Translations under genes and position numbers: made by a program
Source of the DNA: Spirochaetales bacterium
GTDB lineage: Bacteria > Spirochaetota > Spirochaetia > JABMQR01
Direction: 5' to 3'
Length of the DNA: 64,000 nucleotides
Assembly (NCBI GenBank): GCA_018399255.1
Contig: JAGYPA010000014.1
Span: 1-64,000 of the forward strand
Shown: positions 1 through 64,000 of the stretch, in pieces
Numbering within the stretch: position 1 is the first letter of the stretch
Layout of the letters: each line of letters opens with the position of its first letter
Notes under the pieces: model-generated
What the model was told of the DNA's origin: nothing
Databases searched by the model: none
The model's input: only the letters and a program-made list of their open reading frames with translations

Positions 1-121
1 AAAACGAATCGGGCACTATACCACGATAGGCATTCCGGCACCCGAAAACATTTATTTCGGCAATCCTTTGGGCATCTGCCATAGCTGCTGGTCGAATCAA
101 CTTTCTCTCCCCTTTTCCCAT
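1..121 (-). CDS. GNAT family N-acetyltransferase, N-terminal fragment (runs off the window)
   Basis: Reading leftward from an ATG at 121, the sequence encodes MGKGERKLIRPAAMADAQRI followed by AEINVFGCRNAYRGIVPDSF. The RPA..DAxxIAEIN..(W/C)R.AYRGIVPD pattern is typical of the first strand and helix of GNAT acyltransferases, which move an acetyl group from acetyl-CoA to an amine. A GGGGA ribosome-binding sequence lies about ten bases upstream of the ATG. Only about 40 codons are present, so the acetyl-CoA loop and the substrate cannot be judged. It lies on the same strand as, and downstream of, the asparagine-synthase-like gene. Confidence 0.7.
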   Translation of the reverse strand, partial: MGKGERKLIRPAAMADAQRIAEINVFGCRNAYRGIVPDSF

Positions 122-233
122 TGTCCACTTTTCCCCTTTTCCAATCTATTCGCTGATTATACCACGAAATTCATATCCCCTGCGGTGTAACATCGTATTT
201 TACAGTGAAATCTCTCTGCGGTTTTATGTATTC

Positions 234-2081
234 TTAGAAAAGATTGATGAAATCGGGATTACCTTCTGCACCAGATTTTTTGTTGAGGCTGTAGAGACAT
301 TGGAGAAGATTAAGACGTTCCATCGTGGAAAATCTGCCTTCTTCTAATCCTTTTTGTAAAAATTCCAAATCGGCTGCTCCCTGGAAAATACCATATTCAT
401 GATCAAATCTTCTTATCAGATGATTCCATTGATCAGACTTCTGTACCGCCTTCCAATCGCCCCAGGGGCCTTGATTACCTGTTGCATATCCCAGTTTTCC
501 CGCCACCTTTCTAAACTGCAGAACTCCAGTCTGAATAAATATATTAACCCACCATGGGAAATAGGGTAATCTGCCATCAGCGTGCAGCAGCCATCGGCTT
601 TTACGAAAATAGTGCTGAAATGCATTATGAAACAATCTTCTGTTCAATTTCCAGTTAGGGGGAGCGGCCGCACTGATCTTTACAGATTCTTTAGACATAA
701 ACGGCTCATAAGAACGAAAAAGACGACGATTGTTGTAAAAATTCGAAATACCTAAATGCATCGAAATCGGCCAGAGTTCAAACCATTCGTGGGCTGTTTT
801 CGGTCGGATACTCTTCACCAAATCAAAATGCCGACGTCTCCGTGCATCAATTTCCCGAAGTATTTCAGGAAAGAATAGATCACTCTTCATCGGGACAGTT
901 CTGCTTTCTCCCTTCATGAAAAAATCCGGGAACCAGGAAAGTCGCCATACATAGTAGAATTTGCGGCCAAAATGCGATTTTATCAAAATATCAGAAACAT
1001 ACCCGCCAAAAAAGGCAGCATAGGAGTTGAACCTGAGAGATGAGTGAAAATTTAGAGTATGTGCGTGAATATACTGAAATCCGCAACCAATAATATCACT
1101 AGCTTCCTCAAAAATGTCAATATAATGGCTTCTCTTTCGTATTTGCGGATGAAAATTCAAATCATAAGCCTCTGCGGCTTTCCTCGCCCTCAGTCCTTCC
1201 CTATTCATATCGTCTAGAAAGATATACCCATCCCTTTTACTGGCTGGCGGCAGCAGCCCGGCAATAAGTCTGGAGTCCTCGCCCCCTGTAATAAACTGGG
1301 CAAGCGTGTCCATATTTTCAGTAATACGGTCTATATATCCTTGAATACCATTACGGAGGTATGCAGCAGCAGATCGAAGAGTCCGATGCTGCTTCTTTTC
1401 AGTAGGAGTCCAGTAAGTATCTTTTTCTGTGGATAGTACTGTACCATTGTGCAAAGCATAGGAAAAAACTGATGCCGGCATCAGCTGCAAAACATTTTCA
1501 TAAACAGTATAAGGAAATGTTACAATATTATTCAGGATAAAATCAGCTGCTGAGACTTGATCTGGATATTTGTCCTGTCCGGACAATTCAGCAAGGGTGC
1601 CGACGTGAGTAGCGAGCATCAAAGAGGAACCGGGAGAATAGAAAAATACTGGAATAAAATCCATCAAATCGGTTACGCAGGTTACTCGAAGTTCTTTTTT
1701 ATCAATGAGCAGAACCACAAACGGACCGCTTATATCTTCATCCCAGCGCATTAAGCCGGAAATCATGCGTTCATAAACGGCTGCAGTTCCCTCGTTTCGG
1801 GAAGCACCAGTCAGGAAATAATTATCCCTGAAATAGAGTACTGGTCCACCAATAATAATACATATATGTTGATGATTTTCGAAAAAGTCCAGACCATTAT
1901 AGAGGTTCCTACTGACAGCGACAGAGCCCCAATCACCATGAAACTCAGTAATTTCAGGACATTCTTGATGATAAATTGACTGTAAGGCTTCTCTTAGCTT
2001 TTTAGATTCCATTCGCGCTGATGTGTATATAAAATCGCTCAACTCCTCCGCCTCTCCTTCCTGTCGAACTACACTACACAA
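234..2081 (-). CDS. Asparagine-synthase-like protein without a recognisable glutaminase active site
   Basis: The protein is about 615 residues. The middle holds a PP-loop-type ATP-pyrophosphatase motif, FITGGEDSRLIAGLL (residues about 264-278, the SGGxDS motif), as in the C-terminal half of asparagine synthetases, which adenylate a carboxylate and form an amide. The first 200 residues resemble the Ntn-hydrolase fold of these enzymes only loosely (FHGDWGSVAVS, then a GGPVLYFRD stretch). The usual Cys2-Gly-Ile start and RGPD-type motifs are absent, so glutamine hydrolysis is unlikely. The longest frame starts at TTG 2081. TTG 2042 has AAGGAG upstream and ATG 2012 is the first ATG, so the true start is uncertain. 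Such divergent synthetases often act in surface polysaccharide or peptide modification, but the substrate cannot be told here. Confidence 0.7.
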   Translation of the reverse strand: MCSVVRQEGEAEELSDFIYTSARMESKKLREALQSIYHQECPEITEFHGDWGSVAVSRNLYNGLDFFENHQHICIIIGGPVLYFRDNYFLTGASRNEGTAAVYERMISGLMRWDEDISGPFVVLLIDKKELRVTCVTDLMDFIPVFFYSPGSSLMLATHVGTLAELSGQDKYPDQVSAADFILNNIVTFPYTVYENVLQLMPASVFSYALHNGTVLSTEKDTYWTPTEKKQHRTLRSAAAYLRNGIQGYIDRITENMDTLAQFITGGEDSRLIAGLLPPASKRDGYIFLDDMNREGLRARKAAEAYDLNFHPQIRKRSHYIDIFEEASDIIGCGFQYIHAHTLNFHSSLRFNSYAAFFGGYVSDILIKSHFGRKFYYVWRLSWFPDFFMKGESRTVPMKSDLFFPEILREIDARRRRHFDLVKSIRPKTAHEWFELWPISMHLGISNFYNNRRLFRSYEPFMSKESVKISAAAPPNWKLNRRLFHNAFQHYFRKSRWLLHADGRLPYFPWWVNIFIQTGVLQFRKVAGKLGYATGNQGPWGDWKAVQKSDQWNHLIRRFDHEYGIFQGAADLEFLQKGLEEGRFSTMERLNLLQCLYSLNKKSGAEGNPDFINLF

Positions 2082-2242
2082 CTATGACAATCAGGTCAAT
2101 ATTTAGATGCTTATATACTCATTAATATTGTATTAGTAATTTTTTTTAATTGTCTATTACTCTAGCACACTACATCTTACATGGAGGCTAACATACCGTT
2201 TGAATGTTCTAAGCAGTCACCGACACCCCCCTATGAAAAAAA

Positions 2243-2273
2243 GCCGCCTACCCGTAAGTTCCGGATAGGCGGC
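2243..2273 (-). terminator. Rho-independent terminator of the fasciclin gene
   Basis: GCCGCCTA (2243-2250) pairs perfectly with TAGGCGGC (2266-2273) around a 15-base loop. On the minus strand the stem is followed by a run of seven T residues (the A run at 2236-2242). It lies 40 bases past the fasciclin stop codon. Confidence 0.85.
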
Positions 2274-2312
2274 TCGGCAGATTTCAGAATCTGTCTCTGC
2301 TTATTACAGTCT

Positions 2313-2816
2313 CTACTGCGGCGGCAGAAGCACGGAATCGATAACATGTATAACACCATTTTCAGCTTCAATGTCAGTTATGATCACATTGGAGTCGTTC
2401 AGTTTAACTCCGCCTCCAGCCAGGGAGATGCTGATAGAATCACCGTTTACTGCGTTGGCACTTGATAATCCAACAACATCAGCTGCCATTACCTTGCCGG
2501 AAACTACATGATACAGGAGAATATCGGTCAGGGTCGGGATATCGTTGAGAAGTGCCTCTACAGTTCCTGCCGGAAGTTTGGCAAATGCATCGTCAGTGGG
2601 AGCAAATACGGTAAAGGGTCCTTCTCCCTGGAGCGTTTCGACCAGCCCTGCAGCTCCTAAGGCCGCGGCAAGGGTGGTAAAACGGCCGTCACTTACGGCA
2701 ACTTCAATAATGTCAGGCTGTGGTTCTGGCATCGGCGCATATTCTTCCAGACCTGCTGCAAATGTAAATGCACCTGCAAAAACAACTAACAATAGTGAAA
2801 CTAATAACTTTTTCAT
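2313..2816 (-). CDS. Exported FAS1 (fasciclin/beta-Ig-H3) domain protein
   Basis: ATG at 2816 is chosen because AAAGGAGAGA lies just upstream and the protein then begins with a clean signal peptide ([20 protein letters not shown], cleavage likely after AFTFAA). The mature part is a single FAS1 domain: H1-like segment [15 protein letters not shown], then [10 protein letters not shown], and the C-terminal motif [16 protein letters not shown]1 domains act in adhesion and matrix contacts, and secreted single-domain forms are common in bacteria. Length (167 residues) is normal for the family. It is transcribed divergently from the CarH-like regulator and its promoter contains a perfect palindrome, so light- or B12-dependent control of this gene is plausible. 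That control is inference. Confidence 0.92.
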
Positions 2817-2872
2817 GGTATCTCTCCTTTGGGTTTTATTAATTAGCATTTTTATCAGCTAATCATGTTCAT

Positions 2873-2901
2873 AATTTAATCTCTTGTCCAAGACAAGTCA
2901 A
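2873..2901 (-). promoter_or_regulatory. Fasciclin promoter with palindrome in the -35/-10 spacer
   Basis: On the minus strand TTGACT (2901-2896) and TAAATT (2878-2873) are separated by exactly 17 bases. The spacer is almost filled by the perfect palindrome CTTGTCCAAGACAAG (2883-2897). MerR-family proteins typically bind in or over the promoter spacer, so this is the best candidate operator for the divergent regulator. Confidence 0.6.
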
Positions 2902-2942
2902 GATTAAATTGTAATATTTTACAATTTTTTTTAGACATCTAT

Positions 2943-2979
2943 TTGACTTGTAATTGACATACCTTGACAAAGGTTGTCA
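2943..2979 (+). promoter_or_regulatory. Phased TTGAC/TTGTC repeats upstream of the CarH-like gene
   Basis: TTGAC occurs at 2943, 2954 and 2964, and TTGTC at 2974, giving a spacing of 11, 10 and 10 bases (one helical turn). The last two form the inverted repeat TGACAAAGGTTGTCA (2965-2979). The same TTGTC/GACAA half-site makes the palindrome in the fasciclin promoter. Known CarH tetramers bind tandem 11-bp repeats, so this layout suits autoregulation by the adjacent gene. Confidence 0.5.
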
Positions 2980-2998
2980 GATTATGTGACATTGACTT

Positions 2999-4033
2999 AT
3001 GAAAAATGAGAAAGTGCATCCAATCGGGGTTGCTGAGCGACTGACCGGTCTCTCGGCCCATGTCATCAGAAAATGGGAAGAGCGCTACGGTGTTGTCGAA
3101 CCGGCCAGAAATGCCAATGGAAGGAGGCTTTATTCTGATGCTGATATCAAGCGAATCGATTTACTGCACCGAGCTGCCGGAACCGGTCGCTCTATTGGAC
3201 AATTGATAGACTTGACGAATGAAACGCTTGAAACATACATAGCTGCAGATTCAGCGATATCTGCTGCTTCCCGATCCAATACAGAATCAAATCCGACACA
3301 GGCTCAGGCTCTATCTCAGGCCCAGGCCTCACCTGCAGCTTCATCATCTGCCGCTTCATCATCTGCCGCTTCATCATCAACCCGGAACCCGGATCTGCCG
3401 TTCATGATGCAGACAGCGGAACAGTTTATTCAGGCAGCTCAAGAATACAGCGATACCAGGTTGGAACGGCTGCTTGACAGGGCCTACAGCAAACTTGGTC
3501 AGCATTCTATGATAGATAACCTGATCCCGCTCATCATGCATAAGCTTGGTGATGCCTGGGAGCATGGTCTGCTGCGTATCGGGCAGGAACATCTGGCCAC
3601 CTTCCGGGTAGAGGCTTTCCTCATCAAAGTGCTGAATTCGCTCGGACTGCCGGAATCAGCTCCGTATGCGGTTGCCGCATCGTTTAAAGATCAGCAGCAT
3701 ACCATCGGAGTCCTTTCAATATCCATTATCAGCAGATCAGCAGGCTGGCAGACTGTCTATATGGGGGGCAATGCCCCGGTTGAGGAAATTTCAGGCGCTG
3801 TAGAGGCTTTGAAAGCCAAGGTCCTCCTGCTGAGTTTTAACTATCCCTATTCGGAACATACCCTGCAGGCAGAGCTGGCCGAGCTGAAACGAACCATCTC
3901 TCCCGATGTCACTATTATTGCGGGTGGGCGGCCGGCCGTCGAATACCAAAAAAAACACCCCTCCTCAGGGCTTGTTGTGCTCAATTCCTTCAGCGAGCTG
4001 CGGCAGAGACTTCGTGTAAAAAAAGGTGTCTGA
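2999..4033 (+). CDS. MerR-type regulator with B12-binding domain, CarH/LitR-like photoreceptor
   Basis: Residues 1-75 form a MerR winged helix (HVIRKWEERYG, then GRRLYSDADI). A Ser/Ala/Gln-rich linker (95-130) contains three 15-bp repeats. Residues about 135-215 form the helical cap and 220-340 the Rossmann-like cobalamin domain. The cap carries W187 followed by nine residues and E197-H198, the Wx9EH signature of adenosylcobalamin photoreceptors. H234 in DQQHTIG is the expected lower-face cobalt ligand; the acidic residue of ExHxxG is Gln here. Known relatives bind DNA as dark tetramers and release it when light breaks the Co-C bond. No strong ribosome-binding site precedes ATG 2999. The stop codon lies inside the REP element that follows, so the last residues (KKGV) are repeat-derived. 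Family assignment is firm; light sensing is inferred. Confidence 0.9.
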   Translation: MKNEKVHPIGVAERLTGLSAHVIRKWEERYGVVEPARNANGRRLYSDADIKRIDLLHRAAGTGRSIGQLIDLTNETLETYIAADSAISAASRSNTESNPTQAQALSQAQASPAASSSAASSSAASSSTRNPDLPFMMQTAEQFIQAAQEYSDTRLERLLDRAYSKLGQHSMIDNLIPLIMHKLGDAWEHGLLRIGQEHLATFRVEAFLIKVLNSLGLPESAPYAVAASFKDQQHTIGVLSISIISRSAGWQTVYMGGNAPVEEISGAVEALKAKVLLLSFNYPYSEHTLQAELAELKRTISPDVTIIAGGRPAVEYQKKHPSSGLVVLNSFSELRQRLRVKKGV

Positions 4034-4119
4034 CACCGTTTTACGCAATCAGGCAAGGGTTTTATACCGTTTTACGCAATTTCCACCTGTTTTTTTGAGG
4101 TAAACGGTGTCAGACACCC
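4025..4119. repeat. REP/BIME-like element, copy 1
   Basis: GGTGTCTGACACCGTTTT at the left and AAACGGTGTCAGACACC at the right are inverted arms. An extra ACCGTTTTACGCAAT copy and a TTTTTTTGAGG tract lie between them. The left arm overlaps the stop codon of the CarH-like gene. Sister copies are at 28838, 30296, 41805, 44779 and 50231. Confidence 0.85.
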
Positions 4120-4126
4120 ATATCGG

Positions 4127-5632
4127 TCAGGCACCCTCGTCGGCGGCCGCCCATGAGGGGGGCCAGGGCCAGCTTTCGAACCCGAACGGCGAGCAGCTTG
4201 CCATGGAGTTCCATTCCTGTTCTGCTTCTTCGCTCTCACGCACCGAAACGAGGACTCCTCCGGGACCCATGGTTTTATCTATGATAATATCGATGATAAA
4301 TACAGGGGGCAGGTTCGGACCGGTGAAGGTTACAGGATACGCAATGGCATTTCGTTTGCCCTGATTGATGCCGCTGCCCTGATTGATGCCGCTGCCCTGA
4401 CTGATGCCGCTGCCCTGACTGATGCCGCTGCTCCGATTGGTGACTCGCTGATTTGCTTGTTCTCCCTCTGCTTCCTGCTCCGGACTAGGAAAGAGCACAG
4501 CCTTCAGTATCAGCCTGGCAGACCCGGCCGGGATGCCGATCCAGAGAAGGGGGGGACCGATTTCGTTATCCCAACCGCAGAGGAACTCCCGATCTCCATT
4601 GCCAGATTCCGAAGATGCTGAAGAAATTGACCCGGTAAAACGGAACCGGAGCGCTTTTGCCCGCTGCCACAATTTCCCTATCTCTGCTGCCTTTCCAGGA
4701 TCATTCAAGGAAGCAGGTACTACCTGGAGGCCGCCGACCGGCCACTCGCATGCTTCGAGGACTTTCCCGTCCAGCCCGATCGCCTCAGCCGTGACATGCT
4801 TCCCATCAATGCTGATGCGGGCAACATGATGATACTCAGCATAGGGGGGATACAAAACCGGGTGCCCGCCGCCGGCCGAGCATATTTGGGGTATATTGCG
4901 ATGGATCTGAAAATCGAACGCACATACATGGGCACAGAGATAGGCTGATACCTTGCAGCTGACTAACAGGTCCAGGATACGCTCAGTCTGTTGTGGATCG
5001 ATGATCCAGGATGCGTGGGGATAGGGGGAGTGGCGGGCATATCCGTTAACAGGAAATAAGGGGAAATGGGAAGCGACAAGCTTTACCGGTTTGTCACTGA
5101 ACTGTTCAAGCACCTCTCTGAGCCAGTCAAGGTCGTCGAAACCGGTAGAGCTGCGGCCGGAGAATATCGGGTGGAGCGCGATCAGCACATAATCGCTGCC
5201 GGCAGCATACCAGGAGAGTCCCCGCTGACCGGGAGGACCGTTATCGGGCAAATCTGGAAAGGCTGCGCGAAAAAGATCCTCGGCTTCGCTATTAGGGAAA
5301 GCACGGCCATAGGGATTTGGCAGATTTTCCGTAAAAGAGACCGTGTCATGATTTCCCGGCAGATGATATACGGGAAACGGCGGGTCAATTGCTTCCTTCT
5401 GCAAGAAATAGCTCCACTGCTCTTTGAGTTCTGCTATAGAGCAGTAACCTGCCACATGGTCCCCGTTGAATATGAGAAAATCGGGGGCGGGAGAGAGTTT
5501 CTGGATTACCTCATTGGCCTTTCGGAAGAGTTCCTCACCCTCACCCTCACCCCCACCCTTCCTGCCGGGGATTCCGCCCAGTACATCGGCATACTGAACA
5601 AACTGGACCCGGCCTCTCTCAGGTTCCGCCAT
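4127..5632 (-). CDS. Calcineurin-like metallophosphoesterase with altered metal ligands
   Basis: Phosphoesterase motifs are in order: NGDH (56-59), PGNHD (92-96), ASHFPLF (187-193) and CAHVC (233-237). The first motif DxH reads D16-V-L, and the final GHxH reads AHVC, so two usual metal-binding histidines are missing. Activity is therefore uncertain. Residues after about 300 have no recognised domain and include four GSGISQ/GSGINQ repeats encoded by an 18-bp array (4361-4432). A second low-complexity stretch (GGEGEGEE, about 27-34) lies close to the damaged first motif. The start is four bases from the upstream permease stop, so it is the last gene of a sugar ABC operon. Hydrolysis of a sugar phosphate or phosphodiester taken up by that transporter is a reasonable guess. 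Confidence 0.8.
   Translation of the reverse strand: MAEPERGRVQFVQYADVLGGIPGRKGGGEGEGEELFRKANEVIQKLSPAPDFLIFNGDHVAGYCSIAELKEQWSYFLQKEAIDPPFPVYHLPGNHDTVSFTENLPNPYGRAFPNSEAEDLFRAAFPDLPDNGPPGQRGLSWYAAGSDYVLIALHPIFSGRSSTGFDDLDWLREVLEQFSDKPVKLVASHFPLFPVNGYARHSPYPHASWIIDPQQTERILDLLVSCKVSAYLCAHVCAFDFQIHRNIPQICSAGGGHPVLYPPYAEYHHVARISIDGKHVTAEAIGLDGKVLEACEWPVGGLQVVPASLNDPGKAAEIGKLWQRAKALRFRFTGSISSASSESGNGDREFLCGWDNEIGPPLLWIGIPAGSARLILKAVLFPSPEQEAEGEQANQRVTNRSSGISQGSGISQGSGINQGSGINQGKRNAIAYPVTFTGPNLPPVFIIDIIIDKTMGPGGVLVSVRESEEAEQEWNSMASCSPFGFESWPWPPSWAAADEGA
4361..4432. repeat. Four 18-bp tandem repeats inside the phosphoesterase gene
   Basis: The unit CTGATTGATGCCGCTGCC is repeated four times with few changes (4361, 4379, 4397, 4415) and keeps the reading frame, encoding repeated six-residue Gly/Ser/Gln units. 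Confidence 0.9.
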
Positions 5633-5635
5633 GGA

Positions 5636-6529
5636 TCAGCCTTTGATCGATCCGATCATAATCCCGCGTATGAACACCTTCTGCATCGATACAAAGAGAA
5701 TGAGAACCGGGAACGAGCAGAGCAGGGTTCCGGCAAAAAGCAGATCCCACCGGTTGAAGCGCAGTGATGCGAACGAATAGAGCCTGCGGATCAGCGGATC
5801 GTACTTTTCGTTGGTAAAGGTTACCAGGGGCACGAGAAGATCGTTCCATATCGATGTTCCCCGAATAATGATTATTGTCCCGGTAACCACTTTCATCAGC
5901 GGCATATAGATAAAAAAATAGGTCTTGCCCATGCCGCAGCCGTCGACTATGGCGGCATCGCAGAGCTCACGGGGTATCGAGCGCATAAACCCGGTATAGA
6001 GGAATACCGCGAAGGGCAGATTGATGGCCGTGAAGACAAAGCTTGCCCCGAAAAAGCTGTTCATCAGATTCAGGGTGCTCAGTATCTGGACGATGGGGAT
6101 GAGGATAACCGAAAAGGGCACCGATATCAGCATTACCAGTCCGACATACACAGTTCGCATAAGGCGATTGTTGACGATCGCGATAGCAAATCCCGCCAGG
6201 GAACCTCCGGCTATAATCAGAATACAGCTGATAACCACGATAATTACAGAGTTTCTGAAAGCCAGCGGAAAGCTGAGCAGCCTGAAGGCAGCCGAGATAT
6301 TTTCCAGGGTAAAGAACTCCGGCTTGAACACCATAGGGCTCAAGTTGATGGACATTTCGGTCTTGAAGGCATTGATGAAAACATAGTAGAGCGGTATCAG
6401 AATGACTGCGGCAACAAAGAGCAGGATAATGTGACCGCCGATTTTCATATTCTGGACTTTCAGACTTTTTGTCCGTTTCTCTTTCTGTTTCCCTTCCTGT
6501 TTCTCTTTCTCATTGAGCACCTGCATCAT
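5636..6529 (-). CDS. Carbohydrate ABC transporter permease, MalG family
   Basis: The protein is about 297 residues with six predicted membrane segments and the family EAA loop LCDAAIVDGCGMGKTYFFIYMPL, which contacts the ATPase. It ends in QKVFIRGIMIGSIKG, the usual C-terminus of MalG-type permeases. It works with the MalF-type partner whose stop overlaps this start (ATGA-type overlap at 6526-6529). The ATPase is not encoded here, as is common where one shared MsiK-like ATPase serves many transporters. The extended, charged N-terminus (KEKQEGKQKEKRTK) suggests the true start could be a later Met, for example the one beginning MKIGGHIILLF. Confidence 0.92.
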   Translation of the reverse strand: MMQVLNEKEKQEGKQKEKRTKSLKVQNMKIGGHIILLFVAAVILIPLYYVFINAFKTEMSINLSPMVFKPEFFTLENISAAFRLLSFPLAFRNSVIIVVISCILIIAGGSLAGFAIAIVNNRLMRTVYVGLVMLISVPFSVILIPIVQILSTLNLMNSFFGASFVFTAINLPFAVFLYTGFMRSIPRELCDAAIVDGCGMGKTYFFIYMPLMKVVTGTIIIIRGTSIWNDLLVPLVTFTNEKYDPLIRRLYSFASLRFNRWDLLFAGTLLCSFPVLILFVSMQKVFIRGIMIGSIKG

Positions 6530-7372
6530 TGCCGTACCTCCCGCCTTACCAGCATCTTCAGTTCAAAATAGGCGAGGATAACGGAAATAAGCGACATAAC
6601 TACCGCAATAGTCAGGGCTTTCCCCATCTGATAGTTCTCATAGACGTTGCGGACAACCAGCAGCGCGAGGGTGGTTCCGTAGTAGCCCGGACCGCCGCCG
6701 CTGGAAAGGGCGGTAGGCAGATCGTAGGCGCCAAGTACGCCCATGGTGCTCAATACGACATTTATCGTTATGGCCGGGGCGAGAAGCGGCAGGGTAACAT
6801 GGACAAACTTCTGACGGCTGCTGGCGCCCTCGACAGTCGCCACCTCGTAGTATTCGGGTGAAATTCCCATGATTCCGGCATAGTAGATAATGACATAGTA
6901 CCCGGTGGCGAACCAGACAATAACCAGGCTTATGACGGGAATGATCAGCGAGGCATCTCCCAGCCAGTTTTTGGCCATAAAATCAAGCCCGAGGTTTTTC
7001 AGCGTCAGATTAATGAGCCCCTTATGGTAGTTCAGCAGCATCCGCCAGACAAACCCGACGACCACCTGGGCCAGCAGGCAGGGGAAATAGAGCAGGGCTT
7101 TGACAAAATTCCCGAACAGCGGACCCATATCGACAATCAGCACCGCAAGAAATATCGCTATGACATTGAGCACAACGACATAGATTACCAGCAGCTTCAT
7201 GGTATTGACAGGACCAGCCAGAAGGTCTGGTCGGTAAATATCGACCGGAAATTCTGCAGGCCGATAAATCGGTAGGGTGCCCCGAATCCCCGATAGTTGG
7301 TAAAAGCCAGAAAGATATTAAGCAGGAGCGGAACAACAATAAACCACGACAAAGAGCAAGACAGGCAGAATG
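6526..7372 (-). pseudogene. Carbohydrate ABC transporter permease, MalF family, frameshifted 5' end
   Basis: From about 7200 to 6526 an open frame encodes the C-terminal two thirds of a MalF-type permease, with the EAA loop YYEVATVEGASSRQKFVHVTLPLL. The N-terminal part continues in other frames: LVNFR-type loop IFLAFTNYRGFGAPYRFIG at about 7330-7260, and the first membrane segment WARKGLLFILPVLLFVVV at about 7370-7320. At least two single-base lesions (near 7200 and 7335) break the frame, and no start codon is clear. Upstream of the MalG partner and downstream of the broken binding protein. Confidence 0.8.
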
Positions 7373-7597
7373 AATAACAACCCTTTACGAGCCCATCTAT
7401 CTGTATATATTGAATATAACAAACCGGTTTTTTTCCTCATGCAATACAGCCTCATGTAATAATTGGATTTCTATAACCGTTAAACGCCGACAGCCAGATA
7501 GCTAAATAAGCAGATAGCTAAAAAAGAGGCGGATGCCGGTAAAAATATTTCCATCCATCCGCCCCTCAGGTGATTACTCAACAGAATGAAGATATCA

Positions 7598-7693
7598 ATA
7601 CCCCAGGGCAAGCCCTGGACCCGAGGCACTTCGTGCCTCCGTTCCGCCCCAAGGGGCGGGGTATCTACCTTGCGATCCCGGCACTCGCTCGGG
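7598..7693. other. Cluster of hairpins with cloverleaf-like layout
   Basis: ATACCCC (7598-7604) can pair with GGGGTAT (7658-7664). Within this closing stem lie three perfect hairpins: CCAGGGC/GCCCTGG (7603-7618), GAGGCAC/GTGCCTC (7623-7639) and CCGCCCC/GGGGCGG (7644-7659). The first and third compete with the closing stem for a few bases. A fourth stem, CCCG/CGGG, follows at about 7678-7692. It fills the gap between the binding-protein stop and the permease. No tRNA features fit. It is probably a composite of short intergenic inverted repeats or a processing/attenuation structure. Confidence 0.6.
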
Positions 7694-7753
7694 AATGGAA
7701 CCATCAAGTTGCTTCCGCTCCTCTCGCTTCGTTTGGGAATCAACTATGTAAGA

Positions 7754-9006
7754 CTACTTTGTCTTGAACCAGTCATTCTGAGCCTTGGTCAGCCGGTATA
7801 ACCTCTGCCGAGTCTTGTCAATGTAGATAAGCTGTGCCTGGCTGCGGCCTTCAGAACCAATGACGGTCGGGACCACGCGGGCAAACAGGTCGGTAAATCT
7901 CGGATAGCTGTTAAGTTCCTGCATTGCCGCGGCAAGCTTTTCGTTCAGCACATTGCCTTCCGTAGAATAGAAGGGGGTCACACATCCTCTGGGGTTCTGA
8001 TATACATTAAACTCCTCAAAGAACATGAAGTCAAGGAGAAGTTTTCCCAGTTCTTCGTTGTCGTTCTTGCCTACTGACCATCCGGTCTCGGAAGCATTAA
8101 CCACAACGGGTTCGCTGCCGGCATCGTTCCGGGGTGGGATAAACAGGCCAGTCTCAAAATCGGCTACATCAATAAGGTAGGCAGCCTGCCAGGTTCCGGC
8201 CAGAAGCATGGCAGCATCTCCGAATTAAAGAAGTCCTGACCGCCTGATAATCAGTCGAGGTAAACCCTTCCATCAGGTAGCCTCTATCATCCAGCATGGC
8301 CATCTTCTCATACATTCTCAGCCAGCCGGCATTTTTGGAGAAGTCATACAGGGTATTGGCCAGATTGTCGATAACATCCGGTTCCCTCGGATAGATGTCG
8401 TTGGCAAAGCCCCAGCTCAGCGGGCCGTTGGACAGCATGTTCGGGAATCCCGTACCATACCAGCGGTGTTATGCCGGCGTTTTCAGCTTTTCACGAACAA
8501 CCATGAACTCGTCCCAGTTGGTGGGAACTTCGGTTATGCCGGCCTGATCGAGTAATCCTTATTATAATACATGAAGGTGGTAGCAATTCCGCCTGATATG
8601 CCGTATTTCACGCCGGCGTGGGTCCAGGCAGCCTGCATGGCAGGACCCATTTCCGCCCAGGCTTTGGTGTCGCCGATATCGGCTATTTTCCAGCTTCAAC
8701 CTGACTCTTTGAAAACACGTCGAGTTCAAAGGAATACGTCAGGTATATTATTGGAGGCAAAACGGGGCTGAAGATTTTCGATGAGGCCCTGTCCGTCATC
8801 ATCTGTGCATTCAGTCTGATGTCAGGATATTTTTCTCAAATTTCATCTTCAGTTCTGTACGATATCCGGATTATCCGAAGCCAGGCAAACATAGTTTACT
8901 CTCCAGCTGGTCCCCCAGCAGAAGATCCGGTTGGTTCTCTGCTGTTCGCCGGCTGACAACGTAAAAGCGATTGACAGCATCATCAACATGAAAACAATCT
9001 TTTCAT
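7754..9006 (-). pseudogene. Extracellular solute-binding protein of sugar ABC transporter, frameshifted
   Basis: ATG at 9006 starts a signal peptide (reading through one lesion: KIVFMLMMLSIAFTLSAGEQQ). Later pieces in shifted frames match family-1 binding proteins: AWAEM-type segments around 8650, YDFSKNAGWLRMYEKMAMLDDRGYL near 8300, and a C-terminal block from 8209 with ETGWSVGKNDNEELGKLLLDF and RLTKAQNDWFKTK. At least four frame changes are needed. Total length fits a 410-residue protein. It would bind the sugar imported by the two downstream permeases. Confidence 0.8.
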
Positions 9007-9076
9007 ACACTTTCCCCCTTGATTTTATACCCGGAACAGGAGCCAGGCTCATCCCGAGATTTTCTTCCGATATTGA

Positions 9077-9140
9077 ATGATAGCTTCATTTAGGGAGAAC
9101 TGTCAAGAAAAATAATCACATTTTAATCACTTTTGATCAT
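9077..9140 (-). promoter_or_regulatory. Promoter of the binding-protein operon with phased upstream repeats
   Basis: On the minus strand TTGACA (9106-9101) and TATCAT (9082-9077) are 18 bases apart. Upstream of the -35, AATCAC occurs at 9114 and 9125 and GATCAT at 9135 (spacing 11 and 10 bases), a plausible activator site. The rest of 9007-9371 shows no gene. Confidence 0.5.
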
Positions 9141-9371
9141 ATCAATCTTTTATGCTCTTGACACTGCTATTCCGGCATGGATTATTGATGCATGCAAATC
9201 ACTCACACGGGATATTATTCTGCTGGTAACTATCTCTCAATGACGATTCTTATTGCATACCTCAAACATCCGCGTAGCAAAGCGTTAATTCTATCTCTTC
9301 CTCTCCCCTTCTCCTGATGTTCCTCTCCCTCGGTCGGCCGATGGACTCAACGAACGCTGCGGCTCTTCTGG

Positions 9372-9944
9372 TTGCTGCTCAATACGCATGCCGTGCGGTT
9401 TCTGCGCTATACGTTCAAACTGCCGATTATCGTCTGCATCCTGCTTTCTGCCGCTCTCTATGTGCTGGTCGGCGGGTTTCTCGCTGCTGTTGTCCCGAAA
9501 ACGGATGCCGCTTTCTGGATTATCTCTGCGGCGATGATTATCATTGCGCTCGTTGTACGCAAACTGGAACCGAAACAGGTGGAGCCTGCCTATCGAAGCC
9601 TCTGCCGCTCTCTATAAAAATCCCGATCTATCGTGCTGCTGGTGGCGGTACTCCTTACCCTGAAGCAGCTGCTGAAGGGGTTCATGACGCTCTTTCCTAT
9701 GGTCGGGGTTTTTGCCTCGTATGAGGCACGCTTCAGTCTTTGGACAAACTGCCGGCAGATTCCGATTGTCATGCTGACGATGGTCCCGATGTTTGCCGTG
9801 ATCAAGTTTACCCAGAACTATCTGGGGACCGCCGCGTCCCTTGCTTGCGGGTGGGCTGTCTATCTGACTGCCATGATACCGGTTTTCAGAAGCTTGTATG
9901 CCGATACCCGGCCGGATGCCGGGGAAACCGCTGCAATGCAATAG
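9372..9944 (+). pseudogene. Polytopic membrane protein of unknown family, frameshifted
   Basis: Two overlapping open frames encode hydrophobic segments: KLPIIVCILLSAALYVLVGG and WIISAAMIIIALVV in the first, and LLVAVLLTLKQLLKGF, IPIVMLTMVPMFAVIKF and ACGWAVYLTAMIPVF in the second. A stop and frame change at about 9615 separates them. The first frame may begin further upstream. No family was recognised. It ends 40 bases before the amidohydrolase gene on the same strand, so the two may have formed an operon. Confidence 0.45.
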
Positions 9945-9983
9945 CAGCAATAAAAGAAATAGTATTTTGGGGAGGTATTCAGG

Positions 9984-11012
9984 ATGACCGAGCAGGAACG
10001 TTACGAAACGATCGATATGCCCTTTTATGAGAAGGAGATAAGGCCGCTGCTGCCGCCTGAGGTGCTGGATTTTCACACGCATGTCTGGAAAACAGAGCAC
10101 TGGAAGGAGAACCCGTGGAAAGAGCAGGAGCCCGGTGCAAAGTATATGAAGACAACCCAGGAATATCCTATGGAGCAGCTGCTTGCCGACGGCAGACGGA
10201 TTCTCCCGGGTGTGACCTATAAGGCTGTCTGCTTCGGCAACCCGACGCCTGCTGCTGATATTCAGCTTGGCAATGCCTATATAACTGAATGTGGGAAACA
10301 GCCGGAACTGTATCCGCTGATGCTGGCCGGAAAAGGGCTGAGTACGGCAGAGGAGATCGAGGGGGTTCTGGATGCGGGAAGGATCTATGGCTACAAGGTT
10401 TTTCTCAACTGGTTCGGCAACAACTACGGTGCGGTAACTATCGATGATATGCTGAGTCCCACCGAGATGCGCATTGCCGATGAGCGTCGGCTTATTGTTC
10501 TCCTGCATGTTCCCAGGTCGGAACGGCTTGCTGATCCGGTTATTCAGCAGGGGGTAAGAAATCTTTCGCAGACCTACCCGCAGGCTCAGATAGTCCTAGC
10601 CCATTGCGGGCGCTGCTATCTGCCCGACGAGATGCAGCGAGCGGTGAAAGCAATCAAGGATCTGGATAATGTCTATCTCGACTCCTCCATGGTGATGGAG
10701 CCGCTGAGCATCGAGATTCTGCTTAACGAGATCGATTCTTCCCGACTTCTATTTGCCACCGATTTTCCGGTTCCTGCTATGCGGGGGCGCCGGGTCTATG
10801 TGATGGATCACTGGGTGGATCTGGTTCTTGACGGGTACGAACCGAGCGATTTCCGGGTAATGTCCGATAATATGCGAGCCAGCTTTATGGTCTACGAGAT
10901 AATCCTGGCTATCCGTCGGGCCGCCGAGCGCGTCGGGCTTTCGCAGAAGCAGCTTGAGGCGATATTTTACGAAAACGGAAAAAAAGTGATCGAAACGGTC
11001 AAAAACAGATAA
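9984..11012 (+). CDS. Amidohydrolase-2 family metal-dependent hydrolase (TIM barrel)
   Basis: HTH at 31-33 (LDFHTHVW) gives the first metal ligands. LLHVPRS, IVLAHCGRC and LLFATDFPVP follow in the order of the family, with the last Asp as catalytic base. Members hydrolyse or decarboxylate small carboxylated rings and lactones. Length (342) is typical. GGGGAGG upstream of ATG 9984 supports the start. It faces a paralogue (11093-12166) that shares the same motifs, separated only by an 18-bp repeat array. The specific substrate is unknown; sugar lactones are likely given the neighbourhood. Confidence 0.88.
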   Translation: MTEQERYETIDMPFYEKEIRPLLPPEVLDFHTHVWKTEHWKENPWKEQEPGAKYMKTTQEYPMEQLLADGRRILPGVTYKAVCFGNPTPAADIQLGNAYITECGKQPELYPLMLAGKGLSTAEEIEGVLDAGRIYGYKVFLNWFGNNYGAVTIDDMLSPTEMRIADERRLIVLLHVPRSERLADPVIQQGVRNLSQTYPQAQIVLAHCGRCYLPDEMQRAVKAIKDLDNVYLDSSMVMEPLSIEILLNEIDSSRLLFATDFPVPAMRGRRVYVMDHWVDLVLDGYEPSDFRVMSDNMRASFMVYEIILAIRRAAERVGLSQKQLEAIFYENGKKVIETVKNR

Positions 11013-11032
11013 ACGGGCTGACGCCGCCGCCT

Positions 11033-11104
11033 GACCGGTCAATCTGTCGTGACCGGTCAATCTGTCGTGACCGGTCAGCCTATCGTGATCTATCAGCCTT
11101 TCGG
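11033..11104. repeat. 18-bp tandem array between convergent amidohydrolase genes
   Basis: Two exact copies of GACCGGTCAATCTGTCGT (11033, 11051) are followed by two diverged copies (11069, 11087). The last copy runs into the 3' end of the minus-strand amidohydrolase and includes its stop codon at 11093-11095. Confidence 0.85.
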
Positions 11105-12166
11105 AACCGAATCGATCAACCGTTTCGCATTCAGGTAGAAGATGTTTTCAATAGCATCAGCTGACAGTTTCACCGCCGCTGCCGCTTTCTTGAAGGCAAG
11201 CAGCTCCTCGTACATGAAGAAGGTCAGGCGATCGGCCTCCGGGCTGTCAACCTCACGCATATTCCGGTCGCCGGATACATCGCCGTACAACCCTCTCGGC
11301 ACAATGTTGATATAGTGTCCGTTTTCGCAGATTCTCCGCATCCGCATCCGCAGAATCGGCAGGTCGCTGCCGAAGAGCACACGCTGGGGACCCACTGCCT
11401 CAAGCAGCTTCTGGAAGACCACGGCATTGGTGTTGGCCGAGAAATCCCACAGCATATTTCTGGTATTTTTGAGCACCTCAAAGGCATTTCCGATATCTGA
11501 ATCGCAGTAGGCACGGCCGACATGGGCAATGATCAGTTTGAGGCGCGGATAGTTCTCCTCGATTTCGAGCATCTGGGCAAGATTCACCGGGTCCTTCAGG
11601 CGTCCGTTACGCGGAATGTGCAGCATCACGATCCCTTGGCGGTCATTGAGCAGCTGTAAAAAATGGTGCGGGAGGAAATCGAATATACGGATCTCTTCCA
11701 TCGGGATGTAATCCGGGGAAAGGTTGAGATAGACTTTTATCCCGAGAAATCCGCCGGCGGTAAGCTTCCGGTCGAGTTCCTCCGCCGACCACCAGGGAGG
11801 GGCGTAGATCAGTGCCGGCAGCTGGTGCTTTCTCGCTGATTCACTGATATAGGCATTCAGTCCGTCAATATCGTCACCCTTCTTGATGCTGGAGAAGATC
11901 ATGGGGGTCACTTCTTTGTCGGGGAACATGAGGCGGTAGGTTTCCAGATGGTCTTCGATGGGATTGTCGGCGGCTACCTTGGAAGGCCAGCTTACGACCC
12001 GGGCAAATTCATTGTCTGCATGCTTTTTCAGAGAATTAAGCCACACATGGGTATGGATGTCGATCATCTTTTCCGGCAGGAAGTCTGCCAGCTCGTCTCT
12101 GTAGATCTGTCTGTCCAGATTGTTTACTTCAAATAATGCACCGCCGTCTCTCCTTATATGTTGCAT
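11093..12166 (-). CDS. Amidohydrolase-2 family hydrolase, paralogue of the convergent gene
   Basis: The motifs mirror those of the gene at 9984: MIDIHTHVW (HTH at 38-40), MLHIPRNGRL, LIIAHVGRAYC and VLFGSDLPILRMR. The ORF opens at ATG 12166, but AAGGAG lies inside its first codons and no in-frame ATG follows at the right distance. The annotated start is therefore doubtful. It lies directly downstream of a broken DeoR regulator on the same strand. Same fold and probable chemistry as its paralogue, with a sequence difference large enough that substrates may differ. Confidence 0.86.
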   Translation of the reverse strand: MQHIRRDGGALFEVNNLDRQIYRDELADFLPEKMIDIHTHVWLNSLKKHADNEFARVVSWPSKVAADNPIEDHLETYRLMFPDKEVTPMIFSSIKKGDDIDGLNAYISESARKHQLPALIYAPPWWSAEELDRKLTAGGFLGIKVYLNLSPDYIPMEEIRIFDFLPHHFLQLLNDRQGIVMLHIPRNGRLKDPVNLAQMLEIEENYPRLKLIIAHVGRAYCDSDIGNAFEVLKNTRNMLWDFSANTNAVVFQKLLEAVGPQRVLFGSDLPILRMRMRRICENGHYINIVPRGLYGDVSGDRNMREVDSPEADRLTFFMYEELLAFKKAAAAVKLSADAIENIFYLNAKRLIDSVPKG

Positions 12167-12184
12167 ATGTGCGCATGGATTACG

Positions 12185-12979
12185 CTATAATCTCCGCGAC
12201 TGCTGCTTGTCGACAGCTGTCTCCAGCTTTGCCCCGGCTTTCTCATATTTTGCTCTGCAGTTCCGCTCAAGCCTTTGTCAGTAAAAACCCGGTCCGGCGG
12301 CGTTGAGCTGCGCACGCATAGGTGATGAAGGAAGATTTCTCAAATTTTGCCGAGTCAGCCAGCACATAATTATTATTCGGAATGCTGTATAACGATTTCG
12401 TTCATGAGCGCGGTACGTTCGTCGGTGGTCATGAAGCCGCTCTGGTGTTAACCGCATCCACCCCGAAGAAGGCTTTTTGACGTGGAAGAGGGCCAGGATT
12501 TTCTCTGCTATCGAGCCGCAGACATCCGTCTTTCTACCTGATCTCCCCTCCGATGAGGATTACTTTACCAGGGGCCAAGGTTTCTATATGGGTAAGGAGT
12601 TGGTCAATACTACCAGATTGCTTAAAACTGCCGGTCTGGATGCGCAGCGACAGGGCCCTGGGCCATTTTCATTACGGTGGTTCCCGAACGAGAAATATCT
12701 GGTCCTTGTCCTGCACCAGGTCGGCCGCCGCATTGCCGATCAGGTTTTTCCCGGTCCCGATGCATGGCGCTTACCCGGTAGAATAATCGTAGCCCAACTC
12801 AGGGCAAGCTGAACCCCCCGTGAACGGACCACCTTTTCTTCCTCTTCAAGCTTGGAGAAAAGACGCCTTACTGTCGCTTCGGAGATATCGAGAAATTCTG
12901 CAACATCTTTACATCTACCCGTTTTTTCAGCTGAAGCATTTCCATGAGCTTTATGGTGCGCAGTTCGGCTTTTCGTCAT
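12185..12979 (-). pseudogene. DeoR-family transcriptional regulator, frameshifted
   Basis: The N-terminal helix-turn-helix is readable (CKDVAEFLDISEATVRRLFSKLEEE, from 12979). The rest appears in shifted frames: FFGVDAVNTRA, then NNYVLADSAKFEKSSFITYA, and PDRVFTDKGL near the end, all typical of the DeoR sugar-phosphate sensor domain. At least three lesions are needed, and the total length fits a complete 255-residue regulator. It probably controlled the amidohydrolase downstream or the divergent URO-D gene. Confidence 0.82.
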
Positions 12980-13117
12980 TCTCTGGGCTCCTTACCCTTC
13001 CTGTCAGCATTATCTGGGAAACCGGCTCAAAAGCTTGCAGTCAAAATTTGCGGCTTGCAAAAAGAGGGATTTGAGCCAAAAATGCAAGGCTCATTATACC
13101 AACGTTTAACGCGGCAG

Positions 13118-13434
13118 AAAAAATTGATTGTTGTAATAATTAATATTTATACTTTTAGCTTTTTTCGATCATTGCTGACAATTATTGCCATTATAGAAAA
13201 TAGTTCAGAATGATTCAGCCAGTCAGGAGGGTTTGTGATGCACAAGCTGAGCGGTCTTGAACGTATTACGCGGTTCCCCCGAAGAGCGCAGGGTTCCCAA
13301 TTGAGTGGTCGATCAGCGAGGTTGCCCTGTTCCGGAAGCCTTTGATTTTGTGAGAAAGCCGGGCTTGACGGTGTGAGGATCCGCGTTCACCCCGGGATGT
13401 CAACCGCTACCGTGACGAATGGGGATTACCTATG
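13118..13434 (+). repeat. Degraded upstream copy of the URO-D gene 5' region
   Basis: This stretch matches 13606-14005 along its length, including an A+T-rich leader (TTGATTGTTGTAAT, ATCATTGC, TTATTGCCAT), the AGGAGGGTTT ribosome-binding site, ATGCACAAGCTGAGCGG and GTCAACCGCTACCGTGACG. It differs mostly by short deletions. It is a decayed direct duplication or an assembly artefact. Confidence 0.75.
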
Positions 13435-13768
13435 CGACGGATTTGAGAGCGAGTCAGGCAAAGGCCGAGGTCGGATCTCGGGGTCATTCCAAAATACCGA
13501 CCAAACGTTCCGGCTTCCAAAATCCACCGAACGCTGAGTTGGAGCAAAAACGTCGCATTTTGGAAACGAGTCAAAAGATTTTAAAGTGGCTTACCAAGTT
13601 TAACGGAGTCAAAAAATTGATTGTTGTAATCATATTTTAATATTTATACCCTTTTTTTAGCTTTTTCTTTGATCATTGCTTGACAATTATTGCCATATAA
13701 TAGAAAAATAGTTCAGAATCTGGTATCGATTCAGTCATACCTTGGCAAGGTTTCAGGAGGGTTTGCTG

Positions 13769-14820
13769 ATGCACAAGCTGAGCGGTCTTGAACGTATTAC
13801 GGCGGTTCTATCCTGGAAGAGCCGGACAGGGTTCCCACATTTGAGTGGTCGATCAGCGATCGGGTCCGCCATGCCCTGTTTCCCGGAAGCAGCGCCTTTG
13901 ATTTTGCAGAGAAAGCCGGGCTTGACGGGGTTGTGGTGTATGAGGATCCGCAGATCACCCCGGTTGATGTCAACCGCTACCGTGACGAATGGGGGATTAC
14001 CTATGCCCCTGACGGATGAGGATTATCCGACCTCGGTCGGCTACCCGCTGAAGGATATTCCGCAGGAAGCTGCGATTGAGGATATTTCCCTGAGACGATA
14101 CCCGATCCGGAGGCCGACTGGAGATTCGAGAGTCTCCGGGAAGCTGTCCGTCGTTTCAAGGGAAAAAAGGCGATTCTTTTCCGCCTGCGTGACGCTTTTT
14201 CACTTCCACGCAATCTGCGCAGCATGGAAAACCTGATGATGGACTACATGCTGAATCCCGAGCTTGCCCGATATCTGGTTGACATTTCGATAGATTATCA
14301 CCTGAAGACTGCCTGGCGGGCGATGGAGATTGGCGCCGATATTTTCTGGACGAGCGATGACTACTGCGACAACCGCGGGCCGATGATGGGGCCCGAGATC
14401 TGGCACGAGTTCATTCTGCCCGGGCTGACGAGGCTGGTTACGGCGATACGGGGGGCGGGGTACCATTTTATCAAGCACAACGACGGCAATATAAGGACGA
14501 TACTTCCGGCTATGGCTGATACCGGCATTTCCTGTATCGATCCGATAGACTCTGAGGCAGGGATGGATTTAGCTGAGGTCAAGCAGGCGTACGGCAGCCG
14601 GATGGCCATCAAAGGGGGTCTGCCGGTGGTATCAGCATTATGCAGCGGTTCTCAGGAGCAGGTTGCCAAGGCGGTTAAGGGTTGCTTCAGGGCAGCGGCT
14701 GTCGGGGGCGGCTATATTCTCTCCTCCTCGAGCGATGTTATAGCCTCAGTGAAGCCGGAAAACTATGCCGCTATGCTGGAGGCGAATCGGCGGTTCGGCC
14801 GGTACCCCCTCGATCTTTAG
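13769..14820 (+). pseudogene. URO-D/MtaA-like methyltransferase, frameshifted in the first half
   Basis: ATG 13769 follows AGGAGG. The first 80 codons (MHKLSGLERITAVL..., then EEP(D)RVPTFEWSISDRV in a shifted frame) match the start of uroporphyrinogen-decarboxylase-fold proteins. From 14224 a clean frame encodes the C-terminal barrel: IGADIFWTSDDYCDNRGPMM, GYHFIKHNDGNI, IDPIDSEAGMDL, AIKGGLPVV and GGGYILSSSSDV. Relatives transfer methyl groups between substrates and corrinoid or thiol carriers. At least two frame changes fall between 13830 and 14180. It converges on the isomerase-like gene at 14886. Confidence 0.8.
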
Positions 14821-14885
14821 CAGGGTGGGCCGCTGGACAGGGTGTCACGTTCAAATTCGGATAACGTTCAAATTCGGGTTCCGGA

Positions 14886-16289
14886 TCAGCAGAGTTTGTG
14901 AAAATTTATATTCGCCAGCCGGCAGAATTTTTCGATCCTTCCGCTGCTGCCTTTTCCATAGGCAAGGGCTCCGTGATGGGTACCTCCAGCCTGAGCGTAT
15001 GAGCGCAGATATTCTTTGAACTCCATGTTCGGGAAGAACTTGCCGTGAGGAGTATTGATTCCCTGTATCGGCGGGAAATCGGGAACCGTGCCGTCGGCGG
15101 CGACTACCGAGAGCTCGCCGTACTCATCTGCTGACAGATTTACCAGCACCGCATCTCCCGGTTTCAGGGTATATCCCGGCACGACGTTGTAGGTTATTCC
15201 TCCTCCGAGTCCGAAAGGGGCCCTGGTAAGGCGGATGGGCAGATCGGGCCGGGCAAGGGCAATATTCCCCTCCCCCATATGGTTTTTCAGAATCCCTCCG
15301 CCGGCAAAATCCATCCCCCATGATTCAAAAAAGTCCGTTTCCAGATTCAGCCGGTTGAGCACCGTGGTGAGCACCGCTGCTGAAATATCGCCCTCTCCGC
15401 CGAATCCGATTCCTTCCGAGAGCAGCTTGGATATGCCGATCATGGGCAGGGTCGCAAACCGGCCGTCAGTCGCCATCGCCTCAAAGTGAAAGGTGATTCC
15501 TGAAAGCTCATAAGCCTGAACGAGCTTCCGGAACACCAGCTCCATAGCGGCCGATTCCCGGTAGGCTTCTTCGGTCATGGAGGGATCCGAAGTAAATCGA
15601 GCCTTGTCGGCCGCTGTTACGGCAGCAATTTCGGCGGGGCACAGGGATTTCAGCAGGTTCGCGGCTGTTGTCATGTTGATATTGACGATCTCGATGCCCA
15701 GGCTGGTCATAAGCAGCAGGTGATCGATGGAGAAATCTCCCGAGCCCTGCATGGGATAACCGACCATGCCGATGCGCAGGTTCGCGATATCACGGACGGC
15801 AGCCGCTGCTATAGCCCATTCCCTGATCTCCTGATAGAGCTCAGGATCCTCTGAATAGCCGCTTACCAGTTCGAAGGGAATATTGCTGCGAACCAGCGCA
15901 TTGGTCAGGTCAAAAACACCGGTGGGCGCCTGGTTGTTTGAAAAACAGTCGGCAGGGGCATCGGAGTCCCAGCGGTTGAGCATCTGGGTGTTCAGGACAA
16001 TCAGGGGCAGCCGCGTCCGTTTGAGGGCGGAAACGGCATAGAGGCTGGGTGAATAGGTCATGGAAAAGGGGATGAGCAGGTCGGGTTCATCGGTTTCAAT
16101 TCCAGCCATAGCGGCATCGACCTGAGCTTTGGTGTCGCACACGCCGGAGAAGGAGACTTCCGCGAATTCCCGCAGATGCTCCAGAATGGTGCCGGCCCAG
16201 GCTTCCATCCGTACCTGGATTTCAGGCCAGGAACGGTAGACATCGGTCATCAATCCTAACACGGCAATTTTCGGTTTTCGATTCTGCAT
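14886..16289 (-). CDS. L-arabinose/L-fucose isomerase-like enzyme
   Basis: The start ATGCAGAATCG at 16289 is preferred because GGAGGA precedes it. The first 180 residues give the N-terminal Rossmann-like domain (KIAVLGLMTDVYRSWPEI, LLIPFSMTYSPS). Near 300-310 the motif IGFGGEGDISAAVL corresponds to the arabinose isomerase GxxAEGD metal-binding region, and the C-terminal AGGTHHGALAYG to the HH motif. Members convert aldoses and ketoses using Mn2+. Length (467) is normal. It follows a URO-D gene on the same strand, the first of three isomerase-URO-D pairings in the window. The exact sugar is unknown. Confidence 0.8.
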   Translation of the reverse strand: MQNRKPKIAVLGLMTDVYRSWPEIQVRMEAWAGTILEHLREFAEVSFSGVCDTKAQVDAAMAGIETDEPDLLIPFSMTYSPSLYAVSALKRTRLPLIVLNTQMLNRWDSDAPADCFSNNQAPTGVFDLTNALVRSNIPFELVSGYSEDPELYQEIREWAIAAAAVRDIANLRIGMVGYPMQGSGDFSIDHLLLMTSLGIEIVNINMTTAANLLKSLCPAEIAAVTAADKARFTSDPSMTEEAYRESAAMELVFRKLVQAYELSGITFHFEAMATDGRFATLPMIGISKLLSEGIGFGGEGDISAAVLTTVLNRLNLETDFFESWGMDFAGGGILKNHMGEGNIALARPDLPIRLTRAPFGLGGGITYNVVPGYTLKPGDAVLVNLSADEYGELSVVAADGTVPDFPPIQGINTPHGKFFPNMEFKEYLRSYAQAGGTHHGALAYGKGSSGRIEKFCRLANINFHKLC

Positions 16290-16325
16290 TGCGGGTTCCT
16301 CCATTATTTTCTGAGGCTGTCAGCC

Positions 16326-16376
16326 AGCGGCTATCGGGCTGCGACTATCGGGCTGCGGCTATCGGGTAGCGGCCTG
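16326..16376. repeat. Short 14-15-bp tandem array upstream of the isomerase-like gene
   Basis: GGCTATCGGGCTGC, GACTATCGGGCTGC and GGCTATCGGGTAGC follow one another between the URO-D relic and the isomerase-like gene. Confidence 0.7.
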
Positions 16377-16390
16377 CCTGCCGGGCCGTA

Positions 16391-17571
16391 TCAGGCGGCA
16401 GCAATATTTTCTGCCGGCGTATCCTGCTGAATATTATGAACGGTGTTGAATACGAAACCGCCGCCGGGAGCAAATATCCGTATTCTCTCGGTTACCTCGT
16501 CTATCACCTCCTGCCGGGTGCCGAAGGGAAGTGTCTTCTGGGTATCTACCCCGCCCCCCAGAAGACCAGCTTGCTGCCGAACTGCGCCTTGAGCCACGCA
16601 GGATCCATGCCTGCCGCCGAAGTCTGCACGGGATTGAGGATATCGAGATGGGTCTCGATGAGCATAGGGATTATCCGTGTAACCGATCCGCAGGTATGCT
16701 GCCAGGTTTTCCACGATGTATGTTCATGAATCCAGTCGTTCTGAATCCGCAGATACGGCACAAACAGTTCCTCGAAGAGATCGGGATTTATCAGTTCGGT
16801 TTCTGGGATCCGAAGTCAAATGCCTCCAGGCCGAGGATATCCACGTTATCACCAAGCACACGACTTACCTTCTCAAGATTTTTCAGCGCAGTCTCGGTGC
16901 GAACGGCAAAATAATCCTTGAGATAGTCCTGATCGGTGAGCATGAGGCACAGATAGTCGGGCAGTCCCCACTCCCCGGCAGGCCGAAATTTCCCAGCATC
17001 CGAGCAGCAGCGCCTTGTCGGTTTCGCGGCGTAGCTTTTCGGCTCTGGCGGCAAAGAACTCCAGGTCCCGGTTTCCAGATGATTTTCCCGGCCACTTCTG
17101 AAAGCGGCGGGGGCTCGAAGTCTGGATCTGAGGCGGTGGAGGCAGGCATATCGAAGTAGTAGCCGTTTTAGGCATTTTTCCGGTTATCGGGCGCAGGGAT
17201 CTCCGCCGTCATGCAGCAGGAGCCCGCCCTCTGCATCAATTTCCACGTTGAAATTTCCCGGCACGAGCACATCGGTTCCGTCCCATAGCTTCCAGGGCTT
17301 CCAGTTCCTGCGCTCAAGATCAAAAAACTGCACCAGCGGCTCGACGGGAAGGACGTCGATGCCCAGCCGCTCTACTACGTCGGATTCGACTTCCCCAGCA
17401 TCTGGAATATTTCGTAGACTTTAACCGGGCGGTCCTTCAGTTTGAGTTCTTTGCGCAGGCGGTCAGGGCATGTGCCATAATTCCGCTCATGATGGTTCCG
17501 CCCATATCCAGGGGCACCCGGTCCGGCTCCTGGTGGTTGAGGGCAAGCATAACGCGTTCTCTCGATGTCAT
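16391..17571 (-). pseudogene. URO-D/MtaA-like methyltransferase, frameshifted
   Basis: The N-terminus MTSRERVMLALNHQEPDRVP (from ATG 17571) is diagnostic for the family. The end of the frame gives VFWGAG, GGVDTQKTLPFGTRQEV and FAPGGGFVFNTVHNIQQDTP, and LDILNPVQTSAAGMDP lies at about 16650. The middle (16800-17440) is broken across several frames. The start overlaps the end of the upstream URO-D gene (TGACATG), so two such genes lay in tandem, followed by the isomerase-like gene. Confidence 0.85.
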
Positions 17572-17572
17572 G

Positions 17573-18814
17573 TCAGTATTCTCCAAATTCTTTGGCCGCA
17601 TCGGCATAGGCCCTGATATTCTCGTAGGGTGTTCCTTCACTGAAATAGTCTGATGCTGCCAGGATGAAATTTCCGTAGGGTTTGGCGATATCGAGGATTT
17701 CCTTCACTTTTTCCTTACTTCTGCGGGGCTCGCATGGATGAGAAAGTCGATCTGATCCAGGTTGCCGCTCAGGACAATGTCGTGATCAGAAGGTGTCAAA
17801 GGCCAGTGCCAGGTCGTTGTCCCCGGCCGGCGGCGCGGTCAGGGTTTCAAACACATTCATTTTGATGGGGTTGTAGAGTTCATAGAGAGATTTTGCGCTT
17901 CCGCAGTTGTGGTAGAGATAATAGACTCCCATGTTTTTGATGGTCCGGGTGAATTCGATTTCATGGGCAGGACGTATTCTTTGAAGAATTTCGGGCCGGC
18001 GGTGATGCCGTTGGCCACATTTCCCCGACACAGATCATGTGGGCACCTGCGTCGGCAAGCTGCCTGATAAAGTTCTGCATCCGGCTGGAAAAGTAGGTGA
18101 TCATCTCTTTATAGAATGGTTCATCAATATAGGGGTCCATGACCAGTTCGGTCACATCGCGGTAGAAGCTGGCGCTGTTGAAGGCGCCCTGAGCCCACGG
18201 GGCAACCAGTCCGCGATCTCCCAGCAGGTCGACGGCCCGCCGGATCTGGCTGGTGTCGAAGGTTCGCATCGGCGGCTGGTAGGAGAGAAACTGATCGAAA
18301 TCGCTGCTGTCCTTGATGAAGTATTCTGTTACAGCTTCAACGACTTCATGGGGGCTGCTTTGTGATATTTTTGCTGGCGCAGGGTTTTCTCCGGGGTGGT
18401 TATGGTGGTCACGATACTCCAGGAGTTGTTATCGCCGGTTCGTTCCTCTTTACTCGCCATTTGCCTTCTTCGTCATCGGCTTCGGTCAGGTATTCAAAGA
18501 CGTTTGCTGTCCTCAGCAGGATGTCGAAGCCGAAGTGCTCATACAGTTCGATGCCCTTTCGATGTAGTCGATGCCTCCGGTTCCCTCATCCAGGGCGCGG
18601 GTTTCGCTGCGCTGGTAGAATTCATCGATGAGATTGTAGAAGATGAAGGGGGCGTTGGGTACTCTGTCGGGTTTGCCGCCTTCAGGACGCAAAGCAGGCG
18701 CTCTTTACCGGTCATGGGTGACGCATTTATCGCGACCGGTTTCGTGTTCTCGGCTGGCTGGTCTATCGGCTTCGTTTCGGCGGCTGCAGCGGGTTTTTTC
18801 GTGATTTCGTTCAT
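17573..18814 (-). pseudogene. URO-D/MtaA-like methyltransferase, frameshifted
   Basis: ATG 18814 follows GGAGA. A Pro/Ala/Lys-rich leader of about 33 residues precedes MTGKERLLCVLKAA, the usual family start. Pieces in several frames follow: VAPWAQGAFNSASFYRDVTEL and GAHMICVGE near 18100, IKNMGVYYLYHNCGSAKSLYEL near 17900, and a C-terminus ending KEFGEY with stop at 17573. It lies between the FGGY kinase and a second URO-D gene. At least four lesions. Confidence 0.82.
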
Positions 18815-19311
18815 GGGTTTCTCCTTTATCGGTGTTTTGCCGCATGCTCAGATATAATGGGTAGAGTTTCTCGTAGGCTGCATGCTGTTCCGGATCCGGC
18901 TCGATCAGGCGTACGGTTCCCTGTACAGCTTTCCACCCTTCCTGTTCATCGGCAAAGATGCCGGTGCCGATTCCGGCAGGACGGCGCTCCGAGGGCTCCG
19001 GCATGTCTCCCGTTGGAGGGAATGCGGATGGTCAGGCCGGTTATGTCGCTTACCAGCTGCGGCAGATCGGGCTTTCAGATGGGCCGCCGACCATGGTTAT
19101 ACGTTTGGCCGGGATTCCCTTTTCTGCATAGGTCTGCAGCAGTGTGCGGATTTCAAAGGCAGCTCCTTCCATGACGGCTCGGGCAATGGATCCGCGTCGC
19201 GGGGTTCCGGTATTGCTTTCGTTATCGAATGGGCTGTCGGTAAGGCCGTCGGTCTGCGTTTCTATCGAGGGACCGGCTCCGCCATCGGTCTGTGTCCGGG
19301 TCCGGGTGCTT

Positions 19312-19360
19312 GTTCGGGTCTGTGTGTTAGTTCGGGTCTGTGTGTTAGTTCGGGTCGGGA
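19312..19360. repeat. 18-bp tandem array in the FGGY kinase gene
   Basis: GTTCGGGTCTGTGTGTTA at 19312 and 19330, with a partial third copy, encodes TRTNTQ-type repeats in a place where the family has no conserved insert. Confidence 0.85.
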
Positions 19361-20262
19361 TTTGGTGTGCGGAGGTCCGGGAAAATGGCGTCAGGTCGAT
19401 CGGCTGCCGGGCTACGGTATCAAAGAAGGGGGTTATGAAAAGGTTCTCTGGGGCCGGCGGTTCTTTTGCTGCTTCACTGTCGAAGTTTTTCCAGAGATCG
19501 GTCGGGGATTCTCCCGGTTCAAGAAATTTTTCCCGTGCATACCATTCCACGGTCTGGCCAATATAGGGAAGGGAGAACATGCCTGCCCAGGGGCCGTCCG
19601 GGCTGAGGAAGGGGTCGATGAGGAATTTGGCTTCGACGGCTTTTTCCCTCGATTCGAGTACGTAGAAGCCGACCCAGGAGGTTCCGCAGGAGAGCAGGAC
19701 TTCCCCGGGCTTGAGGGTTCCGGTTCCGCGTGCTGCGCAGGGGTGATCGAAAGCGCCCAGTACGGCATGTACGCGCTGGGGCAGGCCGGTATCTTCTGCG
19801 GCCTGGGGGGTGAGTTGTCCGAGATCGGTTCCCGAGGGCAGCAGCGTCGATATTTGGCTCTCTTTGATGTCGAGGGCTTCGAGGTACGGTTTCTTCCATG
19901 TTCCTGTCCGCTGATCGGCAAGGTAAAAGGTGGTGGCGGTTGAGGGGTCCATGGCCCATCTGCCGGTAAGTCGGTAGTATAGGTAGTCGCTGTTCATGCA
20001 GTAGCGTGCGGCTGATGCGTAGAGGTCTGGGTGGTTTTTCCGGTACCAGGCAAAGATGGCGAGCGGGAAGCTGTCGGTCCAGTGCCAGCCGGAGATGTTC
20101 AGAACTCTGTCGTAGTCGAAGTCCGGCAGGGTTTCTTCCCGCTGGTTGGCAGCCCGTCCGTCCATCCACGAGATGATGGGGATAAGGGGGGCCAGCTGAC
20201 TGTCGAGCATGAGGGAGTTGCCGCTGGCTGCTGCCATGCAGAGTCCGACGAGCTGGTTTTCT

Positions 20263-20316
20263 GTTTGTGCCGGCTGATCGGTTTGTGCCGGCTGATCGGT
20301 TTGTGCCGGCTGATCG
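20263..20316. repeat. 18-bp tandem array (three exact copies) in the FGGY kinase gene
   Basis: GTTTGTGCCGGCTGATCG is repeated exactly at 20263, 20281 and 20299 and encodes QTDQPA units. Exact identity suggests recent expansion. Confidence 0.9.
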
Positions 20317-20565
20317 GTTTGTGCAATGTTTCCACCCGGCTGATTTTCCTCTGCCAGAGGTAAACCCTCTGCCAACTCCCTTAAAACCTCGCAAAGATCA
20401 CGATAGTGCTGTTCCGCATCCAATTCGTGGTATCCCGGCTGTGGATTATTCAGCTGGGTGATCTTTTTGGCATGGGCCAGGACGGTTCCTTCAGATGTGA
20501 CAAGGATTCCCTTGACGGCACTGGTTCCGACATCAAGTCCGATCAGCAGCTTCATAAGGGCCTCG

Positions 20566-21381
20566 CTATCTGGTCAGATGGTATTTCTGAACCGCATCTT
20601 CTACATCAGTTCCGGCATTCATGACATCATTCAACGCTTGTATGATGGCGGAGGGGTTTTCTGCCATAAATATGTTGCGCCCAAAAATGATCCCCCGGGC
20701 TCCCCTGCTTATGCTGGCTTCCGCTTTGCGCAGGACATCGAGATCGTTGTCAAGCTTTTCGGCCCCGATGGTGAAAACCGGGATGGGCAGGTTGTCGACG
20801 ATTTCCTGAAATTTGTCACCGGTATAGAAACACTTGATCAGGTCGGCCCCCAACTCTGCCATAACTCTGGTTACCCGCTTTACTTTCGCGTGCAGCTGCG
20901 CTTCGGTTATTTCCTTATGCTCTACAACGTAGCATTCTCCGATCAGTGGTATGCCGAGCTTTTCCTTCTGACGGACCACTTCCGAGAAGAGGGCTACATT
21001 GCGCGCTTCCAGCTCTTCGTTATTCTCTTCAAGAAAAAGGGAGCAGATAACCATTTCGGCTCCTGCCTGCACGGCATCCTCAACGGTTGTGGCTATGTAG
21101 GTATGTCCCACGCGGTAGTCGAGCGGATAGTAGAACGATGAGCTCCAGTTTATTCTCACTACAGGGACTGGCCCGCCGCTGACAGCCAGCAGGCTGCCGA
21201 ACCGTTTCAGCATGAATCGGGAGAGAAGCAGGGCGTCGGTGCCGAGACAATTTGTTATTGCTTTTGCCGAATCCTCTATGCCCGCCTGATCCCCATATTC
21301 CATAACATGATCCAGAGCCGATATAACCAGATTCTTCTTATCCTTGAACAGTTTTTTTATGCGAAGATCGATACCGGACAT
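20566..21381 (-). CDS. Class I aldolase of the DhnA/LsrF family
   Basis: About 271 residues form a TIM barrel with the family landmarks ISALDHVMEYG, VRINWSSS, GAEMVICSLFLEE, IGECYVV and GADLIKCFYTGD. K in LIKCFY is the Schiff-base lysine, and GARGIIFGRNIFM binds phosphate at the end. Such enzymes cleave phosphorylated ketoses or act as LsrF-type thiolases. It leads the minus-strand operon aldolase, FGGY kinase, two URO-D genes, isomerase-like gene. A kinase plus an aldolase suggests cleavage of a phosphorylated six- or five-carbon sugar. A GGGGGTAG sequence lies before ATG 21381. Confidence 0.87.
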   Translation of the reverse strand: MSGIDLRIKKLFKDKKNLVISALDHVMEYGDQAGIEDSAKAITNCLGTDALLLSRFMLKRFGSLLAVSGGPVPVVRINWSSSFYYPLDYRVGHTYIATTVEDAVQAGAEMVICSLFLEENNEELEARNVALFSEVVRQKEKLGIPLIGECYVVEHKEITEAQLHAKVKRVTRVMAELGADLIKCFYTGDKFQEIVDNLPIPVFTIGAEKLDNDLDVLRKAEASISRGARGIIFGRNIFMAENPSAIIQALNDVMNAGTDVEDAVQKYHLTR

Positions 21382-21428
21382 ACGCTACCCCCAAAATGTA
21401 TTTTCATTTCAATCAATATCTACAATAT

Positions 21429-21466
21429 ATATGCACAATTTAAGCATATTATGCCACATTTTGCAA
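21429..21466. promoter_or_regulatory. Motif shared with the Lrp promoter region
   Basis: ATATGCAC (21429-21436) and ATTTTGCAA (21458-21466), the latter followed by TATG, lie upstream of the aldolase operon. The same two words occur at 25520-25527 and 25544-25552 around the Lrp/AsnC start, though with a different spacing (21 and 16 bases between them). Confidence 0.3.
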
Positions 21467-21716
21467 TATGTTTTTATTTCGATTTTTTTTTATCAGTTCA
21501 AAAGCACTGAGACGGCTTTCTGGCTATGGTTTGGTTCTGCATCAGGATCTTGCTTCAAGGTGATTAATGCAAGCATTCTTTGTTCATAACAATCTATTTG
21601 ATTGACTGTTTTGACTAAGTCGATTAAAATGTGCTCAGGATTCTGGCTGCCTTGTCGGGTGGCAGCCGCTGTCATTCTGCGGCTGTCTTGCGGCTGACCT
21701 GGGCCTGCGGATATCA

Positions 21717-21807
21717 GCGGCTGCCCGGGTCGCGGGCTGCCAGGTCGCGGGGCTGCCGGGTCGCGGGGGCTGCCCGGGTCGCGGGGGCTGCCCGGGGTCG
21801 CGGGGCG
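21717..21807. repeat. GC-rich tandem array with roughly 18-bp period
   Basis: Variants of GCTGCCCGGGTCGCGGGG are repeated about five times upstream of the isomerase-like relic. A proline-rich reading frame on the minus strand is a by-product of the repeat. The rest of 21382-21836 holds only the divergent promoter region. Confidence 0.8.
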
Positions 21808-21836
21808 CGTATTGATCACTTATACTGGAGGACTAT

Positions 21837-23202
21837 ATGAGTGAGACGAAAATCGGGTTACTGGGATTATATCTCAAGCTCTATGACGATACGGAAAAAT
21901 TCGATAGGAGAAACGAATAGATGCATTTTTACGCGTTGATCGCCGATGAACTGCGGAAGCTGGGACTCAAGGTTCATACCGCACCTATCTGCCCGGATTT
22001 TGTGAATTCCAGGTGAGTAACCGGTTTCGAGGCTGCGGATGTGGATGCCTCGTCACCTTGCATCTGGCCTGCTCTCCCTCTTTGAATCGGCCTCCATATT
22101 GGCCTCGACTGATCTGCCGATAATCGTGCTCGACACGACCCCACCTATGCCTACGGACCAGAACAGAATCCGGAGGAGCTGATGTACAATCATGGAATCC
22201 ACGGGTCAGGGAGTGCAACCTCCTCATCCGGCAATGGAAAGCCCTTTGAGATTGCCGCTGGACTAAGGAAAAATCGAATGTTCTCAAGCAGTTTTTACGT
22301 TTGCCTCGCGGCAAGAATGGCTGCGGTAAAAAGAGCCCGGATCCGGGCTGATCCGGCAGACCTTTCAGCGGAATGGGCGATTTTTCGTCTCACCGGAGGA
22401 GCTGAAAGCGTCTGGGAATTACCGTAGTCCTCTCGATGCCCGATTGATCCAGTCTATTGCAGCAAAGTTGACAGCGGATGAAATTGATGCGGAAATTCCC
22501 GGGATACTGAACAGTTTGCCCTCAGCAATATCGACCCTGAGGTTCACCGGCGTTCTGTAAGAACCGGGCTTACTGTTCCAAATGGGTTGAAAAAGAAGAT
22601 CTGGACGGGTTTTCCTTCAACTTTCTCGATGTCGATGCGGCCACCGGTCTGGAAAAACCGTACCCTTTCTGGAAGCGAGCAAGCTCATGACCCGCGGCTG
22701 CGGGTATGCGGGAGAGGGCGATACGCTGACAGCGGCCTAGTCGCTACTGCAGCTGCTGTATCCGAAACAAGCTTCAGTGAAATTTTCTGCCCCGACTGGG
22801 AGCACAACCGACTCTACCTCAGCCATATGGGCGAGGAAATCATCTGCTCTTTTTGCCGATAAGGGGCTTTAGTCGAGATGGATTATGGATACTCGGATGT
22901 ACCTAATCCGGTTCTCGCAGCAGGCCGCTTAAGAGGGGACTTTATCATTGCCGATCTGGCACCGATGGGTGACGGCGCCACCGCCTCATCCTTGCCCCCG
23001 GCCCGGATGACCGGGACAGCGGGAGTAGACAATATGAAGCGTTCAGTGCATGGCTGGTTTACTCCGGCGTGCCTGTTGCTGATTTTCTAGCCGAGTACAG
23101 CCGCAAGGAGGAACCACCACCTTGCCGTCATTTTATCATACTGATCTCGCCCTTCTTCAGGCTTTCGGCAGGATGATGGGCTTTGAGACCGTAGTTATCT
23201 GA
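21837..23202 (+). pseudogene. L-arabinose/L-fucose isomerase-like enzyme, frameshifted
   Basis: ATG 21837 follows TGGAGG. The start MSETKIGLLGLYLKLYDDT and later pieces (LASTDLPIIVLDTTPTYAYG at about 22110, NPEELMYNHGIHG, NGKPFEIAAG) match the family, as does the end: YSGVPVADFLAEYSRK, then GGTTHHLAVI-type HH motif and AFGRMMGFETVVI before TGA 23202. The gene has many frame changes and an internal stop at codon 28. It is divergent from the aldolase-kinase operon. Its C-terminal GGTxHH motif is the same as in the gene at 14886. Confidence 0.75.
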
Positions 23203-23575
23203 AGGCTGGTGATTTCCGGAAACCGGGAGCAGGTGCTCGTCTTATAGCCCCCTGGCAGTTGGTTTCAACCGGACTCTCTTTTACCGGGACTCTCTTTACA
23301 GGGACTCTCCATAGACAAACCCGGGACGGACCGTCGACTGTACTTCCTTGCCCGATTCCGAGATAAGCACCTCCTCGCTTGCAAACTGGACTGCCGCAAC
23401 CGCCGGTAGAGGATCAACCAGCCTAAAATCCATTTTTTTTTTACACTACAAATACTTTAATGAATGGAATCAAAGTATAGATGTCTTTTGAGGTTTTCAG
23501 ACAATATTCTATCTCCTTGATATGATGAATCATCGTAATCTCACATCTCTCATGTAGGATGTATCAGCCTCATTC

Positions 23576-23990
23576 ATCTTTATCAACCCATTCGGCGATA
23601 AAACAATAAAGGCCTCTCATCTCGGACTCGAATCTTGCCAGTTGTCGTTTGACCTTATGCCTTTCTACCCGCTATCCAATCTCGGCCTTCATGTATGTAC
23701 GTATTACTGACAAACCCGCCCCTGTTGCGATTGCGTAAATCTCGCCTTCTTTGGTATTTCTTTCTGGATGTACGGACCCGTGCGGGCGCTCCATGCGCTC
23801 TTCACAGCAAGTCCTCTGCTTCTGCAGCCACTTTTGGATTGCGTAGACTTCAGATTTTCGTCTACAAGTTCTGTCATCACCAGGGCATCTCAGGTGTTGG
23901 CCTGCCATCCACTTTTTGCGCGTATCATCCCGGTAAATTTCGTAAATGGCAGCCTTCATGCGTTGATATACTAACGACCGTGCATCGACG
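23576..23990 (-). pseudogene. Unidentified coding relic
   Basis: Two minus-strand frames look protein-like: IYEIYRDDTRKKWMAGQ and HPERNTKEGEIYAIATGAG around 23700-23950, and KRQLARFESEMRGLYCFIAE near 23600. The family was not recognised and no start codon fits. The surrounding 23203-24192 is otherwise without a gene. It holds a short repeat of GGACTCTCTTTAC (23270-23310). Confidence 0.25.
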
Positions 23991-24192
23991 CCGGCAGAAA
24001 TGTTCTCTGTTTCTTCTCACCCTCTTCGATCATTACCACAGATGAGCGTTGTCTCAAGTCCCCGTCCCCCACTGCCGAATACTGTAATATCGGGCCGACT
24101 CTGCCACAACATGAGATGCATTGTTGAAAGAATGCACCAATGTGCATTTTTTGAGCAGGTTGCCCTTCTGGTGTAAACTGATTTTGACCTTA

Positions 24193-25446
24193 TCAATGGA
24201 CACCTTTCGCAAAAAATTGCCTCCTGACATCGCTTCTCAGCCGCAGCTTACTTAATTTAATCCTCTCCTGACACAAAATGACGCTGAACTTTCGTTCTTG
24301 CTGAAACATCCACTGATCATATCTTGATAAGAGGATCCTTCCAATGGTAGTTCCTCTGCTTTTTACCGATTCTCTTAGATACGTGCGCCTTACAATGAGC
24401 ATTTTCCCCTGCCAATGTAGACCATGTATCTTACCATTGTAGTGTAAAAGATGGTGTATCCCCCCCCTTCTTGGCTGATGCAACCAAAAATGAGCAGACA
24501 TCTTCGACGCAGACATTCCTGCCGTTCCAAGGGTTGCATGACGACCGCAGTTATCCATCCAGATGGCTGTCGAAGGCAGGATGCTGACGTCCTTGAAGGA
24601 GTACCAGAGGTAGCCGCCTTCGGCGCAGACCGCCGTAACCCATCCAGGTTCAGCAAGTTGCTCCTGATACACCTGCAGCACATCCATAAACCCGTATCGC
24701 GCAGGAAAGAGGGAGCAGTCTGTATATGCAGGATCCTTCCAGATGGTTGGAACTTCAGTCAGGCTGTCGAATCTGGCTGTCGATGCGAGGGAGAAGTAGT
24801 CCTTATTTTGTGTAAAGCCGTCCGCATGGGGGCTGGTGAAACCGAATCTGATCGGGCTTGTTCGAATAGTCAGCGGCCCATTGTGAACTCCCAAGGTTGC
24901 GTGATGTCCATAGGTCATACTCCCTGCATTGCCGCGGACAGTATGCCTGATATAGAGAGCATCGTGTCCTGATACTGCAGTAATCTCCTTGGTAACAGAT
25001 CCAGGCCGTATTCTTGTCTGCATCTCCAGAGTCATCACAGCAAGAGTACCGTTTCGTTCTATACCTGCCGGATGCCATTCATGAGAAGCCGTCTCACCGT
25101 GAGGCGGGAATTCTTCTCCATCCCCACCGAACGGCATGCAGAACAGGTCTCCCCGAAGAGGTTGGAGAACGGGGAGAATCGTGCGACCGGCATCGGTTCC
25201 GGTTCCGGTATCGGTTCCGGCATCGGTTTCAGCAGTCTCCCCCTGCCAGGGGCTGATGTAATAGGGCTGAACAGGTTTCACCATTCCCCCGCCCTTGTTC
25301 TGATTATCCGGGTTCGGATTATCCGGGTTCTGATTATGGAAAAAAGTTACCGGGGCCATATGACCGCCCTGTCTGGTTACGGCGACTTTAACATTCCCAT
25401 GCTCCATTACATAGCATACTTTACCGGCAATAACCTCAGTATTCAT
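24193..25446 (-). pseudogene. Galactose-mutarotase-like protein, frameshifted C-terminus
   Basis: ATG 25446 starts MNTEVIAGKVCYVMEHGNVK, followed by VAVTRQGGHMAPVTF, PYYISPWQGE, LRGDLFCMPFGG, YIRHTVRG and YGHHATLGVH, the order seen in aldose-1-epimerase-like proteins that interconvert anomers. Near 24520 the frame is lost: NGRNVCVEDVCSFLVASAKK continues in another frame, and the last 90 residues of the open frame are probably not native. Two in-frame repeats (PDNPNPDNQN and TDTGTGTDAG) interrupt the N-terminal half. A mutarotase fits the sugar-catabolic context. Confidence 0.7.
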
Positions 25447-25473
25447 ACCCACCCCCTCTGGAAAGTTGCATAG

Positions 25474-25490
25474 AGGTGTCAAACACCCTT
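25474..25490. repeat. Partial REP-like arm
   Basis: AGGTGTCAAACACCC matches one arm of the REP family with one change. No partner arm is seen nearby. Confidence 0.4.
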
Positions 25491-25514
25491 CTGCAAATTT
25501 TCATTGCAATTTTA

Positions 25515-25543
25515 TTGACATATGCACTTTATGTCTATAGTAT
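25515..25543 (+). promoter_or_regulatory. Promoter of the Lrp-DUF917-hydantoinase operon
   Basis: TTGACA (25515-25520) and TAGTAT (25538-25543) are 17 bases apart; TATAGT at 25536 is an alternative -10. Transcription would begin at about 25550, only a few bases before ATG 25553, so the mRNA may be leaderless. Confidence 0.55.
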
Positions 25544-25552
25544 ATTTTGCAA

Positions 25553-26020
25553 ATGCACAAACAGGAACATAAGCAATACAAATTAGACAAGATTGATCTT
25601 GAGATTGTTCACCACCTCTACGACGGGAGGACGCCCTATAAGGACGTTGCCGAAAAGATCGGGCTCACCACAAATACGGTGAGAAACCGGGTGAACAAAA
25701 TGCTGGAACTGGGAGTTCTGCAGATTATCAGCCTGGTGGATCCGAATGCGGTAGACCGGCATGAATCAGCATTTATCGGATTCAAGATCACTCCGTATGA
25801 TATCAATAAAACCATGGAGCAGATTGCCGGACTCAAAGGGGTTGTCGGGGCGGCAACAGTCAGCGGACGGTTCGATATTATCGCCGTTGTTATGTTTAAT
25901 GAGGAACATTCCTATTCCCGTTTTCTTGATGAGGAACTGGCTAAAGTTGATAATCTGCTGGGAATGGAAACCTTTTTCGCCATAGGGGGAAAGACCTGGC
26001 AGCTGCGGTACGTGCTGTAG
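25553..26020 (+). CDS. Lrp/AsnC-family transcriptional regulator
   Basis: An N-terminal helix-turn-helix (DKIDLEIVHHLYDGR, then KDVAEKIGLTTNTVRNRVNKM) is followed by the ferredoxin-like RAM domain (AFIGFKITPYDI, VVGAATVSGRFDIIAVV). It binds DNA and senses a small ligand, usually an amino acid or related amide. Length (155) is standard. ATG 25553 is used; a TTG six bases earlier is less likely. It lies 155 bases upstream of the DUF917 gene on the same strand and probably regulates that operon and itself. Confidence 0.92.
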   Translation: MHKQEHKQYKLDKIDLEIVHHLYDGRTPYKDVAEKIGLTTNTVRNRVNKMLELGVLQIISLVDPNAVDRHESAFIGFKITPYDINKTMEQIAGLKGVVGAATVSGRFDIIAVVMFNEEHSYSRFLDEELAKVDNLLGMETFFAIGGKTWQLRYVL

Positions 26021-26174
26021 CTGCCTGATGGTTTATCTGCCGTAATATTTTTTTAATAGTTTTTCTCTAAGCTTAAGACAGGATTTTTAGACTCTATCAT
26101 ACATGATTTCTTGGATGATTATAACTGATTGAGCGGCATTGCCGTTATTCTTTTGCACTGGAGGTATTGCGCTG

Positions 26175-27269
26175 ATGGAATATTTGGAAGAACGGGATCT
26201 CGACTATATCGCGATTGGAGCGGCAGTTCTCGGGGCCGGCGGGGGCGGAGACCCCTATGTCGGAAAACTGATGGCCAAAGCGGCTATCAGAAAGCATGGG
26301 AAAGTTCCACTGATCAAGGTGGACGATCTTACCGACGAACAGCTTATTATTCCCTCAGCGATGATGGGAGCACCGGCTGTAATGCTCGAAAAGCTGCCTA
26401 ACGGGGGAGAACCCGAAGCCGCCTTCCGGGCGCTCGAGACCCATCTCGGGAAAAAGGCAGATGCAGTCATGTCTATTGAAGCCGGGGGAATCAACTCCTG
26501 CATTCCCATCTATACAGCTGCCTGCCTGGGGCTTCCGATAGTAGATGCCGACTCCATGGGAAGAGCCTTTCCGGAACTGCCGATGACAACCTTCGGCGTA
26601 GCCGGTCTGCCTGCCACCCCGATGGTGGTATGTGATGAAAAGGGAAACAAGCTGCTGATCGAAACAGTATCTAACGATTGGAGCGAAACGTTAGCCCGTA
26701 CGGCAACCATCGCCATGGGCCTGGCATCGATGATCAGCATCTACTGTGTAACCGGAAAAGAGTTGAAGGACTACGGTGTGCGCGGGACCATCTCCCTTGC
26801 GCGGGAAATCGGGCGTATAATCCTCGAGGCACATGCATTAAAAGAGAGCCCGATCCAGTCCATCCTCGAACTGACAAACGGCTTCCTCCTTTTTGAGGGG
26901 AAAATTATGGATGTCCAGCGCAATCTTACCTCGGGTTTCGTCCGGGGCAGCGTGATGATCGAGGGTATCGAATCGGACAAGGGATCCTCTTTCGAGATGC
27001 AGTTCCAGAATGAGAATCTTGTGGGCTGGAAAAACGGAAAGCCCGCTGCCATGACTCCGGATCTCATAACCGTGATGGACCGTGAGACGGGAAATCCCAT
27101 AACTACCGAGAACTTGAAATACGGACAGCGGGTGATGGTAATCGGCATGCCCTGCGATCCCTTCTGGCGGACCGATGCGGGTATCGCCCAGGTTGGTCCG
27201 CGATACTTTGCCTATGATCTCGACTATGTACCGATTGAAAAGCTGGCGCAAGCGAAGGAGCAGGGATAA
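26175..27269 (+). CDS. DUF917 family protein, hydantoinase-associated
   Basis: The start at 26175 has GGAGGT upstream. The family hallmark is GAAVLGAGGGGDPYVG (residues 15-30), followed by ADAVMSIEAGGINSCIPI, GLPIVDADSMGRAFPELPM and GTISLAREIGRI. DUF917 proteins occur with HyuA-type hydantoinases and purine or pyrimidine permeases, and one branch acts on S-methyl-thiohydantoin. The stop overlaps the next start by one base (TAATG), so translation is coupled. No lesion is seen. Likely role: hydrolysis of a cyclic amide together with the downstream gene. Confidence 0.92.
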   Translation: MEYLEERDLDYIAIGAAVLGAGGGGDPYVGKLMAKAAIRKHGKVPLIKVDDLTDEQLIIPSAMMGAPAVMLEKLPNGGEPEAAFRALETHLGKKADAVMSIEAGGINSCIPIYTAACLGLPIVDADSMGRAFPELPMTTFGVAGLPATPMVVCDEKGNKLLIETVSNDWSETLARTATIAMGLASMISIYCVTGKELKDYGVRGTISLAREIGRIILEAHALKESPIQSILELTNGFLLFEGKIMDVQRNLTSGFVRGSVMIEGIESDKGSSFEMQFQNENLVGWKNGKPAAMTPDLITVMDRETGNPITTENLKYGQRVMVIGMPCDPFWRTDAGIAQVGPRYFAYDLDYVPIEKLAQAKEQG

Positions 27270-28825
27270 TGCACTACAGACTGGGAATAGATGTCGGCGG
27301 CACCAATACCGATGCCGTTATTATGGATATTGAGCATGCGGTAATTGCTAAATGCAAAGAGGCTACCACGCTGGATGTTTCTACCGGAATAAAGAATGCC
27401 GTTGCCCATGTGCTGCGGACTTCCGGGATTGATCCATCCTTGATAAAGCATGCGATGCTGGGAACCACCCACGCGACAAATGCCGTTATCGAACGGAAGG
27501 GGCTGCTGAAGGTCGGGGTTATCAGGTTATCGAGTCCCTCCGGTCATGGTATTCCTCCTTTCATGGAATGGCCTGAGGATATGATGGACGCGATAGCATC
27601 ATCCTATGTCATTGTGAAGGGGGGATATGAGTATAACGGGGCTCTGATCTCGGCTCCCGATCGGGATGAGATTCGCGGGGCGCTTGTGCAGCTGAAGATG
27701 AAGGGAATCGAATCGCTGGCGGTTTCCTGTGCGTTTGCCCCGGTAAACAGTGAGCAGGAGGAGCTGGTTCAGGAACTGGCTCAGGAGATTCTGGGACCGG
27801 AATTTCCCGTTACCCTCTCGCACCTTATAGGAAGCATCGGTTTGGTTGAACGGGAGAATGCCGCGATTCTCAATGCTGCTATCAGAAAGCTGGCTGAGAC
27901 GGCATATGGCTCTTTCCAGAATATTCTGCTCGACCACGGAATAGATGCCGATCTGTTTATCACCCAGAATGACGGGACACTGATGTCGATTGATTATGCA
28001 AAGCAGTTTCCTGTCCTCACGATTGCATCGGGTCCCACCAACTCGCTGCGAGGGGCGGCGTTTCTGTCGAGAAAGCTGGAGGCGATTGTTATTGATGTGG
28101 GGGGAACGACTACTGATGTCGGCGTCCTGCGCAAGGGGTTCCCGAGGGAGTCTACGGCTGCGGCTGAGGTGGGTGGGGTCCGAACGAATTTCCGGATGCC
28201 CGATCTTATTACCCTCGGTCTCGGGGGTGGTTCTCTGGTCAGGGAACATAACGATGCGGTACGTATCGGCCCGCAGTCTGTCGGCTATCGGATTCATACT
28301 GAGGCGCTCATTTTCGGGGGTTCCACGGTGACTGCAACTGATATTGCGGTTGCGGCCGGGATTGCACCTCCGCTTGGCGACAGTACTCTGACCTCAGGCA
28401 TACCATCTGCTGTGGTAAAAAGAGGGGTTGCCGAAATTCAGGCTATGATCGAAAAGCTGATTGATAAGATGAAGACTTCGTCTGAGGATGTGACGGTTAT
28501 TGTGGTCGGGGGCGGAAGTATTCTGGTTCCTGACAGGCTGAAGGGGGCGTCGGAGGTTATCAAGCCGGAGCATTTCGAGGTGGCAAATGCTATCGGGGCG
28601 GCTATCGCCCAGGTTTCCGGCAGTGTTGACGGGGTATATGATGTATCGACTCTCGGGCGGGAGGCGGTAATTGCAATGGTTAAGGATGCGGCTGCGGATG
28701 AGGCAGTAAAGGCCGGTGCGGATCCGGCGTCGGTTGAGGTGGTGGAGATCGAAGAGATCCCCCTCGCCTATTTGCCGTCAAATGCGGTCCGGTTCAGGGT
28801 GAAGGCTGTCGGAAACATCAAATAA
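27269..28825 (+). CDS. Hydantoinase/oxoprolinase family protein (HyuA-like)
   Basis: The protein (518 residues) shows an actin-like ATPase fold: YRLGIDVGGTNTDAVIMD at 3-20, LGTTHATNAVIERKG near 70, ITQNDGTLMS near 232, IASGPTNSLRGAAFL near 250 and IDVGGTTTDVGVLRKG near 272. Such proteins open hydantoin or 5-oxoproline rings with ATP. This short form, paired with DUF917, is a known layout. It is in an operon with the DUF917 gene and, after a REP element, the permease. Confidence 0.93.
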   Translation: MHYRLGIDVGGTNTDAVIMDIEHAVIAKCKEATTLDVSTGIKNAVAHVLRTSGIDPSLIKHAMLGTTHATNAVIERKGLLKVGVIRLSSPSGHGIPPFMEWPEDMMDAIASSYVIVKGGYEYNGALISAPDRDEIRGALVQLKMKGIESLAVSCAFAPVNSEQEELVQELAQEILGPEFPVTLSHLIGSIGLVERENAAILNAAIRKLAETAYGSFQNILLDHGIDADLFITQNDGTLMSIDYAKQFPVLTIASGPTNSLRGAAFLSRKLEAIVIDVGGTTTDVGVLRKGFPRESTAAAEVGGVRTNFRMPDLITLGLGGGSLVREHNDAVRIGPQSVGYRIHTEALIFGGSTVTATDIAVAAGIAPPLGDSTLTSGIPSAVVKRGVAEIQAMIEKLIDKMKTSSEDVTVIVVGGGSILVPDRLKGASEVIKPEHFEVANAIGAAIAQVSGSVDGVYDVSTLGREAVIAMVKDAAADEAVKAGADPASVEVVEIEEIPLAYLPSNAVRFRVKAVGNIK

Positions 28826-28837
28826 AAGTAAATAAAA

Positions 28838-28930
28838 GGTGTCTGACACCGTATTCTGCAATTTTTACCGGTTTTTTTGAGGAAAACGGTGTCTGAACCC
28901 TTCTTTTTTGAGGAATACGGTGTCAGACAC
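28838..28930. repeat. REP/BIME-like element, copy 2
   Basis: AGGTGTCTGACACCGTATT on the left and GAATACGGTGTCAGACAC on the right flank a partial internal arm (AAACGGTGTCTGA). It sits inside the operon between the hydantoinase stop and the permease ribosome-binding site, so the transcript would carry a long hairpin there. Confidence 0.85.
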
Positions 28931-28955
28931 TTGTAAAATACAGGAGGGTAATGAG

Positions 28956-30284
28956 GTGAGTGAAAAGGTTCAGAGTATTCTGGAAGATTATGGGTCAACC
29001 CCGGTTCCGGAAGGTGAAGGCAAGGGCTGGTTTGGAATCGGCATCGTTATGTGGGGTGTTGCGGTATGTCTTCCGGCCTTCCTGATTGCAGGACTGGTGG
29101 CGGGACCGGCCAGGCTGGGCACTGCCGTCGGGGCGTTTATCGTGAGCAGTCTGATTCTGGGTTTCATTGCGGTATTGACCGGTATCATCGGGGCTAAGAC
29201 TCGTCTTTCCACCGGGCTGACGCTGAGGTTCACCTTTGGAACCTATGGGGCCTACCTGCTGCAGATGGTGCTTTTCTTTGCATCGTGGGGCTGGTTCGGT
29301 GTTCAGCTGGGTTTCATGGCGGAAGGCTTCGGCAATGGGGGACTTGCGTTGGTTTTCGGCGGGGCGGTTCCGATCTGGCTGATCAAGATTGTGGGGGGTA
29401 TTTTGATGACCCTCACGGCTATGGTCGGTTTCAAGGCTATTGAAAAGTTGACGATAGTTGCTATTCCGCTGCTGCTCATTGTGATTATTGCAACAATTTT
29501 CAGTCTATACGGCGACGGGGTGACTCTCGGTTCGGTCGCCAATGTGACTGCGGAGGGGGCAATGCCGTTCGGGGTAGCTGTTTCGGTTATTGTCGGCTCG
29601 TTTATCCTCGGTGCACTTATCGCACCTGATATCACGCGCTATGCCAAAAATCGTAAAGCCGGCGGGTACGGTATGGCTTTCGGTATGATCATCGGTTTTC
29701 CTCTGGTTCTTATCCTTGGGGGAATCATGGTTAAGGGATCGGGGGGTGAATTTGATTTTTCGCGGATCATGCTCTCCAATAATACCGGTTTCTGGGCTTT
29801 CCTGGCGGTCATTACGATTATTCTGGCGGCATGGACTACCAACGACAACAATCTGTATTCCGGAGCGCTTTCTATCAATTCCATGTTTCCGAAGTTCAGC
29901 AAGTGGTCGATAACTCTGGTCTCCGGGGTTGTGGGGATTGTTCTTGCGCTGCTCGGCATTAATACTTCGGCAGGTTTTCAGGGTTTCCTGGGGATTCTTG
30001 CGATTGTTCTTCCGCCGGCCGCCGGGGTTCTCATTCTTGACTTCTTTCTGTTCAAAAATGCTGAGAATCTGGGTTACGATCCGGAAAAGATTGCTCAGGC
30101 GGCTAATCTGCGGGTTCTGCCGATTCTTGCCTGGGTCCTTGGTTCTGCAGCCGGGTTCATTATTCAGTATACATCGCTGGTATTTACAAGCGTAACTGCT
30201 CTGGATACGATGATTATCGGGGGTATTATCTACTTTATTTTCATGCTTTTTGCCAAGCGCCAGGCGGCGGCTCAGAAAGCTTAA
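28956..30284 (+). CDS. NCS1-family permease (cytosine/purine/hydantoin type)
   Basis: GTG 28956 is chosen because CAGGAGGG precedes it and the residues upstream are REP-derived. Twelve hydrophobic segments follow EGEGKGWFGIGIVMWGVAVC, with family motifs RLSTGLTLRFTFGTYGAYL, WGWFGVQLGFMAEGFG, APDITRYAKNRKAGGYGM and AAWTTNDNNLYSGALSINSM. NCS1 carriers import nucleobases, allantoin or hydantoins with H+ or Na+. Its place after DUF917 and HyuA-like genes points to a cyclic amide substrate. Undamaged and of normal length (442). Confidence 0.93.
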   Translation: MSEKVQSILEDYGSTPVPEGEGKGWFGIGIVMWGVAVCLPAFLIAGLVAGPARLGTAVGAFIVSSLILGFIAVLTGIIGAKTRLSTGLTLRFTFGTYGAYLLQMVLFFASWGWFGVQLGFMAEGFGNGGLALVFGGAVPIWLIKIVGGILMTLTAMVGFKAIEKLTIVAIPLLLIVIIATIFSLYGDGVTLGSVANVTAEGAMPFGVAVSVIVGSFILGALIAPDITRYAKNRKAGGYGMAFGMIIGFPLVLILGGIMVKGSGGEFDFSRIMLSNNTGFWAFLAVITIILAAWTTNDNNLYSGALSINSMFPKFSKWSITLVSGVVGIVLALLGINTSAGFQGFLGILAIVLPPAAGVLILDFFLFKNAENLGYDPEKIAQAANLRVLPILAWVLGSAAGFIIQYTSLVFTSVTALDTMIIGGIIYFIFMLFAKRQAAAQKA

Positions 30285-30295
30285 GATGGAGAAAG

Positions 30296-30421
30296 GGTGT
30301 CAGACACTGCATTTTGCAACGTTAAAAGGTGTCTGACACCGTATTTTGCAATTCCAGCCCATCCTTTTGAGGAAACCGGTGTCTGAAGCTTTCCTTTTTG
30401 AGGAATACGGTGTCAGACACC
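30296..30421. repeat. REP/BIME-like element, copy 3
   Basis: Four arms in alternating orientation (GGTGTCAGACAC, GGTGTCTGACACC, CGGTGTCTGAAG, ACGGTGTCAGACACCG) form a composite. It lies between the permease and a truncated ABC permease relic. Confidence 0.85.
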
Positions 30422-30425
30422 GTTC

Positions 30426-30545
30426 CTACCCTTTTACGGAGCCGATCATTACCCCTTTTACGAAGTACTTCTGCAGGAACGGGTAGAAAATGATCATGGG
30501 CAGGGCTTTTTCAGCTTCATCTGGATCACCGCTTACCCAGATAAT
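30426..30545 (-). pseudogene. C-terminal relic of a MalG-type ABC permease
   Basis: The minus strand reads KALPMIIFYPFLQKYFVKGVMIGSVKG before the stop at 30426, the usual MalG C-terminus. Nothing upstream continues it. The REP element begins four bases past the stop. Confidence 0.75.
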
Positions 30546-30649
30546 CTACAAGCTTTGTATGAGTTCTGGGGTCATCTTTGTCCAGTCGATATGATAGGCA
30601 TTTGATAGAATAATAGTATTAGGAATCTGTTCTGGAAGTCAGTTCAAAT

Positions 30650-31112
30650 TCGTCTCACAATGCGTCAGATCAAAGTATTTCATGAAACTGCTGATGCAAA
30701 TTTGCTTTTTCACGGTTTGATATGTCTAAGGATCCGAGCTTCGTATCACATTCGCCTGCTAAAGTATACAGTTTACTTCGGTATGCATCTGTCATATTTA
30801 CGGCTGCCAGTCTTGCCGCCATACCTCCAAGGGCTTCTCTTACTATATACCGCTCTTCGAGTATTTTGGAAATCTCCCTGAACCATTGCTCCAAACCGAG
30901 GCTCAATGGCTACTAAATGTTCAGTTTCGAGAAACCGCAAGGCCTCACGAACTACTATGGTAGTCGATCCAAACGCTCTGCCACAGCTTTCGCTGAGGCA
31001 GTCGCTCCCCCAACTGAAATCACCTTTCGTTATTAGCTACGCGAATGGCGTCACTAATTTTCTGAGTCTCAGTTCTATAATCGGCCGCCACCATTTCCTT
31101 TTTGTCTTTATG
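30650..31112 (-). pseudogene. GntR/FadR-family regulator relic
   Basis: Shifted frames give SCGRAFGSTTIVVREALRFLETEHLVAIEPRFGA-like winged-helix pieces near 30950 (VREALRFLE, HLVAIEP) and an FCD-type effector helix ISKILEERYIVREALGGMAARLAA with LGSLDISNREKANLHQQFHEIL. The C-terminal ligand-binding part is missing. Confidence 0.65.
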
Positions 31113-31224
31113 CTGTAATATCTCGAAGAATATTCTATACCATACCAAATTCTTTTATTTCTAAAGATCACTCTAGCTGCTGCATTAATCTTTCTTATTT
31201 GATCATACATTGTCAAGATTGTGT

Positions 31225-32000
31225 TTAGAGGAATATCTGGGCCAAGAATCTGGCTTCCTGAAGCAATATATCCGGTTGAGGAAGAAAAGGCTGAAACGAT
31301 ATTCCTGCAGTGTTCTGAACCTCCTCCCCCGGTTCCGACGGAAGCACCTTCTGGGTGTCAATCCCTCCGTGAAACGTTATTTTCCCGGAATAATCTGCAA
31401 GCTTTTCGGAGTTTCATGCCGGCTGCGGATGTCTGCTGTACTGGGTCAAATTACATCACCCCCACCTCAATCAAATCACTAATCAGGGTGCAATCGAACC
31501 GCATGAGTGCATCATTACTTTGAGCCCATATGAATGGGCCAGCCTGCATAATTGTTCAATCCAGGGTGCGAAAATATTCTCTCCCATGTCGAGGCTAAAC
31601 CGACAAACCGTTCTGAGAACCAAAGATCGTTCCAAAAAACCAGATGTCCATCTTATCTTTCATAGTTTGAAAGTTAGAGGTCATTCAATTCCAGATATAC
31701 ATCTGTCAGTCTATTAACAAGCGTATGAATCAATTCAGGATAGAGCGCAATAGACAATAAAAAGTCCTGAAAACCAACCATTCTATAAGCATCACCCAAT
31801 ATGCCGGTCCATAAACCTCAACTATTGCACGGCCACTATACATTTCGGCCTCTTCCAAGCAATATGGAAAAATCAAAATCATTCATGAGGCCATGGATAA
31901 TTAAGCACAGTTTGGGGTTGTGACCCCCCTTCAAGCGGACTGGCCAGAGTTTCGTCAATGAAAATTTAGCAGTTCCCGCAGCTCCTTCACCTGGTCCAAA
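31225..32000 (-). pseudogene. URO-D/MtaA-like methyltransferase relic
   Basis: Readable pieces in order are ELIHTLVNRLTDVYLEL (about 31720), SERFVGLASTWERIFSHPGL-like text (about 31600), LIEVGVM and KITFHGGIDTQKVLPS near 31360, the last diagnostic of URO-D relatives. Stop at 31225. The 5' half is beyond recognition. Confidence 0.65.
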
Positions 32001-32076
32001 AGCACAGGTCCTTTCCGAATCAGTAATATCCGGTTTTTATTCCAGCGGGCATGATAGCCCTCATTCAGAAGATGTC

Positions 32077-32283
32077 TCAGGCTGAAAGATAATAAATATC
32101 TGCTCCCAGATAGTTAAAGCAGGAATACTTTCGCCTCTCCTGTCCATCAATCCGAGATGTTGTCTCAAAGCTGATCAGTTTGCCGTGCAGGCATATAGTC
32201 CAACCGGGTTTGGTTGTTTGCAAGTTTCTATGGTATCCAGAGACAATTCCTTGGAACTGCGCATTTTGCTCCCGTTCATACAT
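32077..32283 (-). other. Short open frame, unidentified relic
   Basis: An open frame reads GWTICLHGKLISFETTSRID and ERRKYSCFNYLGADIYYLSA. A following piece (RWNKNRILLIRKGP, 31990-32070) may belong to it. The family was not recognised. It could be the tail of a glycoside-active enzyme, but nothing in the sequence proves that. Confidence 0.2.
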
Positions 32284-32304
32284 TTCCTCGCTTTACCATT
32301 CAGA

Positions 32305-33140
32305 TCAACCTTTCAGACCCGATATTACCACGCCTTCGCCAGTTCGCCTCTGGAAGAACGAAATATGATAATCACGGGAAGCACTACCATAGTCGATAAT
32401 GCCATGACACCACCCGTAATCCACTCCATACTCAGAAGTCGATCGAGGTAGCCAGCATAACCTGAAGAGTCATCTTTTCTCTCTGGTCCCAGCATGATAA
32501 GAGGGTAGAAGAAATCATTCCCGGGTCATGAGGAACTTGAGTATTCCAAAGGCGCTGGCTCCAGCCGAGACGACCGGAAGCACAATACGAAGGTAGATAG
32601 AAAATTCAGATGCTCCGTCAATCCTCGCCGCTGTGGCAGGTCGTCTGTGGTATCGACAGACAGAATTGATGCATGAGAAAGATGCCAAAATTGCTGACAG
32701 CAAGGGAATAATTATTGCCCATAAATTATTTGGTCAGTCCCATGGGAGCGGCTATGAGATAAAGCGGCAGCGCAATCATGAACGGCCCGGTATCATCAGG
32801 ACATCATGAACAAAAATAGTACATATATTTCAAAGCCCGGCTCTGGAATTTTGCTATGCCATCTTCCACTACCATGGTTGAGAAAAGATGGCAATAATGG
32901 TCGTTACCGACGAAACAAAAAAGCTATTCCCAGGGTGAAACAGAGTCAGATCAGACACTTTCCTGGTAATGGGTCCAGACTATTTCCTGCGGGAAAAGGA
33001 GAGGTTTCCTTTGGACATGATTTCCGGTTTGACTTGAGAGAGGTAACAACCATATGAACCAAGGGGATAAGGATAAATAATCCAACAAGACCGAGAATGA
33101 CGTAATTTACGGTTTCACGTATACACTTTTTCCTGTTCAT
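32305..33140 (-). pseudogene. MalG-type carbohydrate ABC permease, frameshifted
   Basis: ATG 33140 begins MNRKKCIRETVNYVILGLVG, the first membrane segment LFILIPLVHMVVTSLK follows, and the EAA region is seen as AARIDGASEFSIYLRIVLPV near 32600. The end reads FFQRRTGEGVVISGLKG in a third frame (stop at 32305). At least three lesions. Its start overlaps the end of the MalF partner. Confidence 0.78.
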
Positions 33141-34030
33141 TATTGTTACTCAGGGTATAGTCACGCTGATTAAGCAGCTTCATCTGAATTAATGTTATCC
33201 CCACAATTATCAGCGCAAGCGCAACTGCATTGGCGGCAGCCTTGCCGAAGCTGAGATGAAATGCTTCCCGATATATTCGAAATCCTATAGTGGTAGTTGC
33301 AAGGCCGGACCGCCGCCGGGCGGTCATTACAAAGACTTCGGCAAAAACCTGCAAGTTCTGGATGCTGTTGTATATGACCTCGATGTTATAGTAGGTATGG
33401 TCAGCGGAAGGAGGTTATGTTGAGATGTCTGCGTATCACACCCCTACCCATCCATCTCTGCTGCATCATAATAGGTTTTGAGGAACTGACAGGATTCCAG
33501 CCATAAGGATGACTATATTATATCCAAAGTTCGCCAGATCGTCTCGCAGCTATCGATGCAAGGGCGCTGTCCTTGCCCGCAACTCAAGAAATGGCCCCAA
33601 TCCCAGTTGATCCAGAACCATATTCAGCAGTCCGTTGTAGGGTTCGTACATCCCACGCAAAGATAATGCCGATAACCACCAGTCCTGCAACACTGGGAAG
33701 AAAGTACAAGACACGTAAAAAACTTCGAAAATGATAGATTCGGTAAGGAGATGGATATGATGAAGGCTGAAAGGTACCGAGCGGAACGGTCATCAGCACA
33801 TACAGGAAGGTTATTCCTATTGAATGCCAGAAATCCGGGCTGCTGAGGATGGTCTGGTAATTTTCAGAAAAATAAATCTCCAGGGGGTTGCCGGCCCCAT
33901 GAATATAGTGGAATGATTGGACAAGGCTACTGATGAGAGGGTAAAAGCTGAAGAGCAGATAGGATATCAACCTGGCAAAACGAAAATAATACCGGGTAAC
34001 TATATGCTGCTTGTTGTTTCTTGCTCTCAT
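33115..34030 (-). pseudogene. MalF-type carbohydrate ABC permease, frameshifted
   Basis: ATG 34030 follows AAAGGAAG. The N-terminus FARLISYLLFSFYPLISSLVQSFHY and the segment PDFWHSIGITFLYVLMTVPLG match MalF/LplB-type permeases. The middle with the EAA loop is scrambled (33360-33600). The last segment AVALALIIVGITLIQMKLLNQRD ends the gene. Same operon as the binding protein upstream. Confidence 0.78.
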
Positions 34031-34239
34031 TTTCACTTCCTTTCACCTTCATTATCAGGAGCAGTATCTTTCGGGAGTTTTGTAAACAAGGCTGCCGTCA
34101 GCTATCAGCCCGGGCGTTGAACTGAACACATCCAGCCTTGCCCATCTAATCCTAAGACAAAAACCTTTCGGAACAGACCTGAATCCCGGCGTCGAAGGTG
34201 TCGTTCATTACAACTTCTGCAAACTGTCACTTCTTAGAT

Positions 34240-35591
34240 TCAGCCAGCTGCTTTCTGCCGTATTCGGCTATTTTCCGAAGAGGCTTCAGCATCAACATTT
34301 TCATTGGTAAGAACCCTGAGGGCTACCTCACCAACCTTCGCTTCCAGTTCGGCAACCAGAGCATTGGGATCAGCGTAGGGATTTCTGACAATCGGCCGTT
34401 CCTCGGTCATGATTTTAAATACTTCATAATAGGGCGGCGTCTCAAAGAACGGATCGTCCTGATGAACGGCATGGCGTGAAAAACCGCCGTTATTCTTGGC
34501 AATTGCCAGCTCATTCTCCTCATTTACCAAAAACATGTTGAAATCCCAGGCAATGTCAGGGTTTTCCGCGACTGAAACCCGCAGATAGCCGCCAAAGGGC
34601 ATGGCACCAGTTTCATAATCGCCGTTAACAAATGGAGCTATGCCATACTCGGCATCAGGATAATTCTCATCCTAGCCAGCCGGCAAGAAACAGCCCGGAA
34701 TGTCATAGCAGCCAGTCCCTGACCCAGCGCTTCAATCGGAATGGGTAAGGCAGTATTGGTCACTTTGTACTTGAATACAAGATCCTGAAAAAATTCAGCA
34801 CCTTTTACCCATCCTGCACCATCCAGGTTGACATCAGTATAATCAGTGTTGTAGAAAAACTTCTTACTAGTATCCATAAAAGCTGCAGCAATCTTTGAGA
34901 ATTTATCCCCAATTCCCTGAGCCCCGCCAGCGTATCGCAAAGCAATTCCAGCTTGGGTCATATTGCCCTTATCGTCAAACTTTGTCAGTTTTTCAGCATA
35001 TTCGATCAGTTCCTCAATAGTCTCCGGGGGATCTTCGGGATCGAGTCCCGCTTCCCTGAATAAGTCTTTCCGGTAATACAACATTTGTCCGGAATCAATT
35101 TCTGAGCTTATCCAGCCGTAGGATGTGTCCTGAATTTTACTCAAGCTGAGGGCAAACGGAGTGAAATTTTCCTCCATCATCTTCAACGCCCAATCAGGAG
35201 CGGGAAGCAGTCCCTTGTTGAGCAACCCTACCTGGGCTTCAACAAAACAAACATCCGGTGCGGAATTTGATTCAAAGGCAGCTGCCCATACGGTTCGCTG
35301 CTGAGCGTTGGGAATCTTTCTGATATTAATTGTCACGTTGGGATGAATTGCTGAATAATCTTCGGCAATCTGAAGCAGCAGATCATGGAATCCTGGTCTG
35401 GAATCCATCGCATGCCAGTAGTCAAGAACAATTCGTTCCGAGGGGAATACAAAGCCCGGATTGTAGATTTCGATGGGTGTTTTCTCCCGATCTTCTGCAG
35501 ACGCAACCTCGGCAGTTTCTTCCTGGCCTCCTGCGAATAGCGGTGAGAAACTGACAAGAACTGCTAATAGCACCATAATCAGTTTTTTCAT
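34240..35591 (-). pseudogene. Extracellular solute-binding protein (family 1), one frameshift
   Basis: ATG 35591 has AAGGAGG upstream. The signal peptide ends LFAGGQEE, a spirochaete-like lipoprotein/secretory pattern. The body matches sugar-binding proteins (IVLDYWHAMDSRPGF, RKIPNAQQRTVWAAAFESN, DSGQMLYYRKDLFREAGLDP). Near 34660 one lesion shifts the frame; MPFGGYLRVSVAENPDIAWDF and the C-terminus continue to 34240. If that lesion is a sequencing error, the gene is intact. It leads the ABC genes of the operon with the KDG-type kinase. Confidence 0.85.
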
Positions 35592-35791
35592 ACATACCTC
35601 CTTCTGAAAAAATGATTTCTTATATTCTTATGGATGCAGCCATCCTCTTCGAAATACCCGCACCCATAGCAAAACCCTTTCATATATATTCTTACTTCTA
35701 TGTTATCCTTCGCTGGTCAAGTTCTCCTCAACAGACTATTAATCTAAAGTATCACTCTGTCAGATAGGGTTTTTTATATGTAAATAAAGGC

Positions 35792-36880
35792 TCATTTACG
35801 ATCCTCTGCACGCCAGTCTCGCCGATTTATGCCATATTCTGCCCGGACATCGAAGTACGCTTCAAGATTTCTGATTGGAATTCCATCATGCAGTCCACCG
35901 CAAGATGAGAGGGCAAACTTTGATACCGGGGCGGCTGTCCTCATAGTCTCGTGTACATGGTCGACGACACCCTCCGGATTCCCGCCCGAGAGCAGCTCGG
36001 TATTGATACCGCCGATTATGAGGCAATCTCCGAACACTTCGACAATATCGGAAAATGGGGTTGCCGGATTTTCCAACATAACTCCATCAACTCCGCTAAG
36101 TTTGATATCACTAAGGATATCTTTCACATTGCCATCGGAAACAAATACCACCTGCTTGCCTCCGGCATGAACCTTAGCCCAGAGTTCCTCGTAACGGGGA
36201 AAAAGATAGGAGTCCATCCACTCTTTCTGACAGACTAGTCCGGTACTTACAGCAATATCATCATGATAAAACAGATAAGGACCGCTGGACTGCAACAGAA
36301 TATCGGTATATTTGAGAGTCTGCTCAAACCCCGGCTGAAGTAGATAGCGATCGACAAATTCGGGATCCATAGCTATAGCCATGAGGAAAACCTCCCACCC
36401 CAGGTGTTCAACCCCCCACATGAAAAGGGTGGTATAGAGCTGATAATAGTAGCAGCCGACATCGCCAATGAGGGATTCTCTTTTATAAATATCATCAATA
36501 TCCAGGAGATGAGGTACGGGTGTTTTCAACGTATGATAATCGATTTTTTCCGGTTTTTCTGCATTCAGGAAATCATCGACGGTCTGATAGGGATAGGCGT
36601 ATCGATAGAAGGAATCGTAAACTCCCAGACTTGTAATTTTATACGTTTCATCAAGCTTATTTGTCTCACCCCTGTTCAGCGGTACGGGACAGTTCCTATC
36701 GGGTACACGGTTGATAAAATCTATACCGAGGGCGGCATAGGCTTTGATGTAGGCTTGGCTGGTATCTTCCAGCGGATCTAAGCCTGAGGCAAGTCTGATA
36801 AGCTCTCGGTGATTGAGGGTTTCCTTTGAGAGCCTATTCTCTGCTTTTCCTTTAAAGATACAAACCGCTTTGTTATTCAT
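35792..36880 (-). CDS. URO-D/MtaA-like methyltransferase
   Basis: ATG 36880 follows GAAGGTAG. The protein (362 residues) has the URO-D barrel: LNHRELIRLASGLDPLEDTS at the start, YLFYHDDIAVSTG near 210, PRYEELWAKVHAGGKQVVFVSDG, VDGVMLENPATPFSDIV, IIGGINTELLSGG and FALSSCGGLHDGIP at the end. Family members with corrinoid partners shuttle methyl groups; true heme-pathway decarboxylase is excluded by the substrate-side motifs and by the sugar-operon context. It lies between a PfkB-type kinase and a sugar-binding protein. No corrinoid protein is encoded nearby. Confidence 0.85.
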   Translation of the reverse strand: MNNKAVCIFKGKAENRLSKETLNHRELIRLASGLDPLEDTSQAYIKAYAALGIDFINRVPDRNCPVPLNRGETNKLDETYKITSLGVYDSFYRYAYPYQTVDDFLNAEKPEKIDYHTLKTPVPHLLDIDDIYKRESLIGDVGCYYYQLYTTLFMWGVEHLGWEVFLMAIAMDPEFVDRYLLQPGFEQTLKYTDILLQSSGPYLFYHDDIAVSTGLVCQKEWMDSYLFPRYEELWAKVHAGGKQVVFVSDGNVKDILSDIKLSGVDGVMLENPATPFSDIVEVFGDCLIIGGINTELLSGGNPEGVVDHVHETMRTAAPVSKFALSSCGGLHDGIPIRNLEAYFDVRAEYGINRRDWRAEDRK

Positions 36881-36932
36881 GCTACCTTCTTTTCTTCTTT
36901 TTTGCAGAGTCACAGCGGTTTCCCTTACCCCG

Positions 36933-38042
36933 CTATCTGATTACGCGGGCTCCCTGCCCTGCCAGTATTCGTTCAATTTCTTCGAGACGAGCCATACTGG
37001 TATCCCCGGGTGTAGTCATAGCTAAAGCTCCATGCACCAATCCATATTTGAGGGCAAGCTCCGGCTCGTTCCCCTTAAGGAGACCATATATTAGACCTGC
37101 GGCAAAGCTGTCTCCGCCACCCACCCGATCAAATATTGCCAGATTATTCATGGGAGAAGTTTGATATATCTCACCATCGATTTCCAGCAGCGCATCCCAA
37201 TGATTAACTGATGCGGTTTTCACAGTCCTCAGGGTTACGGCTGTTCCTCGTACGGTTGGATACCGTTTCCTAACCTCCCTGAGGAGATCACGGTATGCCT
37301 GCTTATCAAGATCGCTAAAACTGTTGTTTTTTTGACTCTCTGAAATCGAAATACCTAGCGAAGCTTCAAAATCCTCTTCATTTCCTATCAGTAGATCAAC
37401 ATACGGCATCAACTCCCGGTTGACTACAGCTGCAGCAGCCTTTCCTCCATGACTTTTCCAGAGAGAAGGACGATAATTCAAATCGTAGGATACCATGGTC
37501 CCGTTTCTTTTAGCGGCTTTCATCGCCTCCTTAACTACTCCGGGGGTAGTCTCTGACAGGGCGGCAAATATACCGCCAGTGTGAAACCAGGCGGCTTTAT
37601 CTTTTGCAAAGATTGTTTCCCAATCGACATCTCCGGAACGTAATTGTGATGCGGCGGAGTTGCCGCGGTCAGGAACTCCTAATGCCCCTCGCAATCCAAA
37701 ACCCCGCTCGGTGAAATTTAGTCCGTTTCGAACTGAACGGCCGATTCCATCATCTGCTCGCCACTGAATATAGTCGGGAGCAACTCCGCCCTGGAGAATC
37801 AGATCCTCCAACAGTCTTCCCACGGCGTTATCCACGAGTGCTGTGACTACTGCTGTTTTCAGTCCAAAACATCTCCTCAGTCCTCGGGCAACGTTGTACT
37901 CACCTCCCCCTTCCCACACTGTAAAATATCTAGCTGTATGAATTCGGGTTTCTCCGGGATCAAGACGCAGCATGATCTCACCCAATGATATGAGATCGTA
38001 GGCATATGTCTGCTGTTTGTTCTGATGGGATATCCAGCTCAT
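36933..38042 (-). CDS. PfkB-family sugar kinase, 2-dehydro-3-deoxygluconokinase-like
   Basis: The motifs are GGGEYNVARGL (45-55), YDLNYRPSLW (186-195), IGNEEDF (219-225) and the catalytic DRVGGGDSFAAGL (305-317) with D311 as base. YDLNYRPxLW is characteristic of KDG kinases, which convert 2-keto-3-deoxygluconate to KDPG. Length (369) is slightly long for the group. Its start overlaps the stop of the upstream hydroxyacid dehydrogenase (ATGA-type, 38039-38042), so they are co-translated. An HpaI-type aldolase further upstream would be the partner for cleaving a keto-deoxy sugar acid. Confidence 0.9.
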   Translation of the reverse strand: MSWISHQNKQQTYAYDLISLGEIMLRLDPGETRIHTARYFTVWEGGGEYNVARGLRRCFGLKTAVVTALVDNAVGRLLEDLILQGGVAPDYIQWRADDGIGRSVRNGLNFTERGFGLRGALGVPDRGNSAASQLRSGDVDWETIFAKDKAAWFHTGGIFAALSETTPGVVKEAMKAAKRNGTMVSYDLNYRPSLWKSHGGKAAAAVVNRELMPYVDLLIGNEEDFEASLGISISESQKNNSFSDLDKQAYRDLLREVRKRYPTVRGTAVTLRTVKTASVNHWDALLEIDGEIYQTSPMNNLAIFDRVGGGDSFAAGLIYGLLKGNEPELALKYGLVHGALAMTTPGDTSMARLEEIERILAGQGARVIR

Positions 38043-39043
38043 CTTGTCTCTCCCTGTTTTGAGGTTGGGGTTGCCGGTTGATTACCTGAGACGGCATCCG
38101 GTCGGGCTTTCTGTAATTCTGCTGCCCTGTTCAACCCGCTGATAACATTCTGGACCGCGGCATCCTCCATTTCCATTCGGCTTTCTATTGCACTGGAAGC
38201 TTGATGAGGTGAAAGAACTATAACATCTCCCAGTTCAATCAGCCTGCCAGTGTAGGGTTCTTCTGTATAAACGTCCAAGGCTGCCCCGGCAATAGACTTT
38301 TGAAGCAGCGCTTCGTACAAGGCCTCCTCATCTATGACATCGCCGCGGGATGTGTTTACCAGCAAGGCTGATGTTTTCATACTTGCGAAAGCTTCGGTAG
38401 TAATCAGGTGTTTTGTTTGTGTATTGAGGGGCAAATGCAGAGTAACAATATCGGCTTCGGCTAATACTTCCTTCAGGTTTTTCATAAAGCAGTATGGATG
38501 GTCCAAACAACCGGATCATAGCCAATCAGGGTACATTGAAAAGGCTGCAGCAGTTCGCCACTTTTGTACCGATTCCTCCCACAAAACTGACAATTCCGAC
38601 GGTTTTTTGATAGCAGGGTTCCATTCTTTTGATCCACTGCCGCTTCTTGATTCCGGCATCTCCTGAGGGAATACTGCGCATCCAGGAAAGGATAAGAGCT
38701 AAATGCTCGTTTCGCTTAACGGCTGTTACAGGGCTTCTCCAGGGGGTATTAGATACTATAATGCCCAACTCTGCCGCTGCGTGATCAGATCAACAGAATC
38801 CATTCCAACGCCGCACCGGATACCACATGCGTAAAGCATCTTCACTTCAAAGGGCTGATTCCATGACTTTCTTCTTGTTATTGCCTCGGACTCAACCATT
38901 CCGTCTGCTGAAACTCTTCAATCAGCATTTTCAGTTCGTTTTCTGCTTCAGTTTGCGGCCATAGTTGTACATCACCGAATATGCTTCCAGTCGGCTTTTC
39001 TTGTGTGAATGCGTTGACGTTGTTAGCAAGGATTTTTTTTCAC
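38039..39043 (-). pseudogene. D-isomer-specific 2-hydroxyacid dehydrogenase, frameshifted
   Basis: A GTG at 39043 begins KKILANNVNAF after one base is corrected. SNTPWRSPVTAVKRNEHLAL and KTVGIVSFVGGIGTKVA (near 38590, the nucleotide-binding GxGxxG) follow in shifted frames. The C-terminal half from 38506 is open: DIVTLHLPLNTQTKHLI, LLVNTSRGDVIDEEAL, GAALDVYTEEP and VIVLSPHQASSA, with the catalytic H in the last motif. It reduces or oxidises 2-keto/2-hydroxy acids with NAD(P)H. At least three lesions. Confidence 0.85.
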
Positions 39044-39113
39044 GTGCTGCAATGTTTCAAGCTAGGTTATCGTGCTGACTCGTGTATACGTTGATCCCTT
39101 CATATCAACTTCT

Positions 39114-39904
39114 CTACGTCTTTATTGTTGAGGTCTTGTGTGTGAAGGCTCTATCCCGCTACCGTGAAAACATTATCCATTCCTGCATAATGAAGCTGAA
39201 CCCTCTTTCAATTGCTCGTTCAACTGCACCTTTTTCAGGGAGAACTACATGCAAGCCCGCGGCTTCCCTCCTTGTATTAGCTTTACAGGATGCAAGGATT
39301 CTTCCATGGTATGCTGCTGTACAATTACCGCATCAGATTGTCCTGGAATTCCTGTAAGATCCGCTCAAGTCGTAGGGTCCTATCAGTACGCCGTCAACTC
39401 CGGAAACCGAAAGAATTGCATCTATGTCTTCAACCGCCTCTTTGGTCTCAATCATAATAATCACGATTATACTCGCTAGCCTCTCGGGTGGGCATCGGGC
39501 TCTTCCATACTGTTTGCCCGGCGCAACTCGATACTTCCTTAAGCGTGAGCGTGGTTTTGCGGCAGTTACCGTGTATCTTCTTGCTTCTTTCTTTGTTGAA
39601 TTTACTAGCGGAACAATAACCCTCGCCTGTCTCTCCTACATCTAAAAACCTGACGAATAATATCGAGCGTTTCAGCACCCCTTGCAGTACTGATGTTTGT
39701 TTCCTGCTTGCTGCCTTCGCGAGCACAGCCGTAAACGTTTCTATGCTGATGTCTGTGCTCCAAGTCTACTGTAAGCCAATCAAAATTATATGTCTTCAGA
39801 CATGATTTCAAGAACAGCGGGATGCCCTATCTGAGCCGTGGAGCCTATAGAACAGCGCCGGATGCTTTAGCTTTTTCTCTGAGAAGGCTTTTTGGTGTAC
39901 TCAT
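39114..39904 (-). pseudogene. HpcH/HpaI aldolase family, frameshifted
   Basis: ATG 39904 follows GGAGATG. MSTPKSLLREKAKASGAVLF and FDWLTVDLEHRHQHR (the DxEHG-type substrate loop) start the gene, and IETKEAVEDIDAILSVSGVDGVLIGPYDLSGS near 39420 is diagnostic. The end reads ERAIERGFSFIMQEW. Several lesions. Members cleave 2-keto-3-deoxy acids to pyruvate and an aldehyde, matching the KDG-type kinase and dehydrogenase downstream. Confidence 0.8.
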
Positions 39905-40134
39905 ACATCATCATCTCCTACCGTTTACCGGGAATCGGGTTGCAGCGTCTTGCAAAAAGATTCTGCAATTCATCCGGTAACTGCGTGGGGTACGTCAAGA
40001 GGTGCGCTCTAGCCGCTGCTCGTGTTCGCTGGAACCCGTCGCCGTAAAATAAGCTCGGAAACTAATAAACTGTCTTCCTGTATATAGCTTCATGCCATAC
40101 ATGGTATACCATATGTCAAACAGATTTTTTCACA

Positions 40135-40745
40135 TTGCTCCTCCTTTATAACCAGCTCACAGACTTTCTGTCTGTAGGAGGACGGCACTTGACTGATTCC
40201 CCCCCTTTTCAATCAACAAAAATTAAAAATGAAAATCCTTTTATGCCCGTACAAACAAGCGTCCCCTTATCGGCTTTTTTTTTCTTGGCAATGAATATCC
40301 GAATATTAGATATCCCTTTTCATCACTTGTCTGCAAACAGATATGTCTTACTTGATGATTTTTCATTGAACCTTTATGATTGCATTAACTGTATGCCGCT
40401 TCATCATTTGGTCGCGGAGGCGAACCATTTCGACGGAACCCCCGGGGAATCGTTAGCTGCCCGGCTTCCAATTTATCTGCCAATACTGACAGTAGGGGCA
40501 TTACCGCAGAAAACTGGATAGCCAATTACTTCAAAACCATGAATACATTTTCTTGATAACCCCTGGTACAAAGTTGATGAAAGAGTTCTTGGTTCAGCTT
40601 TCAGCCCACAGTTCAGGCAGATATTTCTGGTGTCGTCCCAGAATCCGCGGACTGCTTGACATTCTCGCGGTTCTATTGAGGTGAGGGTTTTGTATTTAAA
40701 ATTTGAAGAGCCGGATGATTTACACGCGAGGCGCTTTCTCATGCC
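40135..40745 (-). pseudogene. Unidentified relic with two CxxC motifs
   Basis: Minus-strand frames read QAVRGFWDDTRNICLNCGLK and, in another frame, CPYCQYWQINWKPGS followed by VEMVRLRDQMMKRHTVNAII. Two CxxC pairs suggest a zinc ribbon. The family was not recognised. Between 39905 and 40134 nothing is seen. Confidence 0.2.
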
Positions 40746-40947
40746 TCGTCAGTATACACCAAACTTATGGATTTTCAGGTTGAACATATTCCGATTTTTT
40801 TGGGGCAGATCTTTTATTAATACTATAACTGGTGCCGAAGGGAACGGTGTGGCACCGTGAGACTCGGTGATGCCGCTGTCACCTGATTTGTATCAATCTG
40901 TATTACTGCCGTTTGATCGGGACCTTGTATAAACCAAATCACAACAT

Positions 40948-41135
40948 TTGTCACTTTCAATTTACTGAGGATATAATATTCCTATAAGTGAGATTCAATA
41001 TTGAATCTGGCAGTAGAAATTTACCTTGATACTGGGCGGTCCATCAGGCCCAAGAATCCCCTCCGCCTTTCGTGGAAAGTTTCCGTCTTCACAGCACATA
41101 GGAGGTTATGAAAAATTCCTTATATGGTGAATAAT
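40948..41135 (+). promoter_or_regulatory. Promoter, 18-bp palindrome and ribosome-binding site without a gene
   Basis: TTGTCA (40948-40953) and TATAAT (40972-40977) are 18 bases apart. The perfect palindrome AGATTCAATATTGAATCT lies at 40991-41008, just after the expected start of transcription. AGGAGG (41101-41106) precedes ATG 41109, but the frame stops after MKNSLYGE. It looks like the control region of a lost gene, or of a tiny peptide. No other gene is seen in 40746-41359. Confidence 0.5.
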
Positions 41136-41359
41136 AAAGCCGATATGACATAAGGTCAAAAATTTCCTTCAGTTATGTAGAGGCCATGCCTTCGAAAAGA
41201 TGAAGCAAAGGCAACAGCAGAAGAAAGGAAAGAATTGGGAAAGAATAAATGAAAGTGCTCGGTACTAGTAAATGTGTGTGCTCGGCAATGTATTTTTAAT
41301 GGGCAGATCATAAAATGTGTCGTAATTGTAATGTGGTATTTACCCTTGCATCTATCAAT

Positions 41360-41680
41360 GGCTTTTATGGCTGGAGCTTGAGAGTGTGTAACAAAGCAAC
41401 TTCGGGTAATATGCCACGCAGTTGGCTACTGCTCGGTGCAGTATCCTGGCGCACGCTTCTTAATGTGGCATTAGCTGGCTTGTGCGCTACAAGCGTCTCA
41501 CTGTCTTGGCGGCTAGTAGAGTGCTGCTGCGGTTGCCGCAACGCTTTAGAACGAGGCAGGACGATCTTCACGAAGAGGGTTCCGTCGCCGCATCCGTCTA
41601 TAATGGCGGCTTCCTGAATTTCCGCGGAATCCCGTTCTGGAAGAATGTCCGCGCTATGATCAAATTATAGATATTTATAC
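41360..41680 (-). pseudogene. MalG/LplC-type ABC permease fragment
   Basis: After one or two frame changes the minus strand reads YNLIIARTFFQNGIPRE, AIIDGCGDGTLFVKIVLPRSKA and PQQHSTS, the EAA loop of LplC/YtcP-type permeases. Both ends are missing. Confidence 0.65.
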
Positions 41681-41804
41681 AGAAAGGAATGTTAACAAAA
41701 TCTTATATTTTATTGACCATATTGAATTTGCTTTATTACGAGAAATGTCGGAATCACACCGCCCTGAAAGAACATGACGATGGTAGGAAGAAAAGGGATT
41801 AAAA

Positions 41805-41913
41805 GGTGTCAGATGGGACTGTATGTTCCTCTGACTGGTTCCTCAAAATAGAAATTCGTGACACCGATTACCTCAAAATGACGGGAAAATTGTAAAATAC
41901 GGTGTCAGACACC
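41805..41913. repeat. REP/BIME-like element, copy 4, next to the RAYT relic
   Basis: GGTGTCAGATGGGACT on the left and AAATACGGTGTCAGACACC on the right, with CCTCAAAATA and CCTCAAAATGA between (complements of the TTTTGAGG tract). It sits immediately downstream of the transposase relic, the usual place for the parental REP copies of a RAYT. Confidence 0.75.
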
Positions 41914-41989
41914 TCCCTGAATGAGCATTTTTGCAAAAACATCCTTTCGTTGCAGCCATTGCCGAATCGGTAAATTGCCTGCACAGAAT

Positions 41990-42708
41990 GGCCGGCGTCA
42001 AAGGCCTGTTTGATAAAACATTTTCCGCAGCTTGATTATGCGAAATTCCACGACTTCGTTGAACAGTTCCAGAACCTCTGAGGCAGCTTCATGTTTTCGA
42101 GCTGGTAATGATAATTGGCTGCCGGTTCTACGCCTATTGCCCTGCACTTTGTGCCCTGAACGATCCGCAGCATGGGGATAATCGATAAAATCAATATATC
42201 GTTCAAGGCAACTTGATCATCATCAAAATGCTTCAGTAGTTGATCAATATTTACCAGTGACGATTTCAGAATATCAGCGTGGCACCCATGGATATTTTCC
42301 AGGACAACTGACGATACCGGCTTTGACAGGGTTGTGGCGATATACCGGAAGCAGTAATTTGAAATAATTCTCATGTCTTATTAAGGGGAGCTTTATGTTA
42401 TAGCGGCCGTCAAATATCGTATTAACCCGATCGTGGCGATAGTTATAGTATCGGGTGTAAGCGGGTTTGAAAACCTGCATAATCTGACTCAATGGATAAT
42501 TCCCCGACTTTTTGCAGCAGTATATGAAAGTGATTGGTCATCAGTACGTAATAGAGAATGTCGAAAAGAAATCGGTCCTGTGATTCCATCAGCAAATCAA
42601 AAATTTCAACTTATCCTTAGCATCTTCAAAAATATAGCTTTTATTATGTCCCCTTTGAATCAGATGATACTCCGCGCTGTCAAAATGAATTTCCAAAGGT
42701 CTTCCCAT
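41990..42708 (-). pseudogene. REP-associated tyrosine transposase (RAYT, Y1_Tnp/IS200-like), frameshifted
   Basis: ATG 42708 has AAGGAGG upstream and begins MGRPLEIHFDSAEYHLIQRG, then HNKSYIFED. YVLMTNHFHILLQK (in a shifted frame near 42520) carries the HUH metal motif, and SQIMQVFKPAYTRYYNYRHD holds the probable catalytic Tyr. IFDGRYN and YRHNPVKAGIV follow. RAYTs are single-copy relatives of IS200/IS605 transposases that process and spread REP hairpins. Two or more lesions make it inactive here. Its neighbour at 41805 and five sister elements across the window make a parent-offspring relationship likely. Confidence 0.85.
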
Positions 42709-42732
42709 ACTTGCCTCCTTACTAAGTTCCCC

Positions 42733-42985
42733 TGCGCTTGCTTGCGCTTGTTTCTTTGGGCTTGCCTGCGCTTGCCTCTATATTATGAACTAAAAAAGTG
42801 GGGATTTATTCAATTTCTTTGAAGAATTTTCCGAAAAGTTTTTTATTTTGATTCTTTCGGATAAACGTTTTATAAAAGAAAGTGTAAATACCGGAAGCCA
42901 TTCGATTCAAACGCGGATAAGGTAAAAGCGGCAGCATTATCATCAGCATTATCATCAGGGCATTATCATCGGCATTATCACGGCG
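42733..42985. repeat. Short tandem arrays between RAYT relic and lipoprotein gene
   Basis: CTTGCGCTTG-type repeats (42733-42778) and ATTATCATCAG/ATTATCATCGG repeats (42935-42980) lie here. The remainder up to 43200 is Leu/Pro-rich low-complexity sequence with no supported gene. Confidence 0.6.
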
Positions 42986-43209
42986 ATTTAGAACATGACA
43001 CCTGAATCAAATCAGTGTAGAATGACTAAAGATGGAAAGAGCCTGCTTTCTTATCTGTGGCAACCTGAGGGACCTGAGCAGTTAGAGCTGCCCGGCTGCT
43101 TGGGCTGTCTGGGGTTGTCCTTGCTGCTGATGCCTGAACAGTTCGAGATACCTGAGCTGCCCCCTGAGCAACCCGGAAAAACCTTAACTGATAATCGAGA
43201 AGGAGATAC

Positions 43210-44757
43210 ATGATGAAAATCTGCCCTGCTAATACCATCCAAGAGAAAATAACACAAATGCTCGTTGCAAAAGGATTTCTGACGGCATTACTGCTTTTTC
43301 TGGTTATTGGATTCAGTTCATGTGCAACATCGCCATACGAAGCCGCTGAGGAAGCCTACAGCATGGGCGATTACGAAAAAGCCATAGAACGTGCCTTGAT
43401 AATTTTAAAGGAAAACCCAGGGATGGCAGAAGCTGACCAGATTCTGATCAAAGCATGGTTTCATGCCAATGACCAGTGGACAGCCGCAATAAAAGCCTTA
43501 GAGGAATCTGAATCGCCCTGGGAAGTTGAGCAGGCCATCCCCTTGTATAACAAGCTGCTCTATATCCACAATCTTGCTAAGACGGCCGAAAAGAACACCT
43601 TGAACCCTGATCCTGAGGGAATCTACGAACTTGTCCGGGCAACTCGAAAGAGGTCCGCAGATCTGCATGCAGCTGAGGGATCGAGACTGATCGTATCGGG
43701 CGCCCGTATGGAAGCCAGGGAAGCTCTGAAACATTTCGAGCGGGCAGCTGAGCTTATACCGGATTACCCGGATATTGAAGCCAAGCTCGAGCAGGCAAGA
43801 GAGCTTTCGCTGGCCAGAGTATTCGTTTTCACCGCCCCCGATACCAATATTACCTTGAACGGTGTGGAGATGATTGAAACGATTGAGCGGGAACTGGGCA
43901 GATCGGAGCTGGTTGAAATCGTAACGGTACCCAGCCGCTACGCCGCCCCCATTGGTGACAGCCATGGAGCCGAAGACTTAGCCCGCATTCACGGGGCAAA
44001 CCTGATGCTTCATGTCGCCCCTGACACAGAAAGCAAAGCTGCCGCCGACAGAGTCGTCAGGGACATTGACACAGCCGTCGGGGTTGACTGGCAAATGGAG
44101 GAGCTCTCGTTGATCGTATCTGCTTCTGCGAATATCCGCTACGTACTTATCGACCTTGACAACGGTACCACCATAGCAGATAAAACCATGAGCATCAGTG
44201 ATCAGGATGATGGAGGGTTCAGCGTGTCAGCAATCCTCCACTCGGGAGACAAGCAAAACCTGAAAATTGGAAGAATGTCGTCAAGCCGCAGCTTATTGGT
44301 GAACTCGGTAACCCCGGGATTGGATCCTCAGGATCTATCCTTTCAGATATCTGTTGCAGAAAATATTGAGATGCCAGCCTACGGATTCGAAACCGGCGTC
44401 AGGCCTGCCCTCTCTGGCAGCGACGAAAAAATTGATCTCGGCAGCTATACCCACCCTTCCGAACTTGCCCAGCTTGCAGAATTGAATGGTCATACATTCT
44501 GGTTGTTTGATGTAATGGAATTTGATCCATCAGATGACGGAGATTTCAGCTACTGGTTTCCCTATGGGCAATATATAGGAGAGGGCGATGACGGCCGCCT
44601 GGCATCTGCAGCGTATGACCGGCAGCTCTATTCCCAGCTTATAGATTGGATGAACGGCCAATCCACACAGTATACGGTAATGAACAGCTTTATGCCTGGT
44701 TTTTATACCAGAACGATGCCTCAGGCTGTTGCCAAAGAGGCTGCTCAGCTGTTGTAG
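43210..44757 (+). CDS. Exported lipoprotein with TPR-like N-terminal repeats
   Basis: AAGGAG lies before ATG 43210 (and ATG 43213). A signal sequence ends in LVIGFSSC38, a clear lipobox. Residues 40-200 contain helix-pair repeats (YEAAEEAYSMGDYEKAIERA, AREALKHFERAAELIPDYPD) typical of TPR proteins. The rest has no recognised family, with a region ADRVVRDIDTAVGVDWQMEE and a repeated beta-like pattern. It is undamaged between a broken transposase and a broken lactonase, has its own strand, and is followed by a REP element. Probably a periplasmic or outer-membrane scaffold; function unknown. Confidence 0.85.
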   Translation: MMKICPANTIQEKITQMLVAKGFLTALLLFLVIGFSSCATSPYEAAEEAYSMGDYEKAIERALIILKENPGMAEADQILIKAWFHANDQWTAAIKALEESESPWEVEQAIPLYNKLLYIHNLAKTAEKNTLNPDPEGIYELVRATRKRSADLHAAEGSRLIVSGARMEAREALKHFERAAELIPDYPDIEAKLEQARELSLARVFVFTAPDTNITLNGVEMIETIERELGRSELVEIVTVPSRYAAPIGDSHGAEDLARIHGANLMLHVAPDTESKAAADRVVRDIDTAVGVDWQMEELSLIVSASANIRYVLIDLDNGTTIADKTMSISDQDDGGFSVSAILHSGDKQNLKIGRMSSSRSLLVNSVTPGLDPQDLSFQISVAENIEMPAYGFETGVRPALSGSDEKIDLGSYTHPSELAQLAELNGHTFWLFDVMEFDPSDDGDFSYWFPYGQYIGEGDDGRLASAAYDRQLYSQLIDWMNGQSTQYTVMNSFMPGFYTRTMPQAVAKEAAQLL

Positions 44758-44778
44758 GAAGATGTGCAGGAGAAGTGC

Positions 44779-44842
44779 GGTGTCTGACACCGTTTTCCGC
44801 AATTTGAGGGGCTTTTTTTGAGGGATACGGTGTCAGACACCC
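44779..44842. repeat. REP/BIME-like element, copy 5
   Basis: GGTGTCTGACACCGTTTTCC and GGATACGGTGTCAGACACC are inverted arms around GCAATTTGAGGGGC and TTTTTTTGAGG. It lies between the convergent ends of the lipoprotein and the lactonase relic. Read leftward, the right arm gives the in-frame stop of the lactonase. Confidence 0.9.
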
Positions 44843-45773
44843 CGTATCCTATAGAGAGTTTTTGATGCGGCAATATAGAGTGTCCGCAAATCGGGGTCTC
44901 CCCAGCAGAAATTTGCTGTCTGTTCGGGAATCAGGATTCTGCCGATTGTTTCTCGCATTCTGTTGAAAATCTGGATGCCCCCGGGTCCGGTGCAGAATAT
45001 ATCCCCTGAGTCGTAATTTCATACCATCAGCTTTGCCTGTTGGCTTGTCCTGTGTGAAAGCTCCGTGGGCAAAACAGTCGTCCATTGCGCAGGAGTCCCC
45101 TCTCTGTCGACATCAAAGCACCTTGATATGCTGCTGCATGCGGTATCATTTACATAGAGCTTAGTTTCATCGGGAGAAAAGCAGAGTCCGTTCGGCAGAA
45201 AGTCATCTGCAAGCAGGGATCGTTCCCCGGAATTCGGGTCCAGCTTGAATACCCTGATAGGGCAGCGCCCTGCTTTCTTGGTATGCCAAACTCTTTTCTC
45301 CGCGCCCTGATGGTAGATCATCGGTAAAATAGATCATTCCGTCACTTTTAACGACAATATCGTTAGCTGTTCAGCTGCCGTCCTTATACTTATCCGCCAG
45401 AACTGTATATGTTGTCTGGGATCAGTCCTTCGGGATATGTAGCTGGTTGCGTGTTCGCGGCGGTCAGCAGGGCCCTGGTCAGATCGAGGGTATTGCTGCT
45501 TGCCAGATAGCTGTTAAGCGTGCGCATCATTTCTACGGTACCGATAAGTTCCGGAGCATCGCTATCAGGTTCAGACGAGCGGGTTTCATGGGAAGTGTGG
45601 AGTATAGGTATAGAGAGCGTTCCCGGCCATCGCCGCCGAGAAAATCAGCCGGTCATTGCGCGGGTCCCAGACGGTCCTTCAAGAAAGCGAAACCTGCTTG
45701 CCGCGATTCTCCAGCAGAGCTTCAGGATCAATGTGTCGGGGGAAAATCGGTGCAGTACTTCAATGGTTTTCAT
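44833..45773 (-). pseudogene. SMP-30/gluconolactonase family, frameshifted
   Basis: From ATG 45773 the pieces MKTIEVLHRFSPDTLIL, LSEGPVWDPRNDRLIFSAAM, ANDIVVKSDGMIYFTDD (near 45340), DDFLPNGLCFSPDETKLYVNDT (near 45180) and DGMKLRLRG then YIAASKTLYRIRGV match the six-bladed propeller lactonases in order. They hydrolyse sugar lactones using Ca2+ or Zn2+. At least four lesions. The true frame ends at TGA 44833-44835, inside the REP element. It is the last gene of the long minus-strand train, after the LacI gene. Confidence 0.82.
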
Positions 45774-45777
45774 ACGG

Positions 45778-45850
45778 GTTTCGATCCTTGTCAGTTATCC
45801 ATCGATCCTTGTCGATTGTCTATCGACTCCTATCGGTTATCCATCGGGGG
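45778..45850. repeat. Imperfect tandem repeat at the LacI-lactonase junction
   Basis: ATCCATCGATCCTTGTCG, ATTGTCTATCGACTCC and ATCGGTTATCCATCGG follow each other around the LacI stop codon, with period near 18. Confidence 0.5.
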
Positions 45851-46879
45851 ATTCCGGTCGGCAACGGATCCGCGCTCCAGTATCTGACCAAAAAAGAGAA
45901 AATGAACCGCATCGGTTGTAAAGTGTTCGATCTTATCTATGAGACCTTCCACGGTTTTATCGATCATACGTTCCATTGGCTGCTTGAAGGTGGTCAGGGG
46001 ATAGTGGATTTCGTTGGGGATCGGGATTCCGTCAAAGCCGACAATTGAAATATCATCGGGGAAGGTCAGCCGGGTACGATAGCGGACATAGTCCATAAAT
46101 CCCATCGCTGAGGTATCGGACGCGCAAAATACCCCGTCAGCATCAACAGTTGTGCGGAACAGCTCCTCCGCTGCGGCAAATCCTGACTGATAGGTATAAT
46201 CTCCGGGAAGAACCCGGATATCAGCTATTCCGCGTTTGTTTGCCTGCTCGATAAATCCCCGCTTTCTGTCCCGATTGGTGGATGATCCCTCTTCTCCTGA
46301 GACATAGACAAGATGTCGATGTCCCCGATCGATGAGGAAATCGGCAACGCTTCGTCCTCCGTCAATATTATCGCAGCAAACGGTATTGACGTTCAGTCCT
46401 TCGCTGATTCTGTTGAACAGAAAAACTGGAGTTTTGTAGCGCAGGCAGCCTTCCACCAGGGGAGATGAGAGGGTTGCCGATGAGATCACCAGACCGGCGA
46501 CCTGATATTCGAGTGCTTTTTTCAGGTTCTCCTCTACACTCCGGTCATCGTGAAGGTTAAACAGCATTACCGAAAAACCGGCTGCCTGAAGCTTGCTGGT
46601 AAATATGGAGAGCACCCGCATATAGAAGCTGCTCTCAAACTCTCTCAGAACGAATCCGATAATTCTGGTTGTCTGCGTATTGAGAGAACGGGCTATCTGG
46701 CTAGGTCGGTATCCCAACCGGTCTGCCGCTTCGAGAATGCGCTTTTTCTTATCGTCCGATACGGATATTCCGCTGTCATTGAATACTCGGGATACAGAGG
46801 ATTGAGAAACGCCGGCTTCTCTTGCAACATCCTTCGAGGTTGCCCGCTTGCTGTCTGAAAAATCTTTCATAGGCTCCAT
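45830..46879 (-). CDS. LacI-family transcriptional regulator
   Basis: The helix-turn-helix TSKDVAREAGVSQSSVSRVF (residues 14-33) and hinge SQIARSLNTQ are followed by the periplasmic-binding-protein-like domain (IGFVLREFESSFYMRVLS, VAGLVISSATL, VFLFNRI, DGVFCASDTSAMGFM, ISIVGFDGIP, LTTFKQPMERM). Length (about 349) and motifs are complete. ATG 46870 with GGAG close upstream is an alternative start. It lies in the same direction as, and near the end of, the catabolic train and most likely senses its inducer sugar. Confidence 0.93.
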   Translation of the reverse strand: MEPMKDFSDSKRATSKDVAREAGVSQSSVSRVFNDSGISVSDDKKKRILEAADRLGYRPSQIARSLNTQTTRIIGFVLREFESSFYMRVLSIFTSKLQAAGFSVMLFNLHDDRSVEENLKKALEYQVAGLVISSATLSSPLVEGCLRYKTPVFLFNRISEGLNVNTVCCDNIDGGRSVADFLIDRGHRHLVYVSGEEGSSTNRDRKRGFIEQANKRGIADIRVLPGDYTYQSGFAAAEELFRTTVDADGVFCASDTSAMGFMDYVRYRTRLTFPDDISIVGFDGIPIPNEIHYPLTTFKQPMERMIDKTVEGLIDKIEHFTTDAVHFLFFGQILERGSVADRNPPMDNR

Positions 46880-46900
46880 CAGTCTGTATCAAATTTCCTC

Positions 46901-46938
46901 GCCAGTCTGAAAATTTTTCGCTTGTTTTTCAGACTGGC
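46901..46938. promoter_or_regulatory. Perfect 13-bp inverted repeat upstream of the LacI gene
   Basis: GCCAGTCTGAAAA (46901-46913) pairs with TTTTCAGACTGGC (46926-46938). It lies 22 bases before the LacI start. It may be an operator, an attenuator hairpin or a terminator for the racemase-family gene; no T-run follows on the minus strand. Confidence 0.6.
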
Positions 46939-46955
46939 TCGATGCTGTTCCTGGT

Positions 46956-46986
46956 GTCTGTCGGATTTATCCTAACTCCGACAGAC
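46956..46986. promoter_or_regulatory. Perfect 10-bp hairpin just after the racemase-family gene
   Basis: GTCTGTCGGA (46956-46965) pairs with TCCGACAGAC (46977-46986), two bases past the stop at 46989. With the next inverted repeat it makes a double hairpin between two co-directional genes. Confidence 0.6.
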
Positions 46987-46988
46987 TC

Positions 46989-47648
46989 CTAGAGGTTGAG
47001 TATATCACGAATTTGCGCAACGCCGCTACGGAAACTGTGGAGAACCGGAACGGGTTTGTCTTTGCATTTTTGCACAAGGCTGTACATGCTGCCCTGGGCC
47101 AGGCAGACGACATCATTGTCCCGACAGGCATCGTCGATGGTGGCCATGAGTATTTCATCATGCCTGGCCTTGTTGCCCTCCTTAAGGAGCGCATCGTAGG
47201 CGCCATCGGCGAAGCATTCGTTTACCATCGTTTCAACATGCATCTCTTCCGCGGTTTTCTTGACCAGTCGGGCTGACGGTCCCAAGGTCGTGTAGGCTGT
47301 AGCAACCACCCCGACACGTTTGCCGAGCCCGATCGCCTCCTCGGCCATGGGTCGGTCAACTTTAATATAGGGGATTGATACGAGCTTCTGGGCTATTTCG
47401 GATACTTCTCCCACCGATGAGCACTGATTGAGTATGAGATCACAGCCTTTCTGCTCGAGCTCCTGGGCATAGTTGCAGATTCGCCGCACTACCGCCGGCG
47501 TCGGGCCGCCATTTTCCAGAACTTCCTTCAGAAGGCTGTCATCAATAATGTTGATCATATCAACCTCGGGAAGCAGCTCGCTGAACAGGGCTTTCAGGTC
47601 TTCCACGGAATAGAGAAATGTATGGATAACACCTACTTTCTTTTTCAT
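46989..47648 (-). CDS. Asp/Glu/hydantoin racemase superfamily protein, one catalytic Cys replaced
   Basis: The two-domain fold is visible: KVGVIHTFLYSVEDL at the start, LILNQCSSVGE (C76) as the first catalytic position, GKRVGVVATAYTTLGPSARL and DVVCLAQGSM (180-188). Classical racemases have a second Cys where this protein has Gln (LAQGSM), a variant seen in sugar-operon members that probably are not racemases. Length (219) is normal and no lesion is seen. It follows the phosphoglycerate kinase relic and precedes the LacI gene on the same strand. Confidence 0.85.
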   Translation of the reverse strand: MKKKVGVIHTFLYSVEDLKALFSELLPEVDMINIIDDSLLKEVLENGGPTPAVVRRICNYAQELEQKGCDLILNQCSSVGEVSEIAQKLVSIPYIKVDRPMAEEAIGLGKRVGVVATAYTTLGPSARLVKKTAEEMHVETMVNECFADGAYDALLKEGNKARHDEILMATIDDACRDNDVVCLAQGSMYSLVQKCKDKPVPVLHSFRSGVAQIRDILNL

Positions 47649-47717
47649 GCATTTTCCTCTTTATCTGGCTTTTGTTGTTTTGCCGTTTCTTTTTTCATTC
47701 TATTTTCAGGGATTCTT

Positions 47718-48968
47718 TCAAACCAGCTGCCGCCTGGAGGCCTTCTCCATTGCGGCAATGAGCGGCAGTTTTTTTCCTGACAGAAAGCGAACCATCGCCC
47801 CGCCCGCTGTGCAGACATATCCGTAATCTGCCAGATCGGTAAACCTGGCCGCGGCGCTGACACTGTCGCCCCCTCCAATCACCGAGTATCCGGGGGCAGC
47901 GGCAATCGCCTGCCAGAGTTTCCGGGTGCCGACGGCAAAGAGATCCTGCTCAAAAACTCCGGCCGGCCCGTTGACAAAGATCATTCCAGCTGAATTGATG
48001 ATCCGGCAGTAGGCATCAATCGTTTTCTGCCCGATATCCAGGGAAATTCCCGCACGGAAAGAAGCTCTCGTTCATAGGTCATGAGCCAGACTGTTAACAA
48101 GCCTGGCCCATCGAACCGTTTATTCCTCTAATTTTCGCGTACCTGATCTCGGGCGCTGTGGATGTCCGGGATAGGACTCAGATACTTCTTGGCAGCTTTA
48201 ATAAACAACCAAATTGCGATGCAAAGCTTGCCATCAACTGGAGCAGAATCAGTACCATAAAAAAACTGATCATCAAACTATCAAGATACCATCGCATTTC
48301 CATGCAGTATTATAACATCCCAAGAAACGTAAAATGTATATTATACCGCCAGGCACCAAAAAACCGCGGATATATCAGAGCTGTAAACTTCACCTTATGA
48401 TTGTTGCTCACCCTCTTTGTAAAAACAGCGGCCCCGCCTTTGGGCGAAACTCTCAGAGGACCTCATATGGGCATTCTAGCGAGAGGCAGCGCAAAGACAT
48501 CATTCTATAAGATCAGACTTTGAGAGGCAGAGTGAGCATGCCAGCTGAGGTATCAAGCATCTCAAACAGACTCAGCTCACCGCATCTTCAAAGGTCTGAT
48601 ATCTCCTCACTCAAATAGCGCAGGTGCCGAGAATCACAGCCTCTCTCCATCTTCAAGCGAGCGAACCACTTTGGCAGCGGGACCGCAGACATCATCAATA
48701 TACCGGATGCTATCGACAGTAATATGTCGACAGACGCAAGGCATGTACTCACTCCAATGGAATCAGATTCCTGATAATCCAACGTATCCCCCTGATGTGC
48801 AATGACGGCCACTCTAGCCCCCTGATCAAGCAGCCGCTGCAGAACATTGGGAATACTCTTGCGGATCCGGTTATCATTCACGATAGCTTTGGTTTTTTCG
48901 GATCAATGGGGAGAATTGATGTCGAGTCTCAGCAGAACACGCTTTCCCTGTACCTTGAAGCTTTCCAT
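47718..48968 (-). pseudogene. pgk: Phosphoglycerate kinase, broken in the middle
   Basis: ATG 48968 begins MESFKVQGKRVLLRLDINSP, then KTKAIVNDNRIRKSIPNVLQ and ARVAVIAHQGDTLDYQ, the PGK N-domain. LRYLSEEIS ends that block at 48588. The middle (48100-48590) is unreadable. The C-domain returns as LDIGQKTIDAYCRIINSAGM, FVNGPAGVFEQDLF, VIGGGDSVSAAARF and GGAMVRFLSGKKLP. The usual W of WNGPxGVFE is V. It converts 1,3-bisphosphoglycerate and ADP to 3-phosphoglycerate and ATP, and follows a GAPDH relic. It is a second copy by inference, since a free-living spirochaete would be expected to have an intact glycolytic copy elsewhere. Confidence 0.85.
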
Positions 48969-48982
48969 GGAAGAAAGCCGGG

Positions 48983-49085
48983 GAGGCTGATGCTGACGTG
49001 GAGGCTGATGCTGACGTGGAGGCTGATGCTGACGTGAGGCTGATGCTGACGTGGAGGCTGATATAGCGACGTGGAGGCTGATAAG
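48983..49085. repeat. 18-bp tandem array between GAPDH and PGK relics
   Basis: GAGGCTGATGCTGACGTG starts at 48983 and 49001, with three or four diverged copies to about 49085. On the minus strand it encodes SASAST-type units. A frame opening at 49194 (MSDDMGINKREWIIRYLDGG) runs into it and might be an N-terminal extension of the kinase. Confidence 0.85.
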
Positions 49086-49206
49086 CTATTTGCAGGCTTG
49101 AATTGATCAACGGGCCATCAGTCTTCCAACCCTCTCCCCCATCCAGATATCGAATAATCCACTCTCTCTTATTAATGCCCATATCATCTGACATGCTGCA
49201 GTCTCC

Positions 49207-50210
49207 CTAACTCATCCAGAGATATTTATTGGTCTCAGCGGTCCCTTCTTTACCACGACAATACAGCTCGTTGCAGCACGCACAGCATCGATATTTTCGG
49301 GAATAACCACCGCCTCCTGAGGGAATATTAATAGCAAACATAATATCGTCGCCGCTTTTTCACTATGGACTCTTCCCACTGCAATCTCGTACATATCTCC
49401 CCGCTGTTACCCAAGATCAGGCGCTGGCAAAAGCGAAAGCATTACAAGAAATAATCGAACGAGAGATGTTCTAAACCGCCATAATTCTCGGGTGCGCATG
49501 GAAGATCTCGAGCAGATCAGCCTTTTGAGATACTGGATTTTGTTGTTACTATCGGGGTAATAATATAAACCGCGAGGATGCTATTTATGGACAAATTTCC
49601 AGTAGCTTGAACATGCGGCATGATGGTGTCAGATCAAGCGCCTGATGGCTCGGAGCATGCTGCCTCAGGCGCGTGGTTAGCCCCGGTGGTCGCCCGGATC
49701 GGCGACGCCTGATGATAGTCATCGCGCAATCACTCTACGAAGCAGCCCGGTCTATCGCATCAATCGCCCGGATCAGCCCGGTAGTATTGCAGCTGGTCAG
49801 CTTCCAGATAATCGGCACCGACCCCCAGCTCGTAATTTGCGTCCCGTGAAAAACTCGGCTACATCGTTTTCTCACCACTTCTGAAGACGGCTTTGTGATG
49901 TGTGTTTTTCGCTACGGCTGTTTTGTGTTCGGGCCCTACCCCTGCACTCATTTCATGAGCATGATATCGCATTCCTGCCAGCTCTTCGAGAGTTCCGCTG
50001 ACCGGAATACCAACATCCAGTGAGCAGATTCGCTTTTTCGGGAACTGCTGTAAACAGCTTATAGGGCATCCCGCGTTTGTGAAAGAGCACGAACAGGGAG
50101 AGTCGGCGCCACATCCGCCACTCCGACAAGCTCCATATCACCTGCCAATGAACTCCTGAGTCCGCCCGACATGTAGCGCACGCGTAACCGGCTACTCCAA
50201 CTTTGATCAT
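49207..50210 (-). pseudogene. Archaeal-type (type II) glyceraldehyde-3-phosphate dehydrogenase, frameshifted
   Basis: ATG 50210 has AGGAGG upstream. After lesions are bridged the start reads MIKVGVAGYG-, GDMELVGVADVAPTLPVRAL, PYKLFTAVPEKA and VPVSGTLEEL-type text, matching the type II enzyme (which begins IKVAINGYGTIGKRVADAV). The end reads GEMYEIAV, PQEAVVIPENIDAVRAA and KEGTAETNKYLWMS before TAG 49207; VxPENIDAIRA and ETNKYLG are specific to this type. The interval (1004 bp) equals a full gene. The catalytic-Cys region (49450-49950) is scrambled. Followed by the PGK relic. Confidence 0.75.
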
Positions 50211-50230
50211 GATTTCCTCCTATAAAAAAA

Positions 50231-50323
50231 GTGTCTGACACCGTTTTCCGCAATTAAAAAGGCTTCCGTCATCGTTTTCCGCAATTTATCATGCAATTTT
50301 TCAGGAAAACGGTGTCAGACACC
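50231..50323. repeat. REP/BIME-like element, copy 6
   Basis: GTGTCTGACACCGTTTTCCG and GAAAACGGTGTCAGACACCC flank an inner CATCGTTTTCCGCAATTT copy. It lies between the HpaI aldolase stop and the GAPDH start inside the gene train. Confidence 0.9.
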
Positions 50324-50339
50324 CTTCTCTGCGCCATTA

Positions 50340-51125
50340 TCAACGGTCGGGATACTCAGATGCAAAGGCTTCGGTGAGGGATCGGGCAGCTTTGCCCAGG
50401 GATACTGTGTCAGAAAACAGCAGCAGCATCCGGTACCCGCGGTCATATTTGATTTTTGCATCTTCCCAGGAGGATGCTACGGTTGCCAGGATTTTACTGC
50501 TGGCCAGTACTTTGTTTTCGATGATTCTAATGGTCTCCTGAACCTCCGGGTCCTGGGGCCGGCAAAAATGTCCCATACTGGTTGCCAGGTCCATCGGGCC
50601 GATAAAGATTCCGTCAACTCGTTCTACCTTCAGGATTTCATCGAGGTTTTTGACGGCTTCGGGGGTTTCGACCGCTGTCATGAGAAATATCTCGTCGTTA
50701 GCCCGAGAGAGGTATTCGAGCGACTGTTTTCCGTAATGGGCTGCCCGCGGGCTGCCGGCAACGCCGCGGATTCCTTCTGTCGGGTAGAGGACGGCTCTGA
50801 CCGCATCCTCTGCCTCACGGGCACTGTTTACATAGGGTACAAGCAGGCCGTAGACTCCTGCGTCGAGGATTTTCTTCAGCTGTACGAAGTCGTTCCATGG
50901 AGCTCGGACAAAGGGGACTGCCGTCTGGCCTTTGAGCGCCTGCACCTGGCTGATCAGGGTAAGGATATCGCCGGGCCCATGCTCCAGATCGATCATTACG
51001 GCATCGTATCCCGACTCGCCCAGGATTTCGGTTGTTATGGGGCTGGCAGCCTGCGCCCAGGCGGCGGTAACCCGCTTGCCCTCTTTCAGCAGTTTTCGAA
51101 CACGATTGGTATGGGTAGTTTCCAT
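50340..51125 (-). CDS. HpcH/HpaI family aldolase (2-keto-3-deoxy acid aldolase type)
   Basis: The family residues are R74 in FVRAPWND, the metal ligands E153 (AVETPEAV) and D179 (IGPMDLATSMG), and H49 in DLEHGP (46-51). Products are pyruvate and an aldehyde such as lactaldehyde, glycolaldehyde or glyceraldehyde. Length (261) is standard and no lesion is seen. It follows the URO-D gene by 65 bases and precedes GAPDH and PGK relics, which could oxidise a triose product. Closest described types are RhmA and GarL, but the substrate is not fixed by the sequence. Confidence 0.92.
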   Translation of the reverse strand: METTHTNRVRKLLKEGKRVTAAWAQAASPITTEILGESGYDAVMIDLEHGPGDILTLISQVQALKGQTAVPFVRAPWNDFVQLKKILDAGVYGLLVPYVNSAREAEDAVRAVLYPTEGIRGVAGSPRAAHYGKQSLEYLSRANDEIFLMTAVETPEAVKNLDEILKVERVDGIFIGPMDLATSMGHFCRPQDPEVQETIRIIENKVLASSKILATVASSWEDAKIKYDRGYRMLLLFSDTVSLGKAARSLTEAFASEYPDR

Positions 51126-51189
51126 CAGTCTTTCCTTTCTCCTAATCAGTATTTGAACCTTTTTGCATCAGTGTTAGAACCTTTTTGCA

Positions 51190-52329
51190 TCAGTTCTCGA
51201 GCCGCTTCAGCGGATACACCGAGAACTCATTGACGGCATGGTAGAATGCAGCGACATTTTCCGGGGGAATATCGTAGCCAATATTGTGACAGGTGGCGAT
51301 GATATACCCGCCGCCGGTTCCAAGGTCGCAGAGGCGCCGGTTCACTTCCCGGCGTACCTCTTCAGGCGATGCGTTCACCATAATATTCTGCACATCGATT
51401 GCTCCGTGAAAGGCTATTTTTTCCCCGTAGGCGGCATTGAGGGCAGCGGTATCGCTCAGTTCCTTCACTGATGTCTGGACAGGGTTGAGAATATCGACCC
51501 CGATCTCTATCAGTCCGTCAAGCAGGGGCAGTACGGAACCATCGGTATGAAACATCAGTTTTGCCTGGGGGGCGAGGCTTTTGATATGGCTGATCAGCTC
51601 GGCCTCCCGGGGTTTGAGGAATGTTTCCCACATCTCTTTCGACATGAGCAGGGAGTTCTGGCTTCCGAAGTCATCGGTAATATAGACAAGCTGAATATAC
51701 TCGCCCACTTCTCGCATATAGTCGGTATACATCTGCTTGTAGCAATCGGTGACGGTGTCCAGCAGTTTGTGGGCAAACTCAGGTTCCAGGATAAAGTCCA
51801 TATAGAGCTGATCATACCCGCGCAGTTCCAGGCTGGTCTGGAAGATTCCGCCCTTTATGCCGTCCGCTCCGATTACGTAATCTGTTTCCTCATAGAGTCT
51901 TTTCGCTTTCTCGCGCAGTCCTGCGAACATTTGCGGATCATGCAGGTCCGGCCATGGGTAGGAGTCCAGATCCTCAATCTCTTTTTCCTTCAAGGGGGCA
52001 TCAGCTACGGAAAAGTAGTCTCCTGAATCCCGGAAGAGTACGCCGAAAAGGTTGCGGTAGCTATTCTCATCGAGATCCTCAATCTGCACCCAATGGGGTT
52101 CCAGCCAGCGAAAATCGATACCCCAGGCTTCCAGGAGGTCCTCGTCGGAAATTACGCACTGGCTCATGCGGTCGAGGATTACCGGTTCCTTCGCCGGAAG
52201 CCCCATGATCTTCCGTATTTTTGCGTACCCGGATTTGTGGATGGACCCGACCTGCTTTCCCTGATCTACGAGAACCCGGCCGGCTTCCCGATGCTCCATT
52301 GCCGCTGTGAATATTTCCCTTCTGTTCAT
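51190..52329 (-). CDS. URO-D/MtaA-like methyltransferase
   Basis: An undamaged 379-residue protein: MNRREIFTAAMEHREAGRVL, YVIGADGIKGGIFQTSLELRG near 155, YITDDFGSQNSLLMSKEMW near 222, LMFHTDGSVLPLLDGLIEIG, ILNPVQTSVKELSD, KIAFHGAIDVQNIM and GGGYIIATCHNIGYDIPPEN. The last three are diagnostic of the sugar-operon URO-D group. The start overlaps the isomerase-like stop by four bases (ATGA), so the two proteins are translationally coupled. A role in removing or moving a methyl group on a methylated sugar is possible but unproven. No corrinoid-protein partner is encoded in the window. Confidence 0.9.
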   Translation of the reverse strand: MNRREIFTAAMEHREAGRVLVDQGKQVGSIHKSGYAKIRKIMGLPAKEPVILDRMSQCVISDEDLLEAWGIDFRWLEPHWVQIEDLDENSYRNLFGVLFRDSGDYFSVADAPLKEKEIEDLDSYPWPDLHDPQMFAGLREKAKRLYEETDYVIGADGIKGGIFQTSLELRGYDQLYMDFILEPEFAHKLLDTVTDCYKQMYTDYMREVGEYIQLVYITDDFGSQNSLLMSKEMWETFLKPREAELISHIKSLAPQAKLMFHTDGSVLPLLDGLIEIGVDILNPVQTSVKELSDTAALNAAYGEKIAFHGAIDVQNIMVNASPEEVRREVNRRLCDLGTGGGYIIATCHNIGYDIPPENVAAFYHAVNEFSVYPLKRLEN

Positions 52330-53813
52330 GCGATTGTTCCTGTATCTTGCGGTTTCCGCACTGTCTGTCTATCAGCGGGCTGGTCAGCCTGCCGGGTAAA
52401 TACGACCGGTTCAATACCGAGCATCCGACATACTTCCACCAGCTCCCGGGTATAATTTCCGGCTACCCCTGAGATATGGTTAGATCCGTACTCGTCGACA
52501 AATTCTTCAATGGAAAACTGGATATCGGCAAAGAGCGTCGGCAGCTGGTGGGGTCCGCGGCCTTCGATAAAGCTGTCTATGGTCTTCTGGCTGGGAGTCA
52601 CGGCTTCGGTCGGAATTATGGCCATACGATACTTGCCGTCCACCCGGTAGAGGCGGGCCAGCTGCATCGGTCCGGGAGCTGCGAAGAAGCTCGAGATTCC
52701 GCCGCCGCCGGGGCGTATGGACTGCTTGATGGTTATCCGGCTGAGATTTTCTTCGGGTGAGCTGCTGCGGCCGGCATACCAGGCGCAGAGTGCTCCGCAG
52801 TTGACGCAGAACATGGTGTGCTGCTCGTCATCTATATGGCTCACATCGGCAAAGAAGGTTGGAGCCCCCCCGGAGACGATTTTCAGGATCTGCTGGGTCA
52901 GGGCGCCGTCACCGTCGGCCTCACAGGCCATAACGATGCCCTCCTTTTCCCCCTCCTCACCATCATAGTTGTCGGGGAGGAAGGTTGCGGTCATGCACTG
53001 AGGCACATAGTTGTTGGAGAGTTCCGGCATGCACTTCACCGCAGTAAAATTGAGCCCCATCTCACGGCATATATCTTTTGTAGCCAGATAGCAGGCCAGC
53101 TGAAAATCAAACTTGCTTTTAGTCAGCTTCCCGTCGTTATAGAGGACCGCTGCAGCATTGTCCTCAATCCACATGCGCAGGGTATCGACCCGTTTCTGAT
53201 CGATCAAATCTGCCCGGCGGATTATTTCCACCTGGTCTATATGCTCCACATCGACTCCAAACTGCTTCCTCCATCCCATCGGGTCGAAGGCCGCAGTATC
53301 GATTCCTATCGAGCGACCGCCAAAGTAGCCCATTACCGCACCTTTGAGTCGGCTCTTAACGGCTGCCGCGCGGATTATCGGGAGCAGGGCTTCGCGGTAG
53401 GCTTCTGTCGAGTAGTCGCTGCGGATGCGTTTGTGATCGATTCCAATCTGGCTCAGGGCTCCGGAAGCTCCAAAAAGGCCGACACACCCGTGCGTGGCCA
53501 TATCCCGGTTTCCCAGAACTATGGTAAAAATCCCCATGCGCTGAATACCGTGAACCACGAGATTGGGCGAGGTCCAGCAGGGGGTATGCGCTATGAGAAG
53601 ATCGACATGCTGAGCAATGAGGGCATCGGCCTGATCATTGATATCTTCTCGTGAGCGGGCGGGCTCGGGGTGAGAAATCAGCTCCACCGGCAGCCGGGAG
53701 AGAGCTTCAGCAGCCAGGGCATGCCGAGGCACGGTCATAGCCTTGAATACGGCATTCCATTCGGGATCCCGATTGTCTCCAAAGGTGATAAGTCCAACTT
53801 TCGGTCTGGTCAT
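52326..53813 (-). CDS. L-fucose/L-arabinose isomerase-like protein
   Basis: The 495-residue protein begins KVGLITFGDNRDPEWNAVFK, has LLIAHTPCWTSPNLVV and GVDVEHIDQVEI in the N-terminal domains, MACEADGDGALTQQIL near 290 (the fucose-isomerase CExDxxGA motif with E and D metal ligands) and GSNHISGVAGNYTRELVEVC near the C-terminus (the SNH motif). Members interconvert aldoses and ketoses using Mn2+. No lesion. It lies between an SDR gene and a coupled URO-D gene. It is a different branch from the gene at 14886. Confidence 0.88.
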   Translation of the reverse strand: MTRPKVGLITFGDNRDPEWNAVFKAMTVPRHALAAEALSRLPVELISHPEPARSREDINDQADALIAQHVDLLIAHTPCWTSPNLVVHGIQRMGIFTIVLGNRDMATHGCVGLFGASGALSQIGIDHKRIRSDYSTEAYREALLPIIRAAAVKSRLKGAVMGYFGGRSIGIDTAAFDPMGWRKQFGVDVEHIDQVEIIRRADLIDQKRVDTLRMWIEDNAAAVLYNDGKLTKSKFDFQLACYLATKDICREMGLNFTAVKCMPELSNNYVPQCMTATFLPDNYDGEEGEKEGIVMACEADGDGALTQQILKIVSGGAPTFFADVSHIDDEQHTMFCVNCGALCAWYAGRSSSPEENLSRITIKQSIRPGGGGISSFFAAPGPMQLARLYRVDGKYRMAIIPTEAVTPSQKTIDSFIEGRGPHQLPTLFADIQFSIEEFVDEYGSNHISGVAGNYTRELVEVCRMLGIEPVVFTRQADQPADRQTVRKPQDTGTIA

Positions 53814-53834
53814 GCTGCTCTTCTCCTACGCTTT

Positions 53835-54665
53835 TTACAGCTCCTGCATCTGCCGCAGTTTTTCGTAATCCTCATCGGTCACTGTCTTGTACCCGGGGTT
53901 GGGGAAGGCCTGAAACGATCGCCCGCCGTCGTTGTAGATTGACTGACCGAAGATAAAGTCGGAATCCTCGCAGGCGAGAAAGACCGCCAGACGCCCGCAC
54001 TCTTTCGGGGTGCCTATTCTGCCCAGGGGTGTCCGGGAGAGAATGGTGTCCATAAGCTGCCTGTCAGATCCCACACGCCGCATAAGATCTGTCTCTATCG
54101 GTCCCGGAGCCATCGCATTGACCTTTATTCCGTGGGACGCCAGCGCGACCGCCTGAACCTTGGTCAGCTGCTGCACCCCGCCCTTGCTCGTGGTGTAGAC
54201 CATCTGCGAATCGAGGGCGAGATAGGCGTTTACCGACGACATATTGATAATAGCCCCGCCGTGCCCCTCCTTCACCATCTGCCGGGCGGCATACTGGCCG
54301 CCGAAAAACATGCCCCGCAGATTCACATCCATAATCCGGTCGTACTGCTCCGGGGTAATATCAAGGTAATGGGTTTTTTGCGGATCGTTGATTCCGGCAT
54401 TGGCGACATAGATATCCAGACGCCCGAAGCGTTCGGCTGCTGCTGCAATTATCCGGTCCAGATCTTCCAGCTTGGCCACGTCGCAGGGAATATAGGCGGC
54501 CTCTCCCCCGAGGCTGCGCAGGTAGGCCTCTCCCCGGGCTCCGGTCTCGGGGCTGCGTCCGCCGATAACGACCGCGGCCCCCTCCCGCAGAAATTCTTCG
54601 GCAATGCCGAGGCCTATGCCTTTTGTTCCGCCGGTTATGACGGCCACCTTGCCTGACAACTTCAT
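53835..54665 (-). CDS. Short-chain dehydrogenase/reductase
   Basis: Classical SDR: TGGTKGIGLG (11-20), NAG (89-91), catalytic S143/S144, Y157 and K161 (YTTSK), and PG in APGPIETDLM. It oxidises or reduces a hydroxyl or keto group of a small polar substrate with NAD(P). Length (276) carries a short C-terminal tail (NPGYKTVTDEDYEKLRQMQEL). The start overlaps the creatininase stop by four bases, showing coupling. Confidence 0.93.
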   Translation of the reverse strand: MKLSGKVAVITGGTKGIGLGIAEEFLREGAAVVIGGRSPETGARGEAYLRSLGGEAAYIPCDVAKLEDLDRIIAAAAERFGRLDIYVANAGINDPQKTHYLDITPEQYDRIMDVNLRGMFFGGQYAARQMVKEGHGGAIINMSSVNAYLALDSQMVYTTSKGGVQQLTKVQAVALASHGIKVNAMAPGPIETDLMRRVGSDRQLMDTILSRTPLGRIGTPKECGRLAVFLACEDSDFIFGQSIYNDGGRSFQAFPNPGYKTVTDEDYEKLRQMQEL

Positions 54666-55576
54666 TTTTTCAACTGCCCTTTGCTGTCATGATCCTTGTC
54701 GTAGACAATTTCAGCTGTGGTGGCGTATCCGCCGGGATTGCGGAATCCGAGAGGATTGATTCCCACGGGATACTTGCTTTTGATTTCCTCAATAAGCTCG
54801 GCATAATGGACCACAACACCCTCTACCACAGCTTTACCCTTCTCATAGGATGCCTTCGTCGGATCCCCGATAACGCCGTTGTCCAGATCATCTTTTTCAG
54901 GAAGGGCAAAGGTTCCTTCAAAATGATAGAGAGATCCGGGGGTCGCCTGCTGTCCGGGAGCAATTTTCCATTTGGCATCGATAAGCGGGGTTCCGTATCC
55001 GGCTGCCGCCAGCTCCATCTTGATAAACTGGGGATAGAGATAGAGACCGACTGATGTTTCGGCCTCGTCAGCATGCCACATGTAATCTTCCAGCACGGTC
55101 TTGTCGTCCCGCAGGAAGTCGTACCAGGTTGATGAGATGGTGAACAGTCCTTCGATCCCCAGCTTGTGGGTGGCAACGATGGTGGAAGAGACCTGTCCAT
55201 GGGCCGAGATGATAAGGAACTTGTTGTACCCTGATACCGAGGCTCCGCGGATAATATCCATAAGCAGCCCGATATGGGTTTCGTATGTCAGGGGGATGGT
55301 TCCGGGCATGCCCCAATGGTGATGGGGATGCGAGCCGTACATGGGACAGGGGAGCACCATGGCACCGGTTTTTTCAGCCACTTTTTCGGCTATGCCGATG
55401 GCATTGTACGTGTCCATTCCCGTGGGAGCATGGGCCGCATGCTGCTCTATGGCTCCGATCGGCAGAATTGCCACATCGCATACTTCTTTCGCGTAGTCAA
55501 TTACCACTGCGGCGCTGTTTTCCTGAAACCATACGGAATCTCTGCGGTTCAGTTTGAATTCGGTCTGCTTTTTCAT
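54662..55576 (-). CDS. Creatininase-family hydrolase
   Basis: Metal and catalytic positions are clear: E44, H46 in GAIEQHAAHAPTGMD (41-55, D55), HWGMPGT (87-93), SAHGQVS (124-130, H126) and WHADEAETS near 168. The family hydrolyses cyclic amides or C-C bonds of cyclic ketones; one branch (3-dehydro-scyllo-inosose hydrolase) opens inositol-derived rings. SAHGQV instead of NGHGGN sets it apart from true creatininase. Length (304) is slightly long. In the train it lies between an Ldh2-type dehydrogenase and an SDR, fitting ring opening after oxidation. Confidence 0.9.
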   Translation of the reverse strand: MKKQTEFKLNRRDSVWFQENSAAVVIDYAKEVCDVAILPIGAIEQHAAHAPTGMDTYNAIGIAEKVAEKTGAMVLPCPMYGSHPHHHWGMPGTIPLTYETHIGLLMDIIRGASVSGYNKFLIISAHGQVSSTIVATHKLGIEGLFTISSTWYDFLRDDKTVLEDYMWHADEAETSVGLYLYPQFIKMELAAAGYGTPLIDAKWKIAPGQQATPGSLYHFEGTFALPEKDDLDNGVIGDPTKASYEKGKAVVEGVVVHYAELIEEIKSKYPVGINPLGFRNPGGYATTAEIVYDKDHDSKGQLKK

Positions 55577-55692
55577 GCTGTCTTTCTCCTTGCTTGCATT
55601 GTTTATCGTTCTCTCAAGTATTTCTGATCTGAAGAGTACGTTTCAACATGACTTCATGGTGAAATCGCCTCTGAGTTCATTCCTTCAGGGTA

Positions 55693-56756
55693 TTACGCCA
55701 GATCAGGTTCCAACCTGCAGGTCATTCCCAGTTCTGCTTCCAGATTCTGCAGTTCCCGCACCAGCTCTTCCGGCACCGGGATGCCCCCGGTCAATCGTTC
55801 CTGCTCAAGGCGGTACTCAATCTCCCCCGGGATTATCTGCTCGGTCCCCGGCTCTGCCATCGGGGTCTCCTTGATCATCTTCACCCAGCTTTCCATCCGT
55901 CTGGAGAATTCTTCAGCGTCCATAAAGAATCCAGGATCAATCACGCAGAACAGGTGTGAAGTAAGGCTCGGTTCATCCTTCTGCTTATACATGCTTTTTA
56001 TATCCTGCAGAAAGGGTCCTCCGCTCAGAACGCCTGTAATGATATCGATAAAGAGTGAGAGTCCCAGTCCTTTATGCAGTCCGGTGGGCAGCAGGATTCC
56101 CGCAAATCCGGCGAACGGATCGTCGGTAGGGTTCCCGTCAGCATCAATTGCCCAGGTATCGGGTATTTTCTCGCCTTTCTTCTGGGCCAGCAGCAGCTTG
56201 CCCCCCGAAACAGCGCTCATGGAAATATCGAGGGAAAATGGGTAGGGTTTACCTATCGGTGCTGCAAGAGCCAGAGGGTTGTTTCCAGTTACCGATTTCC
56301 TGTTTCCCGGCATGCCGATATTGGGTATGACATTGGTTGTTGCAATACCGAGCATTCCCGCATCCGCTGCCTGCCGGGTGTAGAGTGATGCGGCTCCGAA
56401 GTGATTGCTGTTGCGCACGATGATCATGCCGAATCCGAAGTTTTTCGCTTTCTCGACGGCTTCATCCATTGCCCTGCGGCCGACGGTATACCCCATTCCC
56501 GCATCACCGTCCATGACTGAGAGCGGCCCGTTCTCCCCTCTTGCATAGAAGGGTTTGGCGGCAGCGTTTACCGCTTTGGAGCGAATACGGTTGATATAGG
56601 CGGGGGTGCGGAGAATCCCGTGCGAATCGATGCCCACAGGTTGGTCAGCGGGGTGCAGTCAGCGCATACGGCGGCATCGGCTCTGCCATCCCGGTTCGGG
56701 TATACATCTCGGTCAGGTATTCCTGCGAAACTGCTTTGAAAAAGCTGCTGGTTCAT
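55693..56756 (-). pseudogene. Malate/L-lactate dehydrogenase (Ldh2) family, frameshifted N-terminus
   Basis: From 56637 an open frame covers most of the protein: MGIDSHGILRTPAYINRI, GAAMG-type GDAGMGYTVGRRAMDEAV, VRNSNHFGAASLYT (catalytic His), NPLALAAPIGKPYPFSLDIS and GLGLSLFIDIITGVLSGG. The first 35 residues (from ATG 56756, MNQQLFQS) are in other frames, including YLTEMYTRTGMAEP. Two lesions at about 56690 and 56640. Ldh2 enzymes reduce 2-keto acids such as 2,3-diketogulonate or delta-piperideine carboxylate. The catalytic core is complete. Confidence 0.85.
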
Positions 56757-57021
56757 ATCGATCCTCTCTCGCCAGTTTATTCACCTGCGATCATTTTTAT
56801 GATTACGTAGTCATATAGTATCAACAATCCATCCCCCTGTCCAGAGGTTTTTCAACTTATTCGACGGTCTCCGCCGCAAGTTCCTTCCATCTGATTGATT
56901 ACGTATTATTCTTTTTTATTATTCCTGGAGCAGCTTCAGCCCCGATCGACTTACTCTCCATATGCCACAAAATCGCTGTCACGCCAATGACGGCCTCTGC
57001 ACCTGCCGGGCTGCCGTCATT

Positions 57022-58006
57022 TCACGCATCCCGGTTGAACACGTCGACCCCCAGCTGATGATAGACGCTCAGCAGGTCGACTAATACCCAGTTCTCCTTA
57101 TCATACCCTTCTCGCAGCGCCAGAAATCGAGACTGCGCATGGTAATCTTCTGCCCTCGGGACAATCCCCAACCATCCGTCGCCGGTTACCGTCATCTGCA
57201 TGTTCGGCCAGCCGGTTACTGCAACATAGGGACCATCGGAAAAAAAGTGGAACTCGAGTCGGTCTCATCTCCCCTGTCGGGCAGAGCTTTCCCAGGAATG
57301 GAATCTGATGCCAATTGCGGAAGCCGCTTATCCGGCGGTTGGTGCCGATACCGGCCGGGCCGTACCAGGTCATTTTCGGATGCCAGAAATGGTCCAGCTG
57401 CATCGCCTCGGGTCCCCCCTTCGCATGCTGTTTCAGTCCATCCAGCATAGCAATGACCAGCTCCATGCTGGCGGCAGACACGTTTTCATCCCTCGGAGGC
57501 GAGACAACCCGTCCTGTGGTGCCGGGGAGGGAGCCATCAGTTCCAGCCCCGAGCGCTGGAGCAAGCAGCCAAGCCGGGCCTGCAGCATCAGCTGGGGAAT
57601 GTCCCAGATACCCTGCATTTCGACAATACGCCCCTGCTCGATCCGATAGAACTCATGGAACACCATATGAACAAAATGGCAGGTGGGGGAATATCCAGCC
57701 AGGGTGTTCAAAAACACCCACATAGTTTCCTGCGCAGCCGACCCAGTTGCCCCGTTCCGCCGGGCCGGAAACCTCGAGAAACACTCTCTCTCAGATCCAG
57801 ACTGCCAGGCCAGGCCAGCATGAACACACACCAGAGCTAAAGCTCAGCGGGGACAATTATGAGATCCTCGAGGAAAGAAATTGAATTTCGCAATCGGCGG
57901 AAAACAGCTGATTAAGCTGCTCAGGAAACCGATCCTGATCAAGATCGTAGAGAGCGGCATTCAAGAGTCCAACAATCTCTTTATTTTCTGCATACAGGGG
58001 GTTCAT
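57022..58006 (-). pseudogene. Double-domain SnoaL/NTF2-like protein, frameshifted
   Basis: ATG 58006 has GAGGAG upstream and begins MNPLYAENKEIVGLLNAALY. Later pieces are VFHEFYRIEQGRIVEMQGIW and DIPQLMLQARLG (first domain), then LDHFWHPKMTWYGPAGIGTN and RRISGFRNWHQIPFLGKL, and LVDLLSVYHQLGVDVFNRDA before the stop. The order copies the protein at 60458-61497, so it is a paralogue. SnoaL-like folds bind small hydrophobic or cyclic ligands and include cyclases and isomerases. At least four lesions. The gap 56757-57021 to the Ldh2 gene shows nothing. Confidence 0.72.
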
Positions 58007-58075
58007 CAAGTACTCCTCGTCTCATTCTCGACATATTGCCCAGTTCCTTTTCGCTATACAGCCCGATGGTGATGC

Positions 58076-59245
58076 TTACCTCAGTATCGTTCTGTAAACT
58101 CGCAGCATATTTCCACCCAGAATTTTACCTGCCTCCTCATCGTTATACCCATGATCGAGGAGAATTTTCTGCATCAGAGGAAAATTCTCGTGCGAATCTG
58201 GCCCCGATATGTAGTCACTCTTCCGGATACCGTAATTGATCCCGTCTATCCACCCTGGATACTTCTCGTTCTGAAGCGGGGTCAGCTTATCAAAATCGCA
58301 GATTTGCGGTCCCAGATTTCCGTAGCCGCGTACCAGGTCCCGGCAGACAGGTGTTTTATAAGCGCTGTAGTCAGGTCCCAGCGCAACATGATCTATCCCT
58401 GCCAGATTTACAATGTGATCAATATGACGCAGCAGATCTTCCGGTCCGGGATGTGCTTTCTCCGCAGCAGCCAAAGCCGCCAGGAAGCTGATGCCGATTA
58501 CCCCGCCGCTCCGGGCCAGCATGCGTATCCGATCATCGCTGATATTCCGCGGATGGGCAGATACTGCAGCCGCTCCGGTATGGGAATCGATGAGCGGGTT
58601 GGCAGTATGTTCTGCGAGATCGTAAAATCCGCTGTCTGCGAGCTGCGCGGTATCCAAGACGATGTGGAGCCGCTCGGCTTCATGGACAACCTGCCTGCCG
58701 AACCGGGTCAGTTTGCCTCCGGTCCGTCTCTGCCCGACCCCGTCTGCGAGCCGGTTGCGTCCGTTTCCGGTAAGCTGAATTCTCCGCAAACCTCCACGGT
58801 AAAGCGAGCGCAGGCTGGAGAGCAGATTGAGATTTTTCTTGCCCTCCAGCGGGCGTCCACCGCTGATACCGAGAAACAGTCCAATCTGATCGCCTGCCAG
58901 GACGGCATCAATATCTGCGTTGCTTCGACATATTCTGAAGGACTGACAACCGTTTTCTTCTTCGACAAGCAGGGCATCAAGCTTTTTGTGGGCATCCCAG
59001 AATCTGTTTTCGCTGGTGCTGTAGATTACCTGGGCGGTGTGGTCGCCGCCGATGGACAGTGAAACAAACTTGACTCCCTGTGCTTTGAGCAGGGGCAGAT
59101 AGATTTCAGTAAAGACCGGACGTCTGTTCTGCAGAACCTCGGCTTCGCAAAGAATGAATGTGTAGAGATACTCATCGAGCAGCTCCTGGTGGGCATCAAA
59201 GAGCAAAGGTTTATGATATCCAGTTTCTTCTGCTTTTATTATCAC
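58076..59245 (-). CDS. Membrane dipeptidase-like protein (peptidase M19 / renal dipeptidase family)
   Basis: A barrel with the M19 order: LLFDAHQELL (the usual DxHxD), LDTAQLADSGFYDLAE, IDSHTGAAAVSAHPRNISDD near 270, GGVIGISFLA, RHIDHIVNLAGIDHVALGPD and KILGGNMLRVYR at the end. Members hydrolyse dipeptides, or D-amino-acid and beta-lactam bonds, using two Zn. The first motif lacks its second Asp (DAHQE), so one metal site may be altered. The frame is open from 59341, but those residues overlap the upstream paralogue, so GTG 59245 is used. It may have been recruited to an amidated or acylated sugar substrate. Confidence 0.8.
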   Translation of the reverse strand: MIIKAEETGYHKPLLFDAHQELLDEYLYTFILCEAEVLQNRRPVFTEIYLPLLKAQGVKFVSLSIGGDHTAQVIYSTSENRFWDAHKKLDALLVEEENGCQSFRICRSNADIDAVLAGDQIGLFLGISGGRPLEGKKNLNLLSSLRSLYRGGLRRIQLTGNGRNRLADGVGQRRTGGKLTRFGRQVVHEAERLHIVLDTAQLADSGFYDLAEHTANPLIDSHTGAAAVSAHPRNISDDRIRMLARSGGVIGISFLAALAAAEKAHPGPEDLLRHIDHIVNLAGIDHVALGPDYSAYKTPVCRDLVRGYGNLGPQICDFDKLTPLQNEKYPGWIDGINYGIRKSDYISGPDSHENFPLMQKILLDHGYNDEEAGKILGGNMLRVYRTILR

Positions 59246-59285
59246 GTTGCTCGGGTGAAACAGATTCCCGATCTCCTTTTTCAGC

Positions 59286-60461
59286 CTATCGTCTCGTGGA
59301 AAACCGCAGCATATTCCCGCCGAGAATATTCCTGCGGTCATGATCAGAATAACCGTGACGCACTAGATATTCTGCTATCATCCAGACTTCCCCCGGATTA
59401 TTCGGGGCGTCAACATATGGTCTCCGGTTGGTATACCGGTATAGAATCCTTCAATGGAACCTGGTCCGGGGCGCATAGCCCGGTGAATATTGTGGACCAA
59501 CTCGAAATTGTCAAAATCGAGCCCCAGGCCGATAATGCTCGGTGCCGATCAATGCGAATATGTGATCGATATGGCGTATCCCGCGTGTTCCCAGGTTATC
59601 AGGGGAACCGCCTTTCTGTTCCTTCTCAGACTCCCAGACTATTTCTGTTTTTGACCATTTCCATCCCTATGACCCCGCCGTTTCTGCCTATAGCACGTAT
59701 GCGTTCGTCGGAAAGGTTGTTGGGATTTGGGGCAGACAGCCCCTGAACACCGACATGCGAGACAACAGCCGGTTTGCGGGTAATTTCAGAACTCGAAAAG
59801 GTCCTGTCAGTCATATGGGTAGATCGACCAACATGCCCAGCTGCTCCATTTCTTTGATAAGTTTTACGCCGAAGGTTGTCAGACCGGCTTCAGCATCAGC
59901 CTCACCCATCCCGTCGCCGAATCGTGTCCGCCCGCCGCCGACGATGCACACCATGCGCAGACCAAGCCGGTGAAAGGTGCGCAGCATCACCAGGCTCTCT
60001 TCCCCCTCAATTCCCTCAAGGGCACGGGCTCCCTCCATAGCAAGAATAACCGCTGTCTTTCCGGCTTTGGCAGCCAGTTCTATCTCCCTGACAGAGGTGC
60101 AGATTGACAGGGAGGCTCCCTGCTCCTCAGCTCGCCTCAGCATATCGATCTGCTCCAGCGAGCCATGCACAAGGTCATCGGTCAGATTGCATACGCAGGG
60201 TGAATTGCCGCCTACAGTTGTCGCTATCACATCGATCTTCCCGCTTTGCAGGACTGGAGCATACCAGGTATTGAAAATATCGGCATACCCGAGAGCTTCG
60301 CGGATCGCATACTCGAACATCATGTGATTGTGGATATCGACAACTATGGTATCGGAGAGAATTTTACGGGCACGGCTGCTGAGATCTTCTCTGTGCATTT
60401 TCTGATAGGGACTGTCGAAGTTCACCTGCTTTTGGTTCCTTTTATTCTGGATTTTTCTCAC
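59286..60461 (-). pseudogene. Peptidase M19-family protein, frameshifted C-terminal half
   Basis: GTG 60461 overlaps the stop of the SnoaL-like gene (GTGA). VVDIHNHMMFEYAIREALGY (the DxHxH site), AVILAMEGARALEGIEGEE (the Glu bridging ligand) and GGGRTRFGDGMGEADAEAGL are intact to about 59811. SHVGVQGLSAPNPNNLSDER (59760) and GGVIGMEM follow in another frame, and the tail RRNILGGNMLRFSTRR ends at 59286. About four lesions. Paralogue of the next gene downstream. Confidence 0.8.
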
Positions 60462-61497
60462 CGGTTTGGCGGAGCATGGGGAGGGGGCAGATTCTGCCGC
60501 ATCCGCTCGAGCACATCAACCCCCTGCTGCTTGAGCCAATAGGGTATATCGATGAAGATCCAGTTCTCGGCTATCTTGTCGCCCTCTCGCCGATAGACAT
60601 CGACAACCTGCATCTCAACATCGCGGGTACCGCCTGGGAGGCCGAGCCATCCGCCAAGGGAGTGTTTTTCAAGTTGGGCCATCCGAAAAAACAGGCAAAC
60701 GATCCTTCGGCAAACCGGCACACATGACCGACAAATTTTTTCCCGCCCAAACTGGCTCTGAACGGCAGCTGATGCTGCTTCTGATAGCCGGGAATGGTAT
60801 AGGAGGCGCCGACGCCGGCTGGTCCGTACCAGATCATATCCTCAGACCAGTAGGGTTCGAGAAGTTCCGGGGGGCAGCCCATCGAACCGCTTTCGTTCAG
60901 TTCGCTCAGCGAATTCACCATCCGGTCTATCAGATCCAGGGTTATCTCACTCTCTTGCTGCGGGGCATCGTTGTAGAGCAGTCCGTCATGGGTACGTGGT
61001 CCGGGATAGGTATAGTAGGTTCCGGTGGAGGGAGGAAGGGGATTGATTCCCGCCTGCTGCATGAAGCCTATGAGGTCGGCAAACATGCCGGTCTGAGTTA
61101 TCTTTCCATCCTCTATGCAGTTAAACTCTGCATATCGCAGGTTGGCAATTTTGCCTGTCGGGGGAATATCGAGCCAGGGGTTTACGAAGAGGCCCATGAA
61201 GTTCCCCATGCTCATTACCCAGGTTTCACCGCTTATTTCGTTGGTCCCGGCGATAAAGATGTCCTGTCTGCGCTGCATGCGGGCAAGCGCGTGCTTGAGG
61301 GGAGTCCAGAATTGATCGGCTGCCTCCTGCGCTCCATGGAGTTCACGGAAGGGATACATACCTCTCCACTGATACGTGCTGCTGGTATATTGAGCAGCGG
61401 CAGCTCCGACGGATTCCGGTGCGGCCTGCTCCAATTCGTTGAAATAGCGGGAAACGATGCTTTTTGCTTCAGAAAATACGCCCATATGCAGCTCCAT
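60458..61497 (-). pseudogene. Double-domain SnoaL/NTF2-like protein, one frameshift
   Basis: ATG 61497 is three bases from the upstream stop. Domain 1: WTPLKHALARMQRRQDIFIA, GNFMGLFVNPWLDIPPTGKI, RYAEFNCIEDGKITQTGMFA. Domain 2: LLEPYWSEDMIWYGPAGVGA, IPGYQKQHQLPFRASLGGKK. A lesion near 60640 shifts the end to LPGGTRDVEMQVVDVYRREG and IDIPYWLKQQGVDVLERM. If it is a sequencing error the gene is whole (about 345 residues). It has the same two-domain plan as the genes at 57022, 61500 and 62584. Confidence 0.8.
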
Positions 61498-61499
61498 GC

Positions 61500-62591
61500 T
61501 CAGACCCGACGGGTGCAGAGTTTTATTCGAAGGTCCAGCTCACTTACAAATATCCGTTCACTTACTATCTTACCGTTATTAATCTGATATTCACTTATGA
61601 GGGGTATGGTCAGTTGTCTGCCGGCTGGTGTTCCCAAATACCCCTCCCCTCTGTGAACTCCCTGCAGGGTCCAGCGTACTGCCGCAGAGATTGGCAGCTG
61701 CGAGGTTCCGTCGTCTGCATTTTTCGTTTTCGTTTTCATGCTGAAGGGTGATGGATCATTTGGGGCTGAAAGCGTGCCCGGGATCGTTTCATCAATGATA
61801 ATTTCATCGACATAGGCTCGTGCATCGGGAAACATGGCAAGCATCGAGTAGACGTAAGCCTGATAGAGGCCTCGGTCAGGTTGATGATGACTTCTCTGCA
61901 GCAGAAACCCTGCGGGAAGGGAAAACTTGCATGCTTCGTGATGCGTCCGGGAAATCACCCCGGGACTCCGGCCGTTCCAGATGGTTTTGATAAGATTGGT
62001 GAGCTGCTGCGCAAGTGAGTTCCGCTGGTCCGGCAATTCTGGATTGTCAGGCAGTCCTGGATTGTCAGACATATCCGTCAGGTCCGGCAAGTCCTGACCG
62101 GAGGTCCGCTCGGTGTCCCCAAAAAGCATCTGCAGATCAAAGAATGGTTTCGGCTCCGCGCTGCGCTGAAGGTAGTCGTCCTCATCAATCTTGAGCTGAT
62201 TCATCAGACTGCCGTTATCGGCGACATTCCAGATTTCGGTTATCGTTGTGTTTTCGAGATGGTAGATTGATGCTCCCGTCAGCATCATCCTGTTCCCTGT
62301 CGGCGCTCCTGCCTTTCCGAAGCCGAGATGGGTTCCCCTCATTGTCCAGCGGATACAGGCTCTCAGCCCATGCTCTTCCTGGTTGTCGGCGGCAATCCCG
62401 TCAATTGAAAATTCGAGATCGGGAAAGGCTGCGTGCATATCAACTATGGCGGCAATCAGCGCATCACGGCTGTAGAGCTGGTTTCCGGGTCCGAAAAAGA
62501 GGCGAACGGTATGGCGGAACATCGCTGCGAGTTCCCGAAGCTGCCGATCGTTCCAGGCGGACAGAAGAGCTTGCTTGAGCTTATCAATCAT
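61500..62591 (-). CDS. Double-domain SnoaL/NTF2-like protein
   Basis: Two cyclase-like domains are joined by a linker rich in Asp/Pro repeats (SDNPGLPDNPELPDQ, encoded by an 18-bp array). Domain 1 (about 1-130): AAIVDMHAAFPDLEFSIDGI, LRACIRWTMRGTHLGF and GAPTGNRMMLTGASIYHLEN. Domain 2 (about 190-355): YVYSMLAMFPDARAYVDEII, ISAAVRWTLQGVHRGEGYLG and TPAGRQLTIPLISEYQINNG. The PTGxxxxxxGxxxxxxxxGKI pattern is the SnoaL signature. Its start overlaps the previous gene by eight bases. Enzymatic role unknown. Confidence 0.85.
   Translation of the reverse strand: MIDKLKQALLSAWNDRQLRELAAMFRHTVRLFFGPGNQLYSRDALIAAIVDMHAAFPDLEFSIDGIAADNQEEHGLRACIRWTMRGTHLGFGKAGAPTGNRMMLTGASIYHLENTTITEIWNVADNGSLMNQLKIDEDDYLQRSAEPKPFFDLQMLFGDTERTSGQDLPDLTDMSDNPGLPDNPELPDQRNSLAQQLTNLIKTIWNGRSPGVISRTHHEACKFSLPAGFLLQRSHHQPDRGLYQAYVYSMLAMFPDARAYVDEIIIDETIPGTLSAPNDPSPFSMKTKTKNADDGTSQLPISAAVRWTLQGVHRGEGYLGTPAGRQLTIPLISEYQINNGKIVSERIFVSELDLRIKLCTRRV
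62029..62066. repeat. 18-bp tandem repeat in the SnoaL-like gene linker
   Basis: CTGGATTGTCAGGCAGTC and CTGGATTGTCAGACATAT follow each other in frame and encode the DNPGLPDNPEL linker. Confidence 0.75.
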
Positions 62592-63747
62592 ACCCCCTTA
62601 CCCCCTCCCCCGGTTTTTCGCTGTCAGCGTACCCGTGGATTTCCGGGGTGTACAGCTGCTTGAAGAGGGCAAACTCATCAAAGGCAGTATATTCTTTGAT
62701 AAATTTCCCGCCCTTTATATGCATATGACTGATGCCCATCAGCCTGATCCGCTTGCCGGTGGGAACCCCGTAGATTCCGTTCTGCTCGTGAGTTCCCTGT
62801 ATAGTCCAGCGTACGGCTGCCCGGTACCCCTTTTGCTCGGAGCCGTTCCAGTAGAGGTGATCTATACTCATTTTAAGGTCGGGGAATGCGGACAGCAGGG
62901 AAAGTATGTGGGCTTTCAGATTCCCTCGTCCATAGAGATTTCTTCCCGAAGGGCCGAAGTATTGATAATTTTCTACATAATAGTCGCTCACTTTGTTCAC
63001 AAAGCGCCAGTTCCAGATTTCGTGCTGCGTGTGCCGGATAAACTCGTTCACATCGAAACCATCTCCAAAAAAGGTATCGGCGAAGGGGGCAATGGGTTCG
63101 GGAACATCCTGCCCGTTCGTTCGTTCAAGATCGCCGCGCAGGTCAGGGGCAAACGATTTCCCGCCTTGGGATCTCACCATCTTGGCCGCCAGACGCCACG
63201 GATCATATCCGAGCTGGAGCACCAGGCTCATCTCATCCCGGGCTATCCACTCCTCGATTATAAGATTCTCTTTAACCAGACAGTTGGCTATGCCGAACCG
63301 GAAAATCTTCTTTCCTGTCGGCGGGCCGTACTTGCTGAAGCCGGTATTGGTCCCTGTCCAGGTTATCCGGTGCGATGTGTGAAACCCATCATCTTCGTTA
63401 CCCATCCAGATTACATCGTCCCCATACAGTCTGACATCGGGAAATGCTGATCGTACCTGGGTCGTTGCGGCTATCACCTGTTCCCTGCCGTAGGAGAATC
63501 CGTCAGCGGTCTCGATCGGGATAGTATGCAGATAGTGGCCGTAGATTTCCCCGATCCCGCCGTCTTCCCAGATTTTATGGGTGCAGCGAAGAATGTAGTC
63601 GACGATGTCGATGTAATCATCATCAAATCCCTTCAGCGACTGCACGCGCTTGCCTGTGGGATGAAGAAATCGTGATGCGTCTCCTTTGCCGGCTACAGAA
63701 ATTGCCTCTTCCAGCTCACGGGTTGATGTGTCATGCATTTTGCCCAT
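62584..63747 (-). CDS. Double-domain SnoaL/NTF2-like protein
   Basis: ATG 63747 follows AGAAGGAG. Domain 1: IVDYILRCTHKIWEDGGIGE, VRSAFPDVRLYGDDVIW, SHRITWTGTNTGFSKYGPPT and FGIANCLVKENLIIEEWIAR. Domain 2: FIRHTQHEIWNWRFVNKVSD, YQYFGPSGRNLYGRGNLKAH, LLSAFPDLKMSIDHLY, YRAAVRWTIQGTHEQNG and TGKRIRLMGISHMHIKGGKF. It is the first of the set in transcription order and directly follows an ABC permease. No lesion. Ligand unknown; the pocket would bind a compact, probably cyclic molecule. Confidence 0.87.
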   Translation of the reverse strand: MGKMHDTSTRELEEAISVAGKGDASRFLHPTGKRVQSLKGFDDDYIDIVDYILRCTHKIWEDGGIGEIYGHYLHTIPIETADGFSYGREQVIAATTQVRSAFPDVRLYGDDVIWMGNEDDGFHTSHRITWTGTNTGFSKYGPPTGKKIFRFGIANCLVKENLIIEEWIARDEMSLVLQLGYDPWRLAAKMVRSQGGKSFAPDLRGDLERTNGQDVPEPIAPFADTFFGDGFDVNEFIRHTQHEIWNWRFVNKVSDYYVENYQYFGPSGRNLYGRGNLKAHILSLLSAFPDLKMSIDHLYWNGSEQKGYRAAVRWTIQGTHEQNGIYGVPTGKRIRLMGISHMHIKGGKFIKEYTAFDEFALFKQLYTPEIHGYADSEKPGEGVRGYD

Positions 63748-63783
63748 TGCGTACTCCTTCTGCTTCAGTAATACCCGCTGCAA

Positions 63784-64000
63784 TTATCCCTTAACTGCTC
63801 CTCCGGTAAGTCCCTTTACCAGATGCCGCTGAAAAATGATGATGATAATGATGATCGGAATTGTTGCCGAAACGGCTGCCGCCGCAGCAAGCGTCATGTG
63901 CCCGGGAGCTTCACCTCCGGTAAACTGCACTATGGCAACCGGCAGGGTCCACTTGGACTGTGTGAGGACACGGACAATGAGAAACTCGTGGTAGGCTATG
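63784..64000 (-). CDS. MalG-type carbohydrate ABC permease, C-terminal part (runs off the window)
   Basis: The minus strand reads IAYHEFLIVRVLTQSKWTLP, VAIVQFTGGEAPGHMTLAAA, IPIIIIIIIFQRHLVKGL and TGGAVKG before stop 63784. The last membrane segment plus the GLTxGAVKG tail is typical for MalG permeases. Its stop is 37 bases upstream of the first SnoaL-like gene, so it belongs to the same train and probably imports its substrate. Confidence 0.9.
   Translation of the reverse strand, partial: IAYHEFLIVRVLTQSKWTLPVAIVQFTGGEAPGHMTLAAAAAVSATIPIIIIIIIFQRHLVKGLTGGAVKG

Follow-up and report, generated by a model that had tools for sequence, protein, structure and literature searches.

A CarH-type regulator gene and a divergent gene for a single-domain fasciclin (FAS1) protein likely form an autoregulated switch, in which the regulator loaded with adenosylcobalamin (AdoCbl) would repress both genes in the dark and light would release both. 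The gene pair is located in a stretch of 64,000 nucleotides from a Spirochaetales bacterium (assembly GCA_018399255.1, contig JAGYPA010000014.1), hereafter called the window, and its features are listed in Table 1. Dark repression and light release of carH and fas1 are predicted from the arrangement of these features. In the dark, the AdoCbl-loaded protein would bind tandem 11-bp TnnACA repeats at the carH and fas1 promoters and, by covering the -35 element and spacer of both, would occlude RNA polymerase. Light would split the Co-C bond, the CarH oligomer would fall apart, and both genes would be transcribed. The exported FAS1 protein would then be made in the light and would most likely act at the cell surface during photo-oxidative stress, shading the cells through aggregation or adhesion.

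With somewhat less confidence, we lean towards a wider reading, namely a module, widespread among bacteria, that places cell-surface fasciclins under B12-dependent control by light. It would span at least seven phyla (the six named below and that of the window's class), would in some genomes serve FAS1 alone, with no coupling to carotenoid synthesis, and would involve a leaderless carH mRNA arising from the fusion of operator and promoter. No other B12 photoreceptor has been studied as well as CarH, whose known role is mainly the repression of carotenoid genes. If true, a recurrent fasciclin target with operators conserved across phyla would widen the role of CarH to light-controlled surface behaviour, would hint at the purpose of many bacterial FAS1 proteins, and would make light-triggered aggregation or surface remodelling a general photoprotective behaviour. 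The circuit is also simple and testable, with one regulator, two promoters and one output, in lineages for which hardly any genetics exists.

Table 1. Features of the carH-fas1 locus in window coordinates, and FAS1 promoters of three co-directional loci
Feature	Position	Strand	Length	Description and basis
fas1, single-domain FAS1 (fasciclin) protein	2313-2816	-	167 aa	Divergent from carH; Pfam
Proposed fas1 -10 TAAATT	2873-2878	-		17-bp spacer from TTGACT -35; inferred from consensus
Palindrome CTTGTC-CAA-GACAAG	2883-2897	strand-neutral		Outer 2 bases overlap fas1 -35
Putative fas1 operator	2885-2901	-		TTGACT 2901-2896 (also -35), N5, TGGACA 2890-2885; 11-bp phase, within promoter core
Putative carH operator	2932-2979	+		TAGACA 2932, TTGACT 2943, TTGACA 2954, TTGACA 2964, degenerate TTGTCA 2974; spacings 11, 11, 10, 10
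Proposed carH promoter	2964-2992	+		-35 TTGACA 2964-2969, 17 bp, weak -10 TGACAT 2987-2992, 6 nt, ATG 2999
CarH-type regulator gene	2999-4033	+	344 aa	ORF, Pfam, alignment, AlphaFold model
CarH-type protein domains				MerR DNA-binding ~6-76; Ser/Ala-rich linker ~84-132; four-helix bundle with W187-x9-E197-H198; cobalamin Rossmann domain with H234
FAS1 promoter, L088				TTGACA-N5-TATACA
FAS1 promoter, L132				TTGACA-N5-TGTACG-N6-TATCAT
FAS1 promoter, L133				TTGACG-N5-TATACG-N6-TACATT

The CarH-type regulator

The regulator matches the Pfam families MerR_1 (47.5 bits) and B12-binding (44.8 bits), and B12-binding_2 with 22.8 bits falls just below the cut-off of 23. Its recognition helix, of the RxWERRY type, reads RKWEERY, and R24, W26, E27, R29 and Y30 do not vary across 41 aligned sequences. 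A first-pass annotation made from the window alone had reported a Wx9EH motif (W187, E197, H198) and a cobalamin-binding histidine (H234). All four residues are found exactly where they were claimed, and they are invariant across the 41 aligned relatives, as are G237, S279 and G309-G310. In CarH proteins, the Wx9EH motif touches the adenosyl group. Compared with the D/ExHxxG, SxT/V and GG pattern around the lower axial histidine, the D/E position is occupied by Q232 and the T/V position by N281, while H234 and the remainder are present.

The top solved-structure matches of the regulator in a sequence search were Thermus CarH/LitR. An AlphaFold model, built on the alignment of relatives, reached a pLDDT of 89.5, and a Foldseek search with it returned CarH first (3.5e-16). 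The B12 domain of the model matches that of Thermus CarH with a Z score of 21.5 over 198 residues at 2.3 Å. The NCBIfam equivalog NF052513 (TransRegCarH) gave 108.8 bits against a curated cut-off of 400, which places the regulator outside this narrow equivalog. The source genome encodes a cobalamin adenosyltransferase, and the regulator is predicted to bind AdoCbl.

The FAS1 protein

The FAS1 protein, the only one in the source genome, matches PF02469 (Fasciclin) with 133.1 bits at a cut-off of 22, and its N-terminus carries a hydrophobic stretch that, judged by eye, resembles a signal peptide. A surface or adhesion role is suggested by analogy. Alternatively, the circuit could operate as proposed with FAS1 as a photoprotective carotenoid or lipid carrier like AstaP of green algae rather than as an adhesin, which would alter the last step only and is otherwise compatible. 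AstaP-type proteins are stress-inducible carotenoid binders (PMC10147662) that share the FAS1 domain, secretion and stress induction, the source genome holds carotenoid synthesis (crt) genes (crtI-crtB-cyclase-like), and AstaP is a weak sequence match (8c18, 1.3e-13). However, the sequence similarity is low, and the closest solved relatives of the FAS1 protein are adhesion-type FAS1 domains and the bacterial 1w7d. Furthermore, PMC10147662 gives no carotenoid-binding bacterial FAS1 and reports that a cyanobacterial homologue did not bind carotenoids, and the crt genes of the source genome lack CarH repeats. A carrier role is less well supported, and we regard it as doubtful.

Operators and promoters of the gene pair

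In published CarH operators, direct repeats of 11 bp with the core TnnACA stand in tandem and overlap the -35 element (PMC9304148; PMC8156234). Repeat arrays of this type lie on both strands of the shared intergenic region, each overlapping a promoter. On the carH side, the TTGAC/TTGTC units that had been described with spacings of 11, 10 and 10 are present (starts 2943, 2954, 2964 and 2974), but the in-phase TAGACA at 2932 had been missed, and the array comprises five units. Pairs of TNNAC[A/T] at exactly 11 bp occur three times in the intergenic region, a number reached in 0 of 20,000 dinucleotide shuffles.

Across the genome, the strict pair pattern has 21 matches, of which four lie within 330 bp at this locus (three in the carH-fas1 gap and one just inside carH). 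The strict repeat shows no genome-wide enrichment, with 21 matches against 60 for a backwards control pattern. The inspected matches at other sites resemble background; for the most part they sit within coding sequence or lack a neighbour with an apparent link to light. Since no CarH-type repeats were found near the crt and photolyase-type loci of the source genome, its CarH may serve only FAS1 and itself; the genome is about 90% complete, and other CarH targets may be missing from it.

The palindrome that had been placed in the 17-base spacer of the fas1 promoter exists and lies mostly, though not entirely, within this spacer. It was rejected as an operator, because it did not appear between the two genes in the closest relative and is explained by the direct repeat TTGACT-N5-TGGACA. 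It forms where TTGGACAAG joins ACTTGTC and is probably an incidental by-product of this repeat. The search pattern derived from it, TTGTC-N5-GACAA, has the wrong spacer, since the actual one is N3; no exact match occurs in the window, and one-mismatch matches are at chance level. The closest relative, L004, belongs to another family of the window's class, and its regulator is 47% identical in the search. Here, the direct repeat is kept on both strands, as TTGACTATAGTTAGACA and TTGACAAGTCTTAGACA. A loss of Wx9EH or of the operators in close relatives had been named as a possible refutation; the motif is invariant in the 41 relatives, and the direct repeats persist in L004.

As the proposed -10 element of carH ends just 6 nt before the ATG, the carH mRNA is probably leaderless. 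MerR-style activation acts on promoters with longer spacers. The spacing of the carH promoter and the fusion of the operator to the core promoter point to repression by occlusion rather than to such activation. Several points weigh against the proposed switch: an identity of only 20-25% to characterised CarHs, the glutamate following Trp187, the QxH variant, the weak carH -10 element, and two of four spacings being 10 bp.

Recurrence of the gene pair

The first-pass annotation had considered a fasciclin target unusual and had recommended comparing the gene pair in related spirochaetes. A comparison across bacteria shows that the pairing recurs, and the idea of a one-off is not supported, with thirty further CarH-type loci adjoining FAS1 in several phyla. 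Within the window's class, FAS1 is the divergent neighbour of seven carH-type genes, including the window's own. A scan of named genomes yielded 80 CarH-type loci, 24 of which have FAS1 beside carH; since these loci were the top-scoring matches of a single query family and are biased towards the relatives of one subfamily, this is no rate for all CarHs. The 24 loci belong to Gemmatimonadota, Thermodesulfobacteriota and other 'Deltaproteobacteria', Acidobacteriota, Bacteroidota, Armatimonadota and Krumholzibacteriota. Of the resulting 31 FAS1-linked loci, 28 are divergent, and in 30 the W, E and H of Wx9EH and the axial histidine are kept.

On the CarH tree, the FAS1-linkage label changes 13 times, with at least eight changes forced by well-supported branches; the tree was built with a quick method and has long branches, which makes exact placements unsure. 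The link is thus either ancient with losses or recurrent. Nothing relevant joining CarH or LitR with fasciclin was found in the open-licence literature. Control of fasciclin expression by light appears to be a widespread and so far unreported circuit rather than a single-genome oddity.

Repeats across the loci

When 27 intergenic regions were autocorrelated without any assumed motif, a lag of 11 stood far above all other lags (178 versus 30, z 17.6). Pairs of TN[GT]AC[AT] at 11 bp are found in 19 of 26 divergent intergenic regions, with a shuffle mean of 0.25 and a maximum of 3, and at any other spacing in no more than four of the 26. It could be argued that these repeats are ordinary sigma-70 -35 boxes or the sites of another factor, and that the protein is a B12-independent, CarA-like relative of MerR. 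TTGACA is indeed the -35 consensus itself, and one FAS1-linked regulator (L022) has lost both Wx9EH and the axial histidine. This explanation is very improbable given an exact 11-bp periodicity that emerges without any motif assumption, the occurrence of the unit as TATACA or TGTACA as well, and the intact key B12 residues of the window protein.

Another possibility is that the repeats serve only the autoregulation and the promoter of carH, and that FAS1 lies beside it by chance or through old synteny, outside CarH control. In divergent loci, the operators could indeed serve autoregulation only, and repeat pairs occur on both strands in only six of the 26 divergent regions. Upstream 11-bp repeats are also present in 36 of 59 carH genes without FAS1, as expected for autoregulation, which explains part of the pattern. 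Nevertheless, we judge this explanation to be quite unlikely, as a second, oppositely oriented array lies at the fas1 promoter in the window and in L004, and the pairing recurs over the 13 label changes on the tree. In addition, the co-directional loci L088, L132 and L133 have a separate CarH-type promoter directly before FAS1 (Table 1), which is the main argument for FAS1 being a target.

The control of fas1 by the CarH-type regulator through phased repeats, as originally put forward, is strongly supported by this comparative evidence, because the pairing occurs in many phyla, exact 11-bp repeats lie on both promoters, FAS1 has separate CarH-type promoters, and Wx9EH and the histidine are retained almost throughout; a role of the palindrome as operator is not supported. 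The pattern TTGAC-N16..18-TANNNT ending 5-8 bases before the carH start was found in 12 of 26 regions, compared to 0.017 expected, and the carH promoter of the window matches this conserved spacing despite its weak -10 element. The conserved promoter signature TTGACA-N5-TNNACA-N6-(-10) is usable to find CarH regulons in genomes.

Several loci deviate from this arrangement. The CarH-like regulator of L022 (868-1836, minus strand), which is divergent from a two-domain FAS1 and possibly CarA-like, still has a promoter with TTGACA, a TTCTACA unit 11 bp further on and a near-consensus -10 element. In four genomes of the window's class (L012, L014, L015 and L030; for example L015:1855-2757, plus strand), a CarH-like MerR gene has a bacteriorhodopsin-like gene as its divergent neighbour. 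Wx9EH is lost in all four of these regulators and the axial histidine in three, and this rhodopsin-paired relative is probably B12-independent; the locus in L012 still holds 11-bp TGTACA repeats. In L013, the end of a CarH-like gene is overlapped by the gene directly after it, which encodes a lipocalin-like lipoprotein (identified by eye; 2090-2662, plus strand). In L139 (1253-1310), 11-bp TnnACA pairs lie just upstream of a FAS1 gene with no carH in the stretch covered, which suggests that this gene may be controlled by a CarH encoded elsewhere.

Light as the signal

AdoCbl-dependent repression, with or without light, fits all the sequence evidence, from which the signal itself cannot be read. 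The circuit could therefore be real and respond to the level of coenzyme B12, or to redox state or oxygen acting on the cofactor, instead of light; apo-CarH would then be unbound and FAS1 would be made when AdoCbl is short. The residue after Trp187, which differs from that of the light-studied CarHs, is in line with this explanation. On the other hand, Wx9EH is required for photoreceptor activity in the studied CarHs (PMC9304148) and is intact in all but one of the FAS1-linked proteins, and genes for photolyase (L054, L055 and L068) and RudS (L088 and L091) are found near several FAS1-linked carH genes. RudS has been described in light-responsive operons (PMC11417400). A B12-level signal is thus regarded as unlikely, and light is preferred. 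Some FAS1-linked loci also contain a sigma-70 factor and NAD(P)-binding proteins.

Comparison with known systems

The proposed circuit resembles CarH/class I LitR of Thermus thermophilus, Bacillus megaterium and Myxococcus xanthus in domain order, Wx9EH, axial histidine, predicted fold, the tandem 11-bp TnnACA operator overlapping the -35 element, and a layout suggesting autoregulation. It differs in its apparent target, a FAS1 gene instead of carotenoid genes, and in its long Ser/Ala-rich linker, QxH instead of D/ExH, and a five-unit array with unequal spacing. Furthermore, Trp187 is followed by glutamate, whereas Thermus CarH has a histidine that becomes the upper ligand upon exposure to light.

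Fasciclins belong to proteobacterial singlet-oxygen regulons. In R. sphaeroides, photo-oxidative stress induces the fasciclin RSP_1409 (PMC7074977), and PMC10949492 cites a fasciclin of A. brasilense that acts in flocculation and is under the control of RpoE-ChrR. These systems share the tie between a fasciclin and photo-oxidative stress, but are controlled by an ECF sigma factor and not by an adjacent repressor of the B12 photoreceptor type. The class II LitR regulons of Pseudomonas (PhrB, RudS, CryB and FolE) likewise represent a light response run by LitR/CarH relatives, and photolyase and RudS also neighbour several FAS1-linked carH genes. However, class II LitR does not have a full B12 domain, and no fasciclin appears in the published gene lists consulted.

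Further observations in the source genome

Besides its crt genes, the source genome encodes a photolyase-related protein (DPRP), whose gene on contig C10 is intact. A photolyase-like gene on contig C201 (L170:3122-4000) is seemingly split into several frames. Just 3' of carH, at 4025-4120 of the window, the blocks GGTGTCTGACACC and GTTTTACGCAAT (with GGTAAACGGTGTCAGACACC) occur in repeated and inverted form and resemble one end of a small repeat of mobile or intergenic type. The following metallophosphoesterase-like gene (4127-5632) contains an in-frame tandem repeat of GISQGS/GINQGS units at 4370-4445.

Follow-up and report, generated by a model that had tools for sequence, protein, structure and literature searches.

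The closest described relatives of the double-domain proteins analyzed here are the polyether epoxide hydrolases, in which two NTF2/SnoaL-like folds are present in one chain (Lsd19) or in one complex (MonBI-MonBII), and, at the level of single domains, the polyketide cyclases SnoaL and AknH and the protein IdmH (PDB 1sjw, 2f98, 6hnn). In SnoaL catalysis, roles have been stated for Asp121 and His107 (PMC6830212). The M19 proteins encoded next to them belong to the PF01244 family, as do the membrane dipeptidases DPEP1, SCO3058, and GliJ, with which they share the fold and, in part, the metal site. In DPEP1 numbering, the five M19 zinc ligands are H20, D22, E125, H198, and H219, and Arg230 is the residue that holds the dipeptide carboxylate.

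The window, a 64,000-nucleotide stretch of DNA from a Spirochaetales bacterium, carries on its minus strand four SnoaL and two M19 genes located directly after a sugar ABC permease gene ending at 63784, with gene ends that overlap or nearly touch. The genes of the locus are listed below with the Pfam families or similarities that support them.

63784..64000 (-), 3' portion of the gene for the second sugar ABC permease, which runs on to contig position 64788 (L003:3784-4788)
L003:4791-5654 and 5933-6949, first permease and 5'-broken solute-binding protein, preceding the second permease (PF00528, PF01547)
62584..63783 (-), A, double SnoaL/NTF2-like protein, intact (two PF07366 stretches; AlphaFold2 model)
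61500..62591 (-), B, double SnoaL-like protein, intact (two PF07366 stretches)
60458..61497 (-), C, double NTF2-like protein with one frame change near 60640 (similarity to Desulfobacterota C)
59301..60461 (-), M19-1, M19-family hydrolase gene, broken (PF01244)
58076..59341 (-), M19-2, M19-family gene, intact, three metal-ligand positions replaced (PF01244)
56985..58006 (-), D, double SnoaL-like gene with several frame changes (similarity to D of L018 and L106)
55693..56637 (-), Ldh_2 family dehydrogenase, 5' end broken
54662..55576 (-), creatininase-family protein with IolN as the closest model, below cut-off (64% identity to L013)
53835..54665 (-), SDR dehydrogenase
52326..53813 (-), fucose-isomerase-like protein (57-63% identity to L013 and L176)
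51190..52329 (-), URO-D/MtaA-like methyltransferase-family protein
50340..51125 (-), HpcH/HpaI-type aldolase
45830..46879 (-), LacI-family regulator (34% identity to LacI of the related locus L176), possibly belonging to the SnoaL/M19 cluster
44812..45732 (-), SMP-30/gluconolactonase-like gene, broken

The SBP_bac_1 binding protein and two BPD_transp_1 permeases lie in one run, in which the binding protein and one permease have Pfam support, and thus form a CUT1 sugar ABC importer; their order is kept in L009, L018, and G474. SMP-30 is a cluster member in L018 and G474, and the URO-D counterpart in L018 is fused to B12-binding domains.

The arrangement of the SnoaL and M19 genes as a one-strand unit after a sugar permease, as described in the initial annotation, was retained, although several of these genes are frame-broken. 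The frames of A, B, M19-2, and the creatininase, SDR, FucI-like, URO-D, and HpcH genes are intact, whereas C, M19-1, D, Ldh2, the binding-protein gene, and SMP-30 are broken. M19-1 has an early stop at 59811 with homology extending to approximately 59301, and the homology of the binding protein extends upstream of its ORF start. ORF coverage is 0.65 on the SnoaL/M19 contig compared to 0.83-0.99 on the other contigs of the same genome, and the rpoB gene of this genome is intact. The damage is therefore local to the contig, and genome-wide sequencing error is not favoured as its cause; the breaks reflect either real decay or a local assembly error. Since several genes are broken, the operon copy in the window may no longer work. 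That it is a non-functional remnant, so that the window itself is uninformative on function, has roughly an even chance and is compatible with the other readings considered below. The broken genes and the low ORF coverage of the contig argue for such a remnant, whereas the intact frames and the potential for local assembly errors argue against it, and the operons that are intact elsewhere make the family-level conclusion independent of the window copy.

The presence of four double-domain proteins was confirmed by different lines of evidence. A and B each contain two PF07366 SnoaL stretches, and A is predicted to fold as two NTF2-like domains (AlphaFold2, pLDDT 87.3, pTM 0.86). C shows SnoaL similarity and matches Desulfobacterota C at 56-67% identity in two frames (2 and 1), and an intact C orthologue is likewise predicted to contain two NTF2-like domains (mean pLDDT 94.9, pTM 0.92). 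The alignments for folding contained no plasmid-derived rows. D has a full-length match, in pieces in three frames, to the intact double-domain Desulfobacterota D of L018 and L106 (36-40% identity). Residues conserved in A are lost from domain 1 of B, whereas domain 2 retains most of them; this degenerate first domain was found in seven loci. B, with its degenerate first domain, adjoins A.

The tandem form itself had been regarded as exceptional, yet double forms occur widely, and the structure of one tandem NTF2 enzyme, Lsd19, has been solved. Indeed, the top fold matches of both A and C are Lsd19 and MonBI-MonBII (PDB 3rga, 4rzm, 9kw6, 9kw8). However, sequence identity to these proteins is 9-14%, the superposition of both domains of the predicted models gives an rmsd of 15-18 Å and TM of 0.27-0.40, and the A-D loci have catabolic neighbours without polyketide context. 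With SnoaL, AknH, and IdmH, the per-domain fold is alike (target TM 0.72-0.80), and the NTF2-like alpha+beta fold is combined with PF07366 as in SnoaL-type polyketide cyclases. In contrast, when the SnoaL alignment numbering is carried over to A by sequence, the positions of Asp121 and His107 are occupied by Ile180 and Ala166 in domain 1 and by Thr366 and Ser352 in domain 2, whereas Glu (178, 364), invariant or nearly so, stands at the His119 position. No polyketide biosynthetic context was found in the neighbourhoods, which consist of sugar ABC, LacI, and catabolic enzyme genes. The identity of A as a SnoaL aldol cyclase was rejected in view of these residues and the gene context.

The M19 genes match PF01244, M19-2 with 212 bits and M19-1, over its intact part, with 93.8 bits, and M19-2 is 65% identical to its Desulfobacteraceae counterpart and 57% to that of Marispirochaeta. 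M19-1 retains the metal site except for the replacement of D22 by H (HxH for HxD), and its Arg230 is replaced by N or T in L009, L106, and G474 and is unreadable in the broken window copy. In M19-2, Asp22 is replaced by Glu, Glu125 by Ser, Ala, or Asn, and His198 by Gln, although Arg230 is retained. Neither protein has the five zinc ligands of a dipeptidase, and this residue pattern holds over four genomes. The original assignment of both genes as plain dipeptidases was rejected in view of the loss of metal ligands or of the substrate arginine. The M19 pair also lies beside SnoaL genes in Marispirochaeta and in two Desulfobacterota, of which one has an intact operon. The search for this gene pair beyond the window therefore extended the link to three other genomes, but confined it to these four, as M19 is missing near most SnoaL loci. 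Among 341 genomes of the class of G474, both with a strong M19-2 match fall among the three having A, for which the probability by chance is ~5e-5 if genomes were independent.

Relatives of A were identified far beyond this genome: one scan of genome contigs yielded 446, from Chloroflexota, Deinococcota, Spirochaetota, Thermodesulfobacteriota, Pseudomonadota, Actinomycetota, and Acidobacteriota, and a single scan of viral contigs, bearing on a viral origin, yielded none. Orthologues from other phyla group with each of A, C, and D, which rules out a lineage-specific or local duplication; the placement of B is less sure because of long branches. A duplication without conserved neighbours had been named beforehand as the outcome that would speak against the initial annotation, and we found orthologues across phyla and conserved neighbours instead, with the association of double SnoaL proteins and sugar ABC genes extending over many phyla. 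When 78 loci were compared with 36 control stretches (genes per 100 kb), permeases occurred at 3.5 versus 0.33, LacI regulators at 3.3 versus 0, solute-binding proteins at 2.5 versus 0, and HisD at 1.8 versus 0, an approximately 10-fold or greater enrichment of sugar ABC, LacI, and HisD genes around SnoaL genes. Annotated plasmid loci repeat the LacI, sugar ABC, SnoaL, HisD, SDR, and cupin genes, as well as MetE-II, alpha/beta hydrolase, RraA or aldolase, and amidase genes. The intact anaerobic operon of G474 comprises LacI, UgpC, two solute-binding proteins, two permeases, C, M19-1, M19-2, and SMP-30, followed by creatininase, SDR, FucI-like, RraA, Ldh2, GalE, AOR, URO-D/B12, and D, and its divergent arm carries a solute-binding protein, permeases, an A-like SnoaL, and EutBC; similar gene sets were found in L013 together with L106 and in L018. 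GlpK and GlpO-like neighbours were observed in six loci (enterics, Burkholderiales, and one Deinococcales) and are unexplained by the pathway proposed below. The enrichment control and the intact counterparts in other phyla show that the gene association is more than chance, and we concluded that the locus very probably represents a conserved catabolic gene system, partly decayed in this genome.

Most neighbour enzymes score under the cut-offs of named equivalogs, and each chemical step is therefore a guess from the superfamily. The curated model nearest to the creatininase-family protein is IolN, a 3-dehydro-scyllo-inosose hydrolase, at 149.5 and 165.1 bits compared to the equivalog cut-off of 245 (NCBIfam NF041098), but no inositol pathway lies alongside. 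In the aerobic loci, the HisD-like protein scores higher against the sulfopropanediol 3-dehydrogenase HpsN (381 bits) than against histidinol dehydrogenase HisD (273 bits), but no DHPS or sulfolactate genes were seen at these loci; HisD was found neither in the window nor at the Desulfobacterota loci examined. A glycosidase or glycerophosphodiester substrate was also considered, and neither a glycosidase nor a GDPD was seen to recur at the loci.

Overall, the gene content is probably best explained by a catabolic pathway, conserved but so far uncharacterised, that acts on an imported sugar-like ring compound. The analysis shows the gene set and how it is conserved, the double NTF2 folds, and the loss of residues; from these we infer the following steps. 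The CUT1-type sugar ABC importer would take up a polar, sugar-like compound whose ring probably bears a methyl and a hydroxymethyl group as well as a nitrogen substituent. The methyl group may first be removed by the URO-D/B12 proteins in anaerobes or by MetE-II-like proteins in aerobes. A C-N bond would then be cut by M19-1, with its one changed metal ligand, together with the metal-site-less partner M19-2, or elsewhere by amidase, nitrilase, M20, or sarcosine-oxidase-like proteins, and in some anaerobes EutBC may deaminate the freed amino alcohol. In the third step, A-D, probably assembled as A/B and C/D with one degenerate domain, would perform a lyase, dehydratase, or isomerase reaction on the ring compound through the invariant Glu that occupies the position of SnoaL His119. 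Oxidation by SDR, Ldh2, HpsN-like HisD, or AOR may follow, after which a cyclic beta-diketone would be opened by the IolN-like hydrolase in anaerobes or by the cupin in aerobes, and HpcH or RraA aldolases would give central metabolites. The multi-subunit complex suggested in the initial annotation would be compatible with the recurring A/B/C/D sets and the degenerate partner in the A/B and M19 pairs, and its amidated cyclic substrate may fit the M19, amidase, nitrilase, EutBC, and IolN-like creatininase-family neighbours. We consider it about an even chance that the imported substrate is methylated and N-substituted, bears a hydroxymethyl group, and is probably carbocyclic.

Other substrates were weighed against the same neighbours. 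Catabolism of an ordinary cyclitol, its methyl ether, or its amine (pinitol, ononitol, or rhizopine-like), in which the IolN-like protein would open a diketo-inositol and the double-NTF2 proteins would act as epimerases or dehydratases, agrees with the proximity of the creatininase to IolN (149 and 165 bits) and with the sugar ABC, LacI, SDR, and methyltransferase-family genes; we nonetheless regard it as unlikely, given that the 245-bit cut-off is not attained, that other iol genes were not found at the locus, and that plain inositols lack the primary alcohol or aldehyde to which the HpsN-like HisD and AOR point. An unusual sugar, sugar acid, or sulfo-sugar is similarly doubtful. Here, the SnoaL proteins would be lyases or isomerases and the M19 proteins and amidase would act on an N-acyl side chain; the best weak matches of the FucI-like and Ldh2 proteins are sulfoquinovose isomerase and sulfolactate dehydrogenase, respectively, and the HpsN-like HisD and the HpcH aldolase point the same way, but all sulfo-metabolism matches are far under cut-offs, no glycosidase or sulfolyase recurs, and the beta-diketone-type hydrolase, cupin, and methyltransferase genes are left unexplained. 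Finally, the automatic name 'ester cyclase' implies a cyclase cluster serving biosynthesis or detoxification, a reading that agrees with the SnoaL Pfam family and with the polyketide cyclases and polyether epoxide hydrolases as best folds, but is highly improbable, as importers and LacI regulators take the place of polyketide synthase or other biosynthetic core genes and the catalytic Asp121 and His107 of SnoaL are not present in A.

For the preferred pathway for an imported ring compound, the best named candidates are mycosporine-like amino acids or gadusols, which we propose tentatively. Algae, corals, cyanobacteria, and fungi contain these compounds in abundance as UV sunscreens. The gene set and habitats fit the hypothesis only indirectly. 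More speculatively, the system might be the missing bacterial route of mycosporine-like amino acid or gadusol breakdown, with the double-NTF2 proteins as a new type of multi-subunit ring enzyme and M19-1/M19-2 as a hetero-oligomeric hydrolase that includes one pseudo-subunit and cuts a vinylogous amide. In agreement with the initial annotation, which matched the gene set to no pathway, the open-access literature, itself of partial coverage, yielded no published pathway of this kind, nor any paper dealing with such a cluster or with mycosporine-breakdown genes.

In hundreds of genomes from at least seven phyla, these proteins are named only 'ester cyclase' or 'nuclear transport factor 2 family', whereas their operons resemble a catabolic pathway of which we found no description. 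A substrate name would annotate a widespread route for carbon, and probably also nitrogen, in bacteria from marine, soil-crust, hot-spring, and plant-associated habitats. The pairs of normal and degenerate proteins, A/B and M19-1/M19-2, would in turn exemplify hetero-oligomers derived from old single-chain families.

An operon on the minus strand opens at 63784 with the end of a sugar ABC permease gene and runs down to 57022 through A, B, C, M19-1, M19-2, and D, where A-D are the double SnoaL/NTF2-like protein genes and M19-1 and M19-2 are the two M19-family genes; neighbouring ends overlap or almost touch.

62584-63783, minus: A, double SnoaL, two SnoaL stretches in Pfam
61500-62591, minus: B, double SnoaL, two SnoaL stretches in Pfam
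60458-61497, minus: C, frame-broken, pieces match intact orthologues
about 59301-60461, minus: M19-1, PF01244 match, frame-broken, early stop at 59811
58076-59341, minus: M19-2, PF01244 match
56985-58006, minus: D, frame-broken, pieces match intact orthologues

Genes for Ldh2, an IolN-like creatininase-family protein, an SDR, a fucose-isomerase-like protein (FucI-like), a URO-D protein, and an HpcH aldolase follow 3' of D. In C and D, the segments matching intact orthologues fall in different frames, and the Ldh2 and binding-protein genes have broken 5' ends. ORF coverage was 0.65 in the window versus 0.83-0.99 in other contigs of the genome; because it is low only there and rpoB of the same genome is intact, the gene damage is local to this contig. 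Frame-broken genes are numerous across positions 1-64000, and the other contigs appear intact. Within a decayed region lies a phosphoglycerate kinase fragment (47718-47984, minus; PF00162, model positions 307-379), adjoined by an Asp/Glu racemase-family gene (46989-47648). A second URO-D-like copy (16403-16794, minus) is broken into two frames. At 27269-30284 (plus), a hydantoinase A-family gene and, after it, a gene for a cytosine/purine-type permease are both intact.

An anaerobic form of the operon was found in Desulfobacterota. The Desulfobacterales locus L018 carries C, B, A, and D in a row, followed by SMP-30, creatininase, SDR, FucI-like, URO-D fused to B12-binding domains, RraA, and Ldh2. 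Two contigs of one Desulfobacteraceae MAG (L013 and L106), which end and begin within M19-1, jointly hold the gene set of the window without B, plus EutBC. The intact operon of genome G474 comprises LacI, UgpC, two solute-binding proteins (SBP), two permeases, C, M19-1, M19-2, SMP-30, creatininase, SDR, FucI-like, RraA, Ldh2, GalE, AOR, URO-D/B12, and D, with a divergent arm of SBP, permeases, an A-like gene, and EutBC. Among 341 genomes of its class, M19-2 occurs in two and A in three, including both M19-2 genomes; the chance probability is about 5e-5 if genomes are independent, which related genomes are not. The system is rare in Spirochaetota (A in 4/296 genomes). Marispirochaeta (L009) has an intact regulator, M19-1, M19-2, SBP, permeases, A, and B, and two further spirochaetes (L176:299-4927 and L177:8328-10386, the former also with FucI-like and HpcH genes) carry a LacI gene and a neighbouring pair of single-domain SnoaL genes, likely related to the fused double protein and possibly its unfused form.

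A single genome_contigs scan returned 446 relatives of A, with 78 loci kept; 59 plasmid records match as well. Permeases, SBP, LacI, HisD, HpcH, cupin, and C-type genes were strongly enriched compared with 36 control stretches taken from the genomes that carry the loci, mostly contig starts rather than a random draw. Annotated loci in Deinococcus, Phaeobacter, Sinorhizobium, Pantoea, Roseomonas, Roseibium, Vibrio, Ruegeria, Priestia, Octadecabacter, Halobellus, Marinovum, and Martelella each hold their own subset of a recurring set: LacI, sugar ABC, SnoaL genes, HisD, SDR, cupin, a MetE-II-like protein, alpha/beta hydrolase, RraA or HpcH aldolase, and amidase, nitrilase or sarcosine oxidase. 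Tree analysis groups each of A, C, and D with orthologues from other phyla, and B falls on long branches with less sure placement. This grouping and the enriched neighbours argue against a lineage-specific duplication lacking conserved neighbours. Glycerol-kinase-type FGGY and glycerol-3-phosphate-oxidase-like genes lie near A in six loci (L045, L078-L081, L084; Enterobacteriaceae, Burkholderiaceae, Deinococcales). SBP56-type genes occur near SnoaL loci in Phaeobacter (L005:9748-11145) and Marinovum (L165:15376-20981), the latter adjoining genes annotated for DMSP demethylase and DMSP breakdown.

AlphaFold2 single-chain predictions gave two NTF2-like folds both for A (48 rows; pLDDT 87.3, pTM 0.86) and for the L018 orthologue of C (33 rows; pLDDT 94.9, pTM 0.92). 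The initial annotation of four double-SnoaL genes holds for A and B by Pfam and for C and D through their intact orthologues; C and D are frame-broken here. Matches to single-domain structures reached a target TM of ~0.8. The best solved matches covering both domains were Lsd19 and the MonBI-MonBII complex, whose domains are placed differently relative to each other (rmsd 15-18 Å). Tandem NTF2 enzymes therefore have precedent; we know of none in catabolism. SnoaL relies on Asp121, and its essential residues include His107 and His119 (PMC6830212). With this numbering transferred to A by sequence, domain 1 has Ile180 and Ala166 at the Asp121 and His107 positions and domain 2 has Thr366 and Ser352; at the His119 position, 53 A-type sequences show Glu178 (100%) and Glu364 (98%). 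B-like proteins from seven loci have lost most A-conserved residues of the first domain and kept most of the second.

The M19 pair was compared in the window, Marispirochaeta, the Desulfobacteraceae MAG, and G474, using DPEP1 numbering. In all four, HxH replaces HxD in M19-1, which keeps Glu125, His198, and His219 where sequence is present (the window copy was read in its first part only) and carries Asn or Thr at Arg230 in the three copies other than that of the window. M19-2 shows Asp22 to Glu, Glu125 to Ser/Ala/Asn, and His198 to Gln, with His219 and Arg230 kept. Both proteins match PF01244, as first annotated, but the changed metal-site and Arg230 residues speak against two ordinary dipeptidases. 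Judged by these residues, the pair looks like a hydrolase plus a pseudo-subunit. Gene transfer may link the four genomes, so the M19 association would represent few independent events.

From the gene families, we infer a putative catabolic pathway for an imported compound. The methyltransferase-type genes, URO-D/B12 or, in ten loci, MetE-II, would point to a methyl group on the substrate; M19, amidase, nitrilase, M20, sarcosine-oxidase-like, and EutBC genes to an amino acid or amino alcohol attached through a C-N bond; HpsN-like HisD to a primary alcohol adjoining a hydroxyl; and the IolN-like protein or cupins, the latter presumably acting as cupin dioxygenases do, to ring opening of a cyclic diketone. 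HpcH and RraA would fit a cleavage of the aldol type. Mycosporine-like amino acids and gadusols combine methyl, C-N, primary alcohol, and cyclic-diketone-type features, and the origin of several carriers from algae, corals, soil crusts, hot springs, and lichens fits a mycosporine substrate circumstantially. We tentatively propose mycosporine-like amino acids or gadusols as a possible, though rather doubtful, substrate of the system.
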